Of a stretch of 64,000 nt of DNA, positions 1-64,000 are shown piece by piece. The position numbers and the translations under genes are program-made. Source of the stretch: Magnolia sinica (lineage: Eukaryota > Streptophyta > Magnoliopsida > Magnoliales > Magnoliaceae); assembly GCF_029962835.1 (NCBI RefSeq), contig NC_080585.1, positions 60,437,443 through 60,501,442 of the forward strand. Direction: 5' to 3'. A model generated the notes under the pieces. The model did not search any database, had not been told where the DNA came from, and saw nothing but the letters and a program-made list of their open reading frames with translations. Position 1 is the first letter of the stretch. Every line of letters starts with the position of its first letter.

Positions 1-57
1 TGACCCCTTGTGCAGTCACACCTGTTGTGCGCCAACACCTATTATGTGGTCCCCTTC

Positions 58-205
58 TTTGTGCACCGCACAACTCTTCTCTCGTAGCAACCCTTATTAT
101 GCACCACACAACCTTTTCTTCCCTTGCATCCTTCATTGTGTGCCGCACAACTCTTCTCTCCTTGCATCCTCATTGCGCGCCCACAACTCTTTCAAGGAAG
201 AGTTC
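58..205. repeat. Degenerate tandem repeat, about 40-bp unit
   Basis: Three to four imperfect copies of a unit built around GCACCGCACAACTCTTCTCT, followed by a CATCC/CAACC stretch and ATTATG or ATTGTG, lie head to tail. The short overlapping open frames here follow from the repeat and show no protein family. No gene is visible between this repeat and the first candidate exon at 1495; that stretch is AT-rich and resembles intron or intergenic sequence. Confidence 0.5.
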
Positions 206-1494
206 TTCTTTTTCTCTTTAGGATTCTTCTATTTTCTTCTGATCTTTTTATGTCTCAACAATGAGGGTAAGTTGTTTGAGAAATGTGACAGTGATTCTAC
301 TGATGATAGATTGAAGAAGGCCAACCTACCATTGGTCTGGACTAATTTCTGCACATGCATATTGTTCATTGTGGGACCCACCTGATGGGAGCCTGAGATG
401 TTGCAGATGCATGACCACATTGGCAAAAGTTTGGTGAATCACCTCTTCAATCTCTCCTCCTGCAAGCTGCCTAGCACTTCTCTGGTTGTTTTTATGGTCA
501 GTTTTTGTTGTGATTGTTATAGAATCTAGATTGATTGGGTTTATAACTTAGACTTGATTTTTTGTGTTCTTTTTCATTTTTTGTTCTCTTGTTCATCATC
601 GTCATCATCATCTAAGCCTTGTCCCAATTAATTAGGTCAGCCACTGAATTTTTTGTCCGTATTATTGAGGGTAAAATAGTTGTTTCTACTAGTGGGCCTT
701 TTTCCCTCATGATTATTGTAAAAATATGTTAATCTTCAGATTTGTTTTTGGTTTTATCATAACTACTAGTCTGGTGTTTTTCAGGGCTTATTATGATTTA
801 TCCTCGTAAATAAGTTTGGTTTCCATTTTCACAGCTATTGTAAAGTCAGTTGTTTTACTGGGATTCATGGTCTAAACTCTTTCAGATTGGAAATTGGTCA
901 GCTCTTAAAAGGATAGGGATTGCTTTCGTGTTCTATCAGCGCGCTAGTGCTCTCAGTATTGAAGCTTCAAAATGACTATAAATTGTTATTTGATGTTTTA
1001 GTTCCATGTAAAGATAGTTGTTAGTATCATTAGGATGGAAAAACACATACTGTATTGGACGTTGCGAGTTTTGATTTATGTATAGTTTTTACTGCTGTTA
1101 GAAAACCTCTGTAGGTTTTAGGGAGTATATTGATCTTCTTTCCCAATTTTGAGTGTCTAAGCTTCACATCTTTAAATGAATTTTTATAAATTTCTCATAT
1201 CCTTATGTTCTCCTTCCTTCTTCCTTTCCAGTAATTCAGGCACGTTAGAGTAATGAGTTGCTTGGAACTTTTTGTAATGGGATTTAGATTTATACTACAT
1301 TTTTATTTCAATTTTTGTTTTGGTTTATAGAAAATCCACCCTAAAACTGTTCTTTGTACACTGGTTTATTTCGATCCCTTTTTCTTTAAATCTTAGAAAT
1401 TTCTTTTGTGATTAGGTTCCCAGCTGTAAGCTAACCAATCAATGGGTATTTTTATTTCAATTAACAGATTCTATGTTCTCTATTGGATGTGCAG

Positions 1495-3662
1495 GAATAT
1501 ATCAAGATCCAGTCGTGGCAACAGTTCATATCTGGCTCGGCTTCAGGATTCACTGTTGAGGAAGGTATTGAAGGGGGAGAACTATTTAAAGCACTATAGC
1601 TATCATTACTTGGTTAATGGGTTTGCTATTTTTGTAACTCCTCAGCAGGTATACCATTACCATCTCTTTGTTTTCCATTATTTTCTACCATTACCATTGT
1701 AGAAATAGGGAATGAGGAGAAGAGAGAATGTCTACTTCCTCTTCCTTACAAAGAAATAATGACTAAAAAAAAAACCAATAATTAAAAGATAATTAAAGGA
1801 TAATAACTAAGAGATCTACATCAACATGGTGTTCGTCAAGAACACATGAGGCTGTGCAACATCAGTATGGTGTTGTTAGGCTTTGTTTATTCAGTCAGGT
1901 GGCAGTTTGTAGCTTTCTACACTTGGTTGTGGTGGTAATAATGAGGTTTTTTTCCCTGAGCTCTTAGGTTGTTTTCTTTTATTGCTTTAGCATCTTGACT
2001 TAGATTCTGATGGTGATTGTAATGTCTTTATAGCTATCTTTAAGGAACCATTTGGATTTGAAGTTTTTTTTTTTTTGAAATGCCATTTTCCAAAAATCTT
2101 GAACTTATGAACCTTGCAGACAATTCAGTGGAGAGTTGTCATTTTGTGGGTCTCTCCAGTCTCCACACAATGTGACACAATGTGAAATGTGGAATTTTTG
2201 CCTGGCAACATTTTAGTGGAATTCCGAAATTCCCGTTTATAGGGTTCTTGCCATAGGATGGTAACCCCTTTGTTGATAGTTGTGAGTGCCTTGTAAATTT
2301 GAGATTCTTGTGAAATAACATTTCAAAGAATTTTGAGGGCAAAAACCTACAATCTTACTTGATTTTGTTTGTGGGTTTCTTTATGTAGATTTTGACTAGT
2401 TTGGGCCCTTGGGCTTGATATAATTGATGAAAGGTGGAATTTTTGTACTAGATTTCATGCTAATTTAATCTATTAAGATGTCTCTAGTTATAATTTTATT
2501 TTTGCAAGATTTTCACCATTGAAATATGTTGTAGGTGATTTTCTAGTATTCTTCTATAGTTCTCAGTCACTGGATTGAATGCCATCATGTTTCTCAATAC
2601 CTGGAATTGATTTATACGAATAGTTGTTTTGGGGAGTAATCTATACTAGTTAGCTTTCTTAGTTTTATTTTTAATTTAAATCTAGTTATTCGGTGAATTT
2701 TGAAGGCTGAGAAGCTTGCAAGGAGGGGAGACACATGCCGATCAGTTGATCCTAACCATCCAACCGTTGACCATTAAATGGACGGTTAAGACACAAATTG
2801 AAAACTTTGGATGGTTAGTGAATAAAAGGTGGGCAGAACTGATGAATGATGGTGTTTGTTTCTAAATTGTAGGCCATCCACCTTCCACTGCACTACATCT
2901 TAGATGGGATGGGATGGTCCACCTTCCTTTCTACCACGTGTATGGTGGGAGATAGGTTGTACAGGAATCACCCGCTTACATTCCATAGTGGACCATGATC
3001 TAATGTGAATTCCTGGCAACATTGAGGCCATGCTCAATCCAACATGAACCCTTAGATGGGCCCAACATGTAAAATTCGAAGAGAAAATATTATATAAAAA
3101 TTACTTTATATTTCTCTCCTGGTAGTTTTAATTTACCTACTTCTTAAATTATGGTTTTTTCTGTGTTCGTTTCTTTTTCTTTTTATTTTTTTTCATTTGT
3201 TTTCTTTTTTTTTTGCAGGCTTTGGGGGAATTGCCAGCTGCATCTCCCGACAGTCTTATGATGTCATCCCCTGGAGTTGGCAAAGGGAAGCATGTGCATC
3301 CTATCCCTTATGCAGATGTCAATCAGTCATGTATATTTCTTTCTCGTGTTCTAGATGTTGCTTGAGTGGATCTTTCATGTTTTTCATTTTGGTTTTCTGT
3401 GTGGGGTTATTTTGTTTGAATGTTGATTTGGGTTTCTTGGAAATGTGCACTTCTGCTGCTAATATTAGGGTGGTGGATCCGACAAGAGAATTTGGTTCGC
3501 AGGGATTTGGTATGTTGCTTGGGAAGAGAGAGTTGATGGGAGGAAGGTGAAGTAGGAGAAGAATACATCGCCGATGAGCACCGGTGGTCATGGCACTTTT
3601 GAGGGCAGGGATGCTGGAGATATTGATGCTAGCACTGACGTGAATATGGACGATGCATTACT
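1495..3662 (+). CDS. Unidentified host gene, four candidate internal exons
   Basis: Four segments with acceptor and donor sites keep one reading frame when read in order: 1495-1564 (after TGTGCAG, before GTATTG), 3219-3330 (after a T-rich tract and TTTGCAG, before GTATAT), 3469-3509 (after ATTAG, before GTATGT) and 3556-3662 (after GTAG, before GTGAGT). The predicted peptide includes ARLQDSLLRKALGELPAASP, HVHPIPYADVNQS, WIRQENLVRRDLE and an acidic end with DIDASTDVNMDDALL. The phase match across three introns is the main support. I do not recognise the family, and see neither a start codon nor a terminal exon. The exons could belong to an intact gene that begins left of the window, or to a fragment. 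The 1.65-kb intron between the first two exons holds AT-rich sequence and, near 2720-3060, degenerate inverted-repeat-element-like sequence. Confidence 0.4.
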
Positions 3663-4769
3663 GTGAGTTTTCCAACTTGATAGAATGGTTTTATATCATG
3701 ATTTATATTCTTTCATGTGAATAGAGAAGTGTAAACTGTTGAATAGTAGATTGATGTTTATGGTGTGGAAAAGTTTCTTTCTTGTTGTGTTCTTGCAATT
3801 CATTTCCGCATATTTTGTTTAGTTGTGCCATTAATTTTGCTAGTGGTTCTACCCACTGAAGTTCTGTTCTTTGAGTGTTTTCCATAAAACATGAGATATT
3901 GGGGGTGTTTATGGTTGATGAAGCTTCTTTCCCCCTTCTTGGACCTAATGTGGTTATATATTCTAAAATTTTCTTATTTTCGTCCATATTATAAATGTAT
4001 CTTATAGCCCTTCAAGGTTTATTATGTTATTATCTTCCTATATGTTGTGCTTTCCCAAAGGTTTCTGATTTTCTCTTCATTATTTTTGAAATCCCTTCAA
4101 CACTCTCATAGATCCAACTTTGATCTAGAATTTTATTTTCGAGGAATTGACAGGCCCTGGGTGTTCATTTTGAATTGCTCCACATTTTCCTATTAAGGCC
4201 TTCAGCAAGTCTAACACAAGGACATGCTAACAAGGTACTATGAAACAATGGGTACTCTTGGTTCCAAATGAATACTGAAAACAACCTCCCGGACCCTTGC
4301 AAACTGGGATAGGCATTAACCATGCAGTCCACATTGTCTTTATTTTAGACATATATTGAAGATGTGATGCATTTTGAAGCCCTTCAGCTCTCTTCGCATG
4401 AGATTTCCTCTGTAAGATTTCATGAACAAACTTTGAATGTCATACTGGTCCAGTTTCCATCATATTGGTCTTCATATCATATTGGTCCAGTTTCCATCTA
4501 CTATGAACATACTTGCAGCAATTATAGGACTACTTTCTAGTAAACACTCTTTGGAAACCAAACCATGAATGTTTCAAAAATAAAAGCAAAATCTTCCCAT
4601 GTTCCTTCTTTGTGCCTTTTCAAAGTTAAGGGGAGTTTCATTGGGCAGAAGAGAGGACCCTTCTCAAACAGGTTGGTTTGTTTAGGGCTTTGGAGAAATG
4701 GGTATATCTAGTTTTGGATGTGTGTGTTGATTAGCCAATTATTTTCATTATTATTTTTTAAATTAATAA
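3663..4769. other. AT-rich stretch without a recognisable gene
   Basis: No reading frame here resembles a known protein, and no further splice-compatible exon of the upstream candidate gene stands out. The part around 4150-4450 is less AT-rich and could be decayed transposon coding sequence on the minus strand, but I could not place it in a family. Confidence 0.4.
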
Positions 4770-5094
4770 GAATCGCCGATGGCTAAAACCGTCACAAACG
4801 CCAACGGTTTTGGCCATCGAACTTAGCCGTAAAAAACGCCAACGGTTTTGGCCGTCGCCCTCAGCCGTCGGGAATGACGATGGTTTTAGCCGTCGAAAAC
4901 ATGGCTAAAACCATTGCCCTTAGCCGTCAGGAACAACAATGGTTTTAGTTGTTGGTGAGGCAGACGGTTTTAATCCGTTGGCGAACAACGCCGACACACC
5001 CTTTCCTGATAAACCTTGTAATGGCTTGTAGACATCGGGGAAGGCCATTGCCGACGATTTTTAGCCGTCGTCATTGCCCTCTTTTTTTGTAGTG
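4770..5094. mobile_element. CACTA element terminal fragment
   Basis: The right border reads CTTTTTTTGTAGTG, the reverse complement of the usual CACTACAAAAA terminus of plant CACTA elements. Inside it are repeated short motifs of the type GCCGTCG and ACGGTTTTGGCC in both orientations, as expected of subterminal transposase-binding repeats. No matching left terminus is found within the preceding few hundred bases, so this is a single end. The sequence directly right of GTAGTG is gypsy reverse-transcriptase sequence, so this element inserted into that fragment or was joined to it by later deletion. It differs from the CACTA element at 7605: the subterminal motif here is GGCTAAAACCGTC rather than GCCTCGGTT. 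Confidence 0.65.
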
Positions 5095-5919
5095 ATTTTG
5101 TCCTTAATTTCTTTGAATGCCTTAAAGGTGGCATTAGTACATTTAAACTCTCCCTTTCTAATGTAGTCCATGATAAGAGCCATAATGGAACTAAAGCCTT
5201 GAATGAACCGCTTATAGAAAATAGCTAACCCACTGAAGTTATTCACTTCCTGAATTTTCCATGATTCAAGCCAACATACTATGGCCTTAACTTTCCCGAT
5301 ATCTACAGACATGCCTTTAAATGAAAGTGTGAAACAATGAACCCTAAGAAGATAACTTTGTCAGACATGAAAGAACACTTATTCAGGTTAGCATATAACT
5401 TTCTATCCTAAGGACCCCGCAAACTTGCATCAAATGGTGGAGGTGTTATTTCTTGAATGTATTATAAATGAAGATGTCGTCAAAATATACCACTAGGAAC
5501 TTACCCTTAAATGGCCTCAACACCTATGTCATCACTTTTATGAACATACTCGGAGCATTGGTAAAGCTAAAAGGCATAACTAACCACTTGTATAGCCCGT
5601 CATTCATCTTAAAGGCTTTCTATTCATCTCTTAGGCGAATACATATCTGTTTATACCCACTTTTGAGGTTAATCTTAGAAAAGATCTTGGCAACAATCAT
5701 CATATCCAACATGTCGTCAAGACGTGGTGTAGGAAATCGATACTTGACCATGATCTTATTGATGGCCTGACTGTCCATGCCCATGCATCAAATGACATCT
5801 TTCTTAGGTGTGAGGAGAATTGACACAACACATGGACTCAAACTCTCCTAAATGAACCATTTTTTAAGAAGCTCATTCACTTGCTTCTTCAATTCCACAT
5901 TGGAAAGTCGTGCTATAAA
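5095..5919 (-). mobile_element. Ty3/gypsy reverse-transcriptase fragment (fossil)
   Basis: Read on the minus strand, this stretch resembles the fingers-to-connection part of a plant Ty3/gypsy reverse transcriptase and the start of RNase H. Recognisable pieces include a decayed FxDDIxIY-type box and the downstream GLAIFYKRFIQGFSSIMA, which corresponds to the conserved GLAxFYRRFIxxFSxIxAP. It is truncated at both sides, lacks LTRs and is heavily decayed. It is bounded by a CACTA end on the left and by the old copia element on the right. Confidence 0.75.
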
Positions 5920-5928
5920 TGTCCTAGA

Positions 5929-5941
5929 GGGGGGGGGGGGT
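5929..5941 (+). repeat. Poly-G run
   Basis: A run of about 13 G residues sits just inside the terminal end of the old copia LTR, next to the CCTAGAGG motif. It is a likely site of assembly length error. Confidence 0.8.
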
Positions 5942-6165
5942 GAATAGGACAATACCAAATATTTCAATATAATGCGGAATAAATATATAATTAATCTCAA
6001 TTACGTAAAGTATTGAAATCTTGACTCAAAATAGTTCATAGGATAACCTTCACTTAAAAGATTTAGGTAGGACAACCTTACTTCATGACGTCTTTGAGAG
6101 CAATCACAATAAAAGAGATAAGCAATCATAACCAATGCATAAGGAGTTATAGTGGTTCGATGCAT

Positions 6166-6749
6166 TATTGAGGTGTGGAGCCAGCACACCAAAGGGTCAC
6201 TCGACCGATCGAGGGCCTGGCTCGACCGGTCAAGGAGGCTGCTCGACCAGTCAAACGGTGCTCGACTCAAAATCCAGCGAACTATATGTTTTAGAATTCG
6301 GTGGTGCTCGACCAGTCGAGTAGGGTGCTCGACCAGTTGAGTAGGTCGCTCGACTAGTCGAGGTTACACAAATTCTAGTCCAGATTTGGTGCAGACTACG
6401 TAAATTTGAGGTGGTTTTTGCCAAGGTGTGTAAGTGAGTTGCCTAAACTATAAATAGGGGTCCTAGGGTTATTTTAGGGTATTAAAAAGGGTTTTCTAAG
6501 CTAAGGGTTATCTCTGTGCATGGGAGCATCGAGAAGGTTAGTATATTGATTGTAATCTCATTTTTCTTCACAGTGTTTGCACCCATGGGTTTTTACCCTT
6601 GTTAAGGTTTTTCCACGTAGATTCTGTCTTGTGGTTTATTGGTATGCTTTGATTCTACTTCTAAATTATATTTCTTCTTATTTATCGTTTGTGGGTGAAA
6701 TTGGAGATTGGATCTCAGTTCACTAGCGTTGTTGGTGTGCTGCGCAATA
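6166..6749 (+). repeat. Left LTR of the TNT1-like copia element
   Basis: This repeat of about 584 bp matches 19233-19783. It carries repeated CTCGACCGGTCGA-type palindromes near its start, a CTATAAATAGGG TATA box, and ends at the tRNA-Met-like primer site. The start dinucleotide differs from the right copy. Confidence 0.85.
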
Positions 6750-7604
6750 ACTGGTATCAAAGCTATTGGTTTAGTTCAAGTGGGAGCGATGACGGAAAAG
6801 GCAATACTAGAATTGAAAAGTTTGATGGTTCAAACTTTGCCTTCTGAAAGATGAAGATGGAAGATTATCTATATTAGAAGGACCTCTATATTCCTCTAGA
6901 AGGAAAAGGGAAGAAATCAGAGAAGATGATAAGTGATGAATGATTTTTATTGGATCGGAAAGCTTTAGGAACAATCCGACTCTCTTTGTCTAAGAGCGTC
7001 GCCTTCAATATATCGAAGGTGAAAACCACAAAAGAATTAATACATGCCCTAGCTAGATGTATGAGAAATCCTCAGCGTCCAACAAGGTTCATCTCATGAA
7101 AGGCTATTCAACATGAAGATGTCAGATGGTGGAAGCATGGCTGAACATCTAAACGAGTTTAATACAGTCACGAGCCAGTTGGAATCCGTTGGCATTATTT
7201 TTTAGGACGAGGTCAAGGCATTATTGATCTTATCCAGTTTGCCAGACAGTTGGGATGGTTTGGTGATTTCCATGAGCAATTCTTTAGGGTCGATAAAACT
7301 AAAATTCGATGATGTGGCCGGTCTAATTCTCAGCAAAGAATCTAGAAGAAAGACATCGGGAGTTTCAGGGAATTCAGGGAATGTTCTAAATGTTGAAAGA
7401 TGAGGAAGATTGCTGAACAAAGAAGGCAATAAACACGGACGTTCTAAGTCGAGGAAGAAGTCCAGGGGATCAAAAGACAAAGACGGGTGTTAGCATTGCA
7501 GGAAGAAGGGGCACATGAAACATGATTGCAGGGCGCTTAAAAAATAAGAAGAAAGCTCTCAAGGCGGGAAGGATTCAGTGAATCTATCTGATGAGAGTGA
7601 CACA

Positions 7605-8045
7605 CACTACAAGAAAAGGGGGCTTTAGCCTCAGTTTAAAACAGTGGCTAAAAAGGTTAAAAACTGAGGCTAAAGCCTTTAGCCTCGGTTTTGCCTCAGT
7701 TATCCAAACCGAGGTTGAAACCCCCGTGGCTAAAGGCTTTAGCCTCAGTTTTAGCAACCGAGGCTAAAATGACTTTTATAGCCTTGGTTCTTCAAGTGAG
7801 GCTAAAAGAACCTTTTTAGCTTCGGTTTTTACAAAATGAGGCTAAATCAAAATTTTAGCCTCCATTGTTTCCAACTGAGACTAAATCTAAATGTTTGCCT
7901 CAATTGCTTCCAACCGAAGCTAAATCTATTTTTAACCTCGGTTCACAACAACCGAGGCTAAATCCTTTAGCCATAGGAATTTCAACCTTAGTTCTCAACA
8001 ACCGAGGCTAAATCCAAGCCTCGGTTACAAATTGAGGCTAAAAAT
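7605..8045. repeat. Left subterminal repeat region of the CACTA element
   Basis: About a dozen short motifs of the type TTTAGCCTC(A/G)GTT and its reverse complement AACCGAGGCTAAA alternate, many as hairpins of about 9-bp stem. They mirror the longer array at the right end and are the likely binding sites for a transposase supplied in trans. Confidence 0.85.
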
Positions 8046-8221
8046 GTTTAATTTTTTAAAATATTTATTTAAACTACTAATCCATTCATTCAATCCACTC
8101 ATGAAACAATCGATCATGAAAGCCACAAACCAACAAAATAGTTAACAACAGTCTACCTAAAGTTTTTAAAACAAACTCAATCAAACTGTTACACAACATT
8201 AGGTTCCACAAATATTTATAT

Positions 8222-8730
8222 TCTTATCTCTTCTATAATCTCTCTTCTTTTTTTTTCTTTGACTTTTCCTGTATCTGTTTTGAATCATCCGGTCTTTTAT
8301 TGACATTTCTTTCATCTAGAAGCTCTTGTAAAAGGGTTTCTATAGCAGCATCAGATTTCTCTTAGGCATCTTTACCTGCTAGATCCTCCAAACATTCCTG
8401 CCAAAGGAAGATAACCACTAACAACATTTAAACTCAACCTTAATGAAGCCATTAAACTAAATCAATACAGACCCGCAAGAACTTCTTCACTAAGAATAAC
8501 ATAATTCCCTGGTAATCAATGGCAAAGATGGCCTCAAAGCTCACGTTCCAACTGCCGCATGGCAGCAAGCTTCTACATAATCATTGCATCATAGTTACCC
8601 ATCTGCAGGACAGCAACCTACTAATGAGACATCACTAAAATGCCATTTTTATATTAAATATTCAACTAGAAAAAACTAACCTTATATGAAGGCTGCTTTT
8701 GATTTTCGCTTATGTCTAGTGCAACATTAG
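8222..8730 (-). pseudogene. Captured fragment of a probable DUF627/DUF629 ubiquitin-hydrolase-like gene
   Basis: Three exon-like pieces lie on the minus strand. 8681-8730 encodes PNVALDISENQKQPSYK before a GTTAGT donor. About 8475-8613 encodes KLAAMRQLEREL followed, after a frameshift, by AIDYQGIMLFLVKKFLRV. 8222-8397 (after TTTGGCAG) encodes ECLEDLAGKDA, EKSDAAIETLLQELLDE and a lysine-rich end. The run DYxxIxLxLVKxFLRx, LEDLAxKDAxEKSDAA, (L/A)LxEL resembles the C-terminal part of large plant proteins annotated as inactive ubiquitin carboxyl-terminal hydrolase-related (DUF627/DUF629 plus UCH). The family match is from memory of that motif. In-frame stops (a TAG in the middle piece, a TAA in the last) and the frameshift mark it as non-coding. 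It follows the TOR fragment directly, without an intron between them. Confidence 0.55.
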
Positions 8731-9327
8731 GTTGCGAATTAGGCAGCCCAAGAGTTTATCACTTTCTTCTCTGCATTTGTTATCTGCACTGCTTAAATAC
8801 CAAGAGAAAAGTTGTGATCTGAATATTTCAAAGATAATGATGTGAAACAAATAAAAGGGCATTCATTTCCCCATAAATCAATAATATTATTGACAAGTAG
8901 ATATCTTTCAGATTACTTTTGCTCAAGATGCATCAACAATTATATGAGATGGCGACGAAGTGCAGGTAGAACATATGCTGGATTCTTTTCAGACCATCTG
9001 CTAGCAACTGATATAGCAAACTCTCGAACATCAAAATCCTATAACATGGAAAAAAGAAAAAAAAAGAAAAAAAGATAGTGAACATGCCCCTATGTTCATA
9101 AACATTTTTCAAATAAAGATAACAGTTCAAATGCTCATAGAAGAGCCATTGGTAGGTTGTGCCAAAAATTATACCTCATCATTAAGAGCAACAAAGATAG
9201 CACTCAAACTATCAACCTGTGCCAAAAATTCATCGAAACCTCCATTTCCATGCAGAGATAGAAAGACTGACTGACGAACACTAACATCAGCATCTGCAGC
9301 AGCTGCAATTAGAAGTTTCTCCACAAT
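8731..9327 (-). pseudogene. TOR: Captured fragment of the TOR (target of rapamycin) kinase gene
   Basis: Three exons on the minus strand encode consecutive parts of the N-terminal HEAT-repeat half of plant TOR. 9327-9175 gives IVEKLLIAAAADADVSVRQS, then GNGGFDEFLAQVDSLSAIF and VALNDE. 9038-8917 gives DFDVREFAISVASRWSEKNP, then AYVLPALRRHLI and LLMHLEQ. About 8792-8731 gives SSADNKCREES and KLLGCLIRN. Splice sites are recognisable (TCTGCAG acceptor at 9328, GTATAA donor, ATAG acceptor at 9039, GTAATC donor). The middle exon has one in-frame TAA where the family has Gln. Only about 110 of roughly 2,470 residues are present, with no kinase or FRB domain, so no TOR function can be expected. Sequence switches to another gene inside the last exon near 8730. 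Confidence 0.9.
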
Positions 9328-9589
9328 CTGCAGAAAGCTCAGAGTTAATGATCAAGATGTACAAGCAAGACCATTTTGCAAGTACATATTTGATTCATAG
9401 AAGAACCTAAATAGAAGCATAAAAATTTACTTCACATAATCTTGCAAAGTTTTCATGACTTCGAAAAAAAAATGAGATAAAAATATCACTCTGAAAAGCT
9501 CCGAAAGCTGAGACATAATAGTGAAATTACAACCACATATTGCCTGAAGAAAATTTGAAACCTTCAAGTAGTAACAATTGGACAATGTT

Positions 9590-10134
9590 TCAGGTAAACC
9601 AAACCTCAAGCTTTGGTGCCTCCATAGGTTCTTGGAGGCATGGGTTGATGGGTAGCAGCTGGCATTGTGCATACTGCACCATCAGTTGATCCAAAATAAC
9701 CAAAGCAACCATGGCTTCCACCATCGGCACAGAACACCAGCAAGCAATTGTTAACATGAATCTTCTTCCATGATGTTTAATTAGGTTAAATGTAGACCAA
9801 GAAAGCAAATGACAGATTGAATGACAGGGGGGAGTTTCCCTATGAAGGAAGTTTCTGAACAGACCTCGAGGGACCACACAAGGATCATAGCGTCCTCGTG
9901 CAATGAGTTCAGTCTTATGTCGGTCTCTGGTCACTGTATGTTGTTTCCTCTGCAAGTGTCGCATAACAAGTCTGATAAGAAAAAAAAAATTAGCTGTTAG
10001 ACTGACATAGTGTTCCCTTTTCAATCCATGCTGAATGTACAAGTGTTCTATCAGGGAGTCCAACTTACTGCAATTGTAGAAGTAGGCTTGAAAGCTATCC
10101 TCATGGTTTTCATTTCACCATTTGATATTCCACC
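9590..10134 (-). pseudogene. CS: Captured 3' fragment of the chorismate synthase gene
   Basis: Three exon pieces on the minus strand match the C-terminal end of chorismate synthase, the plastid enzyme that converts 5-enolpyruvylshikimate-3-phosphate to chorismate in the shikimate pathway. 10134-10069 encodes GGISNGEMKTMRIAFKPTST before a perfect GTAAGT donor. 9949-9865 (after TTGCAG) encodes RKQHTVTRDRHKTELIARGR and YDPCVVPR. 9731-9590 encodes VPMVEAMVALVILDQLMVQY and AQCQLLPINPCLQEP up to a stop codon. FKPTSTI, TVTRDR and RGRxDPCVVPRAVPMVEAMVA are hallmark blocks of the family. The acceptor before the last piece is degraded. The first roughly three quarters of the enzyme, with most of the FMN and substrate residues, is missing. 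Confidence 0.92.
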
Positions 10135-10354
10135 CTACAAGAATTAGAAAAAAAATAAAAAAAATCATGGAAACCCAGGAAACACTTTACAGTTTGAATC
10201 TTAATGGACTGTTAAGAAAGGAAAGTAAAAAAGAAAGGAAAAGGGAACATGGAGACCCAGGAAACACTTTTCTTCTCTTGTGATGTTTATCTACCCATTA
10301 ATGTTTCTTCTCTTGTAAGTTACTCTAGTCTTCTTAAAGATGAAAGAGCCCAGA

Positions 10355-10518
10355 GGACCTGTTTGGCAAACACCTAAAATTGAGTTCACTTCATTTTTGT
10401 TAATTATAATCATGTACTAGAGACGATATTCTTGATAAGCAATAATTAAGATCTCTATTAAGAACTGTAATTAACCAAAATGAGATGAACTCATTTTTAG
10501 ACGTCTACCAAACAGGCT
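10355..10518. mobile_element. Tourist-like MITE, about 164 bp
   Basis: The ends are inverted repeats of about 45 bp. The left one contains CCTGTTTGGCAAACACCTAA and GAGTTCACTTCATTTT; the right one contains AAAATGAGATGAACTCATTT and CTACCAAACAGG. The centre is AT-rich. The same family occurs again, split by the Tat element, at 31517-31630 plus 60822-60900. Here the target duplication is no longer clear. Confidence 0.75.
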
Positions 10519-10939
10519 TGGAAGCAACTGTAACCAAATGGAAGTAGAACATATAGAAATTGTTAAAAAAATGAATTTAAGCAAACAGATTCACAATTTT
10601 CTTGCGAAGTTAGATACAGAGAGGGCAAAGTCCTGTTTCGAGTGGAAGGCACACCTATTGCTGGGTGTGGGTCTACCGCCATTCACCACCAGACAGTTAT
10701 ATAAAAGAAATCTAATTGATCAGGACATGGGAAATATTGACACAAAGATTGCATGAAAAGAGGACACATTGGTGGAATCAAGTGTGAGACTTCAAATCTG
10801 AATACATCGGATGGTAAGTTAAAAAATGTAGCCCTTTAATTAATAAGAGAAAATTAAGTAAGAAAGAAATGCCCTACTTGATTAATGGCACAAACAACGA
10901 GAACACTCATATGGAACAACACTGAGTAGATTGTCTCTT

Positions 10940-11870
10940 TCAGTTGTCGCTGGTAAGGAAATAACATGGATGCTCCAAAGAACAGTCAGTAACCATATCA
11001 CAGTTGTTGCCATCCAATCTCCTATTGTATTGGCATCGACGGGACATGAGATTGTTTTCTACTTTCTCAGCCTTTATCTCCTGTGCATAAGAATAAGATC
11101 TCTGGAATGATTGAGGCTTCTTCCCATGGTGGCCTCTAAATGAATAAGTCATACTTCCTTCACCTGAAATCTGCCATTGGTGCTTTTTCTTATTGAACAT
11201 CCTGCCATCTGCATGGGTGATCTCTCCCGTCATGAACATTCAATTATCAGAATTTGACATAGAATGATAATGGTATCCATGATTGAGAAGGACACCATTT
11301 GGTTTGGTTTTGTCCCACTGAAAACCCAAAGAACTAATATCAGAATAGCCACATTCCTCATCATAATACAATGCAGATTCCTTATCATTCATGCTCAAGG
11401 CCACTGGCATGGAAGAGTCATGCTGTTGGTTGGGGATGTCAAGGAAAAGCCTCTTGTTTGTTCCAAGGAAATCGTCCAATTCATGATCATTATACACACA
11501 ATTGTTATACCATTTACTTTGCTCAGATAAGGATCTGCTTTTCAGCCCCCAACCCGCGGACTTCCTCTTCTTGCTAGAATGCCCCGTAGTGCTGCTTTTA
11601 TCATGCAATCCGCTTAACTTGGCATGCTTCTTTGATTGATCATTATCTACTACATCTGATAGAATTTCTCTATCAGCTCTTAAGGATTTCTGGCTGCAAT
11701 TACCATAACTGTTTGCATCTTTTCCTTCTCCATATGACACGAAACTTTCAAGTTCAATTCTTCATTGAAATGGCTTTCTTGCAGATGCACCTTTACTCTT
11801 GTGTGTCTCTCTTGAGACATTTTCCATCCTTGCATTCATTGCCTTATTGCCTCTTGCAATGAAAATCATC
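10940..11870 (-). pseudogene. Captured fragment of an unrecognised nuclear-type protein gene
   Basis: A minus-strand open frame of 166 codons (11740-11240) continues, after one stop, into another of 99 codons (11239-10940), and is preceded by exon-like sequence to about 11870. The product is hydrophilic, rich in Ser, Lys and Asp, with a basic stretch SSKKRKSAGWGLKSRSLSEQ that could be a nuclear localisation signal and DHELDDFLGTNKRLFLDIPN after it. I do not recognise the family. The single stop between two long frames suggests recent loss of coding or a true C-terminus. It lies between the chorismate synthase fragment and the promoter-bearing fragment on the same strand, and may be a later exon of the latter gene. 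Confidence 0.5.
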
Positions 11871-13309
11871 CAAATCATCAAGATAAACTATAATGCTCTC
11901 AAGCAACTATATTGAACTAACTGGGTGTTGTAGTGATACAGCCGCTTCGCCGGCTAGTTCCAATCCAAAACCAATCCGATCATACAGCCAGGAGTTGGGT
12001 CTGGGTTTTAGAACTGGTTCTAAGATCACCAAAAGAAGGTAAATGAAACAACAGATAACATAGCATAGGCTATTTGGTTATATCTCAAACCAAACCAATC
12101 AAACTATCACCTATGAGAGTTTCATATAATCAGTCAATGAAAATCATTACTTTTAGTAGAGAGCAACTAAAACATGGATGTGGAAAATGATGCAGCAAAG
12201 AAAATGATTCAAGACTGAAACATCATTGGATTCATTTGCAAGGACAGGTTATGCAGATGTCTTTCTTTCTTTCTTTCTTTCTTTTTTTTAAAAAAAAAAT
12301 TATCTGTTAGATTTAGTGCATGTTAGACAACAAAAATCAAAATACAACTTCTGATATTGGAAGGTTGAATCTATTCAATCTCATGTGGGAGGACAAATTC
12401 TCTTGTGACCGAAACATCAATGCCAAAGGACTTTTGGAATTATAACATTGAGAAAGAAAAGGGAGAGACATATATGAACAACAACAAAAAAAAAAAATTT
12501 ATGGCCAAGTGGTAAAAAAAAATGCAAGCAACTAAATTTTTAATAACAGACCAATATTACAATATTCCCATTACATGGTGACCGTTAGAAAATCTTTACT
12601 TGCCTAATTCAAATGCTTTCTTCATTGCAAGTTGAGCGAGTTTAGGAAATTATATATCTAAGTAAGAGCATAGGCCTTAAGATTGGGCTTCTTTGCTTTT
12701 AAGGAGACTTCATGAACTTTTATAAGGCTATAAAGCCATTCTCTCTATGTCACACCAATCAGGCTTTTATCTCTACATCACACCAGTCAGGCTTGAAGAC
12801 CAAGCTTCAGGGATCTCTCTACATCACATTAATCAGGTGTTAGGCCCAGGCTTCTTTTACTTTAAGAAAGTCTGAAAACTCTGCTGTTGAGAGCAGTAAC
12901 AGCAGCCTTGTCTTGTACATCCATTGGTGTCACAACAATTGAATAGGAAAAGGCACGCACATTTTATAGATTTTCCATAATAACATCATTGGATGAAATA
13001 CCATAACTCAAAATAGTGAATCTACTAAGTCAAATCCTAGTTAGGCTAAAGTCTACTGTTGCACATATATTCTAATTGTCTTCAAGCCCCATATGATCCA
13101 AGAAACAGTAACAGCAAATACAAAATCTGGAATCTTGAGCTACTTCAACTGACCACACAATCTGCTTTCTTCTTCTCTATTGTTTCTACAATAGGATTTC
13201 CCTTCTCTGATTTTAGTTTGAATCTCTGTGTGTGTGTGTGTGTGTGTGTGTGTCTTTGTGTGTGTTATACACACTCCTGACACTAAGAAAGAGAAAGAAG
13301 AAGAAGCAC
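11871..13309. other. Intron-like spacer inside the CACTA element
   Basis: The stretch has no recognised coding sequence. It holds a TTTC tetranucleotide run near 12261-12285, a small cluster of repeats of the type CTCTACATCACACCAGTCAGG at about 12740-12840, and a GT dinucleotide run at about 13226-13256. It lies between two exon-like fragments on the minus strand and may be their intron. Confidence 0.5.
13226..13256 (+). repeat. GT dinucleotide microsatellite
   Basis: About 15 uninterrupted GT units lie in the intron-like region just downstream, on the minus strand, of the donor site of the coiled-coil exon. Confidence 0.9.
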
Positions 13310-13757
13310 AAACCTGCTGCCATTCACTCGACCGTTCCATCCAAGCAACAGAAGCTGATGGCAAGAAATCCCTCCCAAAGTCATTCCTCTGCTTGTAAAG
13401 AACTGTCATCCTATCTGCTTCAGCAGCATTCCTTTCCATAATCCTCTCCTTGAAACAAGCCTCAGGGACCGGATCTAACCCCTGAGAAACCCTAATTCTC
13501 CGAATCCTTGAAAAATCCATGCAATACTTCCCTAAATCGCCGCCTTCTTCCACATTCTTGCCAAACGTGGCCCTGCTCTTCGATCTGTGCCCACAGATCT
13601 CTGCTTCCTTCACATCCTCCTCATCATCCGCCTTCCTCGACATGAACCGGATCATCTCATCCCGCTCCTCAACGTTCTGCCGCAGCTTCTTGACACAGAT
13701 CCGCAATTCGGCCTCCGATTTCTCCATATCCTCGATTCGGAACATCGGATCACTAAT
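13310..13757 (-). pseudogene. Captured first coding exon of an unrecognised coiled-coil protein gene
   Basis: A GC-richer minus-strand frame starts with ATG at 13745 or, in frame, at the next ATG (MEKSEAELRICVKKLRQNVE), and runs to a GTTTGT donor near 13312. It encodes a charged, probably helical N-terminus (EAELRICVKKLRQNVEERDE, RFMSRKADDEEDVKEAEI) and later EADRMTVLYKQRNDFGRDF. No stop interrupts the roughly 145 codons up to the donor. The composition and lack of damage suggest recent capture or maintained coding. I do not recognise the family. Upstream lie a putative 5' UTR with a GGTAAGT-type donor and a TATA box. It is the most 5' of all host fragments in the element. Confidence 0.6.
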
Positions 13758-13960
13758 TTTAAAGATACTTACCTCGATCGAGAGAGATGTTCCGAACGGA
13801 AGGTAAAGATATTAGGAAGAGAGACGATTCGGTGGGGATGAATTGAGGTCGAGTGAGAAAAGCTAGCAGAGATGGAGTTTCACGAAGTGAGAGAGAGCTG
13901 TAGAATTCGATCGAAGCTGAGAAATGAAATTGGGGATTTCGGATATATAGGGTGGGGTAG
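13758..13960 (-). promoter_or_regulatory. Captured promoter and 5' UTR driving minus-strand transcription
   Basis: On the minus strand a CTATATAT box lies at about 13943-13950. About 30-40 bp downstream begins a pyrimidine-rich leader (CAGCTCTCTCTCACTTCGTG and following), typical of plant 5' UTRs. It ends in a GAGGTAAGTA donor near 13770, implying a short 5' UTR intron before the ATG at 13745. This is the arrangement of a genuine plant promoter and not of transposon sequence. Any transcript would run through all captured fragments toward 8222. Confidence 0.55.
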
Positions 13961-14130
13961 CCGCGGATTAGCTACTGACAGGTCGACTACCGACGTCACC
14001 AACTTCTGCGGGCCCCACCGTGATGCACGTATTATATCCACACCGTCCATCCATTTGAAGAGATCATTTTAGAGCATGATCCAAAGAATGAGTCAGATCC
14101 AAACCTCTAATGGACCTCACCACAGAAAAC
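13961..14130. mobile_element. Half of an inverted-repeat element next to the captured promoter
   Basis: The stretch GGATTAGCTACTGACAGG, then GACGTCACCAA, GGGCCCCACCGTGATG and CACCGTCCATCCATTTG is shared with one arm of the inverted-repeat element at 56805-57345. Only one arm is visible here. Confidence 0.6.
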
Positions 14131-14744
14131 AGTTTTTCAAAAAGGAAAAAAGTCAAGCTTCTTAATTTTCTTTTTTAATTCTAAATTTTTTCAAGATTAT
14201 AAATTTGTTGAAATTTATCAAAAAAAAATTAAAATTCTCAGTTTTTTAAAAATTATCAAAAATAAATAAATATATCAATTCTTAATAGTTTTAGAAATTC
14301 TTAATTTTTTTCAGAATTTTTAATTATTTGAAATTTCTCAATTTTTTAAAATTTTCCAATTTTTTTCAAGATTCTCAAATTCAAAATTCTTTTTTTTTTT
14401 TCAAAAATTTCAAAAATTCTTAATTTTTTAAAAATTCTCAATTTTAAAAAAAAAATCATACTTTTTCATAATTATCATTTTTTTATTCTTAATTTTTCAA
14501 AAAAAATAATTCTTAATTTTTTTAAAAGTTCTCAAAACTTTTAAAAATTCTTAGTTCTTAGAAATTTCAAAATTCAAATCTCTTCAAAACTCTCAATTTT
14601 TTTTTTCAAAACTCTCAATTTTTTAACAATTGTCTCAATTTCTTTTCAAAATTCTCAATTTTTTCATAATTGTCAAAATTTTTAAAATTTATTAATTCTT
14701 TCAAGATTCTCAATTTTTTTTTTTCAATATTCTTAAATGTATAC
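14131..14744. repeat. AT-rich low-complexity tract
   Basis: About 600 bp of irregular repeats of AATTCTCAATTTTTT, AATTCTTAATTTTTT and CAAAATT-type units. No coding potential. It separates the captured genes from the right subterminal array. Confidence 0.85.
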
Positions 14745-16123
14745 TTTTAGCCTTAGTTCATATGCAAGTGAGGCTAAAAAGTAGACTTTTGGCCTTGGTT
14801 CCTATGCAACTGAGACTAAAAAGTGGACTTTTTACCTCGGTTCCTATGCAATTGAGGCTAAAAAGTAGACTTTTGGCATGACTCAAATTGAGAAATCCAC
14901 TAGCTTGGATTTCACAGTCATTGAGCATTCGTGATTTCATGAAGCTACACGTGAAAGTGCAAGCCATTTTATAAACATATGAGAACTCTCACACATATCA
15001 TGTTAGCATGTGTGGTGCATTTGTATTCATGGACACTTGATTGTTGAAGTAGGACCGTTGGATATTTTTCATTTTAACCATCCAATAAATGTCCACCGAT
15101 CCAGTCAAATAATCAAATATCACCATACACTAATTAATTTGAATTACAGGTATGCCATTTATATAATTTCTAAGTGCTTGCGTATCATCCATCACATTCT
15201 GCCAGAGTATCGAAGGTAGACTTTTCGCCTCGGTTCCTATGCAACTGAGGCTAAAAGGTAGACTTTTCGCCTCGGTTCCTATGCAACTAAGGCTAAAAGG
15301 TAGACTTTTCGCCTCAGTTCCTATGTAACTGAGGCTAAAAGTATACTTTCCGCCTCGGTTCCTATGCAACTGAGGCTAAAAAATAAACTTTTCGCCTTAG
15401 TTCCTATGCAACTGAGGCTAAAAGGTAGACTTTTCACCTCGGTTCCTATGTAACTAAGGCTAAAAAATAGACTTTTTGCCTCAGTTCCTATGCAACTGAG
15501 GCTAAAAGGTAGACTTTGCGCCTCGGTTCCGATGCAACTGAGGCTGAAAAATAGACTTTTTGCCTCGGTTCTTATGCAACTGAGGCTAAAAGGTAGACTT
15601 TTCACCTCGGTTCCTATGCAACTAAGGTTAAAAAAATAAACTTTTTGCTTCGGTTCCTATGTAACTAAGGCTAAAAGGTAGACTTTTTGCCTCGGTTCCT
15701 ATACAACTGAGGCTAAAAGGAAGACTTTTCGCCTCCGTTCCTATGCAACTGAGGCTAAAAGGAAGACTTTTCGCCTCCGTTCCTATGCAACTGAGGCTAA
15801 AAGGAAGACTTTTCACCTCGATTCCTATGCCACTGAGGCTAAAAAGTAGACTTTTCGCCTCAGTTCATAAGCAACTGAGGCTAAAAGGTAGACTTTTTGC
15901 CTCGGTTCCTATGCAACCGAGGCTAAAAGGTAGACTTTTCGCCTCGATTCCTATGCAACTGAGGCTAAAAGGTAGACTTTTAGCCTCGGTTCCTATACAA
16001 TTGAGGTGAAAGATGAACTTTTAGCCTCAGGTCCTTAGCAACCGAGGCTAAAAGACACATTTAGCCTCCATTTTTTCAACCGAGGCTAAAAAATTGTGGC
16101 TAAAGGCCTATTTTCTTGTAGTG
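14745..16123. repeat. Right subterminal array of the CACTA element, 42-bp hairpin units
   Basis: About 20 tandem copies of a 42-bp unit run from about 15218 to 16060, with three more at 14745-14875. Each unit contains GCCTCGGTT, a 7-bp loop CCTATGC, and AACTGAGGC, so each can fold as a hairpin, followed by TAAAAGGTAGACTTTTC. Since 42 is a multiple of 3, the array yields long open frames with a 14-residue period on both strands; these are not genes. About 340 bp of unrelated sequence (14876-15217) interrupts the array. The units are the likely binding sites of the CACTA transposase. Confidence 0.93.
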
Positions 16124-16126
16124 ACA

Positions 16127-19100
16127 GAGGCGTTGATCTTGTCTCTTGATGCGATGAATGAGTTTTAGGTCATAGACTAGGGTGCTTCATTTCATGCCAC
16201 TTCGTATAAGGAAGTTCTGCGTGATTATGTGTCAGGTGACTTCAGGAGAGTCTACCTGGGTGATGAAGAGCCGTGCAGTATTGTTGAAAAGGGAGACGTT
16301 CATATAAGTCAGAAAGATGGAACGCCTTTGAAATTGAAGGATGTTAGACATGTACTGAGTTTGAGATGGAATTTAATCTCAGTGGGGCAGTTGGCCGATA
16401 CCAGATATGTGACGACATTCACTAGTGATTCTTGAAAGATCACAAAAGGTGCCTTGGTGATACCTCAAGGCAAGAAGGAAGGTACTTTATATGTGACTTC
16501 ATGATCGTATAGTTCACTCACAGTGGCATCAACTGGAGTGAATGGGCAGTTATGGCATAGAGGTTGGGACATATGAGTGAGAAAGGGATGAAAGTACTAT
16601 TGTCAAAAAGGAAACTACCAGGGCTAAAGTCTATTGACTTGGAATTCTGCGAGGACTGCATATATGGCAAGTAGAAGAGGGTAAGTTTTAAGAAGATAGG
16701 ACGCGCTCCAAAGATGCATCTGTTAAAGCTTATACACACTGATGTGTGGGGACCGGCACAGGTATCATCTCTTGGTGGCTCACGTTATTTCGTTTCTTTT
16801 ATTGATAATACTAGTAGAAAACTGTGGGTCTATATCTTAAAGCATAAATCTGATGTATTTGATGTATTTAAGAAGTGAAAAGTAATGGTAGAAAATAAGA
16901 CAGGTAAAATAGTAAAATGTCTCAGATCAGATAATGGGGAAGAATATTGTGATAAGAGGTTTGAAGAGTATTGTGCAGCAAATGGAATCAAACATCAGAA
17001 AATGATTTCAGGGACACCGAGTAGAACGGTGTGATTGAGCGCATTAACAGGACTATCCTTGAGCGCCTTACCAAGCCAAGATGTTTTGGGCAGATGCTAT
17101 GAATATTTCCATATATCTCATCAATATAAGTCCCTCAGCCCCGTTAGATGGTGGCTACCAAAAGAAACGTGGATTGGGAAAGAAGTGAACCTTGCACATC
17201 TCAAATTGTTTGGTTGCACTTCATATGTTCACATTGATGTAGAGCACAGAAACAAGTTGGATGCGAAGCACGGGAAGTGCACATTTTATAGGCTACGGAC
17301 AGCATGATTTTGGCTACCATTTTTGGAATACAAAAAAACTGAAAAATCATCAGAAGCAAAGACATATTCTTCAATGAAAAATTAATGCATAAGGATAGTG
17401 TGCAGCAAAATAAGGCCGAGAAGAAAGAATTCGTAGAGTTGGAAGAGTTACCGGACACGGGTGTTATAGTGTCACAAGATGAGCATGCACAGGAGCAGGA
17501 GCATAATGAGGCAAAGCCACAAACACCGGTTGTGAGAAGGTCTACTCGGGGGAGGAGACCCAAGGTCCGATACTCACCCTCCTTACATTATTTACTGCTG
17601 ATAGCTAATGGTGAACCAGAGTATTTTGAAGAGGCATTACAGTTAGATACATGGGTTAAGTGGGAGCAGACCATGGATGATAAGATGGATTCTCTTGAAT
17701 CCAATTGTACATGGGAGCTAGTCACTCTACTTAAGGGTAAGAAAGCTCTTTATAACAAGTGAGTTTACAGACTGAAGGAGGAGCATGATGGTTCGAAACG
17801 GTACAAGGCTAGATTGGTTGTGAAAGGGTTCCAACAAAAGGCAGGTATCGACTTCACTGAAATATTTTCACCAGTGGTGAAAATGTCTACAATTCGTATG
17901 GTTTTGAATATAGTGGCTACAGAGGACTTACATCTAGAGCAATTAGATGTTAAGATAGTCTTTCTTCATGGGGACCTTGAAGAAGAGATATATATGTATC
18001 AGACGATAGGATACATGACACCAAGAAAGGAGAACAAGGTGTGTAGACTGAAGAAGAGTCTATATGGCCTAAAGCAGGCCCCGAGGCAGTTGTACAAGAA
18101 GTTCGACAGTTTCATGTCGGGAAACAGTTTTAAGAGATGTCATGTAGACCACTGTTGCTTATTGAAGAAGTTTGATACATTATAGACCATTCTTCTTCTG
18201 TACGTAAATGATATGCTTGTGACCAGATCAAGCATGAAGGACATCTCAGATCTCAAAAGACAACTGTCTAGAGAATTTTTCATGAAGGATTTAGGAGCTG
18301 TAAAACAAATTCTAGGCATGAGGATAAAGCGTAACAGGGAAAACAAGAAACTAGTTTTGTCACAGGCAGATTACATAATCAAGGTACTTGATCGATTCAG
18401 TATGGGAGGTGCTAAGCCAGTTAGCACTCCATTAGCCAACCATTTCAAGCTTTCTAAGAAGCAAGGTGCGAACACGCGGGAGGAACGAGACTACATGGCT
18501 AAAGTTTCATACACGTCAGCTATTGGGAGTCTCATGTATGCTATGGTGAGCACAAGGCCAGTATTGTTCAAGCAGAGAGAGTTGTTAGCAGGTTCATGAA
18601 TAACCCTGGGAAGGAACATTGGGAAGCTGTGAAGTGGATCCTTAAATACCTGGTAAGTACTATGGATGTGGGGCTGTGTTATGGATGATCGAAAATCAAG
18701 CTACAAGGCTACATAGATTCGGATTTGGCAGGAGATCTCGACAGCAGAAAAAGTACTACAGGGTATTTCTTTACTTTAGGTAGTGTTGCAGTCAGTTGGG
18801 TCTCTCAGTTACAGAAGATAGTATCTATTAGTACAACGAAAGCAAAATATGTTGCAGCTACAGAAGCGTGCAAGGAGATAGTGTGGATGCAAGGTTTCAT
18901 GGAAGAGTTGGGAAAGAAGCAAGCAGATTGCAAACTGTATAGTGACAGTCAGAGTGTAATACACTTGGCTAAGAATTCAGCCTTTCATTCAAGGACCAAG
19001 CATATTGACATCAGATATCACTTCATACGTTCGTTACTCGAAGATGGATCGATTGCTTTAAAGAAGATCCATACAAGTGAGAATCCTGCGAATATGCTGA

Positions 19101-19162
19101 CCAAGGCAGTCACACGGGAGAAGCTGAAGCTTTGTTCACCTTTGATTGGTCTTCAGGCTTGA
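16127..19162 (+). mobile_element. copia pol region, right half of the TNT1-like element (fossil)
   Basis: The order is protease remnant (SGA-type motif with FHATSYKE), GAG-pre-integrase with zinc-binding residues, integrase core, a proline-poor linker, reverse transcriptase from about 17770 (GFQQKAGIDFTEIFSPVVK, YGLKQAPRQLYKKFDSF) and RNase H from about 18720 ([44 protein letters not shown]). The order INT-RT-RH is diagnostic of Ty1/copia. The frame has several breaks. Confidence 0.9.
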
Positions 19163-19232
19163 AGACGGGGAGGTGGTGCACTCCGAATGTAGAGGACGAA
19201 AGATTATGGTGATGTGTCTCCAAGTGGGAGAT

Positions 19233-19783
19233 TGTTGAGGTGTGGAGCCAGCACACCAAAGGGTCGCTCGACCGGTCGAAGGCATGGCTCAACCAGTCGA
19301 GCGGTGCTCAACTCAAAGTCCAGCAAGCTATATGTTTTAGAATTCTGTGGTGCTCGACTGGTCGAGTGGGCCGCTCGACCAGTCGAGGTTACATAGATTC
19401 TAGTCCAGATTTGGTGCGAACTGCGTAAGTTTGAAGCGGTTTTCACCAAGTTATGAAAGAGAGTTGCCTAAACTATAAATAGGGGTCCTAGGGTTATTCT
19501 AGGGTATTAGAAAGGGTTTTCTAAGCTAAGTTAAGGATTATCTCTATGCGTCGAAGCATCAAGAAGGTTAGTATATTGATTGTAATCTCGTTTTTCTTCA
19601 TAGTGGAAGTTTGCACCCGTGATTTTTTACCCTTGTTGGGGTTTTTCCACGTATATTCTATCTTATGGTTTGTTGGTATACGTTGATTCTACTTCTAGAT
19701 TATATTTCTTCTTGTTTATTGTTTGTGGGTGAGACCGGAGATTGGATCTCGGTTCACTAGCATTGTTGGCGTGCTGCGCAACA
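19233..19783 (+). repeat. Right LTR of the TNT1-like copia element
   Basis: This repeat of about 551 bp begins TGTTGAGGTGTGGAGCC directly after the purine tract and ends GCGCAACA. It has the same CTCGACCAGTCGA palindromes and CTATAAATAGGG box as the left copy. Confidence 0.85.
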
Positions 19784-21061
19784 TACTTAACCCCATACCT
19801 ACTCCACTCCCAAAATTACTACCCTCGTAATTTTGTTTTCACTATTTAAAGGTTTTCACAGGATCACCTTAACAACATGATACAGTTCTTATGATTTTCA
19901 CGAGTTATCACAATAATGGGCTCACCACAAAACAACCCGCTGATATTTCCAAGCTATCTCAGAAAAACCTAAATGAAATAAAATAAATACACAATACTTA
20001 TCTTCATATGCCAAATCAAAGATGTAACTGAAGCTTGATTGCGGCATCTTCTTTCTTAGGAAGTTGATGAAGCAGTATATGTTCAACCTGAAATAATATA
20101 GGGAACTAATATATTTTCAATATAATAAACAAAACCCCAATTGCTGCAAATTCTATTATCTGAATCTCAACTAGAGTTTAGATAACGCTCTTAAATGCGA
20201 TTGAAACTAGCTTGAGAAAGAGAACAAATTAAGCTAAATAAGAATTAGAATTACCATACAAATAGCTTAAGGGGGGCCAAACTTTCTCTCTAACTTTGAG
20301 GAGATTTTTCACCAATTTTCATTGTTGAAATGAATGAGAGAATACCTCTATTTATAGCCAAAGGATTTGGAAATTCAATCGCCTTGATTTTTTGTTCGGC
20401 TGGCCAAATTTCAAAAATTGTGATCCAACGGTTTCGGATTCCGTGGAATAAGAAAAATCAAATTTTTGGCTGGCACAAGCCAATTCGGCTAGTCAAACCC
20501 AAAGTCGGGCTGATCGAACTTGCCACGGAAAAATCAATCATTGCTGTAAACTTTCCCGAATTATGTTAGGTTGGCCGAATTTGGTTAGGCTTGCCGAACC
20601 CGAAGTCGAGCTGGCCAAACTTCACAGTATTTTACATTGTATACATTATTATTACGGTCATAATTTAAGAACACCTAACCTAGGGTCATTATAAGGTTTA
20701 TACCACCTGATGGTTGACATATACAAAGTGCTTCAGTCTTTGAACCATGCAAAGTCTTTAACACTTGAGATGTTAAGCCGATCTTGAGATGTTGAGTCAA
20801 TCTTCCATTGATCTTCATGAGTTGTCAAAGAATGTTTAAGCATGCTTGTGATCCATCCAGAACTACAAAATTTGACAATACTAAGTGTGTTTTAAGTATA
20901 AGCACTTATAATTTCCCTTTTTGTCAATTTTGTGATAAAACACAATCATACACAACTCATCATATAATCAAACAACATCTCATGGACTCATCATACAATC
21001 ATGAAGCTTTGGTTCAAGAGAATATCTGTACACTCCATATAGTATATTCACTTGAATGTTC

Positions 21062-24000
21062 TGTAACATCCTGGATTTTTTCCAACTTGGCAATGGACGT
21101 CCTTGGACGTAGAACTGCTCTAGGACCTTATTTTGTTGTAATTAGGGCGTAATTTAGTTAAGTATTAATAGCTTGGATCACTTTCTATACAACCTACAAA
21201 GGCCCAAGTACTACCTCAAGCAAAAATCACCCAGGACCAAAACCTTTAGGAATTAGGTCGATATTAGCAAGTGCTAAACTAGAGTATTTATGAAATTAGT
21301 ACTAATCATTTTAAATATGATCTGCAAGACCCAAACCATGTAGTATCATTGACACTACATTACCCTGAAATCTAGAATCTATCCCTAAACCCGGTTGCTC
21401 TTGGGAGCACACCGAAACTTCGTATTAGATTGGACCGCACGTCGAAAGTTCGATGACCGCAAAACTATACAGTTATGACCGCATTACTGGACTTGACAAC
21501 CCCCTCAGAAATCAAGTCTTAATTGTGTCTAGAAATGCACAACTTGAGCCTGGAGCAAAGTGTGTGAGGAACGTGGATATCTTTAGAAATAAAATTCGAA
21601 TTTAAGTAATCTGAGTCGTGTCGCTTGCAGGCCAAATATAAGGATTCAGACCGTCAGAATCTGACCCGAATACACCCTCGGATCAGGAAAAATGTCTCAT
21701 ACATAGCAATGCACTTGTGGCCCTGATCGAGTGTCCGTGACCGTTGAACTGGAACTGGTCCGCCACGGTTGATCTGTAAACCCAATCGGAGCAAAAACTC
21801 AGCTTGACCTAGATTCATGGTTAGGGAGCTTAAGTCCGACCGCAAGTGGAAAAAGGGCCACCAGAAGTGCTCCGTTGGGCTGAAACAAACGCCCTTTGGA
21901 TATAACCTAAGTATACCATGGCCTTGGGGCCATTGACATCGATTCTGGGCTTATAAATAGCCCTTAAACCCACCTCTCTCTCTCCTATACGAATTTCTCC
22001 AAACCCTAGGAGAGAGAAGAGAGAAATGGAGAGAAAAGAGTGGAGATCGAAGGGAGATCCTTGGAGTTTGCTGTCGTCCTTCTGTTCTGCTACTCCACGC
22101 CTTGATTCACCCTCCCACATCGCTACACCGTTGATTTTAACTCCATTTTTGGGTAAGAAATCCTAACCTTAAACTGATATAGATATCCAAATAGAGCAAT
22201 AGGCGAAATAGCTAACCTATTTCATGAATCAGGTAGCCGTTGTGCCATAGACAAAGACTTAGCTTTTAAACTGTGTTCGATACGAGTCTACCGGCGAAAG
22301 GTGCGGACTATAAACATTTAGGTTATGGTTTTCAAGGCTTTCAATGTCAGTAATGGTTTATGACTGACTTGATTACTGTCACATGTGATTAGATGCGATG
22401 TTTCCTGTATATTACACATATAGGTAAACTATGTTGATTTTAATGCCTTTCATGTGTTTGTTGAAATGCTTAAATGAATATGAAATTATGATTTCTGCTT
22501 GCCATGATTATTGTTCAGAATACATGCTTGTTGTATGGGTGGCAACTCCTTGGTGGAAGGATTTGCTATAATATAGGTTATAACTAATTTATTTGATATA
22601 TGATGGAACGTGTAGACTAAGTGTTTGATGAAATGTTTGAATGAGAAATGGTCCAATGAATTGTATTTATTTAGGGCGTTGAGATAGGATTTCCCAACTA
22701 CCTTACCTAGGTATATAATTTCCTCCATGTAGTCTTAATTTCAACTACGTGGTTTATGTATAAAATGCACATGTATAATAACATGTTTTATGTGATTGAT
22801 AAAATATCTGAATGAGGTATTGTTTGTTGAACTATATTTAAAAAGGGTGTTGAGATAGAATTCTCAGCTACCTTATCTTTATGTATAGTTTCCTTCATAT
22901 AACCTAAATTTCGATTATGTAAATTTATGGATGAAATGCAATATATGGCAATATATGTAATGTGTTTGATGAAATGCTCGAATGAGATTCATGTTGGAAA
23001 TGTTCGCTAAATGCTTATATGATTATCACATGTCTCCATATGCTTTATTTGAATATGATTGGGACTAAAATTTAGTCCAGGCAATCGGTAACAATTCCTA
23101 TTTAAGTGGCCGCATTAGTCTCGCCACAATTGATGCGTTCGGTGAATCCGAGTCGTACGATGATCGTCGACAACAGTACCTTGTCGATTAATTCAGCGTA
23201 CACTCGTACCAGTCGAGCTCGTCAAGTAACCCGATTGACCCAATGTATGTTCACCATGTATGGACGCTACTGCTTGAACCTAAGGTACCAAACTTACCAG
23301 TGAAAACCCCTTTAACCTTGGTACCTCGATCCGCTAAGACTCATGAGCCGGGCATGGTGGTATGGGACACTGTGGTCGAGCTGTCGGCCTACGCTGGGGT
23401 GACGAGCCTCCCCATAGTGACCAGTAAGCAACCCAAACTTGTGAGCCGAAATGGTGGTATGAGATACTGTATTCGAGCTGTCAGCCTACCCTTGCATAGC
23501 CTGGCTATGGTCCCCAATCAGGTTGGTGACGAGCCTTCGAAAATAGACTGCCAATTGGTAGGGTATGAGTGGTAGTGACCTCGAGTGTACTTTGAGACTG
23601 CGTTGAGGCAACGAGTCTTTTCGTAACAATAAGAGTACACTAGGCCTGCACTGATAAGGTGACAAGCCCTTTGCAGTGACCTAGAACCATATCATCGTAT
23701 GAGATTTACTAGGATTGACGACCCTAGAATGGATCACCGTTTGAGATTTGTATAAGGGAGGTACCTTAGCTTCCCAATCCTACTGTATGAAAAGTACTAA
23801 TGAGAACTTGGTAATCACATTCATGCACCGCACTGCATGTGCCATTTGGCGTTGGGTAGAGCACTGAAGAAGTGACTGACATGCGCGACCGTTAGATGAA
23901 GATCGTAGAGGGAGTGCAGGCGAGGGCTTGCATCATTTATACATACCATTCCTGCATTAATCAGAGTACTTAAGGATGTTTGATTGTATTGCTTTATCAT

Positions 24001-24548
24001 TACTGCTTGACTGAATTGATGATATGTTAACCTTTGTTTTATTGTTCCACTGAGTTGATCACTCACTCCCACGTTACGGGACGGTGTTGTACACACCAAC
24101 CAGACTCTATCATAGATGCAGATGGAGACCCGACTGATGAGGCGGAGGTGGACTTCGTAGATGATGAGGATGCTTTCTCATTTATGCAGTATTCAAGAGG
24201 ATTTACATAGACCGTTATGATCGGCGGGGCTTCAGGGTTATACTTGTAGTGGACTATTACATTTTGACATTTTGTAATTTGAAACAATACATGTAATTAT
24301 TGACCTAGCAATGCATACATACTTTGGGGACCTATACTGAGTTATAACGTTATACATATTTGAGTAAATCTTCCGCTTGCATATTACAACTGTCCCTGGA
24401 TTATGTATTGCTGATTTGGCTTAATCTTATTCATATTTTATACACTAATATCAACAACATTTAATCATCATTAAATATATTGCATAAGTGATGCATTGGA
24501 ACTCGGGAGTTGGACTTCTACTCGACCCCCGATTTTCAGGGCGTTACA
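21062..24548 (+). mobile_element. Solo LTR of the Tekay-like gypsy family (fossil)
   Basis: The 3,487-bp stretch begins TGTAACATCC, ends GGGCGTTACA and is flanked by the direct repeat TGTTC (21057-21061 and 24549-24553). Read on the minus strand its start, TGTAACGCCCTGAAAATCGG, matches the starts of the LTRs at 38408, 41696 and 51644, so it is the same family in opposite orientation. It has a CTTATAAATAGCCC box near 21950, a CT-rich leader, and the GGTATGGGACACTGTGGTCG repeats in inverse to the others. No internal element sequence remains, as after LTR-LTR recombination. It lies in the old SIRE-like element. It is 390 bp longer than, and clearly diverged from, the other copies. Confidence 0.9.
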
Positions 24549-26379
24549 TGTTCTCTTGAAGTTTTTACTTGAAGCTCCTCCCCGAGCACTTAGACAAACA
24601 CATGCACACAAAAAATATCCAATTCCAATTCCTATTATATCATGCATGAAGTGCTCAGATATTCCAAAATTATACAAAGTTATTACGGACCAAATGAAAA
24701 TAAGATATCATTCAGATTTAGAAGAGGACGGAGCATGCATCTTAAGATCATTAATTTACAAACTCCAACTAAATTGATGAAAGTACTTTTTAATGTACTT
24801 TATATGTTGTTTTTTAGTTTGAAATAATGCATCATGAGATAATGCATCATGGGATACTTGCAAGGCATCCACCTTCTTTTCTAGGATATCTAACCTATCA
24901 AAGAATTGAGAGGGCTGGAAATCAGAATCATTAGTATTACCAGACTCTTTCGGATCTGCAAAAATGTCATCCATATTGATATCGCCTTCTTAAGCTTCTT
25001 CATAATGCCCTTGTTGCTCAGGAGGTGGAGTTAATTGCATAATGTTCAGATTTATATTATTAAATGGAAGTTAGGATTCCGGTGCTTCAATTGTAGGAAT
25101 TCGAACGTGATAATATAAAGCAAGGGAAGTCGTTAGATATGCAAATGAAATAGAACCATGATGAGGATGCAGATGATATAGAATTATTATGAAGCATCTT
25201 AAAGAAGGAAGACAAATTCGAACACAAGAGGCGACAACATGCATAACTCTCATCTTGAAGGGAGTAAGATTAGTCTTATTCCCTACCCTGGAATAAACAT
25301 TCGAGGTAAAAATGTGTGAAGGACGCGGTATTTGGGAAATAAATTATAGATGGGGAGAGCATTACTGGACCACCATTTCACATTGAATCCATATAACACA
25401 CGGGTAAGAGAAGTTCTTTCTGAATTGTTCATATCATTAGAAAGTGTAGAGATTAGTATCCAATCATCCGCCGTTTCAATGTTCATTACAGACGATATGA
25501 TGAAGGGTGTTATTATGATGATTTCTTCTAAAAATTGAATATTGAAAGTTAAATTATCTGTAGAAACCTCATTAATGGATACAAACATGCCTTCAGAGAT
25601 TGATCGGTAAGCTGCCCCACCACATTTCAGAATTTTCTCCCATCCTACCTCATAGAGGAGCTAAAAAAGACCATATTGAGCGATATGATCAAGATTAACC
25701 AATCGCTCAATGATAATACTCCGAGATTGGAAATCCCAAACATTTTCCGGATCATCCTTCAATGCGCGTATGGTCCGCACAACCTGAGAAGCGTAACGGG
25801 ATAAGGAACCAGCATGAGATTTACGAACGAAACATTTATAGCTTGGTTCCATGGAAGAAAATAAGCAAGAAATTACTAAAAGGGATATGGGTTGGAGAAG
25901 AACAGATTTTTGAAGCAAACCCATCAAAAAGAAGATTCTAGATTCATGGAAAATGAAAAATGTACAAATAATAAATAATTATAAACTTAAATCTAGAATG
26001 AAATTGCATAAAAGGAACTTACAATGAAGTTAAAGAAATGGGTTGGCCGAAGAAAGCACTGGCGGAATGAAGAAAAAGAAGGAAAAATGAGCAATTTGGG
26101 GTTTTTCTTTCTTTTTAATTGAATCCACAGATAATTCAGCTAGCTCGATGATGTGTTCAGTTGGCCGAATTTTTCGATCAGCTATGGGCTGTCTCAAAAA
26201 CCCAAAATCCCTTTTTTTTTTTTATAATAATTTGATTTTTCCACTTTTCTTTTCATGCATATATTATACATAAATGAAGAAAATGCAAAAAAGAAAAGAA
26301 AGGAAAAAAAATAAAGATAAAATAGTTATTTAACAGTATATAAACCAATATCATGCTTTAAATTAGAGAATCTGACACT

Positions 26380-27690
26380 GTCCAGTGGTTTAGTCAGGAT
26401 ATTTGCAAGCTACTTCTCTGATTGAATGTATTCCAAGCACAATAGCCTTATCTTCAACCAATTCCGTATATAATGATATCATATGTCAATATGTTTTGTA
26501 CGAGAATGTTGAATATGATTTTTTAGATATATTTATAGCACTGGTATTATCACAATATAAGTTCATAGTATTTTGATTAATACCATAGTCAGCTAATATG
26601 TGATTTATCTACATAAGTTGCGTGCATGCATTCCCTGCAGCAATGTATTAAGCTTCTACAATGGATAAGGATACTGAATTTTGCTTCTTGCTCATACAAG
26701 ATACATGACAATTTCTAATATAAAAATATCCACCACTTGTGAATTTTCTATCATCAACATTACTTGTGCAATCAACATCAATGTATCCAGCTATTTGTAA
26801 AGACGTATCATATAGATACTATAGACCTAAGTTAGCAGTACTTACAACATATCCGATTATTCTTTTAACAACAAATAAATGAGATTCTTTAGGATCAGAT
26901 TGATATCTAGCACAAATGAAGGAAATATTAGGTCTGTTGGCAGTTAAGTATAGTAGCTACCAATCATGCTATGGTAACTGTGAGAGTCAACATTTTTACC
27001 TAATTTATCTTTAGATAGTCTAAGTGTTGTACTCATAGGTGTATTAACATTTCTACCATTCTCAAAACCAAATATCTTCACTAAGTTCATAGCATATTTG
27101 GTTTGAGAGATAAATATCCCATTTTTGAGCAGTTTGACTTGGAGTCCAAGAAAATAATTTAGCTCACCAACCATACTCATTTCGAACTCTAATTTCATCA
27201 AATCTGCAAACTTAGAGGAGAGGTCAGTATAAGTTAATCTATAGATAATATCATTTACATATATATGAACAAGTAAAATATCTTCGTTACATGTTTTTGA
27301 TAAATAAGGTTTTATGAACACTCCGCATTTAAAAATTTTGACTAAGCAGAAATTTAGTCAATTTTTCATACCATGTTCTTGAGGCTTGTTTTAAACCATA
27401 TAGAGCATTTTTAAGACGGTATACATTATTAGGAAGTTTGGGATATTCAAAACCTTTAGATTGTTCAACGTAAACTTCCTTGTTTAAATCACCGTTTAAG
27501 AGAGTACTTTTGACATCCATTTACTATATTTTGAAAATTTTATACTATGCAATAGAAATAAATAATCTGATACATTCAAGATGCACAACTGGTGCAAAGG
27601 TTTCATCGTAGTCAATCCCTTCAATTTGAGTGTAACCTTACACAACCAATCGTGCCTTGTTTCTTATAATATTACCCACTTCATCAAATT
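26380..27690 (-). mobile_element. copia reverse transcriptase / RNase H remnant of the old SIRE-like element (fossil)
   Basis: Minus-strand frames show copia hallmarks: [12 protein letters not shown] (variant of the MDVKxAFLxG box), [14 protein letters not shown], a decayed YVDDI-type active-site box as YVNDII, LNYFLGLQVK, and a RNase H region near 26400-26900. The sequence ends abruptly near 27690 at the 5' side of the reverse transcriptase. The lineage guess of SIRE-like rests on the phrasing NTPMSTTLRLSKDK and the long 3' noncoding or extra-ORF region. Confidence 0.8.
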
Positions 27691-28549
27691 TTTTAAAGTT
27701 TAAATTAAAATTTAATTAAGTTTAGATTGAGTTAAAGTGAATATGGGATGAACTTAATATGAATTTAAGGTTTAAGTTCATTGGAGATTGCTATTTGTTT
27801 GATTACGTGTGATGGATGGGTTATTCCATCGATAGGTGGGGGTGTCTATCTACCTGTAAGCATATATCTTTAGCTTATAATGCAGGCTTCAATTAGACCC
27901 ATTCACACTTGTCTTAGCTCAATTTTAGCCTAGTTAGACTCTTAATGAGGGCCAGCGCTTGGGCATCTTTAGCCCGGGGCGGGCTGTGATAAGGCCCAGG
28001 ACTCTAGGGCCGGGGATGGCTAACCTAAATCTTTAGCCTTAGCAGGGCCCATTGTCACTCACGTGGCACCCACTGGGAACCACGTGAGTGAAACTATCGT
28101 CAGATGTTCACAAGGAATGCGGCTTTATTTTAACCGTTGAACACAAAAATCATGATCATCCTAAACTTATGCAGACCGCGCTACAAAGAAATAGCTGGGA
28201 TGAAATCTCCACCATTAGTTTTGTGTGGGCCGACGGTGGTGTTTATATACCATCCAGTCCACTCATCTTGTGTCCCTCAACCGGATGAAAGAATTAACGA
28301 AAAAAATAAATAAATTCAGTGTTCTGGAACTAAGGTGGGCCATTCCACCTGAGTTTAGAGGTTTTAATTTCTGGGGTGGCGCATCCGAGTGTTGAATCAT
28401 CGTGATTTTTTGAGTAAGGACCCAGATTGGGGTGCTGTACGTGATGGACGGCGTAGATTTTATGTACGTAAGTTCTTTATCAACGTCAGGGGAGGTAACC
28501 CCGATGCGTACCTACGCGGTGTACGCAAGTGCCTTCCATATTCCATAAC

Positions 28550-28550
<1 letters not shown>
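27691..28550. other. RPT3: Intergenic sequence upstream of RPT3 exon 1
   Basis: No gene is visible. GC-rich repeats around 27950-28020 (AGCCCGGGGCGGGCT) and a CACGTGAGTG-type inverted pair at 28035-28090 suggest a decayed small DNA element. A TTTATATACC box at about 28240 is a possible but distant promoter element. The 150 bp directly before the GA repeat should include the RPT3 core promoter and 5' UTR; no convincing TATA box is seen there. Confidence 0.45.

Positions 28551-28587
<37 letters not shown>
28551..28587 (+). repeat. RPT3: GA microsatellite in the RPT3 5' UTR
   Basis: About 18 GA units end directly before the start codon at 28591. GA runs in 5' UTRs of housekeeping genes are common in plants. 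Confidence 0.9.
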
Positions 28588-28589
<2 letters not shown>

Positions 28590-28590
28590 G

Positions 28591-29092
28591 ATGGCAGCCT
28601 CGGCCATGGTTCTCGATCCCAAGCCATCAACTCTCCCGCCACCTCCTTCAATCCCAGCCATCCGATCTGATCCTGGCCAGCCCACCTCCTCACAATGCCC
28701 CGACGACGATGATCTCTACTCCCGCCTCAAGTCCCTCCAGCGCCAGTCGAATTCATCGACATCCAAGAGGAGTACGTCAAGGACGAGCAGAAGAACCTCA
28801 AGCGCGAGCTGCTGCGGGCCCAGGAAGAGGTGAAGCGGATCCAATCGGTGCCGCTTGTGATTGGCCAGTTCATGGAGATGGTTGATCAGAACAACGGGAT
28901 TGTTGGGTCGACAACCGGATCGAACTACTACGTCCGGATCCTTAGCACGATCAACCGGGAGCTCTTGAAGCCCTCAGCGTCGGTGGCGCTGCACCGGCAC
29001 TCCAATGCGCTCGTTGATGTGCTGCCTCCAGACGCGGATTCCAGTATTTCGCTGCTGAGTCAATCGGAGAAGCCCGACGTTACTTACAATGT
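28591..29092 (+). pseudogene. RPT3: RPT3 (26S proteasome AAA-ATPase subunit 6B) exon 1, with a one-base frameshift
   Basis: This exon encodes the N-terminal part of RPT3, one of the six AAA ATPases in the base of the 19S proteasome regulatory particle. It starts at 28591 (MAASAMVLDPKPS), reaches [14 protein letters not shown], and then continues in another frame as [72 protein letters not shown] and [16 protein letters not shown]. The family has LQRQLEF where this copy has one base fewer after CGCCAG near 28746. The exon ends at 29092 before GTCAGA, where the family continues DIGG. The coiled-coil and OB-fold parts are covered; the ATPase domain (Walker A and B) is absent from the window. Either the intron is very long or this is a broken copy. 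A sequencing error could explain the missing base. Confidence 0.85.
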
Positions 29093-29140
29093 CAGAGTTT
29101 CTCTATCACTCTCGATATCTTATGTATGTATTTATGTATT

Positions 29141-29642
29141 TGATGCAAACCCGAAAGGAAAGCAGATAAATCAAGAAGAAAAGAAAGAGATTGTGGTAAA
29201 GACCCAACAATCCCCTAGCCAAATGCTAGAGTCACTAATACAAGACTGTGAGCAAGCTCAACAGTCCTTTAGTCTTGATCCATAGGTCATAGGTCCTATT
29301 TATAATCAACCTTACAAATATGTAATAAAAGACATGAAATCTAAAAATCTATGAAATAGGAAAGCACCTAAGTAACAAAGCATTTTATAATTAAGAAAAT
29401 GCCTAAAATAAGAAGATACTTAGATAAGAAAATATTTAAAATTATTTCCTGCCTAAAAATAAAGTATGGAAGAAAGAGCAGATTTCCTAATCTAGAAATT
29501 TGATAGATATAAGAAGTGGTGATGAGCTAAAAAGGGAAGATGGTCCTTTTTTTGTACACACGTGCAAAGCGTGCTCGCGTGAGATGCGGGCATTTTCGTC
29601 AAATCTTGATCAATCAGCATGTGTGGCCATTTGGTTGCATCA
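29141..29642 (-). repeat. Left LTR of the small LTR element (its 3' LTR)
   Basis: 502 bp, collinear with 30607-31192 apart from a block of about 80 bp that is absent near the middle. Both LTRs share the tract from CCTATTTATAATCAACC to TGGCCATTTGGTTGCATC. Confidence 0.9.
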
Positions 29643-30606
29643 ATTCCACCTGGCTTCAAAAACAACTCGTCCTCGAGTTTAAATTGGTAGTCATAATCTC
29701 CTGCAAAGATCCTCGTTTGTAGCGCATCTTCTTCGGCTTCACTGGTAGTTGATGGTGGAGACCTACATGCCTAATGGGTAGGGTGTATAATATGGTGTTG
29801 AAACATGAACCAACTTTTCTTTTGTTTCTTGTTGGTCCTCCACGTTCTAGACGTCGATTGTGATCCATTCGTCATAGTCCACTTTCGATTTGCATACCTT
29901 GATTGATGTTGAGATGGTACTATCGTGTTGACCTCTATGGATTTTGCCACTATGATTGTAGAATTATCTATCTCTTTGACCATCAGATCATCCATATATG
30001 CCAAACCTTCAGTCTCCTTAATTAGATCATCCATCAGCTGATCTTTTGGTTTTACTTAAATTTTCTCCAATATGACCATTGATCCATTAACCAATCTAAA
30101 GGAAGATTCGTTTTGAGTTGCCACACTATCCATAACCATGTCATTCCTTGGAATGCTGGATAAAACATATTGATGCTTTTCCTATTCAATCAAGGGCTCA
30201 AAGCAAGCTCTCACAAACTCCTTGAGTTCCTTGAATTCATTTGCAATATCTTCCTTGGATGCTTTAAGCTCCTTCTTGACCTCGTATAAGTTCTCCTTCT
30301 ACATCTTTTCAATATTCGTAGGTGTCACTGACATTTCTGTGCGATAGGATGCTTTTGGATAACCAGCATGTGGGGAGGGGTGTTGAAAGGAATCACCATA
30401 AGACACATATGAAAATGGGTATGACTCAAGATGATATGAATGGCGATCTTAATCATCGAAGTAACTCGGATAAGAATAATGCGATGATATGGAAAGACAT
30501 TGGAGTCCGAATAGGGATAATTGCACGACACATGAGAACATCTTCCTATCCATGACATATATATATATCCATTTTCCCAAGAGTAGAACTTGCTCTGATA
30601 CCAATT

Positions 30607-31192
30607 TGATGCAAACCTGAAAGGGAAAGCAAATAAATCAAGAAGAAAAGAAAGAGATTGTGGTAAAGACCCAACAATCCTCTCGTCGAATGCTAGAGAT
30701 CACAAATGTAAGATTGTGACCAAGCTCAACAGTCCTCTAGTCTTGAACTAGAGATCACCTCCCCCCCCCCCAAACACTACGGTAGAGAATAAGAAATTTC
30801 ATAAAGAGAATATTAATAAGCTTGTCTTATTCCAAAGGCCATAGGTCCTATTTATAATCAACCTTACAATCTATAATAAAAGATATGAAATCTAAAAATC
30901 TATGAAATAGGAAAGCACCTAAGTAACAAAGCATTTTATAATTAAGAAAATGCCTAAAATAAGAAGATACTTAGATAAGAAAATATTTAAAATTATTTCC
31001 TGCCAAAAAATAAAGATATGAAAGAAAGAGCAGATTTCCTAATCTAGAAATTTGAAAGAAACGAGAAGTGGTGATGGGCTAAAAAAGGAAGGTGGTCTTT
31101 TTCTTGTATACGTGCGAAGCGTGCTTGCGTGAGATGCGGGCCTTTTCTTCAAATCTTGATCAATCGACACGTGTGGCCATTTGGTTGCATCG
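30607..31192 (-). repeat. Right LTR of the small LTR element (its 5' LTR)
   Basis: 586 bp, contains a poly-C run near 30762-30771 and the region missing in the left LTR. It adjoins the primer site on the minus strand. Confidence 0.9.
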
Positions 31193-31516
31193 GTATTTTT
31201 GAATTTTGCTCCACATGCTATCTTTGATTAATGTTTGGATAATGGAGCACGTGCTTCCATAATCCAAACTGTTGTTTAGTTGGGTTCCACTGTAATATGC
31301 ATCATGCCCCAAGTTGAACCTATACATGTAATATGTAATATGCTCTACTTGTTGTCTTTGATTAATGTTTGATTAATGTTTGGATAATGTTGCATGTGGA
31401 CTCATTGATATATTCCTCTTCTCAACAATTAATTTGTAGGCCACAAGTTGAACCTATACATTCTAATAGAGAATTAAGGGACCTTTACTAAAAAAAGGAT
31501 AAAAAACCCCTTTTAG

Positions 31517-31630
31517 GGCCTTTTTGATAGACACCTAAAAATGAGTTCATCTCATTTTAGTTAATCGCAATTATGTATTAGACGTGTTTTTTTTTTTTTT
31601 TGGGTAATGATTAAAAATAACCTTGGTAAC
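31517..31630. mobile_element. Left part of a Tourist-like MITE split by the Tat element
   Basis: Starts GGGCCTTTTTGATAGACACC after TTA (31514-31516) and includes GAGTTCATCTCATTTTAGTTAA. The right part, 60822-60900, ends with the inverted copy, then TTA (60901-60903). TTA target duplications and the shared ends place it in the PIF/Harbinger (Tourist) group; the same family occurs at 10355-10518. Confidence 0.85.
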
Positions 31631-32481
31631 TGTTGGGGGAAAAATAATCTGACCTGTAAAAAGGAGCCAACTCTACAACTGGCACAGACCTAATGGATTA
31701 AAACTACTTACGAGACATCTACTAGTCAAGAAGGGCTGACCTAAAGTAGGTCGGCACAGACATAGGCCCACTCAACAAATAGCCAACCTATTTAATAGGT
31801 TAGCTATAAGTCGACCCGACCATAGGTCAGCTATAGGTCGGTTATAGGTCAATTGTAGGTCAACCTGACCATAGGTCGGCTATAGCTCGGTCGTAGGTCA
31901 GCATTGTCTCCAACAAGGTTAATGGCCATCGAAGTTCAATTAAGGTGAATGCTGATCTGTCGAATGACTTCAGGCAAATGCTGATCTATCGAACAACCCG
32001 GTATTACCTACCTCTAGGGTATCGCACACCTCCACCACCCGACCTCTCAAATCTTGCCCCAAACGAACAGCCCGAGGATCTCTCGAACAGCCCGAAGATC
32101 TCTCCCAAGATCTTCGGGAGATAAGATAGGGTCCCAAGGATCTTGAACGTCCGTTATCTTGGGGAGATCCCTGGCGGATCCGGATACCCGTGCGGGAAGA
32201 TCTCCGAAGTATCAGGAATCCTAAACAGGGAAGACTTCCTACTGTGTGATCTTCCCTCTCATATAAATAGAGGAATCTCTGGCCATTGTAAGGTACACAT
32301 ATTAATCTCATATACGACTGGTGACCTTTTTCTAAAGAGATCATCTCCTTCAAAGACCTAAGATCCTGACTTAGGCATCGGAGGGTCCCCTGTACTAGCT
32401 AGGGTCTCATTTGTCTCTTTCTTTCTTATGTAGGTTCCTGAGAGTCAAATGAGGAGGGTCTACTAGAAAACTGCATCAACA
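31631..32481 (+). repeat. Left LTR of the Tat element
   Basis: 851 bp, TGTTGGGGG to GCATCAACA. It contains a short tandem array of TAGGTCGGCTA-type units at about 31800-31900 and a CATATAAATAGAGG box near 32270. Directly after it comes TTTGGTGCTGTCTGTGGGAA, the likely primer site region, of the type found in Tat elements rather than a tRNA-Met site. Confidence 0.9.
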
Positions 32482-32539
32482 GTTTGGTGCTGTCTGTGGG
32501 AACGAAATCAAAGCTGTTCTCTGCTTTACTAGAGAGACT

Positions 32540-35500
32540 ACAATGGCCAGAGGGAAGAAGAAGACCCGAATCTCCCTAGCTGCACTTGACTTAACACCCC
32601 CCTCGGAGCAGCTTGATAGTCATTGGGGTTCCTCTTCCCAACATTAGGCTGATTCTGGCCCTGCGAGGCAAGGTCAATGGTCTCGCGTCAAGGGAGGTCA
32701 ATTGAATTCCCTTGAATAGCAGGTTGAAATGTTGAACAACAACATGAAACTCCATGAGGCAGTTGTTGGAACAACTACAACCTCAGCATGTATAGAAGAC
32801 CAACAGGGAGGATGAACAAACATGCTACAATCCTCCTCAGCCTTCCAGCACACATGCCGCCTCTCAGAGGAGCCGACGACAAGGCTTGACCAAACCAGCC
32901 TCATCTCATGTTCCTATGATTGTAGCTTTGCCCGCTTCCGTTCTATGACACGAGTTAGACTGGAAGAAGCACGGCAAAGCCCCGGTAGAAGCTACTGCCG
33001 AAAGCAGCGAGCCTTAGGAGGTCGAGCTCAAGGATTTACGTGGTCATATCGGGGACATGCGAGAAGCCTACTGCACTAATGCACTGACCCCGATGGAAGC
33101 AATAATGGAGGAATCTGAATCTCCATTTATAGTCGACATCATATAGGCACGACTGCCGGACAGGTTTCGTTTACCTCAAATCACTCCGTTCTCAGGAAAT
33201 ACCGACCCATCAGAGCACATAGAATCCTTTAGGGTCTATATGGAACTCCACAACGCATCTGATATAGTAATGTGCCGAGCTTTCTCCCTAAACCTAATTG
33301 GAGCTGCCTGACTGTGGTTCAAGCAGTTGAAGCCGAACTCCATTAGTTCATTCTCCCAGCTCAGCCAAGTCTTTGTCACAAACTTTATTGGGGGAAAGAA
33401 GAGGCTCAAACCGGCCACCCACCTCCATGTCGTTCAGAAGGATGACGAGTTGTTGAAAGATTACATCAAATGCTTCAATTTGGAAGTTTTACAAGTTCCA
33501 AAGCATTCTGAAGAGCTCGCCCTAACCGCGATCATGGGAGGATTGAGAGACCACCAGTTCCTCTTCTCACTGGACAAAAATCCACCAACCACAATGGCTG
33601 ATCTATTGAATAGGTTGCAGAAATATATTAATGCCGAAGAAGCCCGTGTCTTGCGGGAGGCCATCCAGAACAAAGCTCCCCCGACCAAAGAATAGTAGAC
33701 GAGGGCAGAACCAAGTTCAGCCGCTACGAACAAGAAGAGGAAGGACGACCAATCACGCGACAACCATCGACTGAATAAATGGCCCGACAACAAGTTCAAG
33801 ACCTACACTCCTCTCAATAAAACGTCCGAACAAGTCTTGATGGAGATTCAGGACAAGCACATCCTTGCTGAGCAAGTTGAAATCTGATCCTAATAAAAGG
33901 AGCAAAAGCAAATATTATATCTTCCATCAGGATCAAGGTCATTTGACGCGCGACTGCTTCGACCTCAAGCAGGAAATCGAGGCACTTATTCGTAGCAGTC
34001 ACCTTGGAGAATACGTTAGTCATCGAAAAGAACGGGCCGTGATAAAAGATGCACCCCCTGTCAACAACGAACTAGCGGGAGAAATCATCACTATCTTCGG
34101 GGGACCTGGGGGTGGAGGAGATTCAAATCAAGCTCAGAAAGCCCACGCACGGAGCATCATTCATTCTGACTCAGAACGCGAGATCTTCACAACCAACCGA
34201 CCTTCGAAAGAGCAAAAGGTGGAGACTTGCAGCCTGACCTTTACCGAAGAAGATGCCCGAGGAATTCACCATTCGCATGATGACACGCTTGTGGTCACCC
34301 TGACCATAGCCAATCGTAAAGTATTCCGAATCCTTGTGGACACTGGATTGTCAGCAGATGTCCTCTTCGCACAATCATTTGATAAAATGGGAGTTGGTTG
34401 GTCTAGACTTTGACCTGTCAAGACTCCACTGCTCGGTTTCTCTGGTGGCAGGGTCATACTAGAAGGATCAATACAGCTTCCACTAATGGCCGGAGATGGG
34501 CAGAACCAGGTAACTACGATGGTCGACTTCTTGGTAGTAAACTGTCTGTCCGTCTACAATGCGATCCTCAGCCTACCATCTCTTAACACCTTACGAGCTG
34601 TGGTCTTGACCTACCACCTAGCCATGAAATTCTCGACCGAACAGGGTGTCGGATCAGTTAAAGGAGACCAACATGAAGCTCGACAGTGCTAGATGATGGC
34701 GCCAAGGGCTTCACACCAGACGATGACCGTCGCATCTCTGGACCCTCGCAAGGATTCTGAAGAAAGAGGGTCTCCCATGGAGGACCTCGCTCTTATTCCG
34801 ATCGATGATTCCGACCCGTTTAGAACAGTCCAGATTGGGTCGTCCTTGACACCTCCACTACGGGATAAGATGACAGCCCTCCTTCGACGTTATGTAGACG
34901 TCTTCGCATGGTCTCATGAGGACATGCCCGACATTGACCCAAAAATCATCATGCATCGCCTGAATGTCGACCCGACCACTGACCAATTCGACAGAAGCGG
35001 CGTGCGCTCAGTCTTGAACGATATGCAGTGATCGAAGAAGAAGTCGACAAACTTCTTAAAGCCGAATTCACTGAAGAGGTTTACTATCCAGATTAGATAA
35101 CCAATAGTCTTGGTCAAAAAATCCAATGGGAAATGGCAGGTCTGTGTTGATTACACAGACCTAAACAAGGCATGTCCTAAAGATAGTTTTCCCCTTCCTC
35201 AAATTGATCAGCTTGTTGACAGCACTGTAGGGCATGAACTACTTAGTTTTATGGATGCTTATTCTGGTTATAATCAAACTGTAATGCATCCGTATGATAA
35301 GACAAAAACAACCTTTGTCACTGACAAAGGTCTTTATTGTTACCGAGTTATGCCGTTTACATTGAAAAACACCGGAGCCACCTATCAACGACTAGTCAAC
35401 AGGATGTTCGCCCACCAAATAGGGCGAATAATGGAAGTATACTTCGCCGATATGCTCGTCAAGAGCATTAAGGCCATGGATCATACTTTTGATCTCGAGG

Positions 35501-38030
35501 AAATGTTCCTAGTTCTTCGTGAATACAAGATGAAGTTAAATCCGAGCAAATGTGCCTTCGGGGTTAGCTCGGGAAAGTTCCTCGGTTTCTTGGTCAGCTA
35601 ATGAGGGATCGAAGCAAACCCTGAAAAGATCAAAGCTCTGCTTGACATGGATTCACCAAAGACGACCAAAGACGTCCAATGACTTACAGGAAGAATCGCC
35701 ACACTCAATTGCTTTGTGTCCTGAGCTACAAACAAATGTATCCCCTTCTTCAAATAGCTTAAGGGGAAACAGGTCGTGGATTGGACAGAAGAATGTAAGA
35801 CAGCCTTCCAAAAGCTCAAACAATATCTAGGGTCACCACCATTACTCTCCAAACCTGAGCAAGGAGAATATCTACTACTATACTTGGCTATTTCGGATGC
35901 AGCAGTTAGCTTGGCTTTAATTAGGGAACACGTAGGAAAGCAATTCCTGGTATACTACCTTAGTAAAGCCCTAGTTTCAGCTGAAACCAAATATCCAAGT
36001 CTAGAGAAATTAGCGTTGGCATTGGTCATCTCTTCTTGACGTTTACGGCCGTACTTCCTAGCTCACACCATCATCGTCAAGTACTCCAAAAGCCAGAAGC
36101 CTCGGGAAGGCTGATCGAATGGACGATCGAGTTAAGTGAGTTCGACATCAAATATCGACCCCGAACAACTATGAAAGGTCAGGTAGTGGCTGACTTCATT
36201 ATCGAACTAACTCCTTCATCCGGACAAGAAACCGACCTACCCAGGTTATAACCCATCCCACACATTCTACTCGATCACGCATTCGACTCCCAAGTTGATC
36301 TCGACTTACCCAAGTGGACGCTTTATGTTGATGGCTCATCCAACTCTAAGGCAAGTGGGGTCGGAATAGTCCTAGAGACCCCAGATCATATATGTATGCA
36401 ATATAAGATTCGGATTTCAAGCCTCCAACAATGCAGCAGAATACGAAGTTTTGCTCGTCGGACTTAGGCTGGAGGCCAATATGGGAGCTTAGCACCTCGA
36501 AGTCTTCAGTGACTCTTAGTTGGTCGTCAATTAAATAGCTGAAGCATACTAAGCCAAGAAGGAACACATGAAAGCTTATCTACGAAAAACAAGAGAATTA
36601 ATAAGAAGATCCAAAGATGCAACATAGCTCTGATTCCTCGGGTGGAAAATTTCAAAGCTGACATGTCAGCAAAGCTAGCCACCACGGATGAAGACAATAT
36701 TCCAAGGTCCGTTTTAATCAAATTCCTTACTAAACCGAGCATTGACGAGGCCGACCTCACCTTAACTCTTCCAGTAAACTCGGAACCTACTTGGATGGAT
36801 CCGATCGTCGAGTACCTCAGGGAAGATAACATACCCGAAGACTGGATGGAAGCACACAAACTACGAACCAAATCAGCTTGCTACACCATGGTCAACGACA
36901 TCCTCTACAAGAAAGGGTTTTATCTCCCTTATCTCAGATGTCTCCGACCAGACAAAGCAGAGTACGTCCTAAGGAAAACCCAGGAGGGCATCTGTGGAAA
37001 CCACTCCGGAGGACGAGCCTTAGCCCATAAGGTCATTTAACAAGGATGCTATTGGCCGACCATCCATGCTGATGCTCAGCAGTGCGCTCGAAAATGTGAC
37101 AAATGCAAGCCTTTCACGAATGTACCTCAATAAGCCCTCGAAGAACTCACTTCTATGACCGGGCCATGGCCATTTGCCCAGTGGGGAATCGACATCATCG
37201 GTCCTCTCCCAACCGGCAAAGGTTAGACTAAGTTTGTTGTAGTTGCGGTCGATTACTTCACGAAATGGGTTGAAGCCGAACCTCTGATGAAGATAACCGA
37301 GCAAAAGATTACGGACTTTGTCTGGAAAAACATCATATACAGGTTCGGGATTCCTCGCACGATCGTCTCTGATAACGGAAAGCATTTTGATAACAAGCAA
37401 TTCCAAGAAATGTGCGAAAACCTCGGAATCCATAATGTTTACTCCTCACCGCGGCACTTGTAGGCCAATGGACAAGTCGAAGCGATCAACAAGATCATCA
37501 AGCATCACCTCTGAACCAAGCTCGAAAGAAGAGCCAACAGAGCATGGGCTGAGGAACTCTCCAATGTCTTTTGGGCATACCGAACTACCAGTCGGACGAC
37601 CACTGGGGAAACTCCATTTTCTTTAGCTTATGGAGTAGAAGCAGTCACTCCAGTAGAAATTGGGTTACTAACGGCTCGGACAGAAGCATTCGACAAACAA
37701 GTGAACTCTGAGCTAATGGCGTTAAGTCTCGACCTTCTCGAGGAAAGGGGAGAGCTATCTCAGATCCAAACTGCTGTTCGTCAACAGCAATTGGCATGTT
37801 TCTACAATGCCAAGGTGAGCGTTAGGAGGTTCCGAGCTGGTGACTTAGTCCTTCGAAGATCCTTCCAAAACACTAAGGAGCCAGGATCGAGAACTTTGGG
37901 CCCAAATTGGGAAGGGCCCTACGTGGTAACAAGTACAAGCTGACCTGGATTGTACCATCTAGAAGATCTGGACGGTCAGCTCCTGCCTCATCCCTGGAAT
38001 GCCGAACATCTCAAGATCTATCATCCTTAA
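32540..38030 (+). mobile_element. gag-pol region of the Tat element (fossil)
   Basis: Gag occupies about 33100-34050 (a retrotransposon gag domain with FFIGGKKR-like and RLQKYINAEEA sequence, then a zinc-knuckle-like YCxFHxxxGHxTxDC form). Protease lies near 34290-34420 (ILVDTGLSADVLF). Reverse transcriptase is at about 34900-35600 (WQVCVDYTDLNKACPKDSFP, then a variant of the YxDDM box as YFADML). A first RNase H lies at 35770-36060. A second RNase H (LYVDGSSNSKASGVGIVL) at about 36300-36600 is typical of Tat and Ogre elements. Integrase runs from about 37000 to 37990. The frame has multiple breaks. Confidence 0.88.
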
Positions 38031-38407
38031 CAAACTGATTCGAAGTTTACTGTACAACAATTGTATTCTAGATAGTGCAAATAAAAATTTTGTAGTATGA
38101 TTTCTGTTATGGTCAACTTATTTACAAGATCTGACCTATGGCCGATCTATCTTTAGGATCCGACCTATGGCCGAGCTATCTACTAGATCTGACTTATCGA
38201 ATTCGACCCTGGTCCGATCTACTTAACTTAGAAAAATCTGTGAATGAGCACACCATTTTTTTTAAAAAAAAAAGCGAATTCTATTGATAAAGCTCCCAAG
38301 AGCAGGATTGCATCGCGCTACCAAAAACAAAAAATGAAAAGAAAAAAAAGGGGGTTTACAAAAGGAAATTGATCTTTAAGCCTCGAGGGGCTGCTCGGAA
38401 GACACAT

Positions 38408-41400
38408 TGTAACGCCCTGAAATTTGAGGGTCGAGCATAACTCAGCTCCCGAGTTCCAAAACATCACTTATGCAACATATTTAATGATGGATGTATGTTA
38501 ACTGTATTAGTGCATAAAACATGGAATAGATTAAGCCAAAGTGCAGATATAATTCAGGGATAAGTGAAGAAAGCAAGCGGAAGACTTAAAGAACTATATG
38601 TGTGTACATGTGCGAATCCCCGAAATACATACACATATCAGGTCGTAATGTAAGTGTTGCTATCAAAATTACAAGTATCAAATTACATCATTTAATTTCC
38701 AAAAGAAATCCCATCATCCCGCGCATCAGAACAAGGCTCACTAGAACCCGTCTGAAAACTGCATAAAAGAGAAAGCATCCTCATCATCCTCGATCTCTCG
38801 CTCTGCCTCAGAAGTCGCATCAACATCTGCAACATCAGCAACTAAGACAGAGTCTGGTGGGTGTTTAACACCGCCCCAGAACGTGGGAGTGAGTGATCAA
38901 CTCAGTGGACCAATAAAGCACAGGTTAACATGTTATCAGTTCAATCAAGTAGTAATGATAAAGCAGAACAATTAAACATGTCCTAAGTACTCTTGTTAAT
39001 GCTAGGATGTATGCAGAATGATGCGTGCCCTCACGCGTACACCCTCAGCGTCTGCATCTTACGTTACGCATGACATCGTCTCAAAGTGCGCCACGTCTAC
39101 AAAGCACATGCAAATACGGTGCATGAACATGATTACCAAGTGGTTATTAGTCCTTTTCATACAGCAGGATTGGGAAGCTAAGGTACTTTCCTCATATCAC
39201 CATCCAAACAGTGATCCATTCTAGGGTCGTCAGTCCTAAACATCTCATACGATCATATGGTTTTAGGTCGTTGCAAAGGGCTCATCACCAATCAATGCAC
39301 ACCCATCATACCTTCGTTACTACACTAAGGCTCGTCACCTCAATGTGGTGTCCAGGTATGCTCGAGGTCACTACAAAGGGCTCTTCACCAATCAATGTAG
39401 GCCGACAGCATGAATATAGTGTCCCATACCACCATAATCGGCTCACGAGTTTGGTTGCTCACTGGTCACTACAGAGAGGCTCGTCACCCCAGCGTAGGCC
39501 GACAGCTCGACCACTATGTCCCATACCACCATGTCCGGCTCATGAGTCTTAGCGGATCAAGGTACCATGGTTAATAGGATTTTATTGGTAAGTTGGGTAC
39601 CCTAGATTCACATAGTAACGTCCATACATAGTGAACATACATTGGACAATCGGGTTACTTGACGAACTTGACTAGCACGAGCGCACATTGGGTTGAATGA
39701 CATAAAGTGCGTAAACACTCCACGTGGCCAAACCACTGCCGACAACTCTAATACGTCTCAGGTTCGTCTAATCACGTCCTACGTGGCGAAAGCAACCTCA
39801 GTCACGATCTTAAGGCCAATTACCGATTTCCTGGACTAATGCATAGTCCCACACACATTACACTACCACAGATATTCGTATTGAATGTAGAACAGTAAAG
39901 GAACAACAACTCAAATCATGTGGTACACAAGCATTTGAAGAATATCAACTTAACATGAATGTAAGCATAAGTAATACTTGAATTTAAACAACAAGGAATG
40001 TAACTTACATGAAGGAAATCATACACACTAGTGGGAGAGTTGGGAATCGCTTCTCAACACCCATACTAGGTTGGTACATCACACTTTAGATCATTCAGAC
40101 ATTTCTACAAACACTTAGAATACATAATACAACATACATGACGTATGTTGAAATACACACATTTGAACATTTCCTTTTACCAAGGAGTTATCACACATAC
40201 AATTAGCATAAGTACACAACAAATAATCATGGCAAACACAGGTTCATATTTTATACGCATACGGTACTTTATACATACACATAGAATACACAAATCTCAA
40301 TATAACACATGCATATCAGGAACGCAAAATAAACATAACATTTGGCATGTGAAATCTCATCCATAGCAAGAATAAACCATTAACTGGCACTGAAAGCCTT
40401 GAAAACCATAACCTATACACTTAAAGTCCGTACCTTAAGCCAGAAAAGAACACCGAACTGATTTCAGACGATATGTCTTCGTCAATGGCGACAAAATAAC
40501 CTAAAGCAAGAATAGAAATGAGCTACAACACACAAAGACTATTCTAAGCTCTAACACAGATTAGGGTTAGGTTAACTTACCCAAAGATGAACTCAGAATC
40601 GCCGGAATAACGATTCAAAAGTGAAGGTTTAAGGATGAAGAAGAACAGGAAAGAATCTAAGATGATTCACCAACTTCTCTCTCACTTTCTCTCTCTTTTC
40701 CTTTCTCTTTCTTAGTTAGGGTTAGGAAATTCGTATGGAAAAGAGAGCTAGGGTTTTAAGGTCTATAAATAGGCCTAATATTGATGAAAATAACCCCAGG
40801 GCCAAGGTATACTTAGGGTATAACCAAAATCGGCCTCTCACGATCCAACGAAGCACTTTCGGTGGGCCTATTACCACGAAAGGTCGGACTTTAGCTCACT
40901 GACCATGGATCTAGGTCAAGCTGAGTTTTCGTACCGACTGGATCTTCAGATCAGCCGTGGCGGACCACACTCAATTCAACGGTCACTGAATCTCGATCAG
41001 GTCCACAAGCACAAAGACATGCCTGGGCCATCTTCCCTGATCAGAGGGTGAAATTGGGTCAGAATCCAACGGTCAGATTGCTTAAAATCGTCGCACAAGC
41101 GACATAACTCAGATTTCATAAAATCTTACTTAAGTTTCTAACCGTTCTCACACTCTTCACTCCAAACTCAAACAAATCGACCCAGAACATCACATGGACT
41201 TGATTTTTGAGGTGATGGTCAAGCCCAACATGGTGACCGCAACAGCCTAAGATCATCGCTATCGGACTATCGACGCGCGATCCAGGTCAAATCCAGAACT
41301 TCCAAAAAATCCCAAGAGTAACTGGCTTTAGCGATGAATCCTAGATTTCAGAGTAACATAGCGCTAACTAATCTACAGGTTTTGAGTCATGCAGATACAA

Positions 41401-41503
41401 TTTAAGGTGATTGATGCAAATTTCACAAGCAATCGAGTATAGTGCTAATTACCTCAAAAAGCTACTAAGGAAAGATTAGCACAAAATTTTCAGGGTCATT
41501 ACA
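38408..41503 (-). repeat. 3' LTR of the Tekay-like element
   Basis: 3,096 bp, bounded by TGTAACGCCC and GTCATTACA on the plus strand. It contains repeated blocks of the type AAAGGGCTC(G/T)TCACCAATCA and GTGTCCCATACCACCAT, a TATAAATAGG box near 40764, and CT-rich sequence near 40680. Same length as the 5' LTR. Confidence 0.92.
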
Positions 41504-41695
41504 ATCTACCCCCCTTAAAGAAAATTTCATCCTCGAAATTCATACCTTCTCATATTCCTCAAGGATCTAAGGGTAGCTCTTCCTGACCTCAGCTTCAGAT
41601 TCCCAAGTAGCCTCTTCTTCACTATGATGCGTCCATAGCACCTTCACAAGAGGGATAACCTTGCTACGCAATACCTGCTCCTTCCTGTAACGCCC

Positions 41696-44600
41696 TGAAA
41701 TTCGGGGGTCGAGCATAACTCAGCTCCCGAGTTCCAAAACATCACTTATGCAACATATTTAATGATGGATGTATGTTGACTGTATTAGTGCATAAAACAT
41801 GGAATAGATTAAGCTAAAACACAAATATAATTCAGAGATAAGTGAATAAAGCAAGCGGAAGACTTATAGAAAAATATGTGTACAAGTGTAAATCCCTGAA
41901 GTACATATACAAACCAAGTCATATGAAAGTGTTACTTAACAAAATTATAAGTATCAAGTTACATCATTTAAATCCCCAAAAATAATCCCAGCATCCCGCG
42001 CATCAGACCAAGGCTCGCTAGAACCCGTCTGAAAACTGCATATAAGAGAAGGCAGCCTCATCATCATCCATCTCCCACTCTGCCTCAGAAGTCGCATCAA
42101 CATCTGCAACATCAGAACCTAAGACAGAGTCTGGTGGGTGTTTAACACCGCCCCAGAAACGTGGGAGTGAGTGATCAACTCAGTAGAACAATAAGGCACT
42201 GGTTAACATGTTATCAGTTCAATCAAACAGTAATGATAAAGCAGAACAATTAAATAAATCCTAAGTACTCTTATTAATGTAGGGATGTATGCAAAATGAC
42301 GCGTGCCCTCACGCGTACACCCTCAGCGTCTTCATCTTACGTTACGCATGACATCGCCTCAAAGTGCTCCACATCTACAAAGCACATGCAAATGCGGTGC
42401 ATAGATATGATTACCAAGTTGTTATTAGTCCATTTCACACAGCAGGATTGGAAAGCTAAGATACCTTCCTCATGTCACCATCCAAACAGTGATCCATTCT
42501 AGGGTCGTCAGTCCTAGACATCTCATACGATCATATATTTGAGGTCGTAGCAAAGGGCTCGTCACCAATCAATGCACGCCTTTCACACCTTTACCACCAC
42601 AGTTCGGCTCGTCACCTCATTACGGTATCCAGGTATGCTCGAGGTCACTACAAAGGGCTCGTCACCAATCAATGTAGGCCAACAGCACGAATATAGTGTC
42701 CCATACCACCATAATCGGCTCACGAGTTTAATTACTCACTGATCACTACGGGGAGGCTCGTCACCCCAGCGTAGGCCGACAGCTCGACCACGGTGTCCCA
42801 TACCACCATGTCCAGCTCATGAGTCTTAGCGGATCGAGATACCATGGTTATCAGGATTTCACTGGTAAGTTCGGTACCCTAGATTCAAGCAGTAGCGTCC
42901 ATACATGGTGAACATACATCGGACAATCGGGTTACTTGACGAACTCGACTAGCACGAGCGGACGTTGAATTGAGCGACATAGAGTGCGCAAACACTCCGC
43001 GTGGCCAAACCACTGCCGACAACTCTAATACGGCTCGGGTTCATCTAATACGTCCTACATGGCGAAAGCAATCTCAACCACGAACATAGAGTCGATTACC
43101 GATTTCCTGGACTAATGCATAGTCTCAAACACCTTACACTACAACAGATATTCATGTTGAATGTAAAACAGTAATGGAACAACAACTTAAATCATGGTAC
43201 ATACGCATCTGAGGAATATCAACTTAACATAAATGTAAGCATAAGTAATGCTTGAATTTAAATAACATGGAACGTAACTTACATAAAGGAAATCATGCAC
43301 ATCAATAGGAGTGTTGAGAATCACTTCTCAACGCCCGCAATTAGTGTAATAAGTTACACTTTAGATCATTCATGCATTTCTACAAACACTTAGCACACAT
43401 GGAACAACATACATGACGTATGTTGAAATACATGCATTTAGACAATTCCTTTTACCAAGGAGTTGTCATACATACATCTAGCATACATACATGACAAATT
43501 ATCATGGCAAACACAAGTGCATATTTTATACGTATACGGTACTTTATACATACACATAGAATACACAAATCTCAATATAACGCATGCATATCAGGAAAGC
43601 AACGTAAACACAACATTTGGCATGTGAAATCCCATCCATAACAAGAATAAATCATTAACTGGCATTGAAAGCCTTGAAAACCATAACCTATACACTTAAA
43701 GTCCACACCTTAAGCAAGGAAAGAACACCGAATTGATTTAGACGAGTTGTCTTCGTCAACGGCGATAGAATACCCTAAAGCAAGAATAGAAATGAGATAC
43801 AACAACACCAAGACTAATCTAAACTCTAACACAGATTAGGGTTAGGTTAACTTACCCCAAAATGAACTTAGAACCGTCAGAATAACGATTCAAAGTGAAG
43901 GTTCAAAGATGGAGAAGAATAAGGAAGAATCCAAGATGATTCACCAACTTATCTCTCTCACTTTGTCTCTCTTTTCCACTCTCTTTCCAAGCTAGGGTTA
44001 GAGAAAATTCGTATGGAAAAGAGGGCTAGGGTTTAAGGACTATAAATAGGCCTCAAATTGATGAAAATAACCCTAGGGTCAAGGTATACTTCAAGTATAA
44101 CCAAAACTTGCCTCTTACGATCCAACGAAGTACTTCTGGTGGGCCTATAACCACGAAAGGTCGGACTTAAGCTCATTGACCATGGATCTTGGTCAGGCTG
44201 AGTTTTCGTACCGACTGACTCTTCAGATTAGCCGTGGCGGACCACACTCAATTCAACGGTCACGGAATCTCGATCAGGTCCACAAGCACAAGGATATGCC
44301 TGGGCCACCTTCCCTGATCAGAGGGTGAAATTGAGTTAGAATCCAATGGTCAGATAGCTTAAAATCGTCACGCAAGCGACACGACTCAGATTTCATAAAA
44401 ACTTAATAAATTTCCAACCGTTCTCACACTCTTCACTCCGAGCTCAATCAAATCGACCCAGAACATTACATGGACTTGATTTTCGAGGTAATGGTCAAGC
44501 CCAACTCGGTGACCGCAACAGCCTAAGATCATCGCTATCGGACTTTCGACCCGCGGTCCAGGTCCGATCCAGATCTTCCAAAAATTCTCCAGAACAACTG

Positions 44601-44782
44601 GATTTAGCGATGGATCTCAGATTTTAGAGTAACATAGCGCTAACTAATCTACAAGTTTAGAGCCATGCAGATACAATTTAAAGTGATTGATGCGAATTTC
44701 ACAAGCAATCGAGTATAGCGCTAATTACCCCAAAAACAACTACTTAAGGAAAGATTAGCATAAAAATTCCAAGGTCGTTACA
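41696..44782 (-). mobile_element. Solo LTR of the Tekay-like family inside the Tekay-like element (fossil)
   Basis: 3,087 bp, begins TGTAACGCCC and ends GGTCGTTACA. It is flanked by the direct repeat CTTCC (41691-41695 and 44783-44787). The sequences left and right of it join as one integrase C-terminal/chromodomain region of the surrounding element, proving that this is an insertion and not one of the element's own LTRs. It is more diverged from the two flanking LTRs than they are from each other, so it came from a different family member. Confidence 0.93.
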
Positions 44783-45387
44783 CTTCCTGTCGAGAATACG
44801 CGTCGGTCGCAGTATATAAGTGACATCCTCACTCAACTACACCTGCTCCCAACTGATAATTTGCGAAGGATCAGGAACGTACTTCTTCAGCATAGAAACA
44901 TGAAATACGTTATGCATGCCCACAAGAGGTGTGGGCAAGGCAAGGCGGTATGCTATCGCTCCCACTTGATCCAGAACTTGAAATAGACCAATAAATCTCG
45001 CGTCAGCTTCCCCTTCTTACCGAACCGCAGAACTCCCTTCATAAGAGAGACCTTCAGAAATACATGATCTCCAACCTCAAACTCAAGCGGTCGACGCCTC
45101 GTATCAGCATAACTCTTCTACCTACTCTGGGCTGTTAGGAGTCGACGTCAAATGATGTCAACTTTCTCTGAAGTCACCTGCACCAATTTCGGGCCAAGCA
45201 AACTAAGCTTGCCAACTTCTGCCCAGCAATGCGGTGCTCTGCACGGACGACCATACAACGCCTCATAGGGAGCCATGCCGATACTCGCCTAGAAACTGTT
45301 ATTATACGCAAACTCTACATACTGAAGACAATCATCCCAACTATCCTTGAAATCCAAAACACAAGCTAGCAACATGTCTTTCAGGAC

Positions 45388-48300
45388 CTAATTCACGCGT
45401 TTCGTCTGCCCATCTGTTTGCGGATGAAACGCAGTGCTGAATTTCAGTTTCACACCCATCGCTTCCTGAATACGAGTCCAGAAGATAGATGTGAAACGCG
45501 TGTCTCTATCAGACACAATCTCCAGGGGAACTCTATGCAGACGTATTATCTCCTTGATATACAGCCTAGCCAACTCATCTGCAGAGTTTGTGACTCTGAT
45601 AGGTAAGAAATGAGCCGACTTCGCCAATCGGTCGACGATCACCCAAATAGAGTCATATCCCTTCCTCGTTCTCGGCAACCCAGAAATAAAATCCATAGGG
45701 TTGAAATCCCACTTCCATTCTGCTATGGGCATGGGCTGCAGCAACCCAGGAGGTTGGCGATGCTCCGCCTTGACCTGCTGACACGTGAGACAACGAGAAA
45801 CAAACTCAGCAATATGGACCTTCATATTGTCCCACCAATAAGATCTCCTCATATCCTGATACATCTTCGTGCTACCTGGATGCATCGCAAGTTTAGAACT
45901 ATGGGCTAACTCGAGAACCTCCCATCTCAAGTCAGGGATGTCAGGAACACATAACCGGCTACGAAATCGTAAGCCCCCATCAGAACTAACACTCCAATCG
46001 GAGTTCTCATTAGTACCAACCCACTTTCTCATCTTCACTAAAAGCTCATCATCTGCCTGAGCTGCAACGATCTTCTCGTCGATAAGGGGCTGTACACGAA
46101 CGTGTGCGATAACCTCATACGGCTCAACCACTGTAAGCTTCTACTCAAAATCTCGCACAAACTCCAACATATCCCACTCTGCTATCATCAGCGGAGCCGC
46201 AAACTCAATAGCCTTCTTGCGACTCAATGCATCTGCCACAAGGTTCGCCTTGCCCGGATGGTAAGAAACATCGAACTTAAAGTCCTTCAATGTTTCCATC
46301 CATCGGCGTTGCCGCATATTTAAATCACGCTGCGTGAAAATATACTTAAGGCTCTTGTAGTCGCAAAAGAGCTCGAACTCCTCACCATAGAGGTAATGTC
46401 TCCAGAGCTTTAATGCAAAAATGATAGCTGCTAACTCCAGGTCGTGCGTAGGGTAATTCTCTTCGTGTTTCCTCAACTGAGGCGAAGCATAAGCAATCAC
46501 CCTATCCTTCTGCATAAGGACACAACCCAGGCCAACACGAGAGGCGTCAGTATATATAATATACTTAACCCCTTGCTCTGGCAATACTAGCACAGGGGCG
46601 GACATCAACTTGTCCTTCAGCTCCTGAAAAGCTAACTCCGCCTTCTCATTCCAAGCAAACTTCAAATCCTTTCGTGTCAGCTGCGACAACGGTCTGGAAA
46701 TCTTTGAGAAGTCTTGAATGAAGCGTCGATAACAGCCTGCAAGACCCAGAAAACTCCTTACCTCAGTAACTGAACTAGGCTGCTTCTAGTCCTGCACTGT
46801 AGCTACCTTGGCAAGATCGATAGTTATCCCTTCCTTGGACACCACATGTCCCAGGAACTTGACTTCTTCTTTCCATAAATCACACTTCTTGAACTGTACA
46901 AAAAGCTAATTCTTCCTAAGAGTATCCAAAACCGCTCTTAAGTGCTCCTCGTGTTCTTCCTGGCTCACAGAATAAATCAAGATGTCATCGATAAAAATAA
47001 TGACGAATCGGAACAAGAATAGCCGAAACACCCTGTTCATCAGATCCATGAACACGGCCGGTGCATTCGTAAGACCGAACGACATCACAAGGAACTCATA
47101 GTGACCGAAGCTAGTCCTGAAAGCGGTCTTCTGCACGTCCCCATCCTTGACGCGCAACTGATGATACCCAGACTGCAGATCAACCTTCGAAAAGTACCGT
47201 GCCCCCTTCAATTGATCAAACAGATCATCAATCCTGGGCAAAGGGTTCTTATTCTTCACAGTTACCAAATTCAGCCTGTGATAATCAATACATAATCGCA
47301 AGGAACCATCCTTCTTCTTCACAAACAAAACAGGTGCTCCCTAAGGAGACACACTAGGCCGAATAAAACCCAAATTTAGTAAACCATCTATCTGCTTCCT
47401 CAACTCCTCCATTTCACTTGGAGGCATACGATAGGTGGGTAAAGAAATGGGCGCCGCACCAGGCATGAGATCCATAGCAAAATCAATCTCACGCTGAGGA
47501 GGTAATCTAGGAATCGACTCAAACACATCTTCAAACTCCCGAACTACCGGCATGCTAACTAACGCCGATTCAGTCATACTCTCCAACAGAGAAGTATAAT
47601 AATCAAGACGAACATCCTCGTGAGCCAATCCGTACCCATAATAACATTGTAATGATAAAGAGGTGCGACAAAGAAATCAACACGGATCGATCCACTTCTT
47701 AGATCGACCAAACAATCCATACAACGCTTGCTCATAGCAGAGGAAATCCTCATAGCGGTAGTAAGCATCACTCCTTGCATAGAAACAGTGCTCAAACCCA
47801 AATGCGTAACTGCCGCATAAGATATAAGAGAAGTAGTGGACCCTGTATCCACCAACATAAAAATGGGAATACCTTCAATGTGCGCTGTCACCTCGAAGGA
47901 TCTCGGCACCAAGTCAGACATAGGCACTTCAGCTGAGAGCGCATGAACTCGAGCCTTCTGCTGACAATTCGGCGGAGGAACCATGGGCCGCTGAGGTGGC
48001 CTAAAGCTAGGTACTGCAGGTCTGAAAGATGGATGAGCTGGCGCTGAATGAAGAGGTGGAGGAGAAATAACCTGAGGCATGGGACGGCTAATCCTCTGCG
48101 GTGGAGTAAAACCACTGGCCCGCATACGCGAAAAGCAAAAACAGTCCAAATGCGCCATCTTCCCACAATATGAACAGCGAAAATCAGCTCGCATCTCCTG
48201 AGCGGGCGGCGCTGAACGCCTAGGAGGAGAATCTGCTCGCGGCCTCTTACCGAGAAAAGGTGCATCCTGAAAATTCGGTCGCGGCCTAGAAACCATCGGT

Positions 48301-49220
48301 ACTCGCGTACGGGACGACCTGTCCCTGTCCTGCTCTGCTTGCAAGGACATGCTCACCAACTCCGCATAGGAAGAAATGCTGGCACAGCAAATCTTCGATC
48401 GAATCTAAGGCCTCAATCCCTCAGAAAAGCATCACATCCTCATCAGCTGATCGCCCAAAATCAAAGGCACATACTGACTTAGCTCAGTGAACCGGTTCTC
48501 ATACTCCGTCACCGACAGCCCTCCCTGGCGGAGGTGAAGGAACTCACTCTCCTTCTCATGTCGGTACGTAACCGGGAAATACTTCTCATAGAAGCGTGCC
48601 TCAAACGCTTGCCACGACCACTCAAATCTTTCCTCAACAGTGCGAAGAACACTGTCCCACCATAGACTGGCCTCCTTCTCAAACATGAAGGAGGCAAGCT
48701 CAACCTGCTTAACCTCAGAACAATGCAGCGGTCTCAGCATCTTATAGATGCGATTGATCCAATACTCGGCCTCCTCAGGTCTATGAGAACCCGCAAATGT
48801 AGGAGGTCGTAAGCGCTGGAATCGTTCAAAAGTGCCGCTCGCACTAGCGCTCCCAAATGGAGGCATAGGTGAAGCAGGTGGAGTCGCCCCACTGACTGAG
48901 TAAAGATGTCAGCTATGGAAGATAGGAACTCCTGCTGCTGCTGTTGCTGGTGCTGGTGCTGGTGATGCTGCTGCTGAATCTGCTGCTGCTACATCAACAG
49001 CATCATCTGCTCAAACCTATCAGTAGGCGGAGCAGACAAAGATGCACGGCTCGGCTCAGGAACCGAGGGCGTGACTGGAGGAGCTATAGGTGTCGGCCCA
49101 ACACCGGCATGAGATGGGCCCGTCTGTGGATCCGTCTGGCTATCACTCAAGGGAGGAACCCCAGCAAGCGACTCAACCAAGGAGAGATGGGCCGAAGTCT
49201 TCTAACCCTTAGGAGGCATC
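45388..49220 (-). mobile_element. gag-pol region of the Tekay-like element (fossil)
   Basis: On the minus strand, gag spans about 49220-48100: a proline/serine-rich start, a Gln-rich stretch (about 48900-49010), the gag core (RLRPPTFAGSHRPEEAEYWI, SLWWDSVL, FYEKYFPVTYR) and a CCHC knuckle (CSYCGKMAHLDCF). Protease has LVDTGSTTSLIS at about 47850. Reverse transcriptase lies at 47330-46900 ([29 protein letters not shown]), RNase H at 46690-46150 ([23 protein letters not shown]) and integrase from 46130 (CLTCQQVKAEHRQPPGLLQP, DFISGLPRTRKGYDSIWVIV, FHPQTDGQTKRVN). It continues past 45388 to the chromodomain tail at about 41520-44830, outside the solo LTR. Motifs are well kept. Confidence 0.93.
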
Positions 49221-49639
49221 CCTACATTCAACAGAGGATGCAACCTGTCAGATTCTATGTCCACATAATCCATCCACGCAGCATTCACAGCACAACTTCA
49301 AAGATAAACAACATGCATTCCATTAAATAAAATTGTCGCAATACAAGTAGTGCAGCATTACATGAATCACGACTAGGAAAGCATGTGAACTATAACATCT
49401 AACACTTCAAACAACCACAAACAACTACAAACAACTCCAAACAACTCCAACTACAAAGCCAACAGCGGCTACACACAGAAAGAAACAACAAACAAAGCAA
49501 AGGATGACTACAACGACAACTACTCGTCAAAATCAGGAGATGGAGGCGGGGCACCCTTATCTTGCAAGCAGCACAGGATAGACTTCAGAGTTCGAGTCAC
49601 CTTCTTAAACTTATGCTTCACAAGGCCTCGAAGATCCAT

Positions 49640-50860
49640 AATATCCTAGCGTAGAACAGCCTGCCCTTCTTCAAGCCGAGCAATACGGGCATCCCTTACA
49701 GTCTGATCTGCGCTCTGCTCTGGTGCCACAGGAGAGGAACTCTCACTCGTATCCTGTGCCTCTATCTCTTCCTCATCCTGCTCTGTTTCTTCCTCAATCT
49801 CAGCATCACCTTCAGCATAACTCTCTTCATCATCGCTCTCTGACTCATCCTCACTCTCTGAGGCTTGTCGACCAGAACCAATCTCCATCTGCTTAAGGGT
49901 CGTCAGGTTAATATGACGAACAGGAACCGGCTTCTCTGCTCCAAGCCTATAGCCAAACTCATGTGCAAGCTTACAAATGAGGTGGCCAAAAGGAAGCGAT
50001 TCGGTCCTCCTAGTCGAACGAGCGATGAGAATAATTTGGCGCAGGATGTACGTCGGCACACACAACTTCGCTTCTTGCCCCACCTGATACAGGAAATCTA
50101 CCATCAGGCACATACACTCGCTACGGTTGCTCCACCTTAGATATACATTGAACGTACACATGTGGTGAAGCAAACGGAAGTCGTCCGTCATGTTGTTAGC
50201 CAGAAGACTCCTATTAGGCTGCCATTCGACCAGACGACCACACAAGAACTGGGTGCGACGGTCCCTCTCGCGCATACTGTTCAAATTCTTCTTACTGGCA
50301 TGCACCTCACCAAGTGGTACATTCAGGAGTCGGGATATCAAAGTGACGTTGACCGTAGCTTCCCGACCACTACCACAAGGAATCTTGAACTGCAGAGGCT
50401 CCACGAAGGATCACGAATATTGGCATAAAAAGCTTGAACAGTACTTTCGTTCGCACGATACTCGCCCTCAAATAAGGGACACCAACCAGCCCCTTCCAGG
50501 CACTCCAACATCAGAAACTCGCCATACAGCCGCGGATTAACATGAGCTCAAAAAGGACACTACGGCCTTCATCGACTCCATGCGATAGCTCCGTCAACAA
50601 GGTTCTACCAATGGGAGCTCGAGGATCGAGGTCCCACTTGGTCTGGAATTCACAAGTAGCGGACGTACTCGCGGCGGCACCTCTCGGCCTCCGTGTACGG
50701 GTTGGGCGGCTAGGCCCGGCTTCATCCACAGGCACTCTCTTCTTCCCCATCAAAGAAAGAAGGGTAGAAACGGAAAAGATGGTCATGATAAACTCAAAGA
50801 GGGCCATGAGAAATGAGAGAAAGAGAGAAATAAGAAGGATGGTGAAACTTCCACACACTT
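49640..50860 (-). mobile_element. Extra ORF upstream of gag in the Tekay-like element (fossil)
   Basis: Between primer site and gag, on the coding strand, lie minus-strand frames 50858-50511 (KKRVPVDEAGPSRPTRTRRP) and 50404-49646. The second holds VNVTLISRLLNVPLGEVH, NMTDDFRLLHHMCTFNVYLR, LCVPTYILRQIILIARSTRR and LPFGHLICKLAHEFGYRL, then an acidic tail. This follows the pattern of the domain often named putative plant transposon protein (as in PF20167), seen in accessory ORFs of other plant retroelements. Its position before gag is unusual for a chromovirus. The function is unknown. Attribution to the domain is from memory of the motif pattern. Confidence 0.6.
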
Positions 50861-51628
50861 GAGATCCTAAAGATGGATTTAGGAGCCCAAATGAGAAGAA
50901 AAGGAGAGGTAAACAGCAAAGGGAGGTGAGGTTTTGAGATGGGTGGGTAGGGTTTGCACGAAAATGGAGGAAGAAGAAGATTTGGAAGAGATTTGGAGAA
51001 GTTTTGAGAAGGATTTCAAGAAAATGAGAGCTTGGGAGGAAGGATTGTGAAGGAAGTAGGGTTTAGAAGGTGTTTTAACCAACGAACCATGGAAGGGTGG
51101 GCCACACTAGGCCATACAAACGTCGGCCCGAGCTGGCCCACCCGGCCTGGCCCGCTGATCGGCGAGGCCTCGCCGAGCCGGCAATGGCATCGCTGGTCTC
51201 TGGACCATCCGGTGATGCCTCGCCGTTTGGGCGAGGTCCTCCTGGTCCCCCATGCTCAAAAAGATGTGGGTCCCCCCTAGGCCCCACTGGAAATGCCCCC
51301 ATCGGCCCCTTTGCATGATTCGACGCCTATCGGGCCATTCAGGCATAAATTTGATACAAACAAAGATTTCTTAAAGATTAAAGGGTTGAAATGGGATGAT
51401 AGACCATCTAGACTCATTAATAGATGGTCTAGGAGAGATTTCGGGTCGCTGTGTGTGATCAGGAGAGAGCACAGACTCAATCTCGGTGATCGTTTTCAGT
51501 AAACTTTCGCCGATAGAAGCAACGGAAAACAAACACACAATTTACGATAGACTCGCACCCAAATACACTAAAGTGGCGACAGCGTGCGGTGTGTGACCAT
51601 GACCCAGGTCCGGTTTAATCCAAAACAT

Positions 51629-51640
51629 GCTCTGATACCA
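51629..51640 (-). other. Primer binding site, tRNA-Met type
   Basis: TGGTATCAGAGC on the minus strand, three bases inside the 5' LTR of the Tekay-like element. It fixes the direction of the element. Confidence 0.9.
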
Positions 51641-51643
51641 ACT

Positions 51644-54600
51644 TGTAACGCCCTGAAATTCAGAGGTCGAGCATAACTCAGCTCCCTAGTTCCAAAACAT
51701 CACTTATGTAACATATTTAATGATGGATGTATGTTGACTGTATTAGTGCATAAAACATGGAATAGATTAAGCCAAAGTGCAGATATAATTCAGGGATAAG
51801 TGAAGAAAGCAAGCGGAAGACTTAAAGAACTATATGTATGTACATGTGCAAATCCCCAAAATACATACACATACCAGGTCGTAATGTAAGTTTTGCTATC
51901 AAAATTACAAGTATCAAATTACAACATTTAATTCCCAAAAGAAATCCCAGCATCCCGTGCATCAGAACAAGGCTCACTAGAACCCGTCTGAAAACTGTAT
52001 AAAAGAGAAAGCAGCCTCATCATCCTCGATCTCTCGCTCTGCCTCAGAAGTCGCATCAACATCTGCAACATCAGCAACTAAGACAGAGTCTGGTGGGTGT
52101 TTAACACCGCCCCAGAACGTGGGAGTGAGTGATCAACTCAGTGGAACAATAAAGCACAGGTTAACATGTTATTAGTTCAATCAAGCAGTAATGATAAAGC
52201 AGAACAATTAAACATGTCCTAAGTACTCTTGTTAATGCTAGGATGTATGCAGAATGATGCATGCCCTCACGGGTACACCCTCAGCGTCTTCATCTTACGT
52301 TACGCATGACATCGCCTCAAAGTGCGTCACGTCTATAAAGGACATGCAAATGCGGTGCATGAATATGATTATCAAGTGGTTATTAGTCATTTTCATACAG
52401 CAGGATTGGGAAGCTAAGGTACCTTCCTCATATCACCATCCAAACAGTGATCCATTCTAGGGTCGTCAGTCCTAGACATCTCATACGATCATATGGTTTT
52501 AGGTCGTTGCAAAGGGCTCTTCACTAATCAATGCACGCCCATCATACCTTCGTTACTACACTAAGGCTCGTCACATCAATGCGATATCCAGGTATGCTCG
52601 AGGTCACTACAAAGGGCTCGTCACTAATCAATGTAGGCCGACAGCACGAATATAGTGTCCCATACCACCATAATCGGTTCATGAGTTTGGTTGCTCACTG
52701 GTCACTACGGGGAGGCTCATCACCCCAGCGTAGGTCGACAGCTCGACTACAGTGTCCCATACCACCATGTCCGGCTCATGAGTCTTAGCGGATCAAGGTA
52801 CCATGGTTAATAGGATTTCATTGGTAAGTTGGGTACCCTAGATTCAAATAGTAGCGTCCATACATGGTGAACATACATCGGACAATCGGGTTACTTGACG
52901 AACTCGACTATCATGAGCGCACGTTGAGTTGAACGACATAAAATGTGCAAACACTCCACGTGGCCAAACCACAGCCGACAACTCTAATACGTCTCGAGTT
53001 CGTCTAATCACGTCCTACGTGGCGAAAGCAACCTCAGCCACGATCTTAAGGCCAATTACCGATTTCCTGGACTAATGCATAGTCTCACACACATTACACT
53101 ACCACAGATATTCGTATTGAATGTAAAACAGTAAAGGAACAACAACTCAAATCATGTGGTACATAAGCATTTGAAGAATATCAACTTAACATGAATGTAA
53201 GCATAAGTAATACTTGAATTTAATCAACAAGGAATGTAACTTACATGAAGGAAATCATACACACTAGTGGGAGAGTTGGGAATCGCTTCTCAACGCCCAT
53301 ACTAGGTTGGTACATCACACTTTAGATCATTCAGACATTTCTACAAACACTTAGAATACATAATACAACATACATGACGTATGTTGAAATACACACATTT
53401 GGACAATTCCTTTTACCAAGGAGTTGTCACACATACAATTAGCATAAGTACACGACAAATAATCATGGTAAACACAGGTTCATCTTTTATACGCATATGG
53501 TACTTTACACATACACATAAAATACACAAATCTCAATATAACACATTCATATCAGGAACGCAAAATAAACATAACATTTGGCATGTGAAATCTCATCCAT
53601 AGCAAGAATAAACCATTAACTGGCACTGAAAGCCTTGAAAACCATAACCTATACACTTAAAGTCCACACCTTAAGCTAGAAAAGAACATCGAACTGATTT
53701 CAGACGATATGTCTTCGTCAACGGCGACAAGATAACCTAAAGCAAGAATAGAAATGAGCTACAACACACAAAGACTATTCTAAGTTCTAACACAGATTAG
53801 GGTTAGATTAACTTACCCAAAGATGAACTCAGAATCGCCGGAATAACGATTCAAAAGTGAAGGTTTAAGGATGAAGAAGAACAGGAAAGAATCTAAGATG
53901 ATTCACCAACTTCTCTCTCACTTTCTCTCTCTTTTCCTTTCTCTTTCTTAGCTAGGGTTAGGAAATTCGTATGGAAAAGAGAGCTAGGGTTTTAAGGTCT
54001 ATAAATAGGCCTAATATTGATGAAAATAACCCCAGGGCCAAGGTATACTTAGGGTATAACCAAAACCGGCCTCTCACGATCCAACGAAGAACTTCCCATG
54101 GGCCTATTACCACGAAAGGTCAGACTTAAGCTCACTGACCATGGATCTATGTCAAGCTGAGTTTTCGTACCGACCGGATCTTCAGATCAACCGTGGTAGA
54201 CCACACTCAATTTAACGGTCACCGAATCTCAATCAGGTCCACAAGCACAAGGACATGCCTAGGCCATCTTCCCTGATCAGAGGGTGAAATTGAGTCAAAA
54301 TCCAACGGTCAGATTGCTTAAAATCGTCGCGCAAGCAACACGAATCAGATTTCATAAAATCTTATTTAAGTTTCTAACCGTTCTCACACTCTTCACTCTG
54401 AACTCAAACAAATCAACCCAGAACGTCACATGGACTTGATTTTTGAGGTGATGGTCAAGCCCAACATGGTGACCGCAACAGCCTAAGATCATTGCTATCA
54501 GACTTTCGACGCGCGGTCCAGGTCCGATCCAGAACTTCCAAAAAATCCCAAGAGCAACTGGCTTTAGCGATGAATCCCAGATTTCAGAGTAACATAGCGC

Positions 54601-54739
54601 TAACTAATCTACAGGTTTTGAGTCATGCAGATACAATTTAAGGTGATTGATGCAAATTTCACAAGCAATCGAGTATAGTGCTAATTACCCCAAAAAGCTA
54701 TTAAGGAAAAATTAGCACGAAATTTTCAGGGTCATTACA
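51644..54739 (-). repeat. 5' LTR of the Tekay-like element
   Basis: 3,096 bp, collinear with 38408-41503. It is preceded on the plus strand by the primer-site complement GCTCTGATACCA (51629-51640). Confidence 0.92.
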
Positions 54740-56804
54740 CACTTCATCACCAGATGCTTCGGAATTAGAGTCAGCATCATCAAAACCAGAGAGGTCTAGC
54801 TCTAGAAAGGCCTCCTTGATCTCCTCGACTCACTTCGAGAAGTCCAGTTGGTACAAATAATTTGTCTTCCGATTATGCCTTGGAAGACTTGTATTCCTTG
54901 ACAGCATCCTCCCGAGCTAGGGAGATAGCTGCTCGGGTTTCTGCCTCAACCATCTAGAGCTTTACCTTGGCCTCCCCGAGCTTTGCCCTAGCATCCTCAA
55001 GCTTCGCCTTTAGCTAGCCTCCCGCCGAGCCGACTTGTCAGAAGCCTTAGCACGAGCCTCTGTAGCAACAGTCGCAGCTTGGGACTGTTCAGCCTCAGAT
55101 CCCTTCTACAAGAGCTTCTAATCGATCTCCCACATTTGCCTTTGCAGCTGAGTGATGTCGCGATGCACCTTTAGCATGCAGGGGGGCAAACTGCCGAGGA
55201 AAAGAAAGAAAGAATGAGCGGAGTCGAATAGACAAGGAGAAAAATGAACTATTTATGGAAACTCACTTACCCCAAGAAAGCTCTTCATTATAGATGTGAG
55301 GATCTCACTTACGGGAGAGTCCAACGTATGGAAGAATTCCCTCTTAGGCACGTTCCGATCAGCCCAAGGCAGGAGCTCCTCTATGGCTCCGCGAACGCTC
55401 CGACGCTCCTCTCGAACCCCTGAAGGACCAGCAGAAGGTCGGCTAGTCTCTTTAGTCTCCATAGGCCGAGCCTCCATAGAAGGCTTGGCAGCTCCCTGGA
55501 CCTCCGCAGGAGGGGCTGCCTCACGAACAGTCGTCCCGACCGTCGTCTCAACAGCCGCAGGGGCAGGCTCTGTTGCCCGCTCTTCATCCCCAATCTCCAC
55601 AACAATGGGAGATGAAGGCCCGACCTTACCCTTGCTCTTGGAGGAGGACTTCGCCTTCTTCTTCGGTGCCGCAATTTCATAGAGGGGCGGTGCCTGGCGT
55701 TTGGAGATGGGCTTCAATAGAGGATGAGCTTCAGGCATTTTTGCATCACAACAAGAGGAAACTCATTTACAAAGTTCCATGAAAATTTTCTAAGTCCTAA
55801 AGGTCAACTAAAGTTCTTACTAATGCTCTTATCGGTGAGGGCAGCGTCTAAACCCAACTTGAGCAAAAGCTCGGGTTGAAGGAGTACTCTCCAAGATCTC
55901 TCCTCCTTCCCTAGTGATCTTGCCCCCCTGATCCGAGCAAGTGATCTAGCATCCAGCAGGGAGGGGTACTTGGGAACAGCTGCGACAGAAGACACGTGCA
56001 AACAAGTCAAGAACACTCAAAGACTGACCAACTGAGGAAGAGCTAAGGAAGAGTTAAGTTCGAGGAATGCCGATCTGGTTCAGTGAATGCTGAGGGACTA
56101 AGGCCCCATTTGTTAAATCTGAAGTCTAAAGACCGAATCTGAAATCTGAAGCTCCGTTTGTTAAATCTAAAGTCTAAAGACCGAATCTGAAATCTGAAGC
56201 TGAATCTAAAATCTAAAGCATGAATCTGAAATCTGAAGTAAAAAAACTTGTTTGATAATTATGGTTGAAGTCTAAAAATTAAGTACTGAATCTGAAACAA
56301 ACAGTTTGTTAACAAACATCTTAAATGTCTGAAATATGTTAATTTGACACATTTGCCCCTATCTCTCGTTTGGAAATGTTTTACATTATAAAGAAATTAT
56401 TTTTTATTAAATGAAAATAAAATCATTAGCAAAAAAAACTTCAAATAAGGTCCATCTTATATTTATATGCTATCCAAACCATTTATAAGGTCATTACAAA
56501 TCAGATGAAGTGGAAACATATTGATCCAAAACTTTCGTGGCCTATTTAAGTTTGGATTTCAATCCACATACTTTTTCGAGCTTTAATACGAGCTTCTGTG
56601 ACCCCAAAAATCATATTGATCCAAAGCTTCTGTGACCCCAAAAATCATATGCATATTATTTTTCGTCTCAAGCTTTAATACGAGCTTGCCAAATGGATGG
56701 ATGGTTTGGATATAACACATACCTCATGATGGGACCCACAAAACCAGCAGCTATATAGCTGGTGTGAAGTACACCAACCAATCCGCATCCTACTTGGACA
56801 CGGA

Positions 56805-57345
56805 TTAGCTACCGACAGGTTGAATAGCTAGATTTGCTACTGAAGTGACGTCATCAAGTTCCATGGGCCCACTATGATGTATGTGGGCCCACTATAATGC
56901 ATGTGCTTTATATGCACCGTCCATCTATTTAGAGATTTAATTTTACAGCATGAGTTAAAGAATGAGGTAGATCCAAATATGTAATTGACCCCACCACAAA
57001 AAAAACAGTGGTGAGATTGATGCCTACCGTTGAAACCTTCTTAAGGCTCATCGTGATTTTTATTTGAAATCCAACCTGTTTCACGAGTTAACACAGACAT
57101 GAAAGAAGGGAAAAAATAAATATCAGCTTGATCAAAAACTTTTGTGGCCTATTTAAGTTTTTAATGGTGGGCGTCACTCTCCCCACGGTTTTCTGTGGTG
57201 AGGTACACTAGAGCTTTGGATTTGACTCATTCCTTGGATCTTTACCTAAAATTATATTTCCAAATGGATGGACAACATGGATACAAAACATACATCATAA
57301 TGGGGCCCACATAACTTGGTGACGTAACTTCAGTAGCAAGTCACA
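56805..57345. mobile_element. Inverted-repeat MITE, first of three in the Harbinger-like element
   Basis: The left arm includes TTGCTACTGAAGTGACGTCA and GGGCCCACTATGATGTATGT; the right arm is its inverse, with ATCATAATGGGGCCCACAT and TGACGTAACTTCAGTAGCAA. Arms exceed 100 bp, so the element could fold back on itself. A one-armed relative lies at 13961-14130. Confidence 0.8.
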
Positions 57346-57347
57346 GA

Positions 57348-57874
57348 GGACGCGAATTTCCTGCGAGAGCCTTTCGCAGGAAGATCCTGCGCTGTGAACT
57401 TAGGTGGGACCCGCTGTGATGTTTGTTAGGAATCCACTCCGTCCATCCGTTTTGTGAGCTAATATTAGGAGATTAGACCAAAATCGATGTGGATCCAAGA
57501 CTCAAGTGGGCCGTACTAAAGGAAAAGGTATTTAGGGAAATTCCTACCGTTGAAACTTCCCTGGGTTCAATAGTGATGTTTACATGCCATCCATACCATT
57601 AATAACATCATTCCTATTGGGATGAACTGAAAACACAAATATTAGCATGATTCAAAACTTCTGTGGCCCCGTGAATATTTCAACTGTGGACGTTCAATTA
57701 TCACGTTTTCGGCCCACTTGAGAATTGTATACGGTTCGTTTTTGGCCTTATGTTCTAAAATGAACTCACAAAACGTATGGACGGTAAGGATTTATCAAAA
57801 ACATCCCAGTGGCCCCACCTGCGTTCCCAGCGCGGGAACTTCCTGCGAAAGGCTTTTACAGGAAATCCGCGTCC
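57348..57874. mobile_element. Inverted-repeat MITE with GC-rich 45-bp ends
   Basis: Left end GGACGCGAATTTCCTGCGAG, with CCTTTCGCAGGAAG further in. Right end inverted: GGACGCGGATTTCCTGTAAA, with CCTTTCGCAGGAAG. The terminal repeats are about 45 bp and contain an internal TTTCCTGCG/CGCAGGAA hairpin. A clean target duplication is not seen. Confidence 0.8.
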
Positions 57875-57930
57875 GGAAACAGATTGGCTACTTCCCTGCC
57901 ACCCGCCAATGGCTGATGGTTAGTGCTATG

Positions 57931-58352
57931 TGGGCTCCACCATGATGTATGTGTTTCATCCATGCTGTCCATCTATGTTTCTAGATCATTTTATGGTATG
58001 AGACAAAAAATGAGGTATATCACTATCTCAAGTGGACCACATTACAGGAAAACAATGTTGAATTAACGTCGACCATTAAAAACTTTTTGGGGGCCATAAA
58101 AGTTTTGATCAAGTTGATCTTTGTTTTTTCCATTCATCTAGGTCTATATGACCTAATCAACAGATTGGATGTTAAATAAATAGTACATTGAGCCTTAGGA
58201 AAATTTTAATGATGGATATCCAATCACTATTGTTTTCCTATCGTATGGTCCACCGGAGATTTATATTCCTCTCTTTTTGGTATCGAGCCCTAAAATGATC
58301 TTTAAAAATGGATGAACGGAATGGATGAAACACATACATCATGGTGGGGGCA
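57931..58352. mobile_element. Inverted-repeat MITE, third in the Harbinger-like element
   Basis: Left arm CCACCATGATGTATGTGTTT, then CATCC and GATCATTTTATGG; right arm is its inverse, ending AACACATACATCATGGTGGG. Arms of about 60 bp are visible. Confidence 0.7.
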
Positions 58353-59951
58353 AAAAGAAGTTTCATGGGTTAAAAGTTAATTTTGTATTGTGCAAACAAT
58401 TTAAAGAGAAAAATTGCCGTGCTAACTTGAAAAGGGGTAATTTTGGAAGCAAAAATTTTTATTTAACGAAAAATTCACTGACCGCATTCCGCATTCACCG
58501 TTAAGCCAAACTCCTATCACGGAAAGAATTCATTGAAAAACCACTTAGTGCTTTCCTTCTTCTGCGTTAACGACGCATTAACAAACACCACTAAACACCG
58601 AACATATTCCCAATTCTGCGTTAAGTGTAAAAATTCAGCATTAACAAACAGGCCCTAAGTGTTGATGGAAGGTCAGGTCTGCCACTTCCCAACATCCAGA
58701 GGCCCAAAACTACTTGTCCTTCCAATTCTTATTGGATGATGGGGAGTCGGTGATAAGGCTTCCTCCAGTTCCCCGCCAGGTAGAGAGATAATACTAGCCA
58801 GGGTGGAATTTGTTGGGTTTCAACTGGTATAAGTGGAGAAACTCCTTGACAGTGAGTTCGGGCTGCTTTAGTTCAGACCATAGGATGACACAACTGATCA
58901 ATGCCCTTCACCCATTGGGGATCATCTGCCCCGGAGCCAAGTTCAGATGAGTGAGCACCTGCCTTATTATACTTTGTAGAGGGAGCCTAAGGCCGCATTG
59001 AAGGGCGACTTGGAAGATGACAACAGCTCCCTCTGGAGGATGATCAGGAAGCTCGTCTGACAAAGGAACCCGGAGAGTCACTGACTCAGGGATGTGGTAC
59101 CCTTACATAATTCGAGTCAAGTCGGCCTCTGTAAGGGTCAAGGCTACAACCCTTTGTCCCGTCCTCACCCGAGGAATCCTCCGGGTCATCTTCACCAAAC
59201 AGATTGCGTTCTAACCTAACCGACCTCTCTGCCGGGGATTTCTCCCCCCTCGATGATTGCAACACTCGAAAATCGGCGTCGCCCATTATCATCAATGGCG
59301 ACAGTGGGTTCGACATTGTATGAAAGCTACTCGCCCCACTGCCGCCACTGGACACCCCCTCCCATGAGCTCAAAGAGTCAGACATGGTGGTTGTTTTTAT
59401 AGATGTTGAGAATCGTTGAAAAAAGAAAAACAAAGAAAGGGAGGGGGCGAAGGAAGAAATGGAACTCACCGGGGGAGAGATGACGTCCGACCACTGGTAA
59501 ACACGGTCGTCGAAAATCACATTTGCGAGCTAAGGAAGATGACTGGAAGGGGTAAAAAGCAAATGGACCTTCCAAAATGCGTTAGGGCTTTTATATAGGA
59601 GAGTCATGTAGCTGCACTTAAGTGTGCCCATCAATGCGGGTTCCGTATGACGTCCCCTCGACTACCCCGTATCAACACGTGGTGCGACCCTACTTGTCAG
59701 ACAGCCTTAATATCAAGAATTGGCCACACGTCAATCTCTAGTTGGTTTGACATCGAAATAGTAGCCTGACAGACCATGTGACCTCGAGCCACGGAACACC
59801 ATCTTAACTACGCTGTACATGATTACTGACATGCCTCGACTTCTATGTTGGCCATCATACTCGGCATTTATGACAGTATAACCCGACCTAAGCTACATCT
59901 AACTTACTTTCCGAGCCTATAAAGATCGACTCGAAAGTAAGGGGGGCTTAC

Positions 59952-60816
59952 TGTTGGGGGAAAAATAATCTGACCTATAAAAAGGACTTGACTCTACAAC
60001 CAGCATGGACCTAATGGGCTAAAACTACTTACGAGACATCTACTGGTCAAGAAGGGACATAGGCCCACTCAATGAATAGCCGACCTATTTAATAGGTCAA
60101 CACAACTACATGGCGGTTATAGGTCAGCTATAGGTTGACCCGACCATAGGTCGGCTATAGGTCGGCTATAGGTCGGTTATAGGTCGGTTATAGGTCTACC
60201 CGACCATAGGTCAGCTATAGCTCGGCCATAGGTCAGCATTGTCTCTGACAAGGTTAATGGCCATCGGAGTTCAATTAAGGTGAATGGTAATCTGTCGAAT
60301 GACTTTAGGTGAATGTTGATCTATCGAACAACCTGGTATTACCTACCTCCAGGGTATCGCATGCCTCCACCACCCGACCTCTCAGATCTTGCCCCGAACG
60401 AACAGCCCAAGGATCTCTCGAACGGCCTGAAGATCTCTCCCAAGATCTTTGGGAGATAAGACTGGGTCCCAAGGATCTTAGATGTCCGCTATCTTGGGGA
60501 GATCCCTAGCGGATATGGATACCTGTGCGGGGAGATCTCTGAAGTATCAAGAGTCCTAAATGGGGAAGACTTCCTACTGCGTGATCTTTCCTCTCATATA
60601 AATAGAAGAGCCTCTTGCCATTGTAAGGTACACATACTAATCTCATATATGACTGGTGACTCTTTTCCAAAGGGATCATCTCCTTCAAAGACCCAAGATC
60701 CTGACTTAGGCATCGGAGGGTCCCCTATACTTGCCAAGGTTTCCTTTGTCACTTTCTTTCCTGTGCAGGTTCTTGAGAGTCAAATGAGGAGGGTCTAGTG
60801 GAAAACTGCATCAATA
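59952..60816 (+). repeat. Right LTR of the Tat element
   Basis: 865 bp, collinear with the left LTR, with the TAGGTCGG(C/T)TA array expanded at about 60110-60230 and a matching CATATAAATAGAAG box near 60600. Confidence 0.9.
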
Positions 60817-60821
60817 GTAAC

Positions 60822-60900
60822 CAACAACTATGGTCTCTAAACTTATTTTAATTAACTAAAAGGAGATGAACTCATTTTTGGGTGTCTATGCAACAAGCCC
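60822..60900. mobile_element. Right part of the Tourist-like MITE split by the Tat element
   Basis: Contains TTAACTAAAAGGAGATGAAC and GGTGTCTATGCAACAAGCCC, the inverse of the left end at 31517, followed by TTA. It restores a MITE of about 190 bp when the Tat element and one copy of GTAAC are set aside. Confidence 0.85.
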
Positions 60901-60903
60901 TTA

Positions 60904-61329
60904 AGGTTTGGTAAGTTTAGATGAGTTGGAGCTAATGTTATGCTTTGGTTTTGTCATTAGGCTATGTTAGACTAAGTTATTTATTTATAAAAATTTTAGG
61001 TTTGTTAAGGCATCAATAGCTTAGTTTAAGTGGAATTGGGGTTTTATTTTATTTTGGTGAGGTGATTATGATTTGGGGAATAGTTTTTCATTCTATACTT
61101 TGTTTTGCTTTTATCTTTTGTTTGGTTTTGGATTTGATGCTTGCTATCCAGCAGTAAACAATCTTGTTGACTTTCTTTGATTAATCGAGAGTGACATGGT
61201 TCACAAGGGGATAAAAACATGGTTTTCTTATCATTAGCTATTGTGTGGAAGAAAGCCATCCTTTATCATTGGTTCTCTAGCAGCTTTCTTCAAGTAATCA
61301 CTTCTATAGACTCCTTATCATTGGTTCTC
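60904..61329. other. AT-rich, intron-like sequence right of the Tat nest
   Basis: No coding sequence is recognised. It continues the sequence that surrounded the Tourist-like MITE before the Tat insertion, probably the RPT3 intron if that gene continues beyond the window. Confidence 0.45.
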
Positions 61330-62200
61330 AGTGGAGGATCAGTCTTAGATTAATGAAGCTAGTGTTGAGTTCTATAGGAAGTTGCACTCCAAAGAGGGAT
61401 TCAGAAGACCCACTTGAAGGCTTCTTTGTTAAAGGACCCTCTTCCAATTTGTTGAGTGGTGTGAAAGTGGCTTCGAGGGAGGAAGTTCTAAAGACATTCT
61501 TTGGAATGGATAGGGATAACGTCCACGGATTCACAATTGCTTTCGTCCAAGACTATTAGGATATCTTGAAGGATGTTATTCTGCAGTTTATGCTTGAATT
61601 TAACAAAGATCTCGCCTAGGAGAAGAACTAAATGAAACCTTCATTTCTAAAGTTGAATGAGCTACTGAATCAAGAATTTCAGACCAATAAGTCTTGTGGG
61701 GAGCGTGTACAAAATTTTGATGAAAACACACTTGGATAGATTGAGGGAGGTAATGGGTTATGTGGTTTCATATAACCAGGGTGCCTTCATTAAGGAGCGG
61801 CATATTGTGGATGGCATTTGAGTTCCCTGCCACTGCATTGACTCAAGGAAGTAATAGGGAGGAGTAAGTTATCGTTTGCAAAAGTAACGTGGAGAAGGCC
61901 TTCAACCACTAGGATTGGGATTTTCTGACTTAAAAAAGGTGAGCATAATGGGATTTGGGAATGGATGGATGGGGTGATCTAGGAATGCCTCTTGTTAGTC
62001 TCATTTTGTATCTAAGCAAATGACATTCTGTTTTTTCAGCTCTAGAGGGTTCAAGAGAGGTGATTCGCTGTCACCATTCGTATCCTTGTTAGTTGCCGAA
62101 GGCTGCATCTTGTTGATCAACTGCACATCCAATATTGGGCTAATGAAAGGTTTTGGCATTGTTTCCTTAGAGCTAAAGATAACATGTCTTGAGTTTACTA
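61330..62200 (+). mobile_element. L1-type LINE fragment, reverse-transcriptase part
   Basis: Plus-strand frames resemble ORF2 of plant L1 LINEs. In order: EEVLKTFFGMDRDNVHGFTI (linker before RT), a form of the conserved RPISLVxSVYKI block, NQGAFIKERHIVDG-like sequence, VEKAF-DWDFL, and GFKRGDSLSPFVSLLVAEG (the GLRQGDPLSPxLFxLVxE motif). The frame shifts several times and has multiple stops; the endonuclease, the FADD box and the poly-A tail are missing. The right side ends at the LTR at 62249. Confidence 0.8.
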
Positions 62201-62248
62201 GCTACCCCCTCATCATGTGTGGGGCCCCCTTGAATAAGATTACGAATC

Positions 62249-63483
62249 TGATGGGGACATCACGCGCACACACAGCACCCCCTACGAACGTATGCATGAA
62301 GGAGGGCCCCACCGTCGATTTGGATCGATGACGACGTCCAGGGAGGGCCTCCTAGCTAGAAGACAATTTTGGTTCTTTGGAATGGGCCCAATAATCAAGT
62401 AAAGCCCATCATGGGATCTCAAGATTGGGGCCCACTAGTCGGATTAAATTCATATTTTAGGTTTTGATTATTTATGTTATTTATAATATCATGAACGCTT
62501 TAGATTTTTTTAGTTAGTTTTTATTTTAATTTACTTCATCGCCAAGTAATAAGTTGTGCACATGGCGCGAGTTTTGGGTATAAGGTTTTCCCTATAAATA
62601 GACACCCCTTATAATTCTTTTGATTCATTCAAGTTTAATAAAAATTCCTACAAGTTTTTTTCTACTCTCTGAGCTTTTGAGCTATGGAAAAATTCAAGTG
62701 GGTGCGAAGCCCTCTTTTTCGAAGGGCTAAATTCAAGTGGTGCGAAGCCCTCCCTTTTTGAAGGGCTAACTACCGTGGTGCGAAGCCACGTTTATCTCAA
62801 TCCACCCCTCCATCTTATTTCATCCATCTTTCAATCATCTTCACCTCAAATCCACTTGTTTTGCAGCCATTTGTCTTTCTACAACTAGTTTTCGAAATTT
62901 GGCCCTGCAGGAGGGCTGAAACTTCAACGGAGCACTGTGCCTCAACCGTATGTCAGATCGTCATCAAATTTGGAGGGTTTGGAGGCTCCCTGGCCGACCA
63001 AGGCCAAGAAGTCCCTTTGGGATTCGGGCTTCCTCCACACATGCGGCCCCCTACTGTGCACGTGCGCCGGTACCCTGTCCCGCTGCCCACACGCGGGATT
63101 TGTTCCAGGTTTAGGATTTCCTTCTCTTTTCCTTTTTCTTACCTAGTTTCATAACCCTAGTCCTAGTTTGCATTATCCATAATTTGTTTCCTCCTTTTTT
63201 TTTTCTCATCTTAGGGTTCCTCAAATTGAAATTGAGGAATCCCTTGGATTAGGGGCTAATTACTAGGCATGTGTGGCTGAATTTAATTTCCCTTTGAGTA
63301 TCGTTTGGCTTATAATTTTTTATTGTTCTAGCCCTAGTCTGTGTATGGACCCACAGAGATTTCCTCTTAATTGAATGTTTGAACTTTCATGTGGGATATG
63401 GAATTTGTGTAGTTGTTTCTGAACTAATGTGATCTTAAGCCTGAATTCTTGCACATCATATTTGAATTTCATATACTGCATCA
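62249..63483 (+). mobile_element. LTR of a further LTR element running off the right edge (fossil)
   Basis: A 1,235-bp stretch begins TGATGGGGACATC and ends TACTGCATCA, with matching inverted ends TGATG/CATCA. It has a CCTATAAATAGACACC box near 62592 and is followed at 63488-63499 by TAGTATCAGAGC, one base off the tRNA-Met primer site. So this is a 5' LTR in plus orientation. The other LTR is outside the window, and the superfamily cannot be assigned. Confidence 0.7.
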
Positions 63484-64000
63484 AATTTAGTATCAGAGCT
63501 TAGGGTTCTTATAAGGGAATGCATCACATGTTTATGGTTTAGTTGTTTATGTCCTTTACGCATCAATTCTCATCATATATGGCTGTTTAGAGGTCCATAA
63601 ACCCTAACATAAGCTGCTGAATTTTCTGTTATCCCCTTATTTGAATTATTTTAGAAATTAACTTAGCTTTCTATTTCTAGGTTTAGAAACTTTCCTTTTC
63701 TATTTTTAGAAACTTTCTTAATCTGTTTTTAGAAACTAATTTCCTTTCCTTTTTCTTTTTTAGAAACTAGTTTACTTTCCTTTTCTTTTTTTAGAAACTA
63801 ACTTTTTATTTTTAGAAACTTTCTTTTTTCTTTTTTTCTTCTTTTTAGAAACTAGGTTGTTTTTTTTTTAGAAACTTTCCTAATTTGTTTATAGAAACTT
63901 TCCTTTTTCGTTTTTAGAGACTAGGTTGTTTTTTTTTTAGAAACTTTCCTTTTTTTTTTTTAGAAACTTTCCTAATTTGTTTTTTTTTTTTTTAAGAAAC
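63484..64000 (+). mobile_element. Leader of the right-edge LTR element with TTTAGAAACTTT repeats (fossil)
   Basis: After the primer site comes noncoding leader sequence. From about 63640 to the end there are at least a dozen irregular copies of a unit TTTTTAGAAACTTTCCTTTT, some as TTTTTAGAAACTA. No coding sequence is visible before the window ends. Confidence 0.6.

Follow-up and report, generated by a model that had tools for sequence, protein, structure and literature searches.

The window, the whole stretch of DNA analysed here, is 64,000 nucleotides of Magnolia sinica, and positions 7605-16123 of it are one CACTA element of 8.5 kb, nested in an old, decayed Copia retrotransposon. The features that define the element and its host are as follows.

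6164-19781, plus strand: host Copia retrotransposon, with LTRs at 6164-6747 and 19231-19781 and the CACTA element between gag and protease
7602-7604, unstranded: target site duplication, left copy, ACA
7605-7617, plus strand: left terminal inverted repeat, CACTACAAGAAAA, with 13 bases identical to the right end; the 33-base arm is 85% complementary
7605-8060, unstranded: left subterminal region, with GAGGCTAAA / TTTAGCCTC core repeats at a period of 38-39
14735-16054, unstranded: right subterminal region, with a 42-bp repeat in 3.4 copies (14735-14877) and 20.1 copies (15213-16054), interrupted by ~330 bases
16111-16123, minus strand: right terminal inverted repeat
16124-16126, unstranded: target site duplication, right copy, ACA

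Inverted termini that start with CACTA, a 3-bp target duplication and subterminal repeats place the element in the CACTA superfamily, and the exact termini and ACA duplication proposed in an earlier note on this DNA are confirmed, with 13 identical bases at the two ends and ACA on both sides. Perfect matches to CACTACAAGAAAA occur in the window at just two positions, 7605-7617 (plus strand) and 16111-16123 (minus strand). When one mismatch is allowed there are three (the third at 5082-5094), against 0.21 expected, and none of 100 shuffles gave three. The GAGGCTAAA repeat, with up to one mismatch, is present 35 times in the element (11 copies in 7605-8060, 23 in 14740-16123 and one between) vs three times in the rest of the window, while its reverse complement is present 22 times in the element (seven left, 15 right, none between) and seven times outside. 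Hence 34 of the 35 forward copies and all 22 reverse-complement copies are subterminal. The two ends belong to the same element, because the repeat occurs at both of them and is mostly confined to the element. The repeat unit of 38-42 bp is longer than the units of 10-20 bp that one published study, in the available part of its text, demanded for its own family.

Pfam searches of all six frames (E ≤ 1) gave no transposase domain, in agreement with the earlier description of the element as transposase-free, within the limited sensitivity of such scans. The same scans picked up the chorismate synthase exons described below only weakly, with E-values of 0.014 and 0.069; a small remnant of a decayed transposase could therefore escape detection. 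Full-length members carry a transposase gene, and what is seen here fits a non-autonomous CACTA member. The 64-kb window holds no further copy of the element, and no RNA family and no tRNA (ARAGORN with the bacterial code) was found in the sequence.

The Copia domains, searched for on the plus strand only in 4602-7604 and 16124-22000, lie in three different frames, with gag upstream of the element and Pol_BBD, gag_pre-integrase, integrase, SH3 and RVT_2 downstream, in that order. When the empty site is restored with one ACA retained, the Copia frame is uninterrupted by the junction and the stops are Copia's own. An alignment of the two LTRs over 542 bases shows 62 differences, of which 52 are transitions and 10 are transversions (K2P 0.127). 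Since the Copia host has both LTRs, the nested position places a limit on the age of the CACTA element.

Captured Host Gene Fragments

Between the subterminal regions lie the following features.

8233-8736, minus strand: fourth gene fragment, probable exons 8736-8681, 8602-8470 and 8397-~8233, with in-frame stops and a frameshift
8731-9327, minus strand: TOR kinase fragment, HEAT-repeat region, exons 9327-9175, 9038-8917 and 8791-8731, two introns, in-frame TAA at 8942-8940
9605-10134, minus strand: C-terminal exons of chorismate synthase, 10134-10069, 9949-9865 and 9732-~9605, with TT replacing AG before the last exon
10358-10516, unstranded: MITE-like insertion with imperfect inverted ends (CCTGTTTGG...), as judged by eye, and no obvious target duplication
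10940-13727, minus strand: gene without a database match, exon 1 at 13727-13314 (138 codons, open), an intron, and exon 2, which probably begins at 11842 and ends with the stop at 10942-10940
13728-13960, minus strand: likely native promoter and 5' leader of that gene, TATATAT at 13949, by motif only
13993-14133, unstranded: repeat-derived sequence a short way upstream of the promoter, with 80% identity to 57325-57185 and weaker copies at 56.7-58.4 kb

The earlier note had recognized one CACTA element with fragments of several host genes, all on the minus strand, and this reading is well supported by the termini, the ACA duplication, the shared repeats and the matches of two of the four minus-strand fragments to known proteins. 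The TOR fragment, which when spliced encodes 112 residues, aligns with residues 656-763 of the mTOR chain 5h64_A at E 2.4e-19, and all 13 of its matches at E ≤ 0.01 are to mTOR (11) or TOR2 (two). It comprises three internal exons and is clearly partial, since the matched chains have ~2,500 residues, and its in-frame TAA falls where the aligned mTOR has Q. A scan of a viral contig collection with the TOR exons gave 70 pattern matches and no relatives, a result of little weight for a plant gene. The chorismate synthase fragment covers positions 259-327 of the 327 in PF01264 (E 4.4e-22), and its top PDB match has an E-value of 1.9e-17. The retention of introns claimed earlier holds for these two fragments, with AG or GT at nine of 10 splice boundaries (the low-coordinate outer ends excluded); the lesion in chorismate synthase is the lost acceptor of the last exon. 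After its last codons there is a putative donor, GAG|GTTTGG, the phase of which, judged by eye, matches that of the first TOR exon.

The remaining two gene pieces lack such assignments. The fourth fragment, which may be related to ubiquitin carboxyl-terminal hydrolase, has no match in Pfam, and its two matches among solved structures are both to designed proteins at chance E-values of 5 and 5.4, so that the ubiquitin-hydrolase-like label given earlier is not confirmed. Its stops and frame change were read from the sequence itself rather than against a homologue. It directly adjoins TOR inside an exon at ~8731, and the resulting fusion is out of frame.

No acceptable family was found in Pfam or NCBIfam for the gene at 10940-13727. 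The best Pfam match, HAP1_N (E 0.0036, 17 bits vs a cut-off of 33.9), was taken as chance, as were its match to the joined exons, which weakens to E 0.034, and the weak NCBIfam matches; all are far below the curated cut-offs. Comparison of the first exon with prokaryote genomes (58 pattern matches) and viral contigs (35) gave no relatives, and these collections say little on plant gene ancestry. Exon 2 has in-frame TGA codons at 11764-11762 and 11242-11240, lesions that were likewise judged without a homologue. The nearby MITE-like insertion has a right arm related to 31518-31565 and 60849-60888, and blastn of its halves gave an 8-base inverted match, among the matches listed.

Decay and Coding Capacity

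Every captured gene piece (TOR, chorismate synthase, the gene at 10940-13727 and the fourth fragment) is damaged. In five captured stretches, either exonic or intronic, the observed/expected CpG ratio ranges from 0.17 to 0.38, vs 0.68 outside the element, and the low CpG of the captured introns may be native. With ratios of 0.58 and 0.63, the subterminal regions of the element itself are hardly CpG-poor, which weakens an argument from methylation. Nor does all of the cargo look decayed, because exon 1 of the gene at 10940-13727 is open over 138 codons and, with its leader, has a CpG ratio of 0.85. This high value may be native, since an RPT3-like exon elsewhere in the window has a ratio of 0.92.

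As judged from the sequence, the element is probably inert as a coding unit, and a read-through transcript across the fragments is possible. One long chimeric protein from such a transcript is excluded, because within the fragments the frame is broken by stops and a frameshift, and one splice acceptor is lost. We consider it distinctly unlikely that the captured promoter works and gives one spliced minus-strand RNA that runs from the gene at 10940-13727 through chorismate synthase and TOR to the fourth fragment and yields a truncated protein or small RNAs. If it did, the protein would be of ~164 residues and come from the gene at 10940-13727 (with exon 2 starting at 11842), or alternatively the small RNAs might act on TOR and chorismate synthase.

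Origin of the Element

We propose that this is, very probably, a non-autonomous Pack-CACTA element (En/Spm) that acquired four host pieces by stepwise capture, inserted into a Copia element and later decayed. Host gene pieces between CACTA ends, the defining property of a Pack-CACTA, are represented here by TOR and chorismate synthase. For transposase, the element would rely on a full relative elsewhere that acts in trans, and the four pieces would have been gained in steps, probably when closely spaced related copies underwent aberrant excision and formed a hybrid element enclosing the intervening DNA. Such excision of neighbouring copies, giving a hybrid with the DNA between them, is the published Pack-CACTA model in the available text of PMC13317346. 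Insertion into the Copia element, recorded by the 3-bp duplication, would have been followed by decay, mainly through mutations in a methylated, silenced context, as the CpG loss suggests. The captured promoter may still drive transcription, and the captured pieces would no longer give their proteins.

The direct junction of TOR and the fourth fragment within an exon, and the single strand shared by all of the pieces, would also be expected if they had been joined elsewhere, for example in a Helitron or at a rearranged locus, and CACTA ends had then come to flank the whole set at once; we regard this as unlikely, as nothing in the data favours it over stepwise capture, which accounts for the same facts. 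It is extremely improbable that the structure is an artefact, either of parental genes split by misassembly or of ends from two CACTA elements, both of which the earlier note had named as possible objections. The right subterminal array is indeed broken at 14878-15212 and the repeat periods differ between the ends (38-39 vs 42), but the terminal 13-mers and the ACA match, the core repeat is common to both ends and lies mostly in this element, the Copia frame is continuous at the empty site, and the genes are partial, fused within an exon and contained in one Copia-nested element.

Very improbable, in our view, is active gene shuffling, in which the captured promoter would give one minus-strand pre-mRNA that is processed to functional chimeric mRNAs encoding truncated proteins or giving rise to small RNAs that target TOR and chorismate synthase. 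The co-orientation of the four pieces, the TATA box and open first exon, the AG or GT kept at nine of the 10 TOR and chorismate synthase boundaries and the possible donor in phase with the first TOR exon are all consistent with it, and transcripts of this sort are known from Tgm-Express1, where the promoter of its host gene drives them (PMC1947982, available text). However, stops interrupt TOR, the fourth fragment and the gene at 10940-13727, chorismate synthase has lost an acceptor, the TOR/fourth-fragment fusion is out of frame, and the location is a decayed retrotransposon rather than a gene.

Comparison With Known CACTA Elements

Capture of host gene pieces by CACTA elements has published precedents. 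Pack-CACTA and Pack-TYPE elements, as described in the available texts (PMC8903248, PMC13317346), likewise have DNA transposon ends, a target duplication, captured coding DNA and no transposase found; the detection method of PMC8903248 demands that an element be repeated in its genome. Among grapevine elements, Cactavine-5 is also a CACTA with transduplicated host coding sequence, but in the available text two copies of its family have a single captured PPR-gene piece that lies next to the transposase and is oppositely oriented (PMC2528002). The CACTA-like Jozin of Chenopodium shares captured gene fragments and subterminal repeats with the Magnolia element, and differs in that, according to the part of the article available, its coding domains are kept and the coding sequence is free of the captured fragments, which are found in the 5' region and of which one measures 80 bp (PMC8978399). 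By title, no publication on a CACTA capture of this kind involving chorismate synthase or TOR appeared among the matches listed.

The closest likeness is to Tgm-Express1 in the soybean wp allele of F3H, also a CACTA with several unrelated host fragments that keep exons and introns; five such fragments are used as cassette exons in chimeric transcripts (PMC1947982, available text, here and below). The own introns of its CDC2 and FPK fragments are spliced out, which places these two in the sense orientation, and by a weaker inference the other three share it; the word "orientation" is absent from the main text. Fragments would fall on one strand by chance in 1 of 8 cases for four and 1 of 4 for three (arithmetic). 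Because co-orientation is this probable and Tgm-Express1 is already published, the earlier note's view of the arrangement as striking is not supported. Tgm-Express1 is 5.7 kb, lies in an intron of an expressed gene and is transcribed by that gene's promoter, whereas the Magnolia element is 8.5 kb, lies in a retrotransposon and has a predicted captured promoter; the captured genes also differ. The Magnolia element would gain greater importance only if this promoter drives chimeric RNA in the plant. Multi-gene Pack-CACTA formation is a known process, with published cases from soybean and other plants. To these the Magnolia element adds a clear one, in which a single element holds pieces of at least two unrelated host genes, and probably of four, and one of these genes appears to have kept its own promoter.

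Structure of the CACTA Element and Its Copia Host

The CACTA element at 7605–16123 carries CACTACAAGAAAA exactly at both ends (7605–7617 on the plus strand and 16111–16123 on the minus strand), and with one mismatch or fewer this motif has three matches in the 64-kb window versus 0.21 expected. The terminal inverted repeat comprises 13 bases without mismatch and extends at 85% complementarity over a 33-base arm, and ACA flanks the element on the left and right, which upholds the exact termini and the target duplication proposed in the earlier note. That the two ends come from different elements is argued against by the 9-mer GAGGCTAAA, which with one mismatch or fewer occurs 35 times within the element, 34 of them subterminal (7605–8060 and 14740–16123), and three times in the other 55 kb of the window. 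Its reverse complement is found 22 times in the element, always subterminally, and seven times elsewhere in the window. Because both are concentrated in the two subterminal regions, these are CACTA ends of one family, and we assign them to a single element. The right end contains about 20 copies of a 42-bp repeat plus a separate block of 3.4 copies, and related repeats with a period of 38–39 bp are found at the left end. About 330 bases of non-repeat sequence (14878–15212) interrupt the right array; they may have been inserted there or may be left over from an earlier end.

The element sits in a Copia retrotransposon. Domains were searched on the plus strand only, in 4602–7604 and 16124–22000, with in-frame stops read as X. 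Upstream of the insertion is gag; downstream come Pol_BBD, gag_pre-integrase, integrase core, SH3, and RVT_2. Their order is as expected, but the domains are spread over three different frames. When the flanks are rejoined with a single ACA, the Copia frame continues from what we take to be the CCHC zinc knuckle into the presumed protease region, and the stops in this frame belong to Copia itself. Alignment of the Copia LTRs (6164–6747 and 19231–19781) over 542 bases shows 62 differences, including 52 transitions (K2P 0.127), so the host looks old; the CACTA insertion, being nested within it, is the younger of the two.

The Captured Gene Fragments

The features inside the element are as follows, with the cargo ordered from high to low coordinates along the minus strand: gene (a), a gene without a database name, then chorismate synthase, TOR, and the fourth fragment.

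13993–14133, repeat-derived stretch
13949, minus, TATATAT box upstream of the leader and ATG of gene (a)
13727, minus, ATG of gene (a), after the TATA box and leader
13727–13314, minus, exon 1 of gene (a), 138 open codons with a good donor at the end
10358–10516, MITE-like insertion
10134–10069, 9949–9865, 9732–~9605, minus, three C-terminal exons of chorismate synthase
9327–9175, 9038–8917, 8791–8731, minus, three exons of TOR, 112 aa
8736–~8233, minus, fourth fragment

Two of the identities in the earlier note are borne out. The spliced chorismate synthase exons (97 aa) match PF01264 with an E value of 4.4e-22 over profile positions 259–327 of 327, and all 10 PDB sequences matching at E ≤ 0.01 are chorismate synthases; the last exon is preceded by TT instead of AG. 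The best match of the TOR fragment is to residues 656–763 of mTOR chain 5h64_A (E 2.4e-19), with all 13 sequences at E ≤ 0.01 being mTOR or TOR2, and it has an in-frame TAA at 8942–8940 where mTOR has Q. TOR and the fourth fragment adjoin within one exon, mutually out of frame. Like the earlier note, we tentatively take the latter to be a plant ubiquitin carboxyl-terminal hydrolase-related protein, a label that found no supporting match in Pfam or among solved structures; read in this way, the fragment contains stops and a frame change.

Gene (a) has no family match above the cut-off in Pfam or NCBIfam. Its longest open stretch, 223 aa (13811–13140, which takes in part of the leader and of the intron), is longer than any found in 300 shuffles of the element interior (longest per shuffle: mean 114, maximum 187), four of which reached at least 173 aa. 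In shuffles of local sequence, the observed 166 aa of the exon 1 region and 173 aa of the exon 2 region were each reached in 3 of 500. The likeliest acceptor for exon 2, picked by phase, puts its start at 11842, and the exon contains TGA at 11764–11762 and 11242–11240 before the final stop at 10942–10940.

Probable Decay and Mode of Working

The CpG observed/expected ratio is 0.46 for the whole element versus 0.68 outside. It is 0.24 in chorismate synthase, 0.33 in TOR, 0.38 in the fourth fragment, and 0.28 in exon 2 and 0.17 in the intron of gene (a), low values that would fit a cargo largely decayed through methylation. The subterminal regions (0.58 and 0.63) add nothing to this reading. An AT-rich block (14130–14735) has 0.00. 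The promoter end, with 0.85 in exon 1 and the leader of gene (a), is either natively CpG-rich or less decayed.

In line with the earlier note, six-frame scans found no transposase domain at E ≤ 1; their sensitivity was limited, as the true exons of chorismate synthase reached E values of no better than 0.014 and 0.069. Transposase would be supplied in trans, the host pieces were probably captured stepwise, and the element is probably silenced. We consider a function for the cargo improbable.

Other Features of the Window

A gene resembling the proteasome ATPase RPT3 has its first exon at 28560–29090 (plus strand), which matches chain K of 8amz best (E 8.1e-64). By eye, the reading frame shifts close to where the match begins, so this may be a broken copy. 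Immediately 3′ are plus-strand direct repeats (29138–29641 and 30604–31191, ~90–92% identical) that resemble LTRs flanking an insertion in the RPT3-like intron. A 3.1-kb direct repeat has three copies (38407–41503, 41686–44783, and 51643–54739), the first and third 95.6% identical and the second ~88.8% identical to both; between copies 2 and 3 the minus strand carries domains of retroviral-type protease, RNase H, and integrase, and the repeats could be the LTRs of a large element of Gypsy type that bears a third LTR. The open frame at 35104–35601 (plus strand; RVT_1 reverse transcriptase, E 7.8e-22) is possibly a LINE, and another at 49649–50410 (minus strand) matches PF20167, 'Putative plant transposon protein', below threshold (39.2 bits, cut-off 45).

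Comparison with Known Systems

The earlier note regarded co-oriented capture of essential genes as striking. By simple arithmetic, a common strand arises by chance in 1 in 8 cases for four fragments and 1 in 4 for three, which is not compelling, and essential parent genes are no obstacle because only pieces of them are present. The finding is real and its outline was read correctly, and it is ordinary in kind. The soybean Tgm-Express1, like the M. sinica element, is a CACTA carrying pieces of several host genes: the cited account describes a 5.7-kb element with five unrelated gene fragments, and at least 12 distinct transcripts cloned from the locus, 11 of them with captured exons and all starting from the F3H promoter (PMC1947982). 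Pack-CACTA capture by neighbouring elements is described in PMC8903248 and reviewed in PMC13317346, and captured host sequence is reported for CACTA elements of grapevine (PMC2528002) and Chenopodium (PMC8978399). Multi-gene capture is therefore already known, and the M. sinica element belongs to this known group of multi-gene Pack-CACTA elements.
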